A stretch of DNA of 64,000 nucleotides, taken from Panopea generosa (Eukaryota > Mollusca > Bivalvia > Adapedonta > Hiatellidae). Location of the stretch: the NCBI GenBank assembly GCA_029582155.1, contig CM055899.1, positions 85,786,056-85,850,055 on the forward strand, read 5' to 3'. Positions 1 through 64,000 of the stretch are shown here, one piece after another (the stretch's first letter is position 1; each line of letters opens with the position of its first letter). The notes beneath the pieces were generated by a model. The model was not told the origin of the DNA. It ran no database searches and was given only the letters and a program-made list of their open reading frames with translations. Made by a program: the position numbers and the translations under genes.

Positions 1-85
1 CAATATTCAATTACTGTTAATTTGGTAACTTTAAAGTAAATAAAGGTTATACGTCAATACATAAGCATTATTTTGTGCACACTGC
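1..85 (+). repeat. Duplicated 3' end, inverted relative to 20310-20391
   Basis: About 82 bp match the reverse complement of 20310-20391 with only a few differences. On this strand it reads ...IFNYC-stop followed by a short tail with an AATAAA-like signal (gtaaataaagg). It continues beyond the left edge. Confidence 0.75.
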
Positions 86-180
86 ATACAGGAAAAGTCT
101 AGATTAACAGCGTGTTTGTGTTACTTGCCAATATAATCCCTTTAAAACCTATTTTGAATTATACCTATAATACCTATTAC

Positions 181-386
181 CGTCTTCTTTTGTACTTTGT
201 GCAGGCAATGGAACAACTTTTGACTGTTTTTCAGCTTTCTTTTTCATCTTCTTCAGTTTTAATTTCTTCTTTTTTCTTTTTCTCTCCTTTCTTCTTCGTT
301 CCCTCGATGATGATGAAGAAGAAGAAGAAGATGATGATGATGAAGAAGATGATGATGAAGAGGAGCTTGAAGACGAACTTGGAGAT
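181..386 (-). CDS. ARL6IP4: ARL6IP4-like exon 2 (poly-serine/lysine exon)
   Basis: The acceptor TTTTCATTTTCAG sits just above 386. The exon reads SPSS, then a long serine run of TCA/TCT/AGC codons, then REERR/KRKKKK-type residues, then KVVPLPAQS. The 3' boundary is not resolved: possible donors leave the exon end at 196, 181, 174 or 165, and the frame reaches a stop near 150 if unspliced. The trinucleotide serine tract (300-365) is likely length-polymorphic. Confidence 0.7.
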
Positions 387-3300
387 CTGAAAATGAAAAT
401 ATGGTGTCAATATTTTTCTCAAGTGTTTTAATTTTATGTAGAATAACTGGCACAAAATAAATTAATTTATTTTGTACAAAATGGCACAGATGAGTTCTTA
501 TTCAAATTAAACAATTATTAAACAAAAAGTTGAAAATCGGACAGAATGTCACTGAAAAAAGGAATGAAATGCTGTAGTTCACTTCATTGTAAATTAAATG
601 GATAAAAAGCATCTCATTATCAATAATAAATAAAATCCTAATGATTTGGTACATCAAATCCACCAAAACGTGACAAAATTGATGTTTAAATAGGAGTTGC
701 AAATTTGAAATGAAATTCCCATCCTAAAAATATGCAGCCCTTAAAACTGCATGATGACCTTCACATTGTTTTACTGACTCTTCCTAAAATGAAACAAATT
801 TTACATGGAAACCTGTATGATGGATCAAAATGAAATCACATGACTCATTTAATACATCACAAAATATGCAATTTTAAGCAGGAAATCTATTTTAGTCTAA
901 CCTAGGTGCACAATAGTACAAGTTAGGGAATCCTTTTCAATGTACTATTTTAGCCTATATATCCTTTTGGCAAAATCAGATCAGTCAGTGCTCTAGATAA
1001 GCTGCATATTTCACTCAAATAACTTCATGGAAAACGCAAACAATTTTGTTTTTAAGCGTACCCACTATGCTTATAATTTTTTCTTCATGCAAAACAATAA
1101 TACAATGCATATCTAAACAGCTGTTTCACATTTTCTGTATTTCAATAAATAGGAAACAGTCGGATAAACTGGTTCCCTGTTACTATGGTTTGTACCTCAC
1201 AAGCTATTAACAGAGTGAAAGTAGAGATGAGTACCAGTTTATTCAATCATCTCAAACAGGTGTAATCCAGCCATTGATTTTTGTTCTTTATTCTATCGTA
1301 AATAACAAAAGTTTGAACACTTGTCATTCATAGAGAGACCCAAATGAAAGAAGTGAAACTTACATTTTACTGTTTGTCAACTTCTGCACTGCCAAAATAT
1401 GATAAGAAAAGTAGGGGTCATGATTGTGTCGTATAAGAGATTTTTTTCTGCTCAGTGTATAAACTGTTTACAAAGTGAAAGTAGACTTCCGAAATCATGT
1501 ATTCATACCCCAATTTCCAAATTTTTTTTCTAAATTCACAATTCAAACATGACAATGCTTTCAAAATGTTCAAATACATCAATAATGCCATTCAAATAAA
1601 AAAATGAGCATTAAAATACGAAAAATGCATTTTTAAAGAAGAAGAAACAAGGATTAATTATAACCACCATTATGAGACTACCCCACGGAACCACACTTCC
1701 TTTTTCCAATGGTGGTTTAGGAGTTTGCATATTATTCGTAGGTAGTAATGAAAGCATCTAAATGATCAAGATCACAGTTTGCAAAGGAAAAATACATGTT
1801 TTAACCAAATCAAAGTACAATTTTGAGTTATTTTTTGCCCCTAACACCAATTTCTTCAATAAGTAGTTTTAAAACAATATTATTTAACATTGTCAACAAT
1901 TAGACCAGAAAGTTTGAGTTTCAGCAGCTGCATTCGTGCAAGAAGAAACTAGTTTGTTCAATCATATTAATTTGATAAAATACTGATAATGCAAATGAAG
2001 AGTTGCAGGCAGCAACAATTTAACAATACTGTGTATTTAATATAGAATAGCTTAATCAAGATAAGACATTTGAATTACTTTCATTTAAACAATTATCCAT
2101 GTTTCACTCAACTACTGTAAACTGTAAATTTACTGAGTGAAAATCACCCAATTAAATTTTTGATTATAAGATTTCACTCAATTACGGTAGTTTAATTTTG
2201 AAGGGTTTTCACCCTATTCAGTCAATTCTTATCTGGGGCACTGTGGTCAGTGAGTATATATATAGGCATGAAGTATTGTTTCAGACAATTTAAATAAATT
2301 TAAAAATCCATATACATTTCATTTAATTGTGTATTGCATTGATCCAGATAAGCTTTTTTTCTAAAATAATGCTTTATTCAGAAATTTCAAAGCTTAATTA
2401 CCCTAAATATTGCTTATCTGGAGCACTGGTACTGTCACAAAACCATTGTATTTTACATGTATTTTTGTAAGAAATTAACATAAAATGACTATGTACCATG
2501 GATTATTATGTCAATTCCTTCAAAATATGTGACAAAATTTTTAAGGTGTTATTTTTCAGCACTAGTCAATCAAAGATTTTTAAACAAGAGCTGATGTTTG
2601 TTCTCGAATTAATTTATTGGTTTTGAAGTACCATCAATAATTTTGATAAATATTTCATGTCAAAACCACATAAAAATGGAAGTTGTTTTGTCAGTGCAAC
2701 TTAGATTTAACAAAAGCACACTGCTCTTTGCTAGCTCATTTTTGCTAATTTCTTTTAAATTTCTAATTTCTTATAAAGATTGTGTATACACACAATAAAA
2801 TACAGCAGCACTGTAGAAAGGATACATTAAGCATCCATTTTAAATCAGTTGGCAAGAAGTCAAAAAAAAGATTCGCAAAAGCAACCAACAATAATTATGC
2901 CGCATTAGTCTTCCTTCAACGTGAGCACAATAAAATACTGTTGTGCTGTAATACTAGACTGTGTGATTATATAGGCTAAAGCTAGCATAGCTTGTGCTGC
3001 AACGAATTGAATAACCTTAGTTCGGGAAATGGTTTCATGGAGGGCCAAACTTTGATTGTTGTGAAAATAAAAACTTTTGTGTATAAAAACAATTAAGATA
3101 CTGAAAAAAATAAATGAAAGGAAATTTTTAATGTTTAAAAAGTTTGTTTTTCTACGCCAAAATGCAGCATACAATTATCATAGAGATCTGTGACATTGGC
3201 AGGACATGGTAGCTCAGTGGGTACAGCAATCACCCTGCTAGAGAGGTTTCCTGTGTTTGAGACCGGTCAAACCTAACTTTTTCCATCTTGGATATTCCAA

Positions 3301-5952
3301 TCTGACAGTATGTGGCATGCATGATCTAGTGACCCAGGATCAAGGGTTGTGGTTTTATCCCCCACCACGGCTATGTGTGGCGTCCTTGAGCAAGATATTT
3401 TATCTGCTTAGTACTTGCTCTGCCCAGGAATAATTCAAGCATGATTTGTCATAACTTGAAAGTAAAATAAATGTATACAAGTTTAAATTAATCAGCATTA
3501 GGCCATTATAAATTAATTGCTAGATTATCATCCCCGTCCGCCCCCTAATTTTCATGGTGCCCCAACCCTTTTTATTTCATAAAAAAAATTACTTTTTTTA
3601 ATTAATTAAAAAAACATAAAAAATTTAGAAAATAAATAAAATCCTCCTGCCCTCCCCGTTTTTAAGAAAAATTTAGACGATAATCTAGCAATTAACTTAT
3701 AATGGCCTAAGCAATAAGCACAGTACTAAGGAAAAGCAAGGATTTATATAGAGAAGGATAAACACCCAAATGCAACTGATCTCAGGAACACATATCAAAA
3801 TTCTTACTTTGCAGAATGAAATCCTTATCAAAACAATACCATACCAATAACGTTCTCGGTAATTTGTATTTTAAATTGTTACTTCTGATTACAAACTGTA
3901 TATGCTGAAGTAATAACACAAAGTTCAACGAGAAAGTTTTACTTTAAACTCCAATTCTTTAATTCAAGATCATTTTGTGTGATCGAAACATTTTAAAACA
4001 TGTAAGATCACAATGTCATACAACTTGTATTTTATGTATGTTAATACCAGTATGTATGTTTATACCAGTATGTATGTTAATACCAGTATGTATGTTTATA
4101 CCAGTATGTATGTTAATACCAGTATTTATGTTTATACCAGTATGTATGTTAATACCAGTATGTATGTTTATACCAGTATGTATGTTAATACCAATATGTA
4201 TGTTAATACCAGTTTTCGATAACTTAAGAACAGCTGCTAAATATTTCAATGCAAAACAATGTTGACACTAAATGCTTGTATATAATTAACTATTAAAAAA
4301 TAATTTTCTACCAAAAAGATAACAAATACATGCTCATTGCCTTCACAATCACATTAGATCACGGTGACACCAATATACATCCAACAAAATGGCAGCACCT
4401 GATTTTGATCACACAACTGGATGACACAATGCGTCAAACTAAAATGACGTGAGGCTGCAGAAGAGCAAATAATTGAAAGCAGATAAAACTGCAGTTTCCT
4501 TTCACATGAATAAATATTTCTCAATGGGTTTATTCCATAAAACAATATTTATTCACTGAACACTGAACAGTATGAGGTTTTTTAATTTTTCTAATTTTAT
4601 TGTTTTAAAAGATGACATTTTAACCAAATAAAAACACAGTTTTTAAAAAAAAATAGATTTTTTTATTGAAACTTTATTAATGCATCTTTTTATATCCACC
4701 TCTTCTTACCCACTTCTTATAACAAGCCTTTTCAACTATTAACTTATTTTCTTTCTACTTTTATTTGTGGTCATGGGCTAATTCTAAACTAATTTTTTAA
4801 AAGAAATCTGTTAGAAGGCTACTCCTCCAAATCCTCTATAATTTCTGACATGCACAAGTGACTTTTGATCTTGACCTGTTTTGCATCAGTTTTCAGCAGA
4901 CATGGTTGGAATTGATATTCATAAACAAACTTAGCTTTTTTTCAACGTTTTATGTTAACTGAAAAATGGACATAGTGAGAAATACAGTTGTGCAGGAAGT
5001 TGAAATATGTATATGCAATATTCATAATTCTCGGAAGGGATCGAATTCAGGTTGTGATCTAAAACAGATTTGGCACCATACAAGAAAGCATTTTGTCATA
5101 AACCTGTATTGGTAACCTGTATTCGTGTAGTAGAATATCATTAGTTCTGAAAATTCGTCTTCTACATCAAGCTGTAATATATAATACCATCTTCTTCTTT
5201 AGGAGTACACTTCTGGTGTTATTTTTAAAAGTTTTATAAGTGTTTGTCAGAAAAACGATGGCTGATTAGTATATATCAGAAATGTCAAATCTGGTATCAC
5301 CCTGGAGTCTATCCAACCGGGTTGTGAATTGCAGAACACTTTTGGCACTAATTACATTATCTGGTAGATTATTCCATTTTTGAATTGTTCTGACGCAGAA
5401 TGAATTTAAACAAGAAGTTTTCAAGCTCCTAGATTTCTTTTTTTACTATGACCTCTGGCCTGACTATCACTAAATTCAAATATGCCATACATTGGCAGAT
5501 CATCAATATTCTTGATTTATCTTAAAAACTTGTATCAAATCCATACAGTTTATTCTGTGTGATAATGTGGATAATTTCAACTCTCTTAAGCGGTCTTGAT
5601 AATTAAGGTTGTACAATTCTGGTAAAAGTTTAGAGATTCTCCGCTGAACATTTTCAATTAGTGTTTTATCTTTTTTTCAAAGTAGGATGAGAAGGTAGTT
5701 TCTTAAACAAGTCCTAAGCAAAAGCACGTCACATCGGTTCTGACAGCATTTAGTTATTGGCATGCAATTCATTTTTACTGATTAAAAATACCTTCGACGT
5801 TTCTGATCTTTTCTGTGTTTACGTTTCTTTGCAGTTTCGCTGGAAGACCTCCTTTTCTTCTGTTTCGATTCAGATCTATGGCGTTTTCTTTTCGAAGATT
5901 CAGAATGAATTTTCTCTTTCGACCTAGATCTACTTCTTTTACGCCTATCCAT
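181..5952 (-). CDS. ARL6IP4: ARL6IP4-like SR/poly-serine nuclear protein (5' two exons, partial)
   Basis: Two exons join in phase on the minus strand (5952-5792, then 386 to about 181). The product starts MDRRKRSRSRSKEK, runs through a basic SR/KR region, then about 25 serines (residues roughly 57-80), then a lysine/arginine block (RKERKRKKKKLKLKKMKKK) and ends here at KVVPLPAQS. This order matches ARL6IP4 (SRp25), a nuclear/nucleolar protein implicated in pre-mRNA splicing, which in vertebrates has an SR head, a long poly-serine tract, a K-rich block and an 'ALPGPS'-like segment. The conserved C-terminal domain (TDEQKSRIQAMKPMTKEEW-like) is not in the window and must lie left of position 1. 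The gene is head to head with LRRC43. Composition is low-complexity, so another SR protein is possible, but the domain order favours ARL6IP4. The comparison is from memory. Confidence 0.75.
986..2243. mobile_element. hAT-like non-autonomous DNA transposon
   Basis: The termini are CAGTGCTCTAGATAAGC and, inverted, CAGTGCCCCAGATAAG. It is flanked by 8-bp target duplications agatcagt / tggtcagt (6 of 8 equal). CAGTG termini and 8-bp duplications are typical of hAT elements. No transposase frame is visible. It contains a 470-bp repeat copy (about 1258-1725). Related short copies lie at 2341-2428 and 9083-9325. Confidence 0.75.
1258..1725 (-). mobile_element. 470-bp dispersed repeat, diverged inverted copy
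   Basis: The reverse complement of this stretch matches both copies at 46644-47115 and 47669-48140 over their whole length, with many substitutions. Similarity stops at the same right edge (ttacacct). It is nested inside the hAT-like element. Confidence 0.8.
2341..2428. mobile_element. Short hAT-like MITE fragment
   Basis: It begins gatccagataagc and ends gcttatctggagcactg, the same inverted termini as the element at 986-2243, but its left end lacks the first CAGTGC bases. Confidence 0.6.
3205..3475 (+). mobile_element. tRNA-derived SINE, family S2
   Basis: The head is tRNA-like (tggtagctcagtgggta as A box) and the body carries tgtgtggcgtccttgagcaa, then cttagtact and a tail ending aaagtaaaataaat. 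The same body occurs at 22405, 25450, 27470 and 32995. Confidence 0.7.
3501..3707. mobile_element. 207-bp MITE with ~33-bp terminal inverted repeats and TA duplication
   Basis: The ends are ggccattataaattaattg and its near-exact inverted partner (caattaacttataatggcc). It is flanked by TA on both sides, as in Tc1/mariner-type elements. The interior is A/T- and C-rich. A one-ended relative lies at 21463-21600. Confidence 0.85.
4030..4215. repeat. 18-bp (36-bp higher order) minisatellite
   Basis: Alternating units tatgtatgttaataccag and tatgtatgtttataccag, about ten copies. Open frames on both strands here are repeat artefacts. Confidence 0.95.
5114..5171 (+). repeat. 58-bp direct repeat, copy 1 (partner 6491-6548)
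   Basis: It starts aacctgtattcgtgtagtag and ends tcttctacatcaag. It differs from 6491-6548 at three positions. It lies in ARL6IP4-like intron 1. Confidence 0.9.
5266..5680 (-). mobile_element. LINE (CR1/L2-like) ORF2 3' end, decayed
   Basis: The minus strand reads ENVQRRISKLLPELYNLNY, then RLRELKLSTLSHRINCMDLI, and finally VRTIQKWNNLPDNVISAKS and FDISDIY-stop. These are the C-terminal motifs of CR1/L2-type reverse-transcriptase proteins. At least one frame change and one internal stop are present. Only the 3' part remains. Confidence 0.8.
5792..5952 (-). CDS. ARL6IP4: ARL6IP4-like exon 1
   Basis: The ATG is at 5952 (minus). The exon is 161 nt, encodes MDRRKRSRSRSKEK...KDQKRR plus two bases of an Arg codon, and ends at an AAG|GTATTT donor. 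Codons are SR/KR-rich throughout and no in-frame ATG lies just upstream. It leaves phase 2, which fits exon 2 exactly (AG+A = Arg). Confidence 0.8.
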
Positions 5953-6364
5953 TGTTATGATTTTAACTGTGCAACAGTGTAGAACAAAAATTTGGAAGGT
6001 TGATTTTGGTGGCGGTATTGCCCTATGGGCGCAGACATATTGGTTTTATCAATAATACGATTATAAAATAAACGAATATTAATTACTATTGTTTGTATGA
6101 AAACAGGCAAATTAAATATCAAACAAGTGAAATATAATGTAAATATAACCTATTAATAGTTTATTGCTGTATGAGGATAATTAAATCTTATAAAAGCCTC
6201 AAATTTTATTTTGTTTAGATTTATTTCGTATGTTTTTCGAAAATTACACTTGGAAGCAGTTGGCGTCAAAATGGAGGTCTTCGTTGACAACAAATAAATT
6301 TTATTCAGAATCCTGAAATACCTCACTAACGTCAACGAAATCGAAGTTATGACAAATCGAGATA
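5953..6364. promoter_or_regulatory. Bidirectional promoter region, ARL6IP4-like / LRRC43
   Basis: There are 412 bp between the two divergent start codons. It is more GC-rich near 6005-6035 than its surroundings (ggtggcggtattgccctat). No TATA box is convincing on either side. Shared-promoter function is inferred only from the head-to-head arrangement. Confidence 0.5.
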
Positions 6365-6463
6365 ATGGCTACTGATATTCAACTTACTCCTGCATTTTCA
6401 GCCTTTGAAAAGCAGCTGAAAACGCTTTGTTTGAAAGAATTCCCGTGTGGACCAGGCTCATGG
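6365..6463 (+). CDS. LRRC43: LRRC43 exon 1
   Basis: It is 99 nt from the start ATG (context gataATGG) to TGG|GTAAGA. It encodes MATDIQLTPAFSAF...LCLKEFPCGPGSW, matching the vertebrate N-terminal 'LCLREFPCGAGSW' signature, so this ATG is the natural start. It leaves phase 0. Confidence 0.93.
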
Positions 6464-9400
6464 GTAAGAGTAAGACCAATCCAGCTATCCAACCTGTATT
6501 AGTGTAGTAGAATATCATGAGTTCTGAAAACTCGTCTTCTACATCAAGTAAGGCTGATTATATCAACAGATAATTTTTTTGTCTGTCTATATCAGTAGAA
6601 TTACCCAATTCTTCTGTTTTAGACGCAGAAGCGGTTAATTTAATTTACAGTTAGAAAATTGTCTTCAAAATGGTTCATGTCACTGTACGAGATTTACTAA
6701 AATATTTCCACATAAAAAGCAGGCAATGAGAGGAATTAGTACGAATATACAGTAAGGCTTCAAATATCCCACCGAAACTGTCGTTTAATGACTGGTTAAA
6801 CTCGACAAAAAATACAAAGGATTATCTTTTTAAGACACTAATAAGTAACTTCTTGGAGCTTTAAAATAAAATTGAATTAGAAAACATTGAAAACAATTTA
6901 ATGTATACATGGGAAGGAGGTTATCAGCTAAGTAGAAAAGTAACATATAGAAATAGTACAGAGCAGCACAAAAATACCAAAGACAATTAATTGAAAATAT
7001 AGAAATGGTCCTAAATAAGTTAACAGACACAGACATTTGCATGTATAGATGGGACATACTAAGGAATCAAGGACCCACAGGGGCAGGAGCATGTATCTAT
7101 CTTTATCTCTCAATTCTGCTGCACACCCTCTCGGGTAATTTTGAGCAGTTGCGTACCTGTGTCTGTTAGTAGAAAAAGTTAAAAGATAAAAAGTAGGAAT
7201 AGTTGTAAAGAATAGGTGAGGAATATTAAAATTGAGTGTGAAGTGGTAAAATCAGGTTAAAGACAACCTTTCTAGGCTTATGGTTTGTTGTGGGGGATGG
7301 TGCCAACTGCGAGTTGAAACTTATCAAAGTCTTGCTTCAATGCAACATCTTTTGGTAAAGCATTCCACTGAACAATGGCCAAGGGAAAAAGGAATATTTG
7401 TAGTAGTCAGTTCCAGTATAAATTTGTTTATAGGTTATTGAATGACTGTATTTTGAGATACTATTATATTTTTGGATGTAGTCTGGCATTGGATTGTCTA
7501 CTAGGTTGTGTATTATTTTGTAAAACAGACACAAGCATGCATCTGAACAACATTGTTCAAGGGTCCTCCAGCTTAGCTTAGTGGTCATTTCAGTCACACT
7601 AGAGTATCTAGAGTAATCATTTAAAGACCACCGGGCCGCACAACGTTGGACCATTTCCAATTTGTCTACGTTGTTTTTGGTGTGTTAGTCCCATACAGCG
7701 CTAGCATACTCCAGCTGAGGGCATACAACTGTTTTGTAAGCATATGCTCTTACCTAATAGGTTTGTTGGTCCTGGTGTTCCTTTTGCAGGAAGCCAAATG
7801 TTTGACCAAAATTCAAAAGCAATACATCTGAATGAACCAGTACATCCTTATAGCAACAACTTTTTTGGAGAGTTTAATATATGGAATCAGATTAGGCTTA
7901 AAATTTGCATAAGAAAGGAGAATGGTAAATTAAAAAATATATATGTTTGTAGATTGCCGAGCAGCAATCAAAACCATTTTTTCTACAGAAATTCCAACAA
8001 GTAACATATCAGCAGTCATAGATACCCTGAATATTTTAATCATACTAACGGATAAAGGGAATCTTTTAAGTGTATATTGGATACCAGGACACAAAAACTT
8101 GGAAGGAAATGAAGAAGCAGACATGTTAGCAAAGGAGGCTGCAAAAAAATGATAGGAAAAAGATACTCAGAGACCTCAAGAAAAATGACCAAGAGAGAAT
8201 GTATCTTGGAACTCAGTCAGAAGAGGCATTAATAAAAAGTCACAACGAAGGTATGGTAATAGCAAGTAAATGAAAAGTTCTTGGAGGTATTCACTAAAGT
8301 TGGAGAATGAAATTTTTTAAACCTTTCAGACAGGAGTATGGAAGTTGTAACAAACCGACTCCTGTCCAGACAATGTCTTCTTAACTTCTATAGGGCCAAT
8401 TGGATAGAAGATGTTAATGCTACAAGCAAGAAAGAGATGAAATGGAAAAGAAGTAAAGTGACTTTTACATTGCTTCAACAGAGACAAAGAGCAAATCAAC
8501 ATGAAAGTCCTTACAGGAAGTATTGAGGAAGAGCCACCACTGAATCATCAGTTATTAAAGTGCTTTCAAACTTTCATTAAATCAACAAAACGTTTCATGT
8601 AATCCAGCTCAAATCTAAACTAACTTCACTCCGTGACTAACATAGTGTTAGTATTCACAAAGTGTAAATCACACAGAGGAATAAACACAGAGACCATAGT
8701 CTGCTATAGTGAGATTAGTGACACAAAGGATTAATAACAACAACAAGGAATTGTCAAATTTTAATTATGATAAAAGACTAAGAGAACTAAAACTAAGTAC
8801 ATTGCTACAAAGAAGCTATGGAATGGATATCATTCATTGTTTGAATTTTCTGATGCTTTAAAAACCAGAGGACATACTAAAACATTAAAGAAACCATGCT
8901 GTTTAAAAACATTTCATTTAAATTCATTCTGTGTTAGAGTAATTGACTGTTGGAATGATTTCACAGATTTTATTGTTAATTCGAAGACTGCTTGGTTTTA
9001 AAACTTCACTGGATGGGAACATTGGAGAAAGAAGACTTCAGCAATTTATTAACTAAATATAACTTTATACAAAACTTTACTCAGTGCTCCAGATAAGCAT
9101 TATTTGGGGGTTATTTAAGCATTGGAATTTCTGAATAAAGCACTGAAATTTAAATTAAGGGGTAAAATAAGCATTGGTTGTTCTCAATGTCAGTGTTGAT
9201 TATTTTGTTTTAAATAGCAATTTGATAAGAATGTTCATTTTTATCCTTAACATTTTGAAAATAAGCATTGCATACTTGTTCAAGGGATAAAATACTTATT
9301 TGAAGGAAAGTTTATCATGAGCACTTCTTTACTGCACCATCACACATACAAAATACCAAATTCTTGTATGAAGCGTCAAAATGTCAATTATCATGTACAT

Positions 9401-12400
9401 AAATCTTAATTACGCACCAGAAGTTAAATCAATTGGATGATACGAAAATTGATGTAGAAGATTAGTCTTGGTACTCATTCAATTCTATGAATACTGGTAC
9501 CAGTACAACATACTAATGGAAGAAGCTTGATTGTTATTTTTAACTGAACTGATGCACTCATAACATTCAGATATAATATTTTTTGTAACAAGCTTGGTTG
9601 AATAATAATGTTTACACATTGGATTTGTTGAATTTTTTTTTTCTGGGTGACCTTATGCTTTTTCTAAAAGAGTCAACTATCTTGTCAGCTTTTATATAAA
9701 ATCTTATTCTATTTAAAATCTTATACATAACCAGTAATTTGGATTCCTGGTTGCTTTCTGGATAGATGGCAGTTTCAGATCTGACATCGTCTGATTGCGC
9801 AACTCTTGCTTCCTGAGTGATGATAGATGAAAAACGAATCTTGCAGCATTATGTTACATCATTTCAATTTTAATGATATCTTTTTGCCCCAGCTATAATA
9901 GTCTATAACAGCATTCAAAATCACCTATACTGATAATATGAAATCATTTAACTAGAAAAGACTCAACATAGTTTATATAATAAGACAATCAGTATGCAGT
10001 TGTGTTTCCCTAAAAAAATAACAAACCTACCAAAATATAACAAGTACTTTTCATGAAAGATTTGTGAATTTTATTGATTTCAAAATCAACAGATCTCAAA
10101 TCAACTCATAAGATATGAATAAAATAATTTTGACAGAGACATATAAACACTTAAGTAATTAAGCCACTGACTTTTTATGCCATGCTGAGGTGCAGGAATG
10201 TGATTCATTACTCAACCAAATTCTTCCACACATATATATATATATATATATATTAAATGTCACTTTTGCTGCATGATATTTCTTACAGTATTGTTTCAAC
10301 TACCTTTAATTTAAATTTAAAGTAAACATGTGACAATTTAGCATGTACATACCATTTCAAGCAGCAAATGATTGGTTCTTTACTTGGACATATCTCGTGC
10401 GAGGGTGCCTCATATATGGTGAATGCACTTTACAGGAATAAGAAGAAGAACATTCTTGGGAAAACCCAGTATGGCTATACTACAATGGCTGCTTGTAATT
10501 GTTAAATGTAATTCTGGCTGTCTATAGATATAATACCAGAGATCTGTGCAAAATCATAGAAATAAAAAAGAAATTATTCATTTATAAATTTATTTACTCA
10601 ATATTTCAAGTCAGATTTTGTAAAATTTCATATTTGCAACTTTTTTTATATTCATATCACTTTCAGTCAGTTTTTCATCTTGATTCATTATTTGTCCTTC
10701 TTTCAGCGAGAGAGCAAACCAAAGAAATTAAAGAAGCTGCAGAATACATCTGCTAAAGTAGAGAACAGGTTTTCAATCACTTTAAAAGGTAAGAATAGGT
10801 ATATTTTATACTCTATATATGACAAGTCTCCAAAATTGTCACTGAAACACTGTTATAATTCTTAAATAATAAAATATCTCCCACACTATCACTTACATTT
10901 TATTACTGATTTTAAGACAATGGTACCCAGCAATATGTACATTTTCTATTCATTGCTGTACAAGACTATGGTGCCCAGTATGATTTACATATTTTATCCA
11001 TTACAAGACTATGGTGCCCAGCATGAGAAGACAGAAACCCTGGAGGAGTATGTGGGCTCAACAACATCGCCCTGGAATCTTGACTACAGCTGGTCCCAGG
11101 AGGCAAGACAGTTGCGCGAGATAGCTGTCAAATCACCATGGCTCATAGATGATAACTTTGTTCTGAGCCATTTTAAAACTCTTAGGATTGTTAATAAAAA
11201 TGTGAGTTTGTGTATTTACTACTTTTAGTTCACCTGATTAAAGTTTTGCTGAACTATTCCTACAAATGGTTGTCTGGCATTATCATCTTCCTGTACAAAG
11301 TTCTGTTTCTTTTAGTTTATACTAAATTAAGTTAACTCAATTTCGAAAATTTGAACCATTCTTGAGTCTGATTCTTGGACAGAACCAGTACTAAGCGCTG
11401 TTTTTTTGAGAGGCGTCAGATTGAACTTGAGATTGAACCCAAAACTTCTGTTGTGAGGGGTCAACACTCTATCCATTAAACTACTGCTCCACTTAAATTT
11501 TCTTTATTTTAAGCAACCACCTTAGCAGATTTGGAGAGAATAGTGTGACATATTGCACATTTCTGAGGAGCTGTTTGAAGATTTTTATTTTATATCTCCT
11601 GTGACTGCTTTGTTTCTTTATGTATTGGAAGTTGCCAACAGAAACTGTTGGAGTAGCTCCAAAATAAAAAAATCATAATATATGTATTGAATGAGAAGTT
11701 CAAATTCAATGGATGACAAGACCATTATGCAGATAAAAAAATGATGTCCATCCACTATATACAAAATTATTGTTTGTTCGGTTGTTTATTTAGACTTGTG
11801 ATTTTTGTCACCATTTAAAATCCACTGTGACAGTTGTTATGAAAAGTAGAGTAGTTTTGACATATGCTATTTGTTTGATATCATCAACAAATTGTGCAAA
11901 TTATTTTGGCCTTCTCTCTCAAATTGTCTTTTTCATAAAATATTAAAGATTGTCACCATGCAGGCACAAAGACCATCTGAAGATGGAGTTCTTCATAATA
12001 TATATATAAAAATTTTAAATTTCATACATTAATATTTCCCATTGAATAGATTCTCTGGTTTGGTAATTTTGGCAATATCTTCATCAGAAATTCAAAAAGT
12101 TGCCACATTGGCATCATAATTTGGATTAAAGTGCAGTCAAACCTGCCTTAAGCAGCCAGTCAAGGGAAGGAACAAAAGTGGTCTTTTTTAATTTAAGACT
12201 TAGAAGAAGGTTGTTGCTTAATACTGGTTAATTTGCTTTGAAAACTTAGATGTTGGAAATAGCAAATGTGGCTGCTAAAGACAGGTGGCACTTTATAGAA
12301 GGGACCCCTTACATGGGTTTGACTGCATTAAACATAGGAAATTTATAGAAATGACAACTGCTCTATACCGTTTTTTAGCGTTTAAAAAAAATGACAGCAA

Positions 12401-15400
12401 TCCTTATTAGGTTGTTCCTTTTCAAAGACATGTTGTGTTGTGTTTATTTTGTCACTCCCCATAATCTAACATTGTCTTTATGTCTTGTGTACAGTTTTCT
12501 ATCTTGTTCTATTGCAGGTCACAGAAATAGACCCAAACTTACTGAAATTTCAAAACTTAGAAGAACTTACGCTCAGCTGCAATTTAATATCAGAGATTGA
12601 GTCAAAGAACTTGCCACCTAACTTAAAGGTACATGAGTTAACATTAATGTTTATATGGGTATCAGTATCACTTTCAAATGGAATAAGTATTGAAGTACAT
12701 TTTATATCTATATTGAATGACACTGGGGTGTTACATTTTTATGTTTATATAGATATCAGTATCACTCCCAAATGTAATTATTATTGAAAAACATCCTTAA
12801 ATACTTATTAAATGGCACTGGGGTGTTACATTTTTATGTTTATATAGATATCAGTATCACTCTCAAATGTAATTACTGGATATATTGAAAAACATCCTTA
12901 AATTCTTATTAAATGACACTGGGGTGTTACATTTTTATGTTTATATAGATATCAGTATCACTCTCAAATGTAATTACTGGATATATTGAAAAAAACATCC
13001 TTAAATTCTTATTAAATGACACTGGGGTGTTACATTTTTATGTTTATATAGATATCAGTATCACTCTCAAATGTAATTACTGGATATATTGAAAAACATC
13101 CTTAAATTCTTATTGAATGACACTGGGGTGTTACATTTTTATGTTTATATAGATATCAGTATCACTCTCAAATGTAATTACTGGATATATTGAAAAAAAC
13201 ATCCTTAAATGCTTATTATATGGCACTGGGGTGTTACATTTTATGTTTATATGAAAGCCCTGCATTTTAAAAGAGGGCTTAGATATGTTCTGTTATGAAA
13301 TTCAATGTATATTTCTTCTGACTATAATTATGGAGATTTTAGTATTATCATTATTACACATATTGTCAAAATGCTAAAAATCTGTAAGAATTATTGTCTG
13401 TCCTTTCGTCAGGTGTTGGAAGTTTGTGCCAATGAGATTAGTGACCTTTCAACTCTGTGCGTAAAACCACCCAGACTTATCCACCTTGGGCTTGGCTACA
13501 ACAAGATTTCATTTATTGGCGATTATCTTACTGGTGGATATTGGTGAGTGAAGTTTTGGGTCACTGCTTCCATTATTATTAATTAATCAATACAAAGAGA
13601 AATAAAATGTGTTTGGAATTAGGAGACAACCCTTTAACATTTGAGTAGAAGTGGGTGCAGAGATTTTATCCCAAATACATCAATTCAGAATGTTAAAAAT
13701 AAATCATTTTTGCTTTTTTCCTTGAGTGGCTGCTTAAGACATGTTTAACTTTGTTTATTTTTTTATTTAATCTGAAAACTATTTTAAAAAGAGGCTCATA
13801 AATATTTAGTTTTTTTCCCATCCTCTTCACTAATATTTTATTTCAAAGTATCAATCTTATCTATTTGTTATTGTCTGGACCCAGTTAGCTCAGCCGATAG
13901 CCTGTCAGACTTCTAATCCAGAGGTCATGTGTTTGATTCCCTTGCCCAGCCTAAGTTTCCGTGATAATGAATTACCAAATTGCGTCTCATTGTCATTTGT
14001 ATTCCACAGCTGATTCAAGTGGGAAAGTTATCAGTTATTTGTGACGATGGGTGTGCTTGAGTACTGGTTAACCTTCCAGAATCCTAGGTTAACTGATCAT
14101 CTGTAAGCCCTTGATGGCATAAGAATGACGCTAAAAATTCAAACATTTCATTATTTGTTTATTGAGTTACAGGTTGTGTCTTCTGTCTCTGGACCTGAGC
14201 AACAATAACTTGAATGGTCTTCTAGATGTAGTCAACAAGGTCGGTTCCCGGTCCAAACATATTCATTATTTATTTATTACATTACAGGCCATGTCTTCTG
14301 TCTCTGGACCTGAGCAACAATAACTTGAATGATCATCTAGATGTAGTCAACAAGGTCTGTTCCCTGTCCAAATATATTCATTATTTATTTATTACATTAC
14401 AGGCCATGTCTACTGTCTCTGGACCTGAGCAACAATAACTTGAATGATCTTCTAGATGTAGTCAACAAGGTCTGTTCCCTGTCCAAATATATTCATTATT
14501 TATTTATTACATTACAGGCCATGTCTACTGTCTCTGGACCTGAGCAACAATAACTTGAATGATCTTCTAGATGTAGTCAACAAGGTCTGTTCCCTGTCCG
14601 AATATATTCATTATTTATTTATTACATTACAGGCCATGTCTTCTGTCTCTGGACCTGAGCAACAATAACTTGAATGATCTTCTAGATGTAGTCAACAAGG
14701 TTGGTTCCCTGTCCAAATATATTCATGATTTATTTATTACATTACAGGCCATATCTACTGTCTCTGGACCTGAGCATCAATAACTTGAATGATCTTCTAG
14801 ATGTAGTCAACAAGGTCGGTTCCCTGTCCAAATATATTCATGATTTATTTATTACATTACAGGCCATGTCTACTGTCTCTGGACCTGAGCAACAATAACT
14901 TGAATGATCTTCTAGATGTAGTCAACAAGGTCTGTTCCCTGTCCGAATATATTCATTATTTATTTATTACATTACAGGCCATGTCTTCTGTCTCTGGACC
15001 TGAGCAACAATAACTTGAATGATCTTCTAGATGTAGTCAACAAGGTTGGTTCCCTGTCCAAATATATTCATGATTTATTTATTACATTACAGGCCATATC
15101 TACTGTCTCTGGACCTGAGCATCAATAACTTGAATGATCTTCTAGATGTAGTCAACAAGGTCGGTTCCCTGTCCAAATATATTCATGATTTATTTATTAC
15201 ATTACAGGCCATGTCTACTGTCTCTGGACCTGAGCATCAATAACTTGAATGATCTTCTAGATGTAGTCAACAAGGTCGGTTCCCTGTCCAAATATATTCA
15301 TTATTTATTTATTACATTACAGGCCATGTCTTCTGTCTCTGGACCTGAGCAACAATAACTTGAATGATCTTCTAGATGTAGTCAACAAGGTCGGTTCCCT

Positions 15401-18400
15401 GTCCAAATATATTCATTATTTATTTATTACATTACAGGCCATGTCTACTGTCTCTGGACCTGAGCAACAATAACTTGAATGATCTTCTAGATGTAGTCAA
15501 CAAGGTCGGTTCCCTGCCCAAGTTAAGGAATCTTGTTCTCCAAGGCAACCCACTCTCCGTATGTATCTCAGTTCTCGTATAGCTAGTTATCTAAGAGAAA
15601 TTTTAGATAAACATAGATTCTTTCATGACTATATATTTTAACTTGATTAATAAGTTAGCTCATAGCTTTGTATTTAACTCTTAAGTTCATTTCCTTGGAA
15701 GAATTTTTTTTTTCGAGAGGCTATCAGACCTGATCGAACATAAGACCAAAGCCACGACTTCTGGTGTGTGAGTGGCCAATACTCTATCCACTGCAAGCGC
15801 CTGCTCTAAATTATATATATTAACAGTAATCACACAAATTACTTATTCCAGTTGATTCCTGGTTACCGTGGTTACACAGTGGACAGTCTGAGAAAGCTGA
15901 GCGTACTTGATGACATCATGATATCAGCAGATGAGAGGCATTATTTCAAAGGGCTTGCAAGGAGAAGAGGTGATACACACTATTTTGAAATTGTTTTACT
16001 TTTATTCTTTAAAATCAACATCTGTCACATCATCATTTTATGTGTATTGTCTGATGTGTATTATCAGGTATCCTGCAGACTTTCACATGTTATTTAACTA
16101 AACAGTGTATCATATGCTGATTTGACCTTTGTCGTTCTGAGGTCATGCTAAAGCTTTTAGATTTTGAATTAAATTCATTCGTTTTAAGATAATATAATAT
16201 AAATTTCTAGTACCTACATGTAAGCATCTGTTGTTAGAAGTTAAGCTCATAATTTAAGGTCATAGGTCAAGGTCAAGGACCTGAGGAGTTTATAATCATA
16301 ATCAAAATCTAGAGGAAGGTACTAAAGACATTTTTGCCAAAGATGTCACAGTTGTTATAAATCATACAAATTTAAAATGCCTGGATGATGTATAATTAAT
16401 TGTATTTTATTTCAAAATTTATATTGATGAATTCAACACTGCCATTACTTTCTGTGAGTAGAAGTCACATATGAATTAATAAATTGATTGAAGTTAAAAA
16501 TTGAATATTTAGCATTATTTTATAAATGCCATTGAGGGCTAACGGATGATCAGTTAATTTAACCATTCTTTCCTGGTATCATTGACATTTTAACTATAAC
16601 TCAAGAATGCCTATCTCTGCAAGTAACTGATAACTTTACCACTTGAATCAGTGATGAGAGACGCAATGTTTTATATCAATCATCATGAAGAATGTGGCTG
16701 GGCTGGGATTGCAACTCATAATTCCTGGATTGATAGACACACTACTGACTGGGCTAACCAGCCTGGGCATTTCATATGAAATTTTGAAACTGAACATCAG
16801 AGGGATTTAGCGACACATGGTATTTATTTATAAAATTCATCATCAAAATCCACATTAGTTTCATTTTACCGAGCAGTTTTTCACGCCTTGAAATATTTCT
16901 TCTTTTTTCACAGAGTTTATTCTTGATGAGGCCAAGGTCAAGTTGGCTGTGACCTACATGAAGGGAATACCAGTGCCAGATGAGATTAAGGTCTGTCTCC
17001 ATTTTATATATAGTTTTCTTCTTCTTTTTCTCTCTGTGAATTTTACTGTCCATGCTTGTTAGATTACTTGTTGTCTAAGTAATGGTTGTATATTTTCTCA
17101 GCATGCCACATATGAGGTTCTGGACAAAAAAAACATACCAAGACTTCAAGTTTATTTTTTTAGTGAGGTTTAACACCATTTTCAACACATCGCACGTTAC
17201 ATATGGCATATCTTGTTTTACTTGCCAACCACTTTAAAATATAAAACAATAAAAACGTTTATAAGTGCATTACTAAGGTCCTCCATGGCAGGGTCTAAGA
17301 CATCATCTTAAAATCACTTACATCTCACTGCTGAGGTCACTGGTTCAAACCCAGCTTGCTGCCGAAAATACTTTGAGAAAGTTTTCCAGTAACTTGCAGT
17401 GATTCTACTTAAATTCATTCTCTGGGGTCTTCATCCAACACTTAAATTAGATGTCATGTACCGTACAACCCCGGATAAATTGAACACACACCATTATAAA
17501 ATCACCCCTCTCCTCAATTTTTTATGGAAAATATTATGACTTACCACCCTGAAAGTTGATCTTTAAACCAATAAATACAAAGATTTCATTCAGTTTAAAC
17601 ATTTGAACGTTGAAGAAATTTCTCATCACTTGCACTGTTATATTTGCACTATGGTATTTTACACATATGTTTCATACAAATTTATAAATTTTAATTTCTT
17701 AGGATTTTTCAAAATTCATAACCCCCGGGGGAATTTATTCCAGGTATACAGAATAATCTGTCATGAGTTTAAAAAGGTTTGAAGCAAAATGTTCATGATT
17801 ACAATTCCAAGTATTTAAAATAAATTTTATTTTATTCTTCATGTTAGACAAAATGAAATAAATGACATTGTCTTTTTTCTACAGAACCCTGAGGATCAAC
17901 CAGAATTTCCTGTTATAGAGAGAAAATATTTTGTGCAATTTATGTTCCTGGAGGACTCAGCCTCAAAAACAGAAAGTCTCCAAGTGTCTCATGATGATGA
18001 ATTAGAAATTGGGGATTTCTCTGCAGAAATGACAGACAGAACAGAACTACCAGATCCGGATATCATGGTAATTTTGCCAGCAACTTAAGAAATAGGTCAT
18101 GGTTCTCTTTACCAACTGGTCCAAGATGCCATTTCGAGATCACTTACCTCTCACATCTGTGGTCATGGATTTAAGTCAAGCTTGGTCCAAAAGCTTTATT
18201 TGTGAAAGTTTGGCAGTTATTTGCAGAAGAATGGTGGTTCTATTCAGATTTTTATATATAGATCTGGAGTCTTCATCCACCAATATTTGTATGCCTTACA
18301 TATAACATATGATGTGTTATAAATGGTGTTAAATTCATTAAAATTTGGTCAACTTCAGCAGTGATTCATTCTTGGCATTTTTGAATTTAGAAAATTGTTC

Positions 18401-21400
18401 ATTTTTTTACCTCTGTTTATCATCCGAATAAAAAAAATCTAAACTGAGGTTGAATTTATTGTACATTTCTATAAAAAAATCTTCTCTCCTTTGAATCTGT
18501 CTTTAATAATTAATGACAGGCCCAAATGAGAGTTGATTAATTATTGCTATTTTAATTAAGGTATTCCAACATCTGCTTGAAAAGAGCAAAACATGTGCCA
18601 TTTCAATTTTCACAGAAAGAAATGTAAAATATATTAGTTTACATGGCTTGCTTTCAATTAGCCAATCAAAATACAGCTTTCAAAAATGTTTGAAAATCGT
18701 CTGAGCATGTCATAACAATATGCAAGCAAATATGGAATAATTCAGTTCTGTTTGTTATTTAGTAAGAATAAGTATGTGGCTATCAACCAATGATAATTAA
18801 TGGTGTGTTTCATTAAGCAATTTAACAGGTTCAGAGCAAGATATGACACTCAGTAAATCTGCGGATGACTTAACATGAAGGATGCAAGTATTGTCTGCTG
18901 ACTGGGCAGTGGTGTGTAAGTAATCCACACCTCTGATAGATAGGGAAAAGTTTTTTTATAATATTAATTCACTTTCAACAGGAACTTGAGAATGGGGACC
19001 AGTCAATAATTGAGAAGAATGTCATCTTTACCCAGGAACCAGACATCACACACACAATAGACAGAATAGGTAATTATCATTTAGTTTTATATTTGGTTCC
19101 TTTTTGTGATTATATTTATTTTTTTTATTAAAAATAGACTTTTGCAATTTATAATTTTATTACTCACAAAATTTCTGAAATCACTGGTTGGTTGATAACT
19201 TTTGATGACATCATGTGGAAATTATGAATGGAAACCACTCAAAAAGTCAATAAAGATAGGGTTAGTGGTTCCCCTACAATGTGGAGCCTAAAGTCTGATC
19301 TTCTTTGATGATTTGAAGTGGGAGTGTTTGTAAATATTGCACATGGCTGGTTTACTCAGATTATTATATGTACACCTTAGTAACCTGTTGACAGTATATC
19401 TACATAAATGAACTGTGATTGCTGCTGCAAAGGCTTTAGCTATAATATACCATATAAGCAGAGTGGTAGTGTAGTGGATAGAGTGTTGGCAGCTCATGCC
19501 AGAGGTAACAGGTTAAATCCCAACTCAACCAAAAAACTACTCTCAATACTGGTTGTACCCAGAAAGCGAACTCAAGAGCTGTTCATATAAGCTTTGAGCT
19601 TTCTTAGCATTTGAGCTGAAATAAATTAGCATTAACTAATAACCAGTCAAACCTGTCTTAAATAGCCAGTCAAAGGAAGGAGCAAGAGTGGTCTTTTAAG
19701 ACAGAATGTTGCTTAATACAGGTAAATATTTGGTCTGAAAGCATTAAAAGAAATGAGAAATAGCAAATATAGCTGCTTAAGACAAGTGGCTGCTTAATAG
19801 AGGTGACTGCTTGCACAGGTTTGGCTGTACAATGAATTCCATAATATATAGTTCCATAGAAATCAGTGACTGAACTTCTGCTGAAAATAGGAATACCTGC
19901 AATTAGGCTGCATACATTTTGACAAAAGACCACCCTTTGTTGAAATCATTCAGATAACTTCTGTTGAGTCTGTAGACAATTGCCTTTATAATGGGTTTGC
20001 CATTGGTTCAGAACTTCTCCACTACTGTGGAGATGTCAACCAGTCTTCCATTTACTGCAGGACAAAAGAAATAAACTGGTTGTCATATGCAGGATCTGGA
20101 AGAAATCACTCCAGTGGAGTTTGATAGAGCTCCATCGTCTTTCTATCCAGTAAAACTGGCAGCCATATAACTCTAAATATGGTTATTACTCACCAATTTT
20201 ATCACATTAAAGATTATATATGACACCCAGTTTTATTGATGGCAGGAAAACTCAAAACTAATCAGAATGCAATAACATTTTTCTGTTAAAAACTGAAAAT
20301 TTCTGACTGTGTGCACAAAATAACACTTATGTATTGACGTATAACCTTTATTTACTTAAAAGTTATCAAATTAACAGTAATTGAATATTGGCACAAACTT
20401 TAATATGTCCCGCAATAAAGTTGTGCAATGTTTACATTGAACTCCGTAAACTTCACGAACAAAGTCTCGAAAACAATATTGGGACCGAGTCTTCACGATG
20501 TTATCCAATGATTGATCGGAAACCCAAAAGCAGTTTGTTACATAAAATGTCAGGTACATAAAATGTCATGTATATAAAATGTCAGGTACATAAAATGTCA
20601 GGTATATAAAATGTCAGGTACATAAAATGTCAGGTGGTGGGTTAGCTGTTCAGTATATGTTTATTCTCAATTACATCTATTGGAACATTTCATTCATTTG
20701 TGTTTATTTTTGTTATCATTAACTTAAGCCGAGATGCCTGCTGAACCAACTCCAAGTCCAGAAATGACAGAAAAGAAAAAAGAAGAACAAAATGAACCAA
20801 GGGTTATAAAGGTACATCTGATTTTTTGCATGAATTTGCTGTTAGCACAAACTGACAGATGACAAAGGATTCATACTTACCATGTGTGGCCATCAGTCCA
20901 GGGGTTGTGAGTTTGTGTGGCCATCAATCCAGGGGTCATGAGTTTGTGTGGCCATCAATTCGGGGGTCATGAGTTTGTGTGGCCATCAATCCAGGGGTCG
21001 TGAGTTTGTGTGGCCATCAATTCGGGGGTCATGAGTTTGTGTGGCCATCAATCCAGGGGTCGTGAGATTGTGTGGCCAATAATCCAGGGGTCATGAGTTT
21101 GAATCCCTGTCTGTCCACAGACTCTGTGGTGATTAATATACCACACTGCATCTCACTGTCATTCATCTCTCACTGCTGATTCAAAGTGGAAAGTTATCAG
21201 TTACTTGTGGAGATGGGTGTGCTTGAGTACTGATTAACCTTCCAGGATCCCATAAAGAGTGATAAGGTTCACTGATCATCTGATAGCCATTGAAACTAAA
21301 TATTCAAACAAGGAAACAAATCATACATGATCTGTCAAAACTTTTTGCAAGATTTTTTAATTATTTGTCAATGTGGAATTTTAGAAGTCAAGAAAATCAG

Positions 21401-24400
21401 TCTTGTCTTATTTGGAGATCTTGAAGAATGAAACTCTGTTCTTCATCCATGGAAAAAGATGCAAGGCCATTATAAATTAATTGCTAGATTATCACCCCTG
21501 CCCACTCCCTAATTTTCATGCCACCCAACCTTTTTTTTTTCATAAAAGTAAAATAAATAAAAAAAAAATTAATAAAAAAAAAAATTCTCCCTTTTAAAAA
21601 TTTTTTTAATGAGATCTATCAAATAATTCCTGTATTAAAACTTTACAGTACTTTACCCCATGTCATGGAATTTTAACATTCCAAACATTAACAAAATTCT
21701 CTTAATTAAAAGTGAAGTGGTCTTGAAGGAAGTATTTTAATATGACCAAACTCACAATGCTGTATGGAACATCATAGATTTGAAGGGAGTATATCAGGTG
21801 GAAAAACACTACGCAGATGTCTTAAAAAATAATATAATTATTAAAATAGATAAAAAAAACATTTTAATATGTCACAAAATATGTTGCAATTTTAAGTGGT
21901 AAATCTGTTTTATCTACCAGGTGTGTAGCTCAAGTTAGAAAGTCCCTTTTCAATATATTATTTTTGCATGTTTCAATAGATATCCTTTTGGCAATATTGG
22001 ATCAGTGAGTATATTTAGGCATGATTTATAGGAAAACATGTTTTTAGCCAATTTTAAAAATCCTTATAAAATCCCTTTAAAGTTTGTTATTTTCTGTCTA
22101 ACTTTGTGAACCTTAATGTCTTCAAATAATAGCACATCGACTCTCATTTCACTTCTAACTGCATTTCACTCGTAAGAAAATAAAAAAGTTTATTTATATA
22201 TTTTTCAGATTGCTCCAGTAAAGTCTGAACGTCACCCATGGGGAGAAGAAATTGAATTAAACTGGTCACAGATGGTAGTGCGTGATGACCTACTTTCCCT
22301 GCGTGACTTCCTGAAGCAGGGCATGGAGATCTCTGTTGTGGAGGAGTTGGTAAGGATTATAAAAAGCTTTGTATCATGGGACTGTTAATTTAATTATTGT
22401 ATGAACTTTTGTGGGTTCAGTCCTCCTCGAAGGCTATTCTTTGTGTCCTTGAGCAAGACACTTTATCCACATATGCCCAATACTGGTTCTACCCAAGAAA
22501 ACTTTGAGTGTGATTTGTCTAAGTTGTAAGAACTTGTAAGATCTAAAACTGTTGGTTCAACTTTGTAATAAAGATCAAATTCTGGGATTTATTGCAGTTA
22601 ATGAGTGAAAAGTTATTTAGTACAAACAAGATTAGGTCTGGATCAGTTATGTAGAAACTTTGTTTTAAATTGATCATTTTGTTTGTCTTCTTTACATTTA
22701 ATTATGATATAAATTAGTATTTGCAATAATCTAAACAACACAATAACATAATAATGTATCATTAATATTGATTGTTTTGGCAGGAAAACATTCATTTCTT
22801 TTAAAAATTATTGTTTTTAATGCATATCTGAGTTTTTACCTAAATATGTTGATGAATTTAGGACAATGATGCTTATTAAAATACAAATTAAAGCGCAAAC
22901 CTTTTATTTGGCTTCAAGTTTGAAAGTACTAATGAAGATTTGATGTAGAAAATGACATGTACAGGTTTTGTCATTTATTTCATAATAATGAATCAGTGCA
23001 TTTGAGTTGAGCTTGGTACAAATGTTAATGAACTCGGATCCAGCGTTCAACACAGGATTTCGAGGAACCCAAATTTCAGGAGGAATCCTAACTTATGGAA
23101 GATTGGGATTTCCTTGGGATCTTTGTTTTTTGGTTTAAGTGTCATTAAAATACATATTGTCCTGTCTAATTGAAGAAAACAACAAGCGAAAATCTCTGTC
23201 AAGCTATTTATAGTTGCCTTCTGTGTGAGCAGTTGCTGGTCTGTTTAAAGCATTACCTACATTGTGAAGCTAGTAACAGATTTCAAATGACGAACATGAG
23301 CTGCTGATGCTTGTGTTAAGTTTGAAAAGCTAGGTATGTTCCTAATGGGGTGCAGTTATCAGTTGGCTCATTGAAAATAGTGCTTTTTTATATCTCAAGT
23401 GGGATCTTTGATTGTCACGAGGGCACCCAGATTTAAGAAGTAGGGGTTTGTGTGTGATTCTTAAGATAAAAAATTAGTGTCAAACCCTACTGACCCAGGT
23501 CCTACCCCCCCCCCCCCCCCCCAAATAAGTCTTGAGAGTGATTCACTTAAGCCCTGAGCGTATTTTCGTATCGACCTGAAATAAATTAGTATGAGTCAAC
23601 ATTATGTATGAAGTAGGTTTGCATGTTATAGCTGTTATGTTTCAGGCATTATTGTACCCCGTGATCCCAGAGGAACCGGAGGAGGGGTCATTCCCAAACC
23701 CTAAGGTTCGATACCAGCACCTATCTGTACCCAGTTTACATGTTTTTATTAACAGTTAAATGTTACAAGAGCACAATGAAATATAAACCAGCAGTAACTG
23801 TAACTTTAATGCTATAAAAAAATGTAGGTACAGATGGTTATGCTCTTGCCTTTCAAACTATGGTGAAGGGGAATTAAGTGTTACCCCTGTTTGTCCGTGC
23901 GTCCGACTGACCATATGTCTGGTAAAAATTGATTTCTGATCAATTACCTCTGAAAGGGTATGTATTTAATGCTATAAAAATGTTGGTTTGCCCTCGTCAC
24001 TAGAAGAAAGATAAAGGGGCAATAAATGTTACCCTTGTACATACATCAAGAGTAATGGCCCTTTTTTACTTAATTTTCTCTAAAAAAATGGTTATGTTTA
24101 ATAACTTATGAAAGGGTTTAGGTATTTAGTTAATATTTTGTATGTACCTGTATAATTATAAAATACAGGTCAGGTTTGGTATTTGTCAATATTGGTCAAG
24201 TTTTATCGGAGTACTAATGGTGCCTTTTTTGCCTTAATTTTCAGTAAAAAATTGGTTTTCGATCAATTGCTGGAACATTCATGTCGGCAAACACATTTCT
24301 AGATTTGTCAGTTTGGTTAAAACTAATGTTGCTGTGATAAAGACACATTGTGCATTTCTTATTAAAGATAGAAATTAAATTGAATTGAATTTATTTTAAG

Positions 24401-27400
24401 TGAAATAAGTTTTTAAAAGTTGATCTGAGGTTAAAAATGAATTATCTTGGACAAGAAGTGACCCGTCATAGTAAAAACTTTTATTTTCTGAAACATTTTT
24501 TTTTTTACTTTTTTCTTATCATTTAAGCGTATTGAATCCATCTTTTTCTGTTATTTTTACTGGATCTTATATTAACTGACATAGGACTTTTCATTGAGTA
24601 TAGCAAGTTATTTAAATATTTTGCATAAGTTATCTTTAAAACAAAAACAGAAGTTTGACTATTATGCCTAATATTTTGATAAGCTGGGAAGGGCACAAAG
24701 GTCAATCTTGGTACGCTATCTTGATTTAGAAGTATTATTAAATAATTTTTTTTTCAGTTTGATTGAGAAATAATATTGACCTGAATTAGATTTGAACAGT
24801 TAAATTTGTCTTAAACTAAACTTAAAATGAACTTATGTATATATATGAGTAGCATAAATGCACATTTTTTAAATTTTATTTTTAAAAAGCAACTATGTTT
24901 TGAAGGAATTACTTGTAATATTGATGATTCATGGTTTATATTACATTGTGCACTTGTTCTAAGACACATGCTGATACATATAAGTCATGCACAACTACAC
25001 GTGCACATGTGTGAATTTTAACAAAAATATGAACACTTGTATGTTAATGTATTAATAAAAATCTAAAAAGATTTGTTTATAATATTTTCCATTTACCAAT
25101 AGTTAATATATTTTTTGTTTTATTTATTTGAATAATTTTGAAATTAAAAAACAAGAAGTTGTGCATGCAGTATTAGTGAGTGGTTTGTTTATGTTTTATG
25201 CAACTGTACATGGTTGATGTAGATCCTTCAATTGAAATAATGAGGTCTATAACAAAATTTGTATTAAACTATCTTAACAGAAAAATAACAAGAAACTGTG
25301 GTAATACTAAATTAAAAAAACAAAGCTTAAACGAAAGCTGAAATTTCATAGATCATTTGTACAGATTTTTTATCAATTACCCCAGATGTCAAAAATTTTG
25401 ATAAGAATGCCGCAAACTACCTTAAATGAATCTCCTGATATTTAAACACAGTATTGGACCCAGGTCATGGGTTTGATTCCCTGCCACTGCTGTTTGTGGA
25501 TCCACAAGGGAAACACCCTGTCTGCATATGCTTAGTACTCAGTTTACCCAGGAAAACTTAAAACATGATATGATTGAACTTGTTTCTCAGTAGATATAGT
25601 ATAAATAAAAATAATTTATTTAACATATCAATTTATATCTAAAATAAAACCATTGTCCCTTATGAAAACTTCAGTCTGTTATATTTATTAATAGGCCTAC
25701 ATGTTATGAAGTTTATCACATCAACTCTGTAACATTGCACTGTTTTTAATTAAGCTTTATTTAATCAAATGTTTGACATGGTGTGATTTGCTAATATGAA
25801 AGCTGCGCTAAAAGTCGTCTTGGAGTAATCTTTAGGCACCCAACACAACTCATATTTTTGTTCAACTTTCTGACTTAATTTTTGAGTGGATGTGCATATT
25901 CATTACCCTAATGGTTTTTAATTACAAAATTGTAAAATTGATGAAGATCGTTCGGAATTTCGATATATGTCCTTGTCAAACATCCACCACATCAGGCTTT
26001 CTTCCCTCAAATACACAGATAATGTCCTCATGCTATATTTTTCCCCTTTTTTGTTTAATTATTTTTTCAATCTTTCTTTCAGTCAATTTGTGTATATCTG
26101 TTTTAGAATATCTTTAGAGAGAACTGTTCTGTGAATAATAAATGATTCTAAGATGATTTGAGTATGTGGTGTTAAGACCAGTTATCAGACTTGGGTAGGA
26201 TGTTTTTGTGATGCTTTAGATAAAAAACCTTGAAAAGGTTAATGACAATTATTCACGGTGATTTATTTTGTGACAGTTTGAAAGTTAGCCATATTCTCAC
26301 TACGGAGGTTATGGATGTGAGTCCAGCTCAGTTCAAAGAGTCTTAGGTTTATTACTTAGACTTTATGTGAAAGCGTTTGTCAGTTATTTGTGTAACAATG
26401 GTGGTTAACTCAGATTCATTCCGAGGTCTTTTTCCACCAATAAATCTGGATACCGGTACATCATATATAACTTGCTACATGTATGTGTTGAAATTGGCAA
26501 TACCTGGTAAATCCCATTTGTAACCTCCCATTAAATATTTTAAGAGTATGGTATATATACAGAGATAGTACCTGGATTTGTCTTGTTACCAGAGTATGGT
26601 ATACATACAGAGATAATACCTGGATTTGTCTTATTACCAGAGTATGGTATACATACAGAGATAGCACCTGGATTTGTCTTATTACCAGAGTATGGTTTAC
26701 ATACAGAGATAGTACCTGGATTTGTCTTATTACCAGAGTATGATATACATACAGAGATAGTACCTGGATTTTTTTTATTAACAAAAAGTGGACTGGTATA
26801 AAAATCAATCTATGGACTGGTTGTAATTTGATGAAACCACCAGACTTCAAATTTTTATATAACTTAATCAGTCATGTAATCGCTGTTGATAGTTAGAATA
26901 ATATTTTCACCTGAAAATATCATTGGATCAAATATGGTCCCAGTGTTTTCAATATAGCTATGTTTCAGATGGACAAATTTTGTTTATATTTTAATATTGT
27001 ATTCAGTTTTAAAAGAAAAATATGGTTGAATTGATTGTGTTGTGAGTTACTTTCGTTAGTGAAAATATAACACCTGTTTTATGATGTATATTCAGAAAGA
27101 AAAGCAATGATCTTAAAATCATCAGAACTCCAACATCCGAGACTCTATTTCTCTAGTTCTTTTTCAGTTCTGTCTTTTTTGTTTTATTCTTGTATGTTCA
27201 TTTATAAAAGATTGATTTCTCAGCTCAATTTTTTGTGTTATTAACTAGTTTACCTTTTAGATAAAACAAAAACAGAAAAAAATGTTCCTAGTTCTTTGTA
27301 TTACTTTTTTTAACATTTCATTAAAATAAATGATTATAACATGGCCTTGTTTCTTGAGATGAGTACAATAAGAATTATAATCATTGTGTGTGTTTAAATG

Positions 27401-30400
27401 TGTTACAAATTTTAATTATATTCCTAACGATGAATTACCTAGATATCTTGAACAAGGAATATACCTGTGGAGTGCACGGTCATGTGGTAGAGCATCGAAC
27501 CCATGATTGGAGGGTTGTGGGTTTGATCCTCCGCAATGGCTATGTGTGGTGTCCTTGAACAAGGCACTTTTTCCATAGGGTTTGATTCTCTGCAATGGCT
27601 ATGTGTGGTGTCCTTGAGCAAGACACTTTTCCGTACATGCTTAGTACTGTTTCAATCGAGGAAGACTTTGAGCGTGTTTTATCTAAGTTGTAATAATTAG
27701 TTTCACAATCAATCGAAGTAAAATAAATTAGTCTAAACTGAAGAATATACCGAGGGCTTGGCGCAAAACTATTGTAACTAGGTTTTTGCAAATTGTTCAG
27801 GAGAAGGAAAAAACTGTTTTTTATATTCGTCTTTAGATATTTTTGCAAATAGTTTTCAAATTCAAATGAAAACTGCATTACTTACATTATTAACAAGTGT
27901 TATCAATTAAAGCTTTAGTATTACTTGATTTATTTGTAAAAGTTTGAGTTACAATAGTGTTGCGTTGAAAATTCAATAAAACTGAATTTATATTTGGTGC
28001 AAAACTATTGTAACTCAAGTTACAATAGTTTTGCACCAAGTTTTACAAGATAAATAATTAATTTCTTAGTTTAAAAATATTGTAACTCAATATAAAACTG
28101 TTTAAAATTATGTTGTTATTAATCCAAAATCAATTTTAATTCTATTAAAGTTTAACACAAACATATAAGAAGTATTGGAAATAAAGAAAAAACATATACA
28201 AAAGTATATAAAGTTGTATTATTTATGTTTTAGCCTATAAATACAATAATTTTGATAGTTCTCATGTTAACAAACAATTAACCTATTTCATTAACATTAT
28301 AAAGCATAATATTTCAGTTATGAAAGTATTAAATTATGTTAATATAAGTAAATATATAAAATTATATTTCCAAATTAGTATTTAAATTGTGTAAATTTAT
28401 ATAGTATGCAGATACTATCTGGACCACAACATAATAGTAACTAACTGTCATGTTTAAGGATGCGACATTTTGATATTAATAACCAGTAAATATCAAACAA
28501 GAAACTGTTGTTTTCAGTCTTATAAAAAATATTGGTGAATTTTTACCTAGGGTGCCATAGGCAGTTGAGATCAAATTGCATACTACATGATTGTTTTGGT
28601 TAAAACCTCATTTATAGACAGACAAATAGACAAAAAATAAACCTGTGTTTTATTCAGTTAAAAATATTCGAAAAAGTTATCGTTTAAATTTAAACAAGCA
28701 GCAGGTGGGTACTTTGCCCCATGGGCGGACTATACCAACATCACTAACAACTGTACCATCTACATTTGTCATACTGACTCCAATTCCAACTGCACCTTCA
28801 AAATCCATCATACCAAATTAATAACACCTTTTAGTCTTCATACATGTACCAACTCCACCACCATGGTACTGTAGCCTTTACACCCACAAACTAACATCAT
28901 TATACCCACTGTACCCTATACAACCACCATACAAACATCATCAACTTTACATTCTACATCTAGTATACTAGCACCATTTTCAACTACATCCTCAACATCG
29001 TCCAAACCAAATCCATAAGACACTGATCCTTTATATTCATTACATGTATCCACTCCATCGCCATACCAACTCAACTATCCACTGTACCTTCAACATCCAC
29101 CATACCAACCCCACTTCCCATTGCATCCACTACATCCATCATACTGACCTAACTAACCACTGAACCATTACACCCACCAATCCAGTACCATTATCCACTG
29201 TACATCTACATTCAGTTAATGAACTCCAATGTTCCCTCTACATTACTTCAGTATATGGGTTATGTATTCTCTCTACCAACCATTATCTATAATACCAACC
29301 AGAACCTCATTACTTACTGTACCCTCTACACCCGCCATTCAGACTCAACTACATACTGTACCTTTTACATCAACAATACCAACATCACTACCCACTGTGT
29401 CCTAAACATCCACATACTAACTTTATTACTCACAATCCACATTATATCAACATCACTACCCACTTTACCCACTGCACCATACCAACATCGCTACCGTCTG
29501 TTTCATGGACACTACATCCACCATACCATCTCAACTCTTCACTGTTCCTTCTACATCCTCTATAATTCTTTACTTATTTCACTACTCACAACCCCCTAAA
29601 TATCAACATCACTACCCATTGCAACCATTACATTCATTATACCAACTGCAACACCACTACTCAATGTCCACTCTGCATCCATATAACTACTCGCTGTACT
29701 AACTACATCCACTATACCATATCAACCATCTTAATCACCCATTGTTCCCTTTACACCCATAATACCAACTATACTACCAGCTGTACCCTATACAGCCTAC
29801 ATACCAACTAAACTACTAGCTTTAATATCAATACCCACCATACCAACTACACTACCAGCTGTACACTTTATATTCGCATTACCAACTACACAACCAGCTG
29901 TACCCTCCACACCAAGAATACAAACTACACTACCAGCTATACCTCCATACTCACAATACCAGCTACACTACCAGCTGTACCCTTCATACTAACATTACCA
30001 ACTACACTACCAGCTGTACCCTTTATACTCATATTACCAACTACACTACCAACTATACCCTCCATACTCACAATATCAACTACACTACCAGCTATTCCCT
30101 TTATACTCACATTACCAACTACACTACCAACTATACCCTCCATACTCACATTACCATCTACACTACCAGCTGTACCCTTTATACTCACATTACCAACTAC
30201 ACTACCAACTATACCTCCATACTCACATTACCATCTACCCTACCAGCTGTTCCCTTTATACTTACATTACCAACTACACTACCAGCTGTTCCCTATGGTC
30301 TACACCCACCATATCAACTATACTACCAGCTGTACTGTCTATGACTACGATACCATCTACACTACCAGCTGTACTCTCTTCACCCACCATACCAACTACA

Positions 30401-33400
30401 CTACTAGCTGTACCCTCAACATCCACCATAATAACTACACTACCAGCTGTACCTTCAACACCCACCATACCAACTATGCTTCAAGTTGTACCCTCAACAC
30501 CAACCATACCAACTATGCTTCCAGTTGTACCATCCACACCCACTATATCATCTATGCTACAAGCCATACCCTCTACACCCACCATACCAACTACACTACC
30601 AGCTGTACCCTCAACACCCACCATACTAACTACACTACCAGCTGTACCCTCAACACCCACCATAGCAACTATGCTTCAAGTTTTACCCTCAACACCCACT
30701 ATACCAACTATGCTTCCAGTTGTACCATCCACACCCACTATATCATCTATGCTAAGAGCCATACCCTCTACACCCACCATACCAACTGCACTACCGGCTG
30801 TACCTTCTACACTCACAACACAAACAATGCTACCAGCTGTACCCTCTACACCAACAATATCAACTACATTACCAGCTGTACCCTCTACACCCTATATATC
30901 GACTACACTACCAGCTGTAATGTCTACACCCACTATACCCACTACACTACCAGCTGTATCATCTACATCCACAGTACCAACTACAGTACCAGATGTACCC
31001 TCTACACCCACACAACCAACTATAGTACCAGATGTATCCTCTACATCCACCATACCCTATACACTACCAGATGTACCCTCCACACCACACAACCAACTAT
31101 AGTACCAGATGTACATCTACCATACCCACTACACTACATGATGTACCCTCTACACCCACACTACCAACTATAGTACCAGATGTACCCTCTACACCCACAC
31201 TACCAACTATAGTACCAGCTGTACCCTCAACACCCACCATACCAACTACATTACCAGCTGTACCCTCTACACCCACCATACCCACTACACTAACAGCTGT
31301 ATCCTCTACATCCACAATACCAACTACAGTACCAGATGTACCATTTACACCCACACAACCAACTATTGTACCAGATGTATCTTCTACATCCTACATACCC
31401 TCTACACTACCAGATGTACCCTCTACACCCACACAACCAACTATAGTACCAGATGTACATCCACCATACCCACTACACTACAAGAGGTACCCTCTTCACC
31501 AACACAACCAACTATAGTACCAGATGTACCTCTACACCCACACAACCAACTATAGTACCAGATGTACATCCACCATACTCACTACACTACCAGATATACC
31601 TTATTCAACCACACTACCAACTATAGTACCAGATATACCCTCTACAACCATTATACCCCCTATACTACCAGCTGTACCTTCTACAACCACAATACCAACC
31701 ACAGTACCAGCTGTACCCTCTACACACATCAAATTAATTCTGAGAAACCAAGGTTTATTGATATCTAAAATATAATGTTTTGGTTCTTTAACAGCAATTT
31801 TAAAATAATTAGATACAATGTTGACTTCTAGTACTGATATATTAAAAAGAATAATACTGAGTGTACCAGGTAATTAGAATAATATCTCATCATTTTGGAA
31901 GTTTTCAAAAGGGATATATTGGTTAAGTAAAGTTATAATTGGTATACATTAAAAGTATGTTGAGTAATATTGTTCGACTGGACGGCCTTTTTATTATAAA
32001 AAAAATGCAAACCAAACAATTCACTGCAAATTTTAATAATCAGATTTTTATGGCTCTTTTATAGCACAATTAATTATTAATCATCAATTTCATTGTCACT
32101 AATGTCCAAATCAATAAAACATTTAACATATTCATCTGACTAAATTACTTTATTATCAAATTAAAATGTTTCAAAGATGAGTAAAAAAAAAAAAAAAAAA
32201 AAAAAAAGTCTCTTTACCTGTATTTCTTCAAAATCTTACTAGATTTTTCTGAACTATCATTTGAAACTAATGTATTGCAATATTCTTGGACTAAATAAAA
32301 GTGTGGTTATACAAGATAACTGGGTTTAATAAAATTTAAATTCAAGTTACAATAGTTTTGCACCAATATAAATAAAGGTCTCCAAGATATTATTTGGTGC
32401 AAAACTATTGTAACTCAAGTTACAATAGTTTTGCGCTAAAGAATTAGTGTATTTGAGATACAATATTTTCACCAAAAGTGAATATCTTCAAAGTTATTTA
32501 AAATATCAGGACCAAATTTTAACACAAGATGCACATTGTAAAACTACAGTAATTTATGCAAAAAAACGATTTTTGGAAAAAACGGAGTTACAATAGTGTT
32601 GCGCTGAGCCCTCGAATTACTGACTTCAGTGTATATTGCTTTAACTACTCAGAGTTTAATTTCACTGGTATTTAACTACCTCCTGGATCCGCGTTTGAGC
32701 AAACCGACATCATCAATGTCAGTATGTATATAAACTGATGTCATTATATAGACACATGTGAATTGTTAAGAATAGTTCAGAATGTTTATATTTGAACGTT
32801 GAAAAAGCGTCAAATTTAATTTATGAAATGTGATAAATAGTTAATTTAACTGCTGTTTTCCATTACTGAAAAATAACTCCCTCATTATTTGTGAATAGGA
32901 AGAGCCACTAGTGATATGTCATATGTTAAGACCTCATTGAATTATTTTTCAGTAATGGAATAGTTGAATGAACTCCATTTAAAACATCTTCCAGTCCACA
33001 GCCATGTGTGGTTTTCCTTGAGCAAGATTTTTAACCACATAGATTAGTACGGGTCATTCCTTCCATCCAGGAAGACTGTCAGATTTGTTCAGTTATAAGA
33101 ACTTGATGTTTCACAATCAATGTAAAATATATAAGACTAATTTTTAACAGCATAAAGCGGGAAGTAGGGCTGGCAGTAGAGCTGCTGTGAGTCGACTGAG
33201 TCGTAAGGTGATACCAACACAGCTGTGATGTGAACTTTTGTTTTCCTATATTACATTGTATATTATATTCCTCATGTAATTCTGCACACATTTGGTGGTC
33301 AGTTCCATGTGGAGGGCAATCACTGTTTTTGAGTGTGTATTCTGACCAGGGCAAATCAGACACAGTAATGATAAACATAAGTCATACTGTAAACCATGGA

Positions 33401-36400
33401 ATTATATAGAGAAGGAAAGACAACTGATTGAGATTGTGTGAATGCTCGCGTATTCATGCAATATCTCGTTTTTAATTATCTTAACTTCCAATCATCTCAC
33501 GAATACAAATCAAAATTCTCACACTGCAGAATGAAATTGTCATCAAAACAATATCATTCCAAGAAATTTGAGTTTAAAATTGTCTTTAATTCAAGAGCAT
33601 TTTGCATGATCAAAAAATGTTTAAACATCTAAGATTACATACAATGTACAGTTTATGTACAAGAAATCAGTTGCCTGTGAATTACGTATGATTAATTCGC
33701 AAATTATGAATCCTTCGTGTGCTGTTTCATCAATATTTAGTCAGGAGATGCAAGTTTCCTATCCTTCTATAGACAAGTCCTTGTATAAACCAATACACTG
33801 GGCAAGTCCTAATGCAATACTGTAAACAAAAAGCAATAATATCAGTAAGTCATATCAGCCTAGGCAAGTTTTGCTTATATTGCATAGCAGTGTAAAATAA
33901 AAAAGAATTTAGCCTAAACAAATAATTACAAAATTGACACTAATGTTAAATGACAAAACAGAGCATGGTAGAAGCGCATGGTGAAGTATTTAGACCAGGA
34001 TAAGCTATATTGTATGTACATTGTTATGTTTTTTTTTTTATTATTCTTTGAAATTCTAATGACTTTGGCATACTCCTAACTTGTTTAGTATGACCATTAA
34101 AGTGGATGTCCAATCAATTTTTTTTGCTTTGCTGCTTATATTTTACTATTTGATTATTCTTTTCAGAAAAAATGGGGATTTTCCCCATCTATAATACTTA
34201 CAAGTGATTTTTTAATATTTGCATGAGTATAACTTTACAAAACAAATAATCAGAGGGATTTGATTTGACACAGGTTCTTTATTTAGCAAGATATATGTGT
34301 GCTTTGTTTGCTGTGTTGCTATGGTAACAGTATATTCTAGGTGAAGGGATATCCAAATGAGGCCCCTACATCACCAGCGATGGGTAAATCTGGTGGTAAA
34401 GACAAAAAAGATAAAAAGGAAAAAGATGACAAAGCGAAAGTAAGCATCTCCAGAGATTAAAAGTGTCTCATAAAATATTGTAAAATTTATTAATATAATT
34501 ATGAGAAATATTCAGTTAAAGATGCTGTGTCATATTTTTTTTATTAAAAAATGTTTTATGTGGGGAAGTAGTCAGTGACATTCAGAGATAAGGTGTATCT
34601 GAACTGATTAACTGCCTGGCATATCCCAGGAATAATCAAATACTGCTGAAAAAAGGCATACATTCAAATATAAACAATACAAACAAACCTCATACAAACA
34701 AATTGTCATTTCTTTATTCAGTTTATTTCAGTGTAAACAAATGTTGAAGTCAGGTACAAACATTGTGCTTTATTTAAAAATTTCACATTCATCTATTTTA
34801 ATCTTAACAAAGAAAGCGTTCTATTAATAACCATGTGCTTGACATTTTAACATTATCCTTAGTTTTGGTGATGGTGTTTGGTTTAACAAAGGTGCAAGAA
34901 CATGTGACATACTGACATAAATAGATTCTGAACCTATTTTTTATGTGAAATTGATTGAAACTGGTTCATTTAAAGGAGAATACATGACGTCAGCAATTAA
35001 ATTGTACATATTTAGAAAAGTTTAGTCAAATTAAACACAGGTAGCATGACAAATAAACACAAGAGTTCCTTTTTAGCAAACAAACTGATAATATTGAGTG
35101 GTGGTAGGAGTACATAATTAAACATGCATATGGGCATAATGTACGATGGTTTTAAAAGGAAAAAATGGGATTCTTACGGTAACAATTCTTTCAGCAATAA
35201 AAACACTGGATGGATTTGCATTTTGGAATTTAAGAAGCCCTGATACATGTATATAATTATTTATATACATGTACGCTGTACAGGGCACTGGGGACATAAT
35301 ATATGGTATAGGTGTGGGTTTGGGAGTAGGGGTATGGTGTCATGGATATTTAGTTGTCTTTTATAGATAATCAGAATTATAAAGCTTTAAAAATGTTATA
35401 AATAAATTCAGTTTTAAAGATTAAAAAAAAAATTATCAGGCTCATTTTCAATTATTTTTTTTAAATCCACCAATCAAATTTTATCAAATTTTATTGGCAA
35501 TATCAGCAAACATTTACCCTGTTATTTAGCGCTATTGTTTAGCCTTGTCGTCAAGAAAAATTCTCTTGACATAAACTAGACCAATGAAGTAATTTACTCA
35601 ATATCACTTTAAGAATGTCCCATTCCTGCACCTTTGTTTATAACATGTGGTAACTATTGAATGTTGTGAATCTGCAGCTTGCGTGATTGATGTAACAGTT
35701 GTGTTTAATTTTCTTAACTTTATTTAATATTAAAAAATATTAAAAATTTTATTTTCTTTAAAAATTTAAACATAAATTCTTTTGTATGTAACTTACTAGT
35801 GCCGAGTTTTGTGTTTTGAAACTTCTTAAACATATCTGGTAGTGAGTTTTCTGCAAAACATGTATTTTTAGCAAATATTGCATTGTTGTTTTGTGCTCAG
35901 TTGAAACAATTATGGTATGGGTAGTTGTAATTTACAAAAATTTTACAAAAAATTACAAGTTTTGTATGGCCACTTGATAACACTGGTAGTTTATCTCTAT
36001 ATGGGGAGGGTGTTTGTCTTTGATTCATAAATTTTCATGAAATATTCAGAAAGTTATCTGCAAAAATGTTACCTGAAGCCGGCACTTTTCTTGGATTTTT
36101 TTTCCCCACTCCATAGCATTAGGTCACATGGGCTCACCATCATGTTCATTATCGATATATATAATGTTCAAAAGGGTCAAATTTGATCGCTGGTTTTGTT
36201 TAAATAGCATTGAATTGCTGACTTTTTTATTTCATTTGAATGGTTCAATGTTGGACTCATGTTCATTTCAGTTATTTCATACATTTAGAAATGTTTTATA
36301 CAATCTTCAAATGTTTCTTGAATTAGAGTGGAGGTAAGGAGAAAGGTGGAGGAGATAAGAAGAAGAAGAAAGGTGAACCTGAAGTTGAGTTGAAGCGTAA

Positions 36401-39400
36401 CCCCCCAACATTCACAACCCTAGCCACATGGCATGTGCCACTGTCAGAGTTTCTGGAGGGAGAGTTCGAGTTCCAGTCCGTGTTTTCCCAGGGCGGGGTT
36501 GAGGTTGCCTCCACCATTAGAAGCATTGATACAGATTCTGCTAGAAAGGTAGGTAACTCTATACGTCTTGATGCAGCTTTTTATTAGAGTTTGATTGTTT
36601 TTTACTTACATATAAATATATATATATAATAATTCTCCTGTTTTTTATTATATACTGGTGGATGTTTCTGGGTGGTTGGTTATAATATTTTCTCATCATT
36701 TGCTTCCTAAATTAAATTTAGTAATATAAGAACACATATAGATGGACACATATAAAAAAACATATACAGATAAACATAAAACATGCAACATAACACATAT
36801 ATGCATGTGGCATGATATACAAGTATTTTTGATAACACAAATCACTATCATTTGGTAACACATACAAATATGTAACACATATCTTTGATAACTCAAAAGC
36901 AATCACATGTCATATACAAATGTATATTGAACATACAAATGTATGTTGTTACCCATACAGATAACATATTGAACATACAAAATTGCAATGTATGGAGTCA
37001 TGTTACAGAAACAAATTTGTAACAAATACATATACAATCATGGTATATGTAAAACACAATAAACACAAAGATGTGACATGATTATACATATAATGTAAAC
37101 ACAAATATATGACAGATAAGAAACATCTACACAGGTAACTCATACAAACATACATACATACATACACACATACACACATACACACACACACACACACATA
37201 CACACATACATATGTGTCACACAAACATGTAATAAACTTGCCTGTGTAATCATTAAAGTCTATGTTTCTTTCATCATTATATGTACCCCAGAATAAACGT
37301 GTCACACAAACATGTAATAAACATGCCTGTGTAATCATTAAAGTCTATGTTTCTTTCATCATTACCCATCATATAGACAGTATACCCTGGAATAAACGTG
37401 TCTCACAAACATGTAATAAACATGCCTGTGTAATAATTAAAGTCTATGTTTCTTTCATCATTACCCATCATATAGACAGTATACCCTGGAATAAACATGT
37501 CACACAAACATGTAATAACATGCCTGTGTAATAATTAAAGTCTATGTTTCTTTCATCATTACCCATCATATAGACAGTATACCCCAGAATAAACATGTCA
37601 CACAAACATGTAATAAACATGCCTGTGTAATAATTAAAGTCTATATTTCTTTCATTTACCCATCATATACACCATATACCCCAGAATAAACGTGTCTTAC
37701 AACCATGTAATAAACACGCTTGTGTAATCATTAAAGTCTATGTTTCTTCCATTATTACCCATCATATAGACCGTATACCTGGGAATAAAAGTGTCACACA
37801 AATATGTAATAAACATGCCTTTGTAATCATTTAAGTCTATGTTTCTTTCATCATTACCCATCATATAGACAGTATACCCGGGAATAAACGTGTCTCACAA
37901 ACATGTAATAAACATGCCTGTGTAATCATTAGAGTCTATGTTTCTTTCATCATTACCCATCATATAGACAGTATACCCCAGAATAAAAGTGTCACACAAA
38001 CATGTAATAAACATGCCTGTGTAATAATTAAAGTCTATGTTTCTTTCATCATTACCCATCATATAGACAGTATACCCTGGAATAAACGTGTCACACAAAC
38101 ATGTAATAAACATGCCTGTGTAATCATTAAAGTCTATGTTTGTTTCATCATTACCCATCATATAGACAGTAAACCCGGGAATAAACGTGTCACACAAACA
38201 TGTAATAAACATGCCTGTGTAATCATTAAAGTCTATGTTTCTTTCATCATTACCCATCATATAGACAGTATACCCAAGAATAAACTTGTCACACAAACAT
38301 GTAATAACATGCCTGTGTAATCATTAAAGTCTATATTTCTTTCATCATTACCCATCATATAGACAGTATACCCCAGAATAAACGTGTCACACAAACATGT
38401 AATAACATGCCTGTGTAATCATTAAAATCTATGTTTCTTTCATCATTACCCATCATATAGACAGTATACCCCAGAATAAACGTGTCACACAAACATGTAA
38501 AAAACATGCCTGTGTAATAATTAAAGTCTATATTTCTTTCATTTACCCATCATATAGACCATATACCCCAAAATAAACATGTCACACAAACATGTAATAA
38601 ACATGCCTGTGTAATAATTAAAGTCTATATTTCTTTCATTTACCCATCATATAGACCATATACCCCAGAATAAACGTGTCTCACAAACATGTAAGAAACA
38701 CGACTGTGTAATCATTAAAGTCTATGTTTCTTTCATTATTACCCATCATATAGACAGTATACCCGGGAATAAACATGTAATAAACATGCCTGTATAATCA
38801 TTAAAGTCTATGTTTCTTTCATCATTTCCAATCATATAGACAGTATACCCCAGAATAAACGTGTCACACAAACATGTAATTAACATGCCTGTGTAATAAT
38901 TAAAGTCTATATTTCTTTCATTTACCCATCATATAGACCATATACCCCAGAACAAACGTGTCACACAACATGTAATAAACATGCCTGTGTAATAATTAAA
39001 GTCTATATTTCTTTCATTTACCCATCATATAGACCATATACCCCAGAATAAACGTGTCTCACAAACATGTAATAAACACGCCTGTGTAATCATTAAAGTC
39101 TTTGTTTCTTTCATTATTACCCATCATATAGACAGTATACCCGGGAATAAACATGTAATAAACATGCCTGTGTAATCATTAAAGTCTATGTTTCTTTCAT
39201 TATTACCCATCATATAGACAGTATACCCGGGAATAAACATGTAATAAACACGCCTGTGTAATCATTAAAGTCTATGTTTCTTTCATCATTACCCATCATA
39301 TAGACAGTATACCCTAGAATAAACGTGTCACACAAACATGTAATAAACATGCCTGTGTAATCATTAGAGTCTATGTTTCTTTCATCATTACCCATCATAT

Positions 39401-42400
39401 AGACAGTATACCTGGGAATAAACGTGTCTCACAAACATGTAATAAACATGCCTGTGTAATCATTAAAGTTTATGTTTCTTTCATTATTACCCATCATATA
39501 GATTGTATACCCGGGAATAAACATGTAATAAACATGCCTGTGTAATCATTAAAGTCTATGTTTCTTTCATTATTACCCATCATATAGATTGTATACCCGG
39601 GAATAAACATGTAATAAACATGCCTGTGTAATCATTAAAGTCTATGTTTCTTTCATTATTACCCATCATATAGATTGTATACCCTGGAATAAACATGTAA
39701 TAAACATGCCTGTGTTATAATTAAAGTCTATGTTTCTTTCATCTTTACCCATCATATAGATTGTATACCCTGGAATAAACATGTAATAAACATGCCTGTG
39801 TAATCATTAAAGTCTATGTTTCTTTCATCATTACCCATCATATAGACCATAAACCTTGGTATAAACCCTCCAGGGGCAATACATTTTGCAAATGTGGGAC
39901 TGTTTTAAAATTTATTGTTTGATAATATTATATCTTTCTATCTTTAATAGAAATTTTCATCAAAATAAAATACCATAGAAACAAAATCTGAATAACAAAA
40001 TACAGATAAACCAATTCTAAACGAAAATATCCAAACAATAAAAGTGTTCGCTTTTGTGAATTTAGGTTACTGTGGTTGTATGTTTCATATCAATGAAAAG
40101 AAGTGATACTCATGATACATTTTAATGAAAATATCCAGGAATGGTAGAAGAGTGTTATATTATCAAATAAAATAAATTTTAAAAAAATCGATTAAGAATG
40201 TTTTATTGCTGTTTATCTGGGTGTGGTGTTTCTAAAGTCTCAGTGTATATTATGAAATATGGGCGGGCTGGGGTGCATTTCTTAATAGGGGAGTATTTAT
40301 TTTGCGGTATATGTTATTACTTTTATTTTCTTATTTATAATTTATTACCAGTATAGGTACAACATAAGGTTGTTATGGCAACCTGTGCATAACATCATTG
40401 ATTTGTTATTGTCCTATTTCATCTTGTCATCTCCTACTATATTTGTACAATCTGGTTGTGCTACCAGATGGCACCTATGTATTGCAAATATAATTCTCCT
40501 TTGTTTTTTTTTAAAACCAACTTTAATCAACCACTTACACATTGTGTTCTCTGACTTTCTAAAAATTAATTCTTTTTAGATTGACCTCATTTAGTTTAGC
40601 TTTTAGAAACTTGCCTATTGGTTTTAATTGTGTTAATGTAGCTTTACTTAGAAGTCTTGCCTTCTTGTTTATGTGTTAATTTAATCTTGTAAAGTGCTCT
40701 GTAAGCTTTTCATTAATACATCTCGCGAGACCTTACTTCTTTCCATGGCAATAATTTTGATAAAATGTGATATCAGGGGAGCCGATCTCGAGGGTCAGGA
40801 CGACTTTCTAGTCGTAATTCCAGACGAGAAGTAAGTAGCGCACGGACAACAGCTAACCACCTACACAGTAGTTAGAATGATTGAATTGTATTAGTCGGTT
40901 TTCATGTACTCTCCATATATGTTTATAATAGTTGTGTTCTGTCATTGGCTTGTATGTAATATGCTGTAAAGTTTGCTTGTATCTCCATAAATGTTTATAA
41001 TGGTTGTGTTCTGTCATTTGCTTGTTAATAATGCTGTACAGATGTTTGCATGTACTTACATGACTTATAATCTATATATGCCTGAATGTTGATGTATATT
41101 GGTGCTTTATTGCAACACGTACATATTATCATCATAATTTTAAACATGTTAAAATGTTGAAGCCCGTCTTACTAGTATATAACAAATGTTTGACATTTCT
41201 GTTACCCTCACAATGACTGGCTTTGATGACACATTGGCAATGATTCACCTACACTGTGTTAATATGTCTCAAGAGACCTCACCTATGCTCTTTAGTTTAT
41301 ATGCCTCAAGTGACCTCACCTATGAACTTCAGTTTGTATGTTTCAAGAGACCTCACCTATGATCTTCAGTTTGTCTGTCTCAAGAGACCTCACCTGTGAT
41401 CTTCAGTTTGTTTGCCTCAAGAGACCTCACCTATAATCTTCAGTTTGTATGCCTCAAGAGACCTCACCTATGATCTTCAGTTTGTATGCTTCAAGTGACC
41501 TCACCTATGATCTTCAGTTTGTATGCCTCAAGAGACTTTACCTATGATCTTCAGTTTGTATGTCTCAAGAGACCTCACCTATGACCTTGAGTTTGTATGC
41601 CTCAAGAGACCTCACCTATGATCTTCAGTTTGTATGCCTCAAGACACCTCACCTATAATCTTCAGTTTGTATGTCTCAAGAGACCTCACCTATGATCTTC
41701 AGTTTGTATGCCTCAAGAGACCTCACCTATGATCTTCAGTTTGTATGCCTCAAGAGACTTCACCTATGATCTTCAGTTTGTATGCCTCAAGAGACCTCAC
41801 CTATGATCTTCAGTTTGTATGCCTCAAGAGACCACACCTATGATCCTCAGTTTATATGCTTCAAGAGACCTCACCTATGATCTTCAGTTTGTATGTCTCA
41901 AGAGACCTCACCTATGATCTTCAGTTTTAATGCCTCAAGAGACCTCACCTATTATCTTTAGTTTATATGCCTCAAGTGACCTCACCTATGAACTTCAGTT
42001 TGTATGTTTCAAGAGACCTCACCTATGATCTTCAGTTTGTCTGTCTCAAGAGACTTCACCTGTGATCTTCAGTTTGTTTGCCTCAAGAGACCTCACCTAT
42101 AATCTTCAGTTTGTATGCCTCAAGAGACCTCACCTATGATCTTCAGTTTGTATGCCTCAAGTGACCTCACCTATGATCTTCAGTTTGTATGCCTCAAGAG
42201 ACCTCACCTATGATCTTCAGTTTGTATGTCTCAAGAGACCTCACCTATGACCTTGAGTTTGTATGCCTCAAGAGACCTCACCTATGATCTTCAGTTTGTA
42301 TGCCTCAAGAGACCTCACCTATAATCTTCAGTTTGTATGTCTCAAGAGACCTCACCTATGATCTTCAGTTTATATGCCTCAAGAGACCTCACCTATGATC

Positions 42401-44301
42401 TTCAGTTTGTATGCCTCAAGAGACCTCACCTATGATCTTCAGTTTGTATGCCTCAAGAGACCTCACCTATGATCTTGAGTTTGTATGCCTCAAGAGACTT
42501 CAACTATGATCTTCAGTTTATATGCCTCAAGAGACCTCACCTATGATCTTCAGTTTGTATGCCTCAAGACAACTCACTTATGATCTTGAGTTTGTATGCC
42601 TCAAGAGAAGTCACCTATGATCTTCAATTTGTATGCCTCGAGAGACCTCAGATATGATCTTTAGTTTGTTTACCTCAAGAGACCTAACCTATAACCTTCA
42701 GTTTGTATGCCTCAATAGACTTCAGATCTTTAGATCTCAGCTGTGGTCTTTAGTTTGCATGTCTCAAGAGACTTCACCTATGATCTTCAGTTTGTATGTC
42801 TTAAGAGACCTCACCTATGATCTTCAGTTTGTATGTCTCAAGAGACCTCACCTTTGATCTTCAGTTTGCATGTCTAAAGAGACCTCACCTATGATCTTCA
42901 GTTTGTATGCCTCAAGAGATCTCAGCTGTGGTCTTTAGTTTGCATGTCTCAAGAGACCTCACCTATGATCTTCAGTTTGTATGTCTCAAGAGATCTCAGC
43001 TGTGGTCTTTAGTTTGCATGTCTCAAGATACCTCACCTATGATCTTCAGTTTGTATGTCTCAAGACACCTCACCTATAACTTTCAGTTTGTATGCCTCAA
43101 GACACCTCACCTATGATCTTCAGTTTATATGTCTCAAGAGACCTCACCCATGATCTTCAGTTTGTATGTCTCAAGAGACCTCACCTATGATCTTCAGTTT
43201 GTATGTCTCAAGAGACCTCACCTATGATCTTCAGTTTGAATGCCTCAAGAGACCTCACCTATGATCTTCAGTTTGTATGTCTCAAGAGACCTCACCAATG
43301 ATCTTCAGTTTGTATGTCTCAAGAGACCTCATCTGTGATCTTCAGTTTGTATGCCTCAAGAGACCTCACCTATGATCTTCAGTTTGTATGTCTCAAGAGA
43401 CCTCACCCATGATCTTCAGTTTGTATGTCTCAAGACACCTCACCTATGATCTTCAATTTGTATGCCTCAAGAGGTCTCACCTATGATCTTCAGTTTTAAT
43501 GCCTCAAGAGACCTCACCTATGATCTACAGTTTATATGCCTCAAGAGACCTCACCTATAATGTGAATGTTGAATAAATAATGAAGGCATTTTATCAATGC
43601 CTTTCTTTACTTATGCCCAATGAAACTGGATGTACATATTGTACAGTACTATTTATCATATTGTACAGTACTATTCATTATATTTGCAGGGTTTTGCATT
43701 ATTAAAATATATTCATTTGCATTTTGAAAGAATTTTAGATTATTGTGTACCAGTGAGATTAATTGTCATAATTATTGGGCAGCTTAAAATGTGCTTGTCC
43801 AACAATGATCCTTATAATTCTTATCCTGACGACAAAATAAATATTTTCATATTTTCAGACGCCCACTCAAGTTATATTTATGAATTAAAAAATCTGTTGT
43901 AAAGTAAGCCTGTAAAAATATTTTACTAGAAATGTAAAAAAGGAGTTTAGTGAAAAGTTTTTTATTTAAAAATATAAGTCTAAAAAAATAATGGTGTTAT
44001 CCAATTGGAATGTTTCATATATAGATCTATATGATCCAACGGGTTTATTAATCTGTCATTTATATAGCATGTGAGTAGTCATGAATACTAACTGGATCCC
44101 ACTTATATAAAGCTATCAGTTCATGTACGTAAATTTGTCCACCCTGTCCAGATGTGTTGCATGTAATTCCATAGTATATAAGTCATGGTCAACACCAAAT
44201 TTATTTGTTTGGCAGAGGCCTTGATATTGTATCTATGGTTTGCATTCTAGCTAGGCGTACTCACCGTAGTCTGGTCTGTACATTTTCACAAATAATTTTC
44301 T

Positions 44302-44338
<37 letters not shown>

Positions 44339-47300
44339 GCTACGAAAATTAGATTGAAAACTATTTATTGATAAGGTGAAGATTAAAAAAAATGATAGTT
44401 ATTTAGGTGTAAAGTCATCTTCAACACATTGGGCATTTAACCGTCATTTGAAAATAAGAGTTTGTTAAACAGTAACTTTCTTTCTTAATGATTATGCATC
44501 AAAACAGTCGCCCATTATTGGAGAGTTACAAAGCTTCAGTAGAGCATCTATCTGCTCGGCAGACTGTGTAAGAATGCATGTTGTTTCAAATGGGTAGATA
44601 AGTTGTTGTGTCTCACTTTAAAAACAAACACTCTAACACAGATATATATAGTGCTGTAGCCAGACATTTGAGATGGAGTAGACAATCTTATCTGAACTGG
44701 GGGTGGCAGGTCCTTAAACACGCAATAATAATAATACAACTGCCATATGACTATATACAAGTGTTGCCAAGATGACTAGATCGTATAAATATGCTTTTTA
44801 AGATATTTAAGTAGATCTTTTTTTTTAATCTTAGAAGCAAAATTTTATTTTTAATTTTTGAAAATGTCAATGAGGCAATTGCAATCAATAAATTGCAATT
44901 ATTCTTATAAAAATTCTTACAACTGAGCTTTAATTCAAATCAACAGTGTAAAGCACCTTAATCTCTTTTTATGACTGAAACTGTTTCTTTTCCTTCTTCT
45001 ATCTGCATCTTTTTTCCTTTTCCTCTTTCTTTCCCCGTATTTTCTTATTATAACATTATTTTATAGAATACATTCATATAAAAAAGTTAACTGTATGTAT
45101 TATATTGAATATATTTGTAAAATGTTTGTATTATGAAATAATAAAAATTTAAAAATAAAAAAAAGAGGCAATTGCCTCCTCCTGCCTTCGTGTGGCTACA
45201 GTGCTGAAGTATTAAATTATTGTACAATGTATTATCGTCAATATTGTATATTCTCTGTTACACATATGTATTTCTTCAGTTATTGTACAATGTATTATCA
45301 TCAATATTGTATATTCTCTGTTACACATATATATTTCTTCAGTTATTGTACAATGTATTATCATCAATATTGTATATTCCCTGTTACACATATATATTTC
45401 TTCAGTTATTGTACAATGTATTATCATCAATATTGTATATTCTCTGTTACACATATATATTTCTTCAGTTATTGTACAATGTATTATCATCAATATTGTA
45501 TATTCTCTGTTACACATATATATTTCTTCAGTTATTGTACAATGTATTATCATCAATATTGTATATTCTCTGTTACACATATATATTTCTTCAGTTATTG
45601 TACAATGTATTATCATCAATATTGTATATTCTCTGTTATGCATATATATTTCTTCAATTATTGTACAATGTATTATCATCAATATTGTATATTCTCTGTT
45701 ACACATATATATTTCTTCAGTTATTGTACAATGTATTATCATCAATATTGTATATTCTCTCAGTGTTACACAGTTTGACTAATGTTCACAAATAGAAATT
45801 TTCAGCTTTATGTATAGTCATCATATCTCACTGATATCAGATTATACATTTTATGTTTTACAGATAAATGGAACTTTATTGTCATAAAGGGACATTACTC
45901 TGAATATGTATACAGTCAAATCTGTGTAAGTGGCCACCTCTTTTAAACAACCACTTGTCTTAAGCAGCCACATTTACAATTTCCAATTTCTATGCTTTTA
46001 GAGCAAATTCACCTGTTTTAAGCAATTACCTGTCTTAAAAGGCCATTTTTGTTCCTTCCCTTGACTGGCTGCTTATGACAGGTTTGACTGTATCTGAAAT
46101 GGGAGTAGCATATATATAAAAAACATTGTATAAAATGTAACAATATGTATCATACAGTCATCACATATAGTGTTTATTCCCTGTTTCACATTTTGATCAC
46201 TATTCACAAATATACCATTAGTGTCATTTTGATAGTTATGTATTAACATAACTTATCGAACATTAACTTTTGTCTCACTTGGATTGATTTCATTTATTAT
46301 CATTCATTTCCATTAAGGGACATAACTCTTTATTCTTACATGTATTACAGAAATAGAAATACTCACCTGTAAATAACTGATTAATTTGTATAAAATACTT
46401 TCATTGTCATTAAAATTTATTTCCATAACTGATATTAATCCATAATCTTTTCCATTTAATACTAGAAAAAGAATATTCACCCACTGGCTCCATTTTCACA
46501 AACATTTACTTAAAACTTAAAAACTTCTTTCTAAGAAAAACAGACAGGTGATAATGATTTTAGACTGGTTCCAGTAAAACTGCATACGGTTTTATTGATA
46601 TTGATTATATAATAGATAACCAGTCAGGACACAGTTAAGTTTTTAGGCATAGTGCCACCATTGCAAAAAGGAAGTGCTTCCGTGGGGTAGTCGCATAATG
46701 GCGGTTGTAAATAATCCTCAATTCTTCTTCTTTAAACATGCATTTTCCTATTTTTAATGCTCATTTTTTTATTTGAATGGCATTATTGATGTATTTTGAA
46801 CATTTTGATAGCATTGTCATGTTTGAATTGTGAATTTAGAAAAAAAAAATGATGCTTGGAAATTGGGGTATGAATTCATGATTTCGGAAGTCTACTTTCA
46901 CTTTGTCACCAGTGTACACACTGAGCAGAAAAAAAATCTCTTATATGACACATGACCCCTACTTTTCTCATCATATTTTGATAGTGCAGAGGTTGACAAA
47001 CAGTAAAATGTAGGTTTCACTTCTTTCATTTGGGACCCTCTATGAATGACAAGCCTTCAAACTTTTATTATTTACTATAGAATAAAGAACAAAAATCAAT
47101 GGTGGGGTTACACCTATAAGAGAGACTTGAGTGAAATGGGGGTGATTTTCCAAAATGTTAATTGTAGGTAAAATAACCTCTTTTCTACACTCTCATAGTA
47201 TTAAATGACAAATTGGAGACATTTGCTTCATAAAAAAACTCATTTTGGCAAGTGTATGCCTCAAATAAAGCATATATGTGCATATTTACATTGAAATTTC

Positions 47301-50300
47301 ATGAAAAATCACACAATTTTGAAGATTTTTTATTTTGGATGATTTAAATGTGCAATTTTTAGCATGTACATTGTATTGAATAATGTATTTTGGTAAGATA
47401 ATGTCTTCAGTGTATCATGAGACTGTTTTGGTGTAAAAATTTTAATGGAATTAGGTAAAAAAAAAATTTTATGGGTAAAATTAGTCGGAACACATCAAAA
47501 TTGCATGTCGGTCAACATCTCGCGCCTGTATATAATGATCATGTAAAAAGTGGTATTTTGACAAAAGTTTCAGTATTTAATGCCTGCAACTTGGCAGTAT
47601 TACTTCAGATTGGTAGTACTTAGCAAAAATGAGGTAATTATGAAATTAAAAAAAAACGAGTTTCCTTATAGGCATAGTGCCACCATTGCAAAAAGGAAGT
47701 GCTTCCGTGGGGTAGTCGCATAATGGCGGTTGTAAATAATCCTCAATTCTTCTTCTTTAAACATGCATTTTCCTATTTTTAATGCTCATTTTTTTATTTG
47801 AATGGCATTATTGATGTATTTTGAACATTTTGATAGCATTGTCATGTTTGAATTGTGAATTTAGAAAAAAAAAATGATGCTTGGAAATTGGGGTATGAAT
47901 TCATGATTTCGGAAGTCTACTTTCACTTTGTCACCAGTGTACACACTGAGCAGAAAAAAAATCTCTTATATGACACATGACCCCTACTTTTCTCATCATA
48001 TTTTGATAGTGCAGAGGTTGACAAACAGTAAAATGTAGGTTTCACTTCTTTCATTTGGGACCCTCTATGAATGACAAGCCTTCAAACTTTTATTATTTAC
48101 TATAGAATAAAGAACAAAAATCAATGGTGGGGTTACACCTTTAGGTGTTGAAATAAATCTTGGTGAAACAAAAGTCTGGCTCCTGTTTCACCAATAAAAA
48201 CTTAAATCTAATAAAAGCAGCCAGATGATCATGATTTTAGACTGGTTCCAGTTAAACTGCATATTGTTTCAATGAAATTGATTGTATAAAAGAGAAAAAA
48301 ACAGTCAAAATCCTTTGACACCTTTGAACACCTTTTATAGAAGGCTTTTGAATTATGGGGGAATTTTGCTTATATTAACTGACAGAGTGGAAAACAGTGC
48401 AGGAAATGTTCAGATTGCTCGTCACGAGCAATCTGAACACTTCCTACACTATTTTCAAAGGTCTCCTGTGATTGTGCGGGAAAATGGAGTATCTATGGAG
48501 TAAAGGGTTAAGTAAAATATTGGTGAAACAGAAGTCTGTATGTATCAATTTGTTGAATTAACTTAATTAAGTATCACTCATTTTTTTTAATTTCATATTC
48601 TGTAATAAAATATCTAATTCATGTAAATAAGTATCACTTATATTTGATTTCAACATCCATAAATATTCATATATACAAAGGATCATAACCTTCAGATAAA
48701 ATTATTGTGTTCTCTTAAATATTAGTAATAACATCTGTCTTAGTGGTATTTTAGAAAAAGCAAAAACAGCAAGTTCTGTTTTGTTAGCGCTTTGTCAATA
48801 GATACACTCAATGACACAACAAAGTGATGAGATAATGGTGATGACAGAACAATGGTGACGACATGATGGTGATGGAGTGATGCCATGACAGCAAAGTGAT
48901 ATTGAAAGACATGATATTACTTCATGATGCAATATTATTTGCATTTTCATCACCATGCTTTTTCTCCATCACCATCATGCCATTGCTCCATCATCATCAT
49001 GTCATTGCTCCATCATCATCATGCCATCACTCTATCACCAACATCCCATCGCTCCATCACCATCATGCAATTGCTCCATCACCATCTTGCCATCGCTCCA
49101 TCACCATCGTGCAATGGCTCAATCACCGTCATGCCATTGCTCCATCACCATCATGCCATTGCTCCATTACTGTTGTGCAATGGCTCAATCACCATCATGC
49201 CATCACTCTATCATCATCATCATGCCATCGCTCCATCACCATCATGCCATCACTCCATCACCATCATGCCATTGCTCCATCATCATCATGTCATTGCTCC
49301 ATCATCATCATTTCATTGCTCCATCATCATCATGCCATTGCTCCATCACCATCATGCCATCGCTCCATCATCATCATTTCATTGCTCCATCATCATCATT
49401 TCATTGCTCCATCATCATCATGCCATCACTCCATCACCATCTTGCCATCGCTCTATCACCATCATGCCATCGCTCCATCATCATCATGCCATTACTCCAT
49501 CACCATCATGCCATTGCTCCATCACCATCTTGCCATCGCTCTATCACCATCATGCAATTGCCTATCACCATCTTGCAATGGCTCAATCACCGTCATGCCA
49601 TCACTCTATTACCATCATGCCATTGCTCCATCACCATCATGCCATTGCTCCATCACCATCATGTCATTGCTCCATCATCATCATGCCATTGCTTCATCAC
49701 GATCATGCCATTGCTCCATCACTGTCGTGCAATGGCTCAATCACCATCATGCCATCGCTCCATCATCATCATGCCATTACTCCATCACCATCATGCCATT
49801 GCTCCATCACCATCTTGCCATCGCTCTATCACCATCATGCAATTGCCTATCACCATCATGCAATTGCTCCATCACCATCTTGCCATTGCTCCATCACCAT
49901 CGTGCAATGGCTCAATCACCATCATGCCATTGCTCCATCACCATCATGCCATTGCTCCATTACTGTTGTGCAATGGCTCAATCACCATCATGCCATCACT
50001 CTATCACCATCATGCCATCGCTCCATCACCATCATGCTATCACTCCATCACCATCATGCCATTGCTCCATCATCATCATGTCATTGCTCCATCATCATCA
50101 TTTCATTGCTCCATCATCATCATGCCATTGCTCCATCATCATCATGCCATCGCTCCATCATCATCATTTCATTGCTCCATCATCATCATTTCATTGCTCC
50201 ATCATCATCATGCCATTACTCCATCACCATCTTGCCATCGCTCTATCACCATCATGCCATCGCTCCATCATCATCATGCCATTACTCCATCACCATCATG

Positions 50301-53300
50301 CCATTGCTCCATCACCATCTTGCCATCGCTCTATCACCATCATGCAATTGCCTATCACCATCTTGCAATGGCTCAATCACCGTCATGCCATCACTCTATC
50401 ACCATCATGCCATTGCTCCATCACCATCATGTCATTGCTCCATCACCATCATGCCATTGCTCCATCACCATCATGTCATTGCTCCATCACCATCATGCTA
50501 TTGCTTCATCACGATCATGCCAATACTCCATCACTGTCGTGCAATGGCTCAATCACCATCATGCCATCGCTCCATCATCATCATGCCATTACTCCATCAC
50601 CATCATGCCATTGCTCCATCACCATCTTGCCATCGCTCTATCACCATCATGCAATTGCCTATCATCATCTTGCAATGGCTCAATCACCGTCATGCCATCA
50701 CTCCATCACCATCATGCCATTGCTCAATCACCATCATGCCATCACTCCATCACCATTATGCCATTGCTCCATCATCATCATTTCATTGCTCCATCATCAT
50801 CATGCCATTGCTCCATCACCATCATGCAATCGCTCCATCACCATCTTGCCATCACTCTTTCACTATCATGCCATTGCCTATCACCATCTTGCCATCACTC
50901 CATCACCATCATGCCATCACTCCATCACCATCTTGCCATCGCTCCATCACCATCTTGCCATCACTCTATCACTATCATGCCATTGCCTATCACCATCTTG
51001 CCATCGCTCCATCACCATCTTGCCATCGCTCCACACCATCATGCCATTGCCTATCACCATCTTGCCATCGCTCCATCACCATCATGCCATCGCTCTATCA
51101 CCATCTTGCCATCGCTCCATCACCATCATGTCATCGCTCCATCACCATCATGTCATCGCTCCATCACCATCTTGCCATCGCCCCATCACCATTATGCCAT
51201 TGCTCCATCACCATCATGCCATCGCTCCATCACCATCTTGCCATCGCTCCATCACCATTGTGCCATTGCTCCATCACCATCATGTCATTGCTCTATCACC
51301 ATCTTGCAATTGCTCCATCACCATCTTGCCATCGCCCCATCACCATCATGCCATTGCTCCATCACCATCATGCCATCGCTCCATCGCCCCATCACCATCA
51401 TGCCATCGCTCCATCACCATCTTGCCATCGCTCCATCACCATTGTGCCATTGCTCCATCACCATCATGCCATTGCTCCATCACCATCTTGCCATCAATCC
51501 ATCACCATTGTGCCATTGCTCCATCACCATCTTGCCATCGCTCCATCACCATTGTGCCATTGCTCCAGCACCATAATGCCATCGCTCTATCACCATTGTG
51601 CCATCGCTCCATCACCATCATGTCATTGCTCCATCACCATCTTGCAATTGCTCCATCATCATCTTGCCATTGCCCCATCACCATCATGCCATTGCTCCAT
51701 CACCATCATGCCATCGCTTAATCACCATCTTGGCTCGCTTCATCACCATTGTGCCATTGCTCCATCACCATCGTGTCATTGCTCCAGCACCATCTTGCCA
51801 TCGCTCCATCACCATTGTGCCATCGCTCCATCACCATCATGCCATTGCTCCATCACCATCATGCCATCGCTCCATCACCATCTTGCCATCGCTCCATCAC
51901 CATTGTGCCATTGCTCCATCACCATCATGTCATTGCTCCATCACCATTTTGCCATCGCTCCATCACCATCATGCCATCGCTCCATCACCATTGTGCCATC
52001 GCTCCATCACCATCTTGCCATCGCTCCATCACCATTGTGCCATTGCTCCATCACCATCATGTTATTGCTCCATCACCATCTTGCCATCACTCCATCACCA
52101 TCATGCCATCGCTCCATCACCATTGTGCCATCGCTCCATCACCATCTTGCCATCGCTCCATCACCATTGTGCCATTGCTCCATCACCATCATGTTATTGC
52201 TCCATCACCATCATGCCATCGCTCCATCACCATCATGCCATCGCTCCATATCACCATCATGCCATCGCTCCATCACCATCATGCCATCGCTCCATCACCA
52301 TCATGCCATAGCTCCATCACCATCTTGCCATCGCTCCATCACCATCTTGCCATCGCTCCATCACCATCATGCCATTGCTCAATCACCATCATGCCATCAC
52401 TCCATCATCATCATGTCATTGCTCCATCATCATCATGCCATCACTCCATCATCATCATTTCATTGCTCCATCATCATCATGCCATTGCTCCATGACCATC
52501 ATGCCATCGCTCCATCACCATCTTGCCATCGCTCTATCACCATCATGCCATTGCCTATCACCATCTTGCAATGGCTCAATCACCGTCATGCCATCACTCT
52601 ATCACCATCATGCCATTGCTCCATCACCATCATGCCATTGCTCAATCACGATCATGCCATTGCTCCATCACTGTCGTGCAATAGCTCAATCACCATCATG
52701 CCATCACTCTTTCACCATCATGCCATCGCTCCATCACCATCATGCTATTGCTCCATCATCATCATGTCATTGCTCCATCATCATCATGCCATCGCTCCAT
52801 CATCATCATTTCATTGCTCCATCATCATCATGCCATTGCTCCATCACCATCATGCCATCGCTCCATCATAATCTTGCCATCGCTCTATCACTATCATGCC
52901 ATTGCCAATCACCATCATGCCATCGCTCCATCACCATCATGCCATTGCTCCATCACCATTATGCCATCGCTCCATCACCATCTTGCCATCGCTCCATCAC
53001 CATCTTGCCATCGCTCAATCACCATCTTTCAATTGCTCCATCACCATCATGTCATCGCTCCATCACCATTTTGCCATTGCTCAATCATCATCATGTCATC
53101 GCTCCATCAACATCTTGCCATTGCTCCATCACCATCTTGCTATCGCTCCATCATCATCATGTCATTGCTCAATCACCATCTTGCCATCGCTCCATCATCA
53201 TCTTGCCATCGCTCTATTACCATCACCATCATGCCATCGCTCCATCATCATCATGTCATTGCTCCATCACCATCTTGCCATCGCTCCATCACCATCTTGC

Positions 53301-56300
53301 CATCGCTCCATCACCATCTTGCCATCACTCCATCACCATCTTGCCATCGCTCCATCACCATCTTGCCATCGCTCCATCACCATCTTGCCATCGCTCCATC
53401 ACCATCATGCCATCACTCCATCACCATCTTGCCATCGCTCAATCATCATCATGTCATCACTCCATTACCATCTTGCCATCGCTCCATCACCATCATGCAA
53501 TCACTCCATTACCATCTTGCCATCGCTCCATCACCATCTTGCCATCGCTCCATTACCATCTTGCCATAGCTCAATCATCATCATGTTATCGCTCCATCAC
53601 CATCATGCCATTGCTCCATCACCATCTTGCCATCACTCCATCACCATCATGCCATTGCTCCATCACCATCTTGCCATCGCTCCATCACCATCATGTCATT
53701 GCTCCATCACCATCATGCCATTGCTCCATCACCATCATGTCATTGCTCCATCACCATCATGTCATTGCTCCATCACCATCATGCCATCGCTCCATCATCA
53801 TCATGCCATTGCTCCATCACCATCTTGCCATCGCTCCATCACCATCATGCCATTGCTCCATCACCATCATGCCATTGCTCCATCACCATCATGTCATTGC
53901 TCCATCACCATCATGCCATCGCTCCATCATCATCATGCCATTGCTCCATCACCATCTTGCCATCACTCCATCACCATCATGCCATTGCTCCATCACCATC
54001 ATGCCATTGCTCCAGCAACATCATGCCATCACTCTATCACCATCATGCCATTGCTCCATCACCATCATGCCATTGCTCCATCACCATCATGTCATTGCTC
54101 CATCACCATCATGCCATCGCTCCATCATCATCATGCCATCACTCTATCACCATCTTGCCATCACTCCATCACCATCATGCCATTGCTCCATCACCATCTT
54201 GTCATCACTCCATCAACATCATGCCATTGCTCCATCACCATCTTGCCATCGCTCCATCACCATCATGCCATCAGTACATCACCATCGTGCAATGGCTCAA
54301 TCACCATAATGCCATCACTCTATCATCATCGTGCCATCACTCCATCATCATCATGTCATTGCTCCATCACCATCTTTCAATTGCTCCATCACCATCTTGC
54401 CATCGCTCCATCACCATCATGCCATCGCTCCATCACCATCATGCCATCACTCTATCACCATCATGCCACAGCTCCATCACCATTGTGCCACAGCTCCATC
54501 ACCATTGTGCCACAGCTCCATCACCATCATGCCACAGCTCCATCACCATTGTGCCACAGCTCTATCACCATCATGCCACAGCTCCATCACCATTGTGCCA
54601 CAGCTCTATCACCATCATGCCACAGCTCCATCACCATTGTGCCACAGCTCTATCTACATCATGCCACCGCTCCATCACCATCCCGCCACAGGTCCATCAC
54701 CATCCCGCCACAGGTCCATCACCATTGTGCCACAGCTCCATCACCATTGTGCCACAGCTCCATCACCATCATGCCACAGCTCCATCACCATCTTGCCACA
54801 GCTCCATCACCATCATGCCACCGCTCCATCACCATCCCGCCACAGCTCCATCACCATTGTGCCACAGCTTCATCACCATTGTGCCACAGCTCCATCACCA
54901 TTGTGCCACAGCTCCATCACCATTGTGCCACAGCTCCATCACCATCCCGCCATAGGTCCATCACCATCCCGCCACAGCTCCATCACCATTGTGCCACAGC
55001 TCCATCACCATTCATTGTCGTACCATCTCACTTATTTGTTGACAAAGTGATATTGCAATGGCCCTAATGTAACATCATATTGAGTAACACAATTAAATAT
55101 TAATGTTGCATTTCATATAATCATTGCTAAACATACATTTAACTGCTGTTCATTACACTCTAGGCTACTAGAACTTGCCAATTAATTATATGGTTGTTGT
55201 AATTCACATAACAATTAATATCGTGTGTTTTATCATTATGCTATAGCTTGTAGAATCATTGCTAACATTTTACTTGTTGTCTTGCTTACTTAGGGCGTAG
55301 GGTCACGCGTAGGGTCTCGTCGTGCCTCACAGTCCTCCAGACAGGGCATGAATAAGGATGTAAGTAGAACGTGCATGCACCTAATCCCAACCTCATCTTT
55401 ACCAGCTCTTTACATACATATTACTACATGCATCTCAGTTATTGTTTCTTTTGGTACCGAAAGTAATTTTTAAGAATGATTCATAGATTTACACTTTATC
55501 TTTATAAGGTTGTAGCTACGTTTCTTGCCAGTTTCTGGCAGAATGATAGTGAAGTCTACTCAAAATCATTCTGATGTCTTCCTCCAACATTAAAAAAGGA
55601 TGCCATATAATCATAGTTTGGTATGCAATTGTGGATCTACTTCCCCCCACACACACACCCCTGTTGTGCCTGTTCAGATTTTGTACCCCTTAAGTATGCC
55701 CCCTCTAAACTGAAATTATTTGTGCAGTATTTTTTTTCCAAATTTTAGAAAAAATTCTTTTTGATAAGGCTTATGAAAGATCGTAAAATAATTAAGAGAC
55801 AAACTAAATGAATCTGACTTTTTTATTTCATAACTTCAAATTTTACAGTCAGAAGTTCATAGTTTATGAATGTTAGTCAAATGGTCTCCTGGTATGTATG
55901 TAAAATGGCATTAAACACCATGAAAAGCAATTAACAAAACAATTCAGATATTTTCAATTATGCATAGAATAACACGACTTCCATCATAGTTATCTTTATT
56001 TGTTATTTTTATTTAGAAGATGTCCCACTGTATGTTAACACTTGTTCTTTTGTATTAACACTACATTTACTTTTCTTATTTGCGCATAGTTAACCTAAAT
56101 ATAGCTTATGATGACGTATGTAAAAAATTTTCTTGTAGTTGCATGCTGATGACATCTACAGACACACCTGTGTTCTGTCCTGTTATTTATGTTAATTAGA
56201 TCCTTTGTATCAATTGTAAAAATTGTTCCATTGTTTTAACCCTTTACTTCATAAAGACGCCTTTGGACACCTCTAATATTGAAAGCATTAATTCACCATG

Positions 56301-59300
56301 TATCAGCAATGGTTATATTATGTTTATATTAATTGACAGAGTGGAAAACAGTGCAGGAAGTGTTCAGATTGCTCGTTACAAGCAATCTGAACTCTTCCTG
56401 CACTGTTTTCAAAGGCCTTCTGTGATTAGTGCAGTATAACACATATCTATGGAGTAAAGGGTTAAGAAGCTTTATAGTTTTTTTTTCATGATAATCTACA
56501 TGTAACTACCTACTGTTGTGTCACTTATACTTGTCTGTAAAGCAATACGTATAATTATTTATCAAAAATAGAAATTTTCTCTTTTTACCTCTTACATCAT
56601 ACAGATAATATAGTCAAACCTGTGTAAGCGGTCACCTGTATAAAGCAGCCATATTTTCTATTTCCCATTTCTATACTTTCAGAGTTAATTAATCTGTATT
56701 AAGCAACAACCTGCCTTAATTCTGATAAGCCCACTTTTATTTCTCACCTTTTCTGGCTGCTTAAGACAGGTTTGACTACCAACACAACTCTGTTTATTGT
56801 TTTTATGAATATAACATGTTTACTTATTTTTTTAACTTGTCTGATAGTATTTCTTTTATTTTTAGAACCAATATAGAAAGGTAAACACACAAAATGCATG
56901 ATATGAAATGCAAAATGATGCACAGTTGTTATGATTGGTGTTCGTTTAAAGGGAACTCGACTGAATGTGTGAATTAATGTGTGAATGAACAGAATATAGA
57001 CGCTGCAATAGTTACCATAGTTACCATACATTCATTGAAGTTATTCATTTTCAATAGTTTGTGATGTTTTACCACTTGAAAAAATGTCATATGTGAAATA
57101 AATGTTTATAAATTAAATTCTGTTTACATATTTCTTGGTAATACAAGAATTGAAAAATTTATCACATAAATTATAAAATATTCTCATACTACGAGCTTGC
57201 CATGCAATTACACTGGTTCAGGAATGTACGATTCTTTCATGAGTATTTGGTTGACGAGCACAAAATTGCGAAAGATTTCAACTTTTGACAAAACCAGGGC
57301 TTTTCCAGTGTTCCTATCAAGACAGCGAGGTTGTATAGTGGCACGTGTTAGATAGGCGCTATATAATTATGTTGTTTTTTTATGTTTTTATTGTTTTGTG
57401 CACATTTTCAGAGTGCAGCAGCTAAAAATAAAAAGGGAAAGGTTTGTGTGTAGGCATTTTGTGTGCTTTTATAGGATGTAGGTTTAGCATGTACAATTTT
57501 CTCTATTTCAGCTTCTAGGCAGGCACACCTTTATATTTTCATGTTACAAAAGTTTTTCATTAAAAAATACTTGCAGATCTAGAGAGGGGGATGAGTTAGC
57601 ACCTTTCATAGAACTTTGGAAAATTTCGCGAATTTCTGAGTCGTACACCCTTCCCCTCACCCCTCTCTGTCTGAAAATCCTGGATCCACCCATGTGTTAA
57701 GTTCATTTAATATCCAACAGTTGCTTCTGGACATTGCTCTACGCTGTCATGCTGTTTGTTGTATTTTTGGTAGACTTAAAAAATGATACTTAGAGCTTCT
57801 TTGCTTTGCACTCAGCATTTAGAGGATAGTTCCAGGTCTGGTCAGCCCGTTTAAGTATAATGTGACTGGGTGGGATGTCATACCATGTGTCTATGGCATA
57901 ATACTCCTCTGTGTGGGGACGCTTGGAATACTGTCTCAAGTAGACACCGTCGGGATATGATTGAAAAATTATTGAAAGCGGCATTAAACACCATACGACA
58001 ACAGTTACTGTCTTTTTGTCTAAGGTTTTTGTCTTGCCTGCGAGCTATTTCTTGTGGAGTGCATGATATAGTGGTCATACAGTCAATAAGTTTAATCATA
58101 GTGTAGGTAAATAGAGTGTTGCTACTCATGCCAGAGGTCTTTGGTTCGACCCCAGGCTTGACCCGATGGCGTCTCAAAAAACAACACTCAGTACTGATTT
58201 TACCAAGGATATTAGCTTGAGAATAATTCATATAAGCTCTAAAAATGAGCCAAAACACTTTAAGCTGTACTGAAACTTGCCTTGCCTTTACTGTTGAATG
58301 GTTTTGTTTTTGGTACAATAAAAGTGCTCAGAGCACAGTCTAGACTTTAAGACAGTCAAAAATACATGCCGTATAATTTATCCCTCCAGCTGGTAAAGTG
58401 TTTGCTGTTGACTTAACAAGTTTCGAACCTGCAACCCGCCAGTTACAAAGTCGGCACCATAATCACTGGATTAAAGCCATATAGCCGGCTTATGAGTGAT
58501 AGAAAGTTGCCATAAAGTCTAAATCGAAAGTGTTGAACTGTAATATAGATTTTGTTTTATATTATAATTATTATTAATTATAAGTTATATTATAACTGGT
58601 ATATAAAATGTAACAAAAAGATTTCTAGATTGATTGTTAATCAGAAATACTATTATAATAATAAATTATGAATTAACATCACAGAAGTATTCTTGTATAA
58701 CCAGACATTAGAGAGTGTTCACATTAGAGATTAACATTTACATGAAAGTCACTATACAGGGCAGTCGATAGAGTGTTGGCCAATCATGGTAGAGGAGTGT
58801 AGCTGACCCCTTAACTAATGTGCAAACCCACCAGGTTCTATCGGGTTTGGCATGCCCACCCCCCCATCCAAAGCTTTATTTCCTGCAATCTGGAGATATA
58901 ATGATATAAGAAAATGTCCAAGCATTGTGGCGTAAAGGCAGCTATGCCATTGCAGGGTCAATCCAAGAATTAACCCAAAGGCCTCTAAAAAATGACATTT
59001 AGAACAACTTATACAAACTGATAACTTTCTTTGCAGTCTAGTTAAATAAATAAGTATAAACTAACAATTGACTGAGTTATAATATTTTTGTTTTTAAAAG
59101 TTATCTTCAGTAGTCTTTGTGTGATTTATATATATAGAAAAGAAATCAGTTTTGAATGTCTAAAAGTTTGATTTCAGCAGCCTATAGGTGTTTATAAGAA
59201 TAGCAGTTAAAAATAAACGTTTTTTTATGTTAATGTTATAGTACTGTCATGGTATATTTAACAGTAAATATATATTACTAATATGTTAAGGACTATTTTG

Positions 59301-62216
59301 ACATATTTAACAAGGAAGAGGCTACCACTTTTATAAGTAAATATAACGTTTTTTAAGTAATTCAGTAATTCTAATATGCAAATTAGCTGGAAATTGTCGC
59401 AAAAAAATGCGATTCAGTTGACTGTGATCGACCAATTCCACTATGTTTCAGTATTAACTCTTGCTACATATGTGCAAAGATATATATGTATATAATTAAT
59501 TATTTACATTGTTTTTGGATATGAGAAGTTAATGGAGCACTGAAGAAAAAATAAGTGTTGCTATGGAAATAAACAAAAATAACAACGTAATTCATGTTCA
59601 ATTATAACATGTTAAAGTATGTAGTTAATTCTATAGGCTGTTATAATGTTATCAAGGTTAAGTAATAAGAAAACAAAATTATGATTTTTTTAAATATTTT
59701 TCTTCTGATATCCTAGATATCCTACCCTATATCTCATGGCTGTGGTTGTCAGGTTCAAGTATGGCCCTGTTGACCATATATCTACAAAAGGATTCTTCTC
59801 TATGTATCTGGTGTCTGCCTCCACCAATAAAACTGGATGCCATATGTGACCTGTAACGCCACGTAAAACATAATTCAAATTTATAAAAGAAAAATAAAAA
59901 AGATGTCTCAATTTGCATGTTTCATTTGGGTTTAATAAGCCATCTTCTTGCATGTTGTTTTGATTGCTATAAAGTCCCCCACCCCACCATCTCACCTCTC
60001 TCAGAGTGAAAAAGTTGATTGGTTTGATTAAAGATTCATTGAATGATAATACTGCTAATATTTTTTTTTGGCATATGGTCACCAGGATTTTTTTATGGAT
60101 CCAACTGTGATTTGTTATATGTTATTACATCACTACAGTAATGTTATATGTTATTACATCACTACAGTTATGTTATATGTTATTACATCACTACAGTTAT
60201 GTTATATGTTATTACATCACTACAGTAATGTTATATATTATTATACTACTACAGTAATGTTATATGTTATTAGTTTATTACATCACTACAGTTATGTTAT
60301 ATGTTATTACATCACTACAGTAATGTTAAATGTTATTACAGCATAAAACCAGTTTTAAGATCTGGCTCTTGTATCACCAACATTTTTACTTAAATACTTA
60401 ACTTAAATTTGACTGGTTATGTAAACATTCTTTAAACAATGTCAGCGAAATCAACAGTTACGCAGTTTTTACAGAGCCAGTCTAAAAATCATGATCACCT
60501 GGATGCGTTTCATGCTTCCATAAAATTAAGTTTTCCATAGTTTTAAGTTTTCAAATTTTTAAGTATATACTTTAATAGGATGGTGAGACAGACCCCATTT
60601 TCATGAAAATACTTAAGTCTGTTATTTTACTTGAACTCAATAGTGCTTAATTTCATACTAAAATTGAGCACACTATTTGAGTTTAAGTAAAATAACATAC
60701 TTAAATATTTTGGTGAAACAGGGGCCAGAAGCCTGAAAAGCAAACTTAGGAGGAATTTTAGGCGTCAGGTTATTATATTTTCTGTACATCCACAACACCA
60801 TGACTGTATTCAGTTACAGCAGATATTTTATGTTTACATGTAGCTATTGTTCACTAACACACAAGTTGACTAAATGATGAGCTAGCTGAAAATGTCTAAT
60901 ATTAGCACAAACCTTAGGGAGCAATCAGAACACACTCCGGCCATATCCGGCTATTTTCCAAATAAACAAGGAGTTAGGTGTAGAACATTCATACGAGAAG
61001 TACGGAATTAGTGATTATCTGTGGCAAGTTTCATTATAACAAGTAAGACATGCAAGTAACACTAACATGGTAGATTAAAGCACATGCCCAATATAGTTAA
61101 GTATTATTTTTTGCTTTTATAACTTGAGGGAAATACTTTGTTTTGGCAAAATTTAAAGCTATGTCAATGCTTGATGTGATGAAAACATATTCATCCCAGT
61201 TAGAATGTACATGGTAGCTGGCCATGGTTAGCTCAGTCAATAGCTCTTCTGAATATCAATCTAGGGTTCATGAGTTTGAATCCAAGTCCGACCACAGTGT
61301 CCGTAATGATTGCTATACAACATAGCATCTCAGTGTCATTCTTCTCTCACTGCTGATTCAAGTAGGAAAGTTATCAATTACTTGCAGAGATGGTTGACTT
61401 TCCAAGAGTGGCTAGGTTAATTAATCGTATGTTAGCTGTTGATGGCATAATATTAATGCTTAATGTTCAAACAAACAAATAAATTGTACCAATTTGGATC
61501 AGTTTAGCCAGAGTTTTACATTCATGATAAATTGAAAGAATTCAGAATAACACTTATTTAAATGATTTATTACTATTAAATTCTTTAAACTTTACGAGGC
61601 ATGCTCATTGATATCCTACCATCTCTTTTGACTGATCATGTGATCAAAAGTAGTTCTGGCAACGATGTTGAGCTATCTTTGAGTTCTATTTTGAACAAAG
61701 GTTGATATGGCTGAGAGTTTTCTGATTGCTTTGGGAGCTGTTTACTTGTGTTTATATACATGACCTATTTGGTAGATCAATGTGTTGTGTTGAAGCTGTA
61801 CAATGCACGCTTATTTTTTTGTTCTTAATGCTGGTTCAGTAATTAAGGTTTAATGTTCATCCAGCAATTTTTTTAATTAATTCACCTTTAGCGATTTACA
61901 TTTAAATGTTTGATCAGCAATTTATGTTGGATTTTCATTAAGAGATTTATGTTGAATGTTTGTTTTGGAGATTTATGTTGAATGTTTGTTTTGGAGATTT
62001 ATGTTGAATGTTTGTTTTGGAGATTTATGTTGAATGTTTGTTCAGCTGCTGACAGTGATGGTAACATACCTGCTGAACACTGTCCATCATATATCTCTGT
62101 TTTTGTATCTCAGTTTGTTTCTACTTGCCAGGACAAAAGGGGCAGTGATCCGAAGGATAAGAACAAGAAACCACCATCGGCAGGGAAGAAGAGGGATGAG
62201 AAGGACAAAAGTAAAG
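6365..62216 (+). CDS. LRRC43: LRRC43, leucine-rich repeat-containing protein 43 (20 exons, 3' end outside window)
   Basis: Twenty exons with GT/AG borders join without a phase break: 6365-6463, 10707-10788, 11008-11201, 12518-12628, 13413-13543, 15438-15558, 15852-15969, 16914-16990, 17885-18067, 18982-19069, 20729-20811, 22209-22349, 23646-23705, 34341-34439, 36327-36548, 40777-40830, 55294-55359, 56866-56880, 57412-57441, 62132-62216. They total 2059 nt (about 686 codons). Landmarks shared with vertebrate LRRC43 (from memory): LCLKEFPCGPGSW near the N-terminus; the LRR block at residues about 135-245 (LEELTLSCNLISEI, LEVCANEISDL, LIHLGLGYNKISFI, LLSLDLSNNNLNDLL, LRNLVLQGNPLS); YRGYTVDSLRKLSVLDDI; HPWGEEIELNWSQM; and NPPTFTTLATWHVPLSEFL. 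Human LRRC43 is about 656 aa, so this copy is slightly longer because of basic SR/K mini-exons near the C-terminus. The final 'YEGDYHPEPLTVEVQIQL'-type segment is missing and should lie beyond 64000. Family knowledge: a scaffold-like LRR protein expressed in ciliated and testis tissue. Its exact role is unknown to me. Confidence 0.92.
6491..6548 (+). repeat. 58-bp direct repeat, copy 2
   Basis: 55 of 58 bases equal the copy at 5114. It lies 28 bp inside LRRC43 intron 1, so the pair brackets the divergent promoter. Confidence 0.9.
7278..7770 (-). mobile_element. LINE ORF2 C-terminal fragment
   Basis: The minus strand reads AYKTVVCPQLEYASAVWD, a stop, then TKNNVDKLEMVQRCAARWSL, SSVTEMTTKLSWRTLEQ and finally VQWNALPKDVALKQDFDKFQ before TAA at 7278. 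This is the standard end of a Jockey/CR1-superfamily reverse transcriptase common in marine invertebrates. The 3' UTR follows to about 7110 (ctgcacaccctctcggg, inverted). Confidence 0.88.
7920..8602 (+). mobile_element. LINE ORF2 fragment: RNase H and C-terminus
   Basis: VDCRAAIKTIF begins an RNase H-like domain, followed by LLSVYWIPGHKNLEGNEEAD and MLAKEAAKK. Further on, in shifted frames, come LLNFYRANWIEDV and CFNRDKEQINMKV, ending KSTKRFM-stop at 8602. RNase H-bearing LINEs (I/Jockey group) have this order. Several frameshifts and stops show it is dead. Confidence 0.82.
8740..9060 (+). mobile_element. Second LINE 3' fragment
   Basis: NYDKRLRELKLSTLL, then YGMDII, then LKTFHLNSFCVRVIDCWNDF and FIVNSKTAWF, homologous to the C-terminus at 5266-5680 but on the opposite strand. 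It is broken by frame changes. Confidence 0.78.
9083..9325. mobile_element. hAT-like MITE copy
   Basis: The left terminus is cagtgctccagataagc; the right terminus is decayed (tttatcatgagcact). The first ~70 bp match the reverse complement of 2355-2428. Confidence 0.6.
10230..10252. repeat. (TA)n microsatellite
   Basis: An uninterrupted tatata run in LRRC43 intron 1. Similar runs occur at about 44305-44333. Confidence 0.95.
10707..10788 (+). CDS. LRRC43: LRRC43 exon 2
   Basis: It follows acceptor tccttctttcag and ends at AAAAG|GTAAGA. It encodes RESKPKKLKKLQNTSAK... in phase (82 nt, leaves one base). This is a basic, poorly conserved linker between the N-terminal motif and the pre-LRR region. 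Confidence 0.82.
10914..11010 (+). repeat. Three tandem copies of the exon 3 acceptor region
   Basis: The string a(c/a)aag followed by ac(t/a)atggt(g/a)cccag occurs at 10917, 10965 and 11008, spaced 48 and 43 bp. The last is the real exon 3 start. Confidence 0.8.
11008..11201 (+). CDS. LRRC43: LRRC43 exon 3 (pre-LRR domain)
   Basis: The 194-nt exon completes Asp across the junction and encodes DYGAQHEKTETLEEYV..., then SPWNLDYSWSQEARQLREIA and FVLSHFKTLRIVNKN|GTGAGT. It aligns with the vertebrate 'SPWALL..LRELAIRNP..FRSLRVIDK' region. The sequence just upstream carries two degenerate copies of the exon's first bases (see findings). Confidence 0.93.
11395..11495 (-). mobile_element. SINE S3 fragment (inverted)
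   Basis: The reverse complement has the tRNA-like head gtttaatggatagagtgttg and gggttcaatctc, as at 19458 and 58085. Confidence 0.65.
12134..12325. mobile_element. MITE with CAGTCAAACCTG terminal inverted repeats
   Basis: It starts cagtcaaacctgccttaagc and ends catgggtttgactg. The interior has a second inverted pair (gcagccagtc / gtggctgct). Other copies: 19644-19827, 45913-46090, 56612-56777. Confidence 0.85.
12518..12628 (+). CDS. LRRC43: LRRC43 exon 4 (first LRR)
   Basis: It lies between tctattgcag and AAAG|GTACAT, 111 nt, phase 0. It encodes VTEIDPNLLKFQNLEELTLS and ...NLPPNLK, matching 'LLKFLKLEELVLSAN...NLPPTLK' of the vertebrate protein. Confidence 0.95.
12629..13245 (+). repeat. 101-103-bp tandem array, about six copies
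   Basis: The landmark cactggggtgttac recurs at 12721, 12816, 12917, 13020, 13121 and 13224. The first degenerate unit begins immediately after the exon 4 donor, and the array fills most of intron 4. Confidence 0.93.
13413..13543 (+). CDS. LRRC43: LRRC43 exon 5 (LRR 2-3)
   Basis: The acceptor is cctttcgtcag and the donor TTG|GTGAGT; 131 nt. It encodes VLEVCANEISDLSTLC, then PPRLIHLGLGYNKISFI and GDYLTGGYW, with the Trp codon completed by exon 6. It matches vertebrate 'VLELYGNEIS...HLGLGHNKL'. Confidence 0.95.
13877..14148 (+). mobile_element. tRNA-Arg-derived SINE, family S1
   Basis: The head ggacccagttagctcagc plus gacttctaatccagaggtc resembles tRNA-Arg(TCT), followed by a B-box-like gtgtttgattcc. 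The body is gctgattcaagtgggaaag and the tail ttcaaac. It ends about 25 bp before the acceptor of the first exon 6 copy. Confidence 0.82.
14160..15525 (+). repeat. 115-bp tandem array containing splice acceptor + 5' part of LRRC43 exon 6 (12 copies)
   Basis: Exon-like starts fall exactly every 115 bp: 14173, 14288, 14403, 14518, 14633, 14748, 14863, 14978, 15093, 15208, 15323 and 15438. Each unit carries about 35-40 bp of intron ending in ttacattacag, then exon sequence through NKVGSL. The first copy differs at its start (gttgtg instead of gccatg). In units 1-11 reading on gives a short tail and a TAA, and 115 is not a multiple of three, so they cannot be joined as extra LRRs by simple read-through. 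Confidence 0.95.
15438..15558 (+). CDS. LRRC43: LRRC43 exon 6 (LRR 4-5), last and only complete copy of a 12-copy array
   Basis: It is 121 nt after acceptor attacattacag, ending CTCTCC|GTATGT. It encodes WPCLLSLDLSNNNLNDLL, then NKVGSLPKLRNLVLQGNPLS, equivalent to vertebrate 'WPNLVSLDL...LRLLVLQGNPLA'. Eleven upstream units repeat the acceptor and the first ~80 bases but diverge into intron sequence after TCCCTG(T)CC, so only this copy reaches the second LRR and the true donor. Confidence 0.93.
15715..15815 (-). mobile_element. SINE S3 fragment (inverted)
   Basis: The reverse complement has gtggatagagtattggccac and a decayed B-box. It sits in the short intron 6. Confidence 0.6.
15852..15969 (+). 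CDS. LRRC43: LRRC43 exon 7
   Basis: It is 118 nt from acttattccag to AGAAGAG|GTGATA. It encodes LIPGYRGYTVDSLRKLSVLD, then ISADERHYFKGLARRR, equivalent to vertebrate '[32 protein letters not shown]', the cap after the LRRs. It leaves one base. Confidence 0.95.
15970..16913 (+). other. LRRC43 intron 7
   Basis: Contains an inverted S1 SINE (16535-16770). Otherwise it is AT-rich sequence in which I recognise nothing. Confidence 0.6.
16535..16770 (-). mobile_element. SINE S1 copy (inverted)
   Basis: The reverse complement carries the head (ggttagcccagtcagtagtg), the body (gattcaagtggtaaagttatc) and a diverged tail. Confidence 0.75.
16914..16990 (+). CDS. LRRC43: LRRC43 exon 8
   Basis: The acceptor is tcttttttcacag and the donor ATTAAG|GTCTGT; 77 nt. 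It encodes EFILDEAKVKLAVTYMKGIP and VPDEIK, corresponding to the 'EAQFVVTIGNIRGV' segment. The donor is GTCTGT, with C at +3, which is weak. Confidence 0.88.
17275..17465 (+). mobile_element. tRNA-derived SINE, family S4
   Basis: A B-box-like aggtcactggttcaaaccca, then aaagttttccagtaacttgc, then a conserved end ggtcttcatccaaca...agatgtcatgta. Same end at 18090, 26285, 55505 and 59715. Confidence 0.68.
17885..18067 (+). CDS. LRRC43: LRRC43 exon 9
   Basis: It is 183 nt (61 codons), phase 0, between ttttttctacag and ATCATG|GTAATT. It encodes NPEDQPEFPVIERKYFVQFM and then an acidic stretch (DDELEIGDFSAEM, ELPDPDIM), like the acidic region after 'ITYNYYVTYDF' in vertebrates. Confidence 0.9.
18090..18320 (+). 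mobile_element. SINE S4 copy
   Basis: Carries ggtcatggatttaagtcaag, then tttggcagttatttgcagaa, then gagtcttcatccaccaatat. It begins just after the exon 9 donor. Confidence 0.68.
18982..19069 (+). CDS. LRRC43: LRRC43 exon 10
   Basis: It is 88 nt after actttcaacag, ending GAATAG|GTAATT. It encodes ELENGDQSIIEKNVIFTQEP, then DITHTIDRI, an acidic low-conservation linker. Phase is kept on both sides. Confidence 0.82.
19458..19640 (+). mobile_element. tRNA-derived SINE, family S3
   Basis: The head is gtggtagtgtagtggataga with gaggtaacaggttaaatccc (B box), and the body ends agctgaaataaattagcatt. Confidence 0.75.
19644..19827. mobile_element. CAGTCAAACCTG MITE copy
   Basis: It starts cagtcaaacctgtcttaa and ends cacaggtttggctg, with the same interior as 12134-12325. 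Confidence 0.85.
20310..20559 (-). pseudogene. Truncated open frame with the duplicated 3' end
   Basis: The minus-strand frame 20559-20371 encodes ...SQYCFRDFVREVYGVQCKHC, then LLRDILKFVPIFNYC-stop, followed by the tail shared with positions 1-85. The 5' side runs into a 16-bp tandem repeat, so it has no start of its own. I do not recognise the protein. It could be a retrocopied gene end or a retroelement 3' end. Confidence 0.4.
20546..20640. repeat. 16-bp tandem repeat
   Basis: Unit aaaatgtcaggtacat (with tatat variants), about six copies, abutting the truncated frame at 20371-20559. Confidence 0.9.
20729..20811 (+). CDS. LRRC43: LRRC43 exon 11
   Basis: It is 83 nt after a weak acceptor (cattaacttaag), ending ATAAAG|GTACAT. 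It encodes AEMPAEPTPSPEMTEKKKEE and QNEPRVIK. The acceptor lacks a strong pyrimidine tract, so this may be an alternatively used exon, although skipping it alone would break phase. Confidence 0.78.
20885..21105 (+). repeat. 32-bp tandem repeat derived from a SINE head
   Basis: Units read gtgtggccatcaatccaggg plus gtcatgagttt, about seven copies. The last unit runs directly into the intact S1 SINE (gggtcatgagtttgaatccc), so the tRNA-like B-box region itself was amplified. Confidence 0.85.
21085..21315 (+). mobile_element. SINE S1 copy
   Basis: gagtttgaatccctgtctgt, then gctgattcaaagtggaaag, gggtgtgcttgagtactg and a tail ttcaaacaagg. The head is multiplied upstream. Confidence 0.8.
21463..21600 (+). 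mobile_element. Truncated copy of the 3501-3707 MITE
   Basis: It starts aaggccattataaattaatt and follows the left half (ccctaattttcatg, poly-T/A), but the right terminal repeat is missing. Confidence 0.75.
21861..22070 (+). repeat. Uninterrupted copy of the 841-2310 repeat
   Basis: Shares aatatgtcacaaaatatg, atatccttttggcaa, gatcagtgagtata and aggcatga with the split copy, without the insertion. Confidence 0.75.
22209..22349 (+). CDS. LRRC43: LRRC43 exon 12
   Basis: It is 141 nt (47 codons), phase 0, between tatttttcag and GAGTTG|GTAAGG. It encodes HPWGEEIELNWSQMVVRDDL, then LRDFLKQGMEISVVEEL, matching vertebrate '[39 protein letters not shown]'. This is a strongly conserved C-terminal domain. 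Confidence 0.95.
22405..22570 (+). mobile_element. SINE S2 copy
   Basis: gtgtccttgagcaagacact, then ccaatactggttctacccaa, then gatttgtctaagttgtaag. Confidence 0.72.
23505..23522. repeat. C-18 homopolymer
   Basis: Eighteen consecutive C in an S3-like SINE 3' region (23480-23600). The length is probably polymorphic or an assembly weak point. Confidence 0.95.
23646..23705 (+). CDS. LRRC43: LRRC43 exon 13
   Basis: It is 60 nt after gttatgtttcag, encodes ALLYPVIPEEPEEGSFPNPK, and ends at CTAAG|GTTCGA (weak donor). Position and content match 'ILSWPVVLPAVDSP' of vertebrates. Phase 0 on both sides. Confidence 0.85.
25450..25615 (+). mobile_element. SINE S2 copy
   Basis: gaccc aggtcatgggtttgattccc (B box), then catatgcttagtactcagtt and cccaggaaaactta. 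Confidence 0.7.
26285..26475 (+). mobile_element. SINE S4 copy
   Basis: gtttgtcagttatttgtgta, then ccgaggtctttttccaccaa and taaatctggatacc at the end. Confidence 0.65.
26540..26790. repeat. 48-bp tandem repeat, five copies
   Basis: Unit contains agagtatggtatacatacag, agatagtacctgg and atttgtcttattacc. 48 is a multiple of three, so frames stay open on both strands without being genes. Confidence 0.95.
27470..27735 (+). mobile_element. SINE S2 copy with internal duplication
   Basis: tRNA-like head (gtcatgtggtagagcatc, gggtttgatcctcc), then two copies of aatggctatgtgtggtgtcc 60 bp apart, then acatgcttagtactgtttca and an aaagtaaaataaatt tail, directly before the TIR element. Confidence 0.78.
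28730..31720. repeat. 39-bp minisatellite (13-residue Thr/Pro-rich reading)
   Basis: Units such as taccctctacacccaccata plus ccaactacactaccagctg. In one forward frame they read VPSTPTIPTTLPA, superficially mucin-like. All forward frames and part of the reverse are open because 39 is a multiple of three and stop-free. Repeats are strongly degenerate from 28.7 to 29.9 kb and more homogeneous from 30.3 to 31.7 kb. Confidence 0.92.
32187..32209. repeat. Poly-A run
   Basis: About 23 A between gatgagt and gtctcttt, in the right flank of the TIR element. Confidence 0.9.
32995..33155 (+). mobile_element. SINE S2 3' part
   Basis: ccatgtgtggttttccttga, then gattagtacgggtc, then aagaacttgatgtttcacaa. 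Confidence 0.65.
34341..34439 (+). CDS. LRRC43: LRRC43 exon 14 (lysine-rich linker)
   Basis: It is 99 nt after acagtatattctag, ending GCGAAA|GTAAGC. It encodes VKGYPNEAPTSPAMGKSGGK then DKKDKKEKDDKAK, matching the K-rich 'SAKKGKGEKDKKGKEKD' linker of vertebrates. It lies 10.6 kb downstream of exon 13. Confidence 0.9.
34440..36326 (+). other. LRRC43 intron 14
   Basis: 1.9 kb of AT-rich DNA. I find no repeat family, array or gene-like exon in it. Confidence 0.6.
36327..36548 (+). CDS. LRRC43: LRRC43 exon 15 (conserved C-terminal domain)
   Basis: It is 222 nt (74 codons), phase 0, after ttcttgaattag, ending AGAAAG|GTAGGT. It encodes SGGKEKGGGDKKKKKGEPEV, then NPPTFTTLATWHVPLSEFLE, GEFEFQSVF and IRSIDTDSARK. 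It aligns with vertebrate '[23 protein letters not shown]...LARDSKK'. Confidence 0.93.
37150..37212. repeat. (CA/TA)n microsatellite
   Basis: catacatacatacacacata-type run that leads directly into the 99-bp array. Confidence 0.93.
37208..39870. repeat. 99-bp tandem array (with ~86-bp variant), about 28 copies
   Basis: Each unit holds gtgtcacacaaacatgtaat, aaacatgcctgtgtaatcat, taaagtctatgtttctttca and cccatcatatagacagtata. Shorter units lack gtgtcacacaaac and cluster toward the right end (39.1-39.8 kb). Minus-strand frames reading MMGNDERNIDFNDYTGMFIT are array artefacts of a 33-codon period. Confidence 0.95.
40777..40830 (+). CDS. LRRC43: LRRC43 exon 16 (SR mini-exon)
   Basis: It is 54 nt after gtgatatcag, ending CGAGAA|GTAAGT, an almost perfect donor. 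It encodes GSRSRGSGRLSSRNSRRE. It is symmetric (phase 0/0), so it can be skipped without a frameshift. It is found by splice sites and phase, not by homology, and resembles exon 17 in composition. Confidence 0.75.
41262..43560. repeat. 37-bp minisatellite, about 62 copies
   Basis: Unit ctcaagagacctcacctatg plus atcttcagtttgtatgc, highly uniform with scattered substitutions. A variant with ctgtggtctttagtttgcat appears around 42.73-43.02 kb. Confidence 0.97.
44305..44333. repeat. (TA)n microsatellite
   Basis: A tatata run in intron 16. Confidence 0.93.
45217..45760. repeat. 63-bp tandem repeat, about 8.6 copies
   Basis: Unit ttattgtacaatgtattatc, atcaatattgtatattctct, gttacacatatatatttctt plus cag. 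It is nearly identical between copies. 63 is a multiple of three, so frames are open on both strands (artefact). Confidence 0.97.
45913..46090. mobile_element. CAGTCAAACCTG MITE copy (opposite orientation)
   Basis: It starts cagtcaaatctgtgtaag and ends gacaggtttgactg, flanked by TA on both sides. Confidence 0.85.
46484..48175. mobile_element. MITE family N copy split by the 470-bp repeat block
   Basis: The left end ggctccattttcacaaacat (46484) and right end cttggtgaaacaaaagtctg (48161-48175) are the two ends of the family seen whole at 60362-60730. The block 46644-48140 lies between them. Confidence 0.6.
46644..48140. mobile_element. Two near-identical 472-bp direct repeats with 553 bp between
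   Basis: 46644-47115 and 47669-48140 look identical by eye over their length. Each also has imperfect inverted ends (aggcatagtgccaccattg; inverted right end aggtgtaaccccaccattg). A third, old, solo copy is at 1258-1725. It could be a tandem-duplicated MITE or an element with terminal direct repeats. No protein-coding frame is visible between them. Confidence 0.7.
48176..48536. mobile_element. MITE family N copy with a nested piggyBac-like MITE
   Basis: It starts ggctcctgtttcaccaataa and ends aaaatattggtgaaacag, inverted partners. Shares gattttagactggttccagt with 46559. Interrupted by 48295-48511. Confidence 0.7.
48295..48511. mobile_element. piggyBac-like MITE with long internal hairpin
   Basis: The right end is GTAAAGGG followed by TTAA. 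The core is a near-perfect palindrome around 48387-48460 (gttcagattgctcg / cgagcaatctgaac). It is homologous to 56240-56461. The left end is worn. Confidence 0.72.
48944..55012 (+). repeat. 22-bp minisatellite, about 275 copies (6.07 kb)
   Basis: Unit ccatcaccatcatgccatcg plus ct, with variants cat(c/t), ttg/atg and ca(t)tgct. Since 22 is not a multiple of three, every forward frame cycles through the same 22-residue peptide (HHHHAIAPSPSC..., ...RSITIMPSL), which gives overlapping frames of up to about 1300 codons. There is no intron-exon logic, no start context and one biased composition, so this is not a gene. The last ~550 bp is a distinct subfamily with ccacag. Confidence 0.97.
54463..55012 (+). 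repeat. Subfamily block of the 22-bp array (ccacag variant)
   Basis: From about 54463 the unit changes from gccatcgct to gccacagct, with cattgtg and catcccg variants, through about 25 copies. Confidence 0.9.
55294..55359 (+). CDS. LRRC43: LRRC43 exon 17 (SR mini-exon)
   Basis: It is 66 nt after cttgcttacttag, ending AAGGAT|GTAAGT. It encodes GVGSRVGSRRASQSSRQ and GMNKD. It is symmetric (phase 0/0) and lies about 280 bp after the end of the 6-kb 22-bp array. Similar Gly/Ser/Arg content suggests exons 16 and 17 may be duplicates. Confidence 0.75.
55505..55612 (+). mobile_element. SINE S4 3' part
   Basis: cttgccagtttctggcagaa, then gatgtcttcctccaacat and ggatgccatataatc. Confidence 0.62.
56240..56461. 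mobile_element. piggyBac-like MITE, intact ends
   Basis: Termini CCCTTTACTTCATA and TATGGAGTAAAGGG, flanked by TTAA at 56236-56239 and 56462-56465, the hallmark target of piggyBac elements. The core is a long palindrome (gtgttcagattgctcg / caagcaatctgaac). 222 bp, no coding capacity. Confidence 0.88.
56612..56777. mobile_element. CAGTCAAACCTG MITE copy
   Basis: It starts agtcaaacctgtgtaagc and ends ttaagacaggtttgact. Confidence 0.83.
56866..56880 (+). CDS. LRRC43: LRRC43 exon 18 (15-nt microexon)
   Basis: A 15-nt candidate, NQYRK, between a long T-rich acceptor (ttcttttatttttag) and AGAAAG|GTAAAC. It is phase 0/0, so it is optional. A 15-nt match could be fortuitous; the call rests on strong flanking splice signals and the symmetric frame. 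Confidence 0.5.
57412..57441 (+). CDS. LRRC43: LRRC43 exon 19 (30-nt mini-exon)
   Basis: It is 30 nt encoding SAAAKNKKGK between tgtgcacattttcag and GGGAAAG|GTTTGT. It is phase 0/0 and basic, like the vertebrate 'KKVAKKEKPK' stretch at this point of the protein. Confidence 0.68.
57775..58015 (+). mobile_element. SINE with molluscan-type conserved 3' domain
   Basis: Ends gacaccgtcgggatatgatt, then gaaaaattattgaaagcggc and attaaacaccatac. The motif 'ATATGAYTGAAAWATTGTTGAAAGYGGCRTTAAAC' is, from memory, the widespread 3' domain of molluscan SINEs. This is one reason for the taxon call. Confidence 0.7.
58085..58290 (+). mobile_element. SINE S3 copy
   Basis: gagtgttgctactcatgcca, then gaggtctttggttcgacccc (good B box), then caacactcagtactgatttt. 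Confidence 0.75.
58755..59080 (+). mobile_element. SINE S3 copy, interrupted
   Basis: The head gggcagtcgatagagtgttg and the late part gacatttagaacaacttata are separated by about 190 bp of C-rich unrelated text (58800-58990). Confidence 0.6.
59715..59855 (+). mobile_element. SINE S4 copy
   Basis: tggctgtggttgtcaggttc, then gtgtctgcctccaccaataa and aactggatgccatatg. Confidence 0.65.
60104..60345. repeat. 30-bp tandem repeat, about eight copies
   Basis: Unit ttacatcactacagtaatgt plus tatatgttat, with one longer unit at 60265. Confidence 0.95.
60362..60730. mobile_element. MITE family N, complete copy with internal hairpin
   Basis: The left end ctggctcttgtatcaccaac and inverted right end ctggcccctgtttcaccaaa are near matches. 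Inside, 60617-60705 forms a long hairpin (tgttattttacttgaactca / gagtttaagtaaaataacat). Broken relatives lie at 46484-48175 and 48176-48536. Confidence 0.78.
61208..61475 (+). mobile_element. SINE S1 copy
   Basis: ggccatggttagctcagtca, then gggttcatgagtttgaatcc, body gctgattcaagtaggaaag and tail gttcaaacaaacaaata. Confidence 0.82.
61930..62045. repeat. 26-bp tandem repeat, four copies
   Basis: Unit gagatttatgttgaatgttt plus gttttg, ending about 90 bp before the exon 20 acceptor. Confidence 0.93.
62132..62216 (+). CDS. LRRC43: LRRC43 exon 20 (basic linker, penultimate or earlier)
   Basis: It is 85 nt after tttctacttgccag. It encodes DKRGSDPKDKNKKPPSAGKK and RDEKDKSK, then AAAG|GTTAGA. If the donor is not used, translation stops two codons on (G, TAG). 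The conserved C-terminus of the family is still missing, so I favour splicing to an exon beyond 64000. Confidence 0.82.
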
Positions 62217-64000
62217 GTTAGACCCCTCTGCTTAAATTCATCAAACTTCAATTGAATATAAAACCCAGACACAAACTCACAATTGCCTATTTTGAAATAG
62301 TTTTTAATAGCAAAATATTTATTAAAAAAGTAATTTCATTTATATCTTCTGGTAATGTATCATTAATATTAATTGTTTTTGTAGGAAAATGTTGTCCATT
62401 TCTTGAAAAAATATTTTTTAATGCAAATTACAAAATTTCAGATTTTGAGTTTGAATCTGAGTTTTATATTCAAAGCTTTGATGAATTTAGGTCAAGTACT
62501 TATTGCTTGGTATTAGGTGTATTGTTTGTTGTTATTTTTTTTTTCATATAAAAAATACAATATATATTTTCAGCTTTAACTTTCCAAGTTGCAGTAAAGG
62601 TCATGTTAAAAATTACAATTAATTCAGTGTCTGATAAAATGGACACATGCTTATGTCAGAATAAATTCTTGAGTATATAATTTAAGAACTGGTTATGCTG
62701 CAATGCTGGACTTAACTGGTTGTGCTGCAATGCTGGTCTTAACTGGTTATGCTGCAATGCTGGTCTGACCTAGTCATGCTGCAATGCTGGTCTTAACTGG
62801 TTATTCTGCAATGCTGGTCTGACCTAGTTATGCTGCAATGCTGGTCTTAACTGGTTATTCTGCAATGCTGGTCTGACCTAGTTATACTGCAATGCTGGTC
62901 TTAACTGGTTATGCTGCAATACTGGTCTGACCTAGTTATGCTGCAATGCAGGTCTAAACTGGTTATGCTGCAATACTTGTCTGGCCTGGTTATGCTGCAA
63001 TGCTGATCTGACCATGTTATGCTGCAATGCTGATCTGGCCTGGTTATGCTGCAATACTTGTCTGGCCTGGTTATGCTACAATGCTGATCTGACCTGGTTA
63101 TGCTGCAGTGCTGGTTTAAACTGGTTAAGCTGCAATACTGGTATGAACAGGTTATGCTGCAATGCTGGTCTGAACTGGTTATGATGCAATGCTTGTATAA
63201 ACTGATTATGCTGCAATGCTGGTCTAAACTGGTTATGCTGCAATATGTGTCTGACCTGGTAATGCTGCAATGCTGGTCTGACCTGTTTATGCTACAATGC
63301 TGGTCTGACTTGTTTATGCTACAATGCTGATTTAAACTGGTTATGCTGCAATGCTGGTCTGACCTGTTTATGCTGCAATGCTGGTCTGACCTGTTTATGC
63401 TACAATGCTGATTTAAACTGGTTATGCTGCAATGCTGGTATGAACAGGTTATGCTACAATGCTGGTCTGAACTGTTTATGCTGCGATGATGCTTAAGCTG
63501 GTGATGATGTAATGCTGGTCTTACCTGGTTATGCTGCAATGCTGGTCTGACCTGGTTATGCTGTAATGCTGGTCTGACCTAGTTATGCTGCAATGCAGGT
63601 TTAAATTGGTTATACTGCATGCTGGTCTGAACTGGTTATGCTGCAAAGTTTGACTGACCTGGTTATGCTGTGATGCTGGTCTGAACTGGTTATGCTGCAA
63701 AGATTGACTGAACTGGTTATGCTGCAAAGTTTTACTGAACTGGTTATACTGCAATGCTAGTCTGAACTGGTCGTTATTAAGTATATGGGCCAAGGGCCCC
63801 CAGAATTTATTTTCACATTTGATGAAAATTCTGTTGAGAGGTTACTGTACTTTAGAAGAGACCACAAGGGAAAAAACATGACAGAATTTACCTTGTCACA
63901 CTTGGATTAGGGACTACGGGGTCCATTTGGGCCATTGTTTTGGTGCTTGCATATACAAATTATACTAGTAATTATATTACAAATACATGGATTAAATTGT
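62217..64000 (+). other. LRRC43 intron 20 (open to the right)
   Basis: AT-rich sequence with no recognised element to 62686, then the 27-bp array, then 220 bp (63780-64000) in which I see nothing. The terminal LRRC43 exon is not here. Confidence 0.7.
62687..63772. repeat. 27-bp minisatellite, about 40 copies
   Basis: Unit ctggttatgctgcaatgctg plus gtctgac. The minus strand reads a 9-residue repeat (QHCSITRSD) open for over 200 codons because 27 is a multiple of three. No start, splice or composition evidence for a gene. Confidence 0.96.

Follow-up and report, generated by a model that had tools for sequence, protein, structure and literature searches.

A twelve-copy tandem array across a splice acceptor of LRRC43 in Panopea generosa: a probable mirage minisatellite

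The stretch of Panopea generosa DNA analyzed here, a 64-kb window, contains a gene for LRRC43, a cilia gene. Its predicted product matches chain 9ijj_5C with an E value of 8.8e-73 over query positions 4–281 (the LRR region and beyond), which agrees with the gene identity given in an earlier note on this DNA; a second stretch matching the same chain (query 369–425) is weak and not significant by itself (i-Evalue 0.13). No second LRRC43 was found among the best candidates scored in the genome, and neither a retrocopy nor a paralogue that could document past splicing appeared among these, all matches with E <0.01 lying within LRRC43 itself. Searches across the window with Rfam (gathering scores) and ARAGORN gave no matches. 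Haemocyan_bet_s and COX1 profiles were likewise negative in the genome; the hemocyanin profile also gave no signal in any control genome and is uninformative. The sequence of one myosin exon points to a mollusc as the probable host. The predicted exons flanking the array exon are the following (a slash marks the exon–intron border).

11031–11201, plus strand: predicted LRRC43 exon, 5′ end not fixed
12518–12628, plus strand: predicted LRRC43 exon
13413–13543, plus strand: predicted LRRC43 exon preceding the array, ends in phase 2, TATTG/GTGAGT
15852–15969, plus strand: predicted LRRC43 exon following the array, starts in phase 0
16914–16990, plus strand: predicted LRRC43 exon, donor AAG/GTCTGT, as found internally in copies 2, 3, 4 and 7
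17885–18067, plus strand: predicted LRRC43 exon
18982–19069, plus strand: predicted LRRC43 exon
20729–20811, plus strand: predicted LRRC43 exon
22209–22349, plus strand: predicted LRRC43 exon
23646–23705, plus strand: predicted LRRC43 exon

The array was delimited by TRF and by aligning its copies, and consists of 12.0 copies with a period of 115 bp, 96% matches and 0% indels. Each unit joins the 3′ end of the intron preceding the array exon to the first 80 nt or so of this exon, and a 3-base microhomology (CAA) is shared by exon and intron flank at the array junction. The acceptors are placed exactly at 14173+115k (14173, 14288, ... 15438), as expected from the twelve copies at an exact 115-bp period described in the earlier note. 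Its statement that every copy has an intact ttacattacag holds for 11 of the 12 (...ttacattacag/GCC) but not for copy 1, which has ...ttgagttacag/GTTG; the AG is present in all 12.

14140–15521, plus strand: tandem array, 115 bp x 12.0
14173–14239, plus strand: copy 1, 67-nt exon-like part, acceptor ttgagttacag/GTTG, donor AAG/GTCGGT; most diverged copy
14288–14354, plus strand: copy 2, 67-nt exon-like part, donor AAG/GTCTGT
14403–14469, plus strand: copy 3, 67-nt exon-like part, donor AAG/GTCTGT; unit identical to copy 4
14518–14584, plus strand: copy 4, 67-nt exon-like part, donor AAG/GTCTGT
14633–14699, plus strand: copy 5, 67-nt exon-like part, donor AAG/GTTGGT; unit identical to copy 8
14748–14814, plus strand: copy 6, 67-nt exon-like part, donor AAG/GTCGGT; unit identical to copy 9
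14863–14929, plus strand: copy 7, 67-nt exon-like part, donor AAG/GTCTGT
14978–15044, plus strand: copy 8, 67-nt exon-like part, donor AAG/GTTGGT
15093–15159, plus strand: copy 9, 67-nt exon-like part, donor AAG/GTCGGT
15208–15274, plus strand: copy 10, 67-nt exon-like part, donor AAG/GTCGGT
15323–15389, plus strand: copy 11, 67-nt exon-like part, donor AAG/GTCGGT
15438–15558, plus strand: copy 12, intact 121-nt LRRC43 exon, PCLLSLDLSNNNLNDLLDVVNKVGSLPKLRNLVLQGNPLS, supported by the phases and a gap-free alignment to 9ijj_5C
14498–15236, plus strand: duplicated three-unit block, 394 identical bases at offset 345 (14498–14891 = 14843–15236)

Aligned with each other, any two of copies 2–12 differ at 0–7 of the 115 sites, compared to 14–18 of 115 between copy 1 and the other copies. 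End copies of tandem arrays are usually more diverged; copy 12 at the opposite end is not diverged, unlike copy 1.

The exon before the array ends in phase 2, which fits the first base of every copy, and the in-frame LRR codons seen earlier in the copies were recovered by reading-frame analysis. The same analysis confirmed that the acceptor at 15438 (copy 12) is the only one leading into the complete 121-nt exon with its own donor, and that all read-through exons starting at acceptors 1–11 contain a stop, located 87–1237 nt before the exon end. Copy 12 is also the only copy with a gap-free continuation along the LRRC43 chain, and it carries both an internal donor AAG/GTCGGT at 15504/15505 and the native donor TCC/GTATGT at 15558/15559. 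We enumerated 27,689 paths through the array, each with up to four array segments, and found only 13 to be open, namely the path using the 121-nt exon and those joining any single 67-nt copy to the next exon. Whichever of the 12 copies is used, the latter paths keep the frame, and their products would lose 18 residues (VGSLPKLRNLVLQGNPLS), which make up most of one LRR. This product had been overlooked in the earlier note, as had the known mirages and the recurrence at other exons described below. The note had instead considered three 67-nt exons, whose sum of 201 is indeed a multiple of three, but a stop occurs in all listed paths with 2, 3 or 4 array segments of this kind, and likewise in all listed paths combining one copy with the full exon.

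Splice sites were scored with a matrix built from the Panopea generosa genome and seeded with the usual consensus, which leans to strong sites. The acceptors of copies 2–12 scored 12.8 bits (78th percentile among confident acceptors), and that of copy 1 scored 11.0 bits, corresponding to an average acceptor (43rd percentile). On this matrix with its leaning to strong sites, the native donor is weak with 0.6 bits, compared to 5.4–7.7 bits for the internal donors, and the other predicted LRRC43 donors are also low (3.4–8.0). Because the internal donors outscore the native one by about 5–7 bits, the full exon gains no advantage from the strength of its sites, and a 67-nt isoform lacking the 18 residues is a real prediction. 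According to the available part of a survey of alternative splice sites (PMC9225289), long introns go along with a tendency of the sites nearest to each other across an exon to be paired, which would favour the 67-nt copies too. The accessible text on a duplicated globin acceptor describes inefficient splicing, to the distal site only (PMC5389562).

The copies might accordingly act as alternative 67-nt exons, one of which is joined to the next exon, with additional copies raising the share of an LRRC43 shorter by 18 residues. This reading draws on the donor scores, on acceptors 2–12 all ranking at the 78th percentile, on the 12 of 13 open paths that are of this type, and on the prediction that a later LRRC43 exon (16914–16990) naturally uses AAG/GTCTGT as its donor. 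We nevertheless consider it unlikely, because the 18 missing residues fall in a well-conserved part of the 9ijj_5C alignment and paths with at least two copies, or with a copy and the full exon, are closed by stops wherever listed. Moreover, this internal donor is present in copy 12 too, and the exon must therefore cope with it anyway.

Arrays across a splice site were also found at 6 of 118 distinct sampled exons (myosin 4/29, kinesin 2/49, CCT 0/40), and in one of them the donor is present about 35 times. The count leaves out L036, L050, L072, L088 and L108, where the arrays lie close to a splice site without crossing it. Splice-border minisatellites, on acceptor and donor sides and with full splice sites in many inner copies, thus appear rather more probably than not to be pervasive in this genome, affecting about one in 20 sampled exons with up to some 35 copies. 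By extrapolation, it would then hold thousands of natural experiments in which multiple copies of a splice site compete, as well as a constant source of new intron and exon material. Inside the exon matches, arrays covered 0 of 10,515 interior bases. Outside the match edges, array cover amounted to 4.5–7.6% at 60–399 nt; within the first 30 nt, it was 3.0% on the acceptor side and 4.2% on the donor side, so that it falls only gradually towards the exon edges. Next to the edge, cover reaches only about 0.6 of the level at greater distance, which makes some selection against arrays at splice borders likely; complete neutrality is not established by these data. The similar repeats across other exon borders suggest that the splicing machinery can usually tolerate decoys.

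The recurrence also bears on the idea of a splicing rheostat, in which the array length would determine what fraction of LRRC43 transcripts is unproductive and would thereby tune expression under selection. Acceptors 1–11 do score as good acceptors, and reading through from them does end in the stops described above. However, the similar arrays at myosin and kinesin exons look like the outcome of a general mutational process, and the exonic variants of copies 1–11 versus copy 12 (8 nonsynonymous and 3 synonymous, small numbers) are close to the ratio of 173:61 for random changes, giving no sign of coding constraint at these few sites. We therefore regard a rheostat as quite improbable. An assembly artefact with an inflated or collapsed copy number is more improbable still: the draft-genome assembly of one amphioxus mirage was described as aberrant (accessible part of PMC3087553), but the patterned copy differences with the three-unit duplication and the diverged end copy, the further arrays of this kind in the same genome and the length of 1.4 kb, which is short for long reads if these were used, all argue against it.

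In our opinion, the LRRC43 array is probably a mirage minisatellite, of which mostly the exon-facing copy would be used, while the other copies would be skipped or their products degraded. A tandem duplication with one exonic and one intronic breakpoint would have copied the 3′ splice site together with the beginning of the exon. The whole exon would have been retained in the exon-facing copy, so that the gene kept working, and the remaining copies would have turned into intron. Later growth of the array may have come from slippage or from unequal exchange, with three units added together on at least one occasion. The spliceosome would mostly join the preceding exon to acceptor 12, and acceptors 1–11 would represent decoys that are either skipped or yield products with a stop, which would be degraded. 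A near-neutral duplication with use of the exon-facing copy is likely. From the options of the earlier note, the recent neutral expansion fits best, but "recent" can only apply to the inner copies because copy 1 is much diverged.

Mirages, tandem repeats spanning an exon–intron border with splice signals in many units, are already known from amphioxus, and the LRRC43 array is a further case: its units span the exon border and carry splice signals, the exon-facing copy is intact and in frame, and copy 1 was excluded from homogenisation. As far as the available parts of two reports (PMC3087553, PMC3902484) describe them, amphioxus mirages occur in the genes for Adh3, the globins BflGb6 and BflGb9, and TnC, with similar repeats in PGBD5; regular splicing across them was reported for Adh3, TnC and globin, and length variation for some genes. 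In these accounts, boundary copies likewise escape homogenisation, and the units of BflGb6 also contain an intron 3′ end and an exon 5′ part, with 6 and 3 units of 150–160 bp in two haplotypes, compared to 12 units in one assembly for LRRC43. The LRRC43 array differs in occurring in a mollusc and in having a donor-like site in each unit, which completes a 67-nt pseudo-exon. Our literature search (titles and abstract beginnings) found no report of mirages in molluscs among the matches listed, and a candidate precedent, PMC3448621, mentions only repeats inside introns in its available part. In human IFI6 (6-16, G1P3), a minisatellite has also multiplied a splice site within a gene (Turri et al. 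1995, as cited in the accessible part of PMC4526556), but on the donor side and with units used as alternative donors, whereas the LRRC43 array affects the acceptor side. Human genes in segmental duplications contain minisatellites at exon–intron boundaries as well, and the formation of new introns by way of cryptic splice sites has been suggested for them; according to the available text (PMC2812944), these internal tandem repeats differ in having a mean unit of about 30 bp and 4 copies and in affecting recently duplicated primate genes.

It has long been asked how the spliceosome chooses among sites of equal quality, mostly by means of constructs with few sites. Reed and Maniatis reportedly observed in 1986 that identical acceptors of a duplicated splice site compete, with differing exon lengths behind them; their laboratory constructs had a duplicated site, and LRRC43 represents a natural twelve-copy version. 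It is a clean case: a slightly weaker acceptor is followed by 11 equally strong ones, all 12 of the 67-nt units are complete, and only 13 of the paths listed give an open product. If a genome carries 3 to 35 copies of a splice site at many exons, the rule of choice would become readable from ordinary RNA sequencing, and such a genome would also show the limit to which splice-site duplication is tolerated and a possible source of new introns. A candidate rule for such a readout is that the exon-facing copy is always used; among the splice-border arrays, an inner copy outscores the exon-facing copy in 4 of 6.

The array across the acceptor of one LRRC43 exon, described in the earlier note as twelve tandem copies with a period of 115 bp, was recovered as such by TRF (14140-15521, 12.0 copies, no indels), with acceptors at 14173 + 115k (k = 0 to 11). 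Numbered 5' to 3', copies 2-12 differ pairwise at 0-7 of 115 sites, and the unit pairs 3 = 4, 5 = 8 and 6 = 9 are identical, while copy 1 differs from the other copies at 14-18 sites, chiefly in the intronic part and the first exon bases. Because 394 bases recur exactly within the array at an offset of 345, its growth steps include the addition of three units at once. The founding junction joins exon CCCAAG to intron TTCAAAC, with CAA common to both. The intron upstream of the array exon is 1,894 nt long if it ends at acceptor 12 but 629 nt long if it ends at acceptor 1; the one downstream spans 293 nt. The observation is confirmed, and the array is a good example of its kind.

Joining the predicted LRRC43 exons yielded a stop-free product of 428 residues, which matches PDB chain 9ijj_5C, named leucine-rich repeat-containing protein 43, with an E value of 8.8e-73; the 121-nt form of the array exon (15438..15558) aligns to it without gaps. 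We take this chain to be the mouse one of the sperm central-apparatus paper (PMC12297659). Among the best-scoring candidates in the genome (1.47 Gb in 39 contigs), no second LRRC43 copy was found. An earlier LRRC43 intron also contains a minisatellite of 101 bp x 6.1 (12647-13252), which begins 19 bp past the predicted donor and does not cross it. The stretch at 13880-13960 resembles by eye a tRNA-derived short repeat (cccagttagctcagccgatag...); ARAGORN detected no tRNA gene in the window.

Splice-site strength was scored with donor and acceptor matrices trained by expectation-maximisation on the three-family sample described below (118 distinct matches), seeded with the usual consensus and yielding 64 confident donors and 58 confident acceptors. 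The acceptors of copies 2-12 scored 12.8 bits (78th percentile) and that of copy 1 11.0 bits (43rd), and the array exon's own donor reached 0.6 bits compared to 5.4-7.7 for the internal donors of the copies and 3.4-8.0 for the ten other predicted LRRC43 donors. All LRRC43 donors fall at or under the 6th percentile of the confident set, which means little because this set is biased to strong sites. In relative terms, the full exon is singled out by neither acceptor nor donor strength.

Entry into every copy is in frame, since the exon before the array ends in phase 2 and the array exon supplies one base at its start. For acceptors 1-11, read-through runs into a stop 87-1237 nt ahead of the exon end. 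The internal donors (AAG/GTCGGT in six copies, AAG/GTCTGT in four and AAG/GTTGGT in two; slash, splice point) would each close a 67-nt exon. Listing every splice path of at most four array segments gave 27,689, of which only 13 are open, namely the 121-nt exon and twelve in which one single 67-nt copy is joined directly to the next exon, with 18 residues lost and the frame kept open. The remaining 77 one-segment paths contain a stop, as does every path with two (1,287/1,287), three (7,007/7,007) or four segments (19,305/19,305). The product of three 67-nt exons suggested earlier is therefore unworkable, and the single-copy product, which was absent from the earlier note, works in frame. Skipping the array exon entirely leads to a frameshift into a stop.

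The probable mechanism starts from a duplication that has one breakpoint in the exon and the other in the intron, so that the exon stays complete on its far side. Provided that the spliceosome settles on the acceptor linked to the full exon, all additional copies would be silent intron, and the array length would be free to drift. Wrong acceptor choices would mostly lead to stops and probably to decay of the transcript. Because the internal donors outscore the native one, an LRRC43 protein shorter by 18 residues is a testable prediction as a minor output.

The wider interest of the LRRC43 array is the recurrence of such arrays in the same genome. To look for tandem arrays at exon borders, we ranked exon matches by profile score, regardless of repeats, and took the best 30 of 81 listed myosin-head, 50 of 126 kinesin and 40 of 47 CCT matches; after removal of two duplicates, 118 distinct matches remained. 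For one myosin exon, the closest chains belong to 1dfk, 1dfl, 1b7t, 1kk7, 1qvi, 3i5f, 2ec6 and 2os8, entries of scallop and squid myosins, so the organism is probably a mollusc. TRF was applied to the first 60 loci with a score of at least 50, a period of at least 30 and a distance of at most 40 nt from the match, and to the second 60 with a score of at least 40, a period of at least 18 and at most 60 nt. Exon ends were read from homology and splice motif, not from cDNA, by comparison with homologous myosin and kinesin sequences. Arrays cross the splice site itself at 6/118 loci (myosin 4/29, kinesin 2/49, CCT 0/40). The pooled share of 5.1% (95% interval 2.4-10.7%) is not a genome-wide rate, because the families differ and the sampling was non-random.

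Arrays crossing a splice site, with scores of the exon-facing and the best inner copy
L022, myosin donor, 41 bp x 5, AAG/GTAAGT; 12.9 vs. 11.9
L040, myosin donor, 34 bp x 5, CAG/GTAAGC; 11.5 vs. 13.6
L063, putative kinesin donor, 43 bp x about 35, AGG/GTTAGT; 5.7 vs. 9.4
L079, kinesin donor, 108 bp x 3, CAC/GTGAGT; 9.2 vs. 8.2
L027, myosin acceptor, 44 bp x 5, tttcag/ATGAATTCC; 8.2 vs. 12.7
L039, myosin acceptor, 60 bp x 2.6, ctgcag/GTTTGCTAT; 9.1 vs. 10.2

Taking the best site within 4-6 nt of each period step, an inner copy outscores the exon-facing copy at 4/6 loci, and the inner copies are mostly undecayed. Weaker inner copies occur in L022 (7.5 and 7.7 for two of the four), in L040 (7.0, a GC donor) and in L063 (1.3 to 3.8 for 3/33); in L027 and L039, the last period step already lies beyond the array, where no good site is present. 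Use of the exon-facing copy would have to be decided by position, exon definition or exonic enhancers, not by strength.

Arrays with periods of at least 30 make up 5.6% of the sequence in the first 60 loci and 4.4% in the second 60; in the window they make up 16.4%. Long minisatellites of the window lie at 48964-55011 (22 bp x 274), 41263-43558 (37 bp x 62), 37284-39847 (99 bp x 27), 29743-31725 (39 bp x 51) and 62686-63771 (27 bp x 40). Relative to match edges, which only approximate exon edges, match interiors (>60 nt from the edge) have 0/10,515 bases covered. In the nearest 30 nt outside the match, cover is 3.0% next to acceptors and 4.2% next to donors, and at 60-399 nt it is 4.5-5.5% and 7.0-7.6% on the two sides. 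By this profile, arrays at splice borders reach about 0.6 of the level in adjacent intron, which makes them rarer there but far from absent. Duplications with an intact outermost copy look mostly tolerated, not wholly neutral.

Border-spanning tandem repeats were named mirages in amphioxus (Adh3, two globins and TnC), with similar but imperfect repeats in PGBD5; reported there are regular splicing by RT-PCR for Adh3, TnC and globin, PGBD5 being outside that test, copy number variation of BflGb6 between haplotypes, and boundary copies that escape homogenisation (PMC3087553, PMC3902484). In humans, IFI6 carries a minisatellite of donors, part of which are used (cited in PMC4526556), and introns are reported to arise from internal tandem repeats located at exon borders (PMC2812944). 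Because these cases precede it, the LRRC43 array belongs to an already known kind. As a weak negative result, none of the open-access matches listed described a mollusc mirage or a count suggesting that mirages are common in one genome. For competing splice sites, proximity across the exon is described as important with long introns (PMC9225289), and duplicated beta-globin acceptor constructs were reported to be spliced inefficiently and only at the distal site in one study (PMC5389562).

Separately, copies of a dynein heavy-chain fragment, which covers profile positions about 220-313 and in many cases continues with 313-353, are dispersed over >20 genome sites on many contigs, e.g., C16:607299-607580, C9:72153127-72153408 and C20:4450099-4450362. 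These fragments mostly hold an internal stop and look like a spread family, perhaps mobile or retrocopied.
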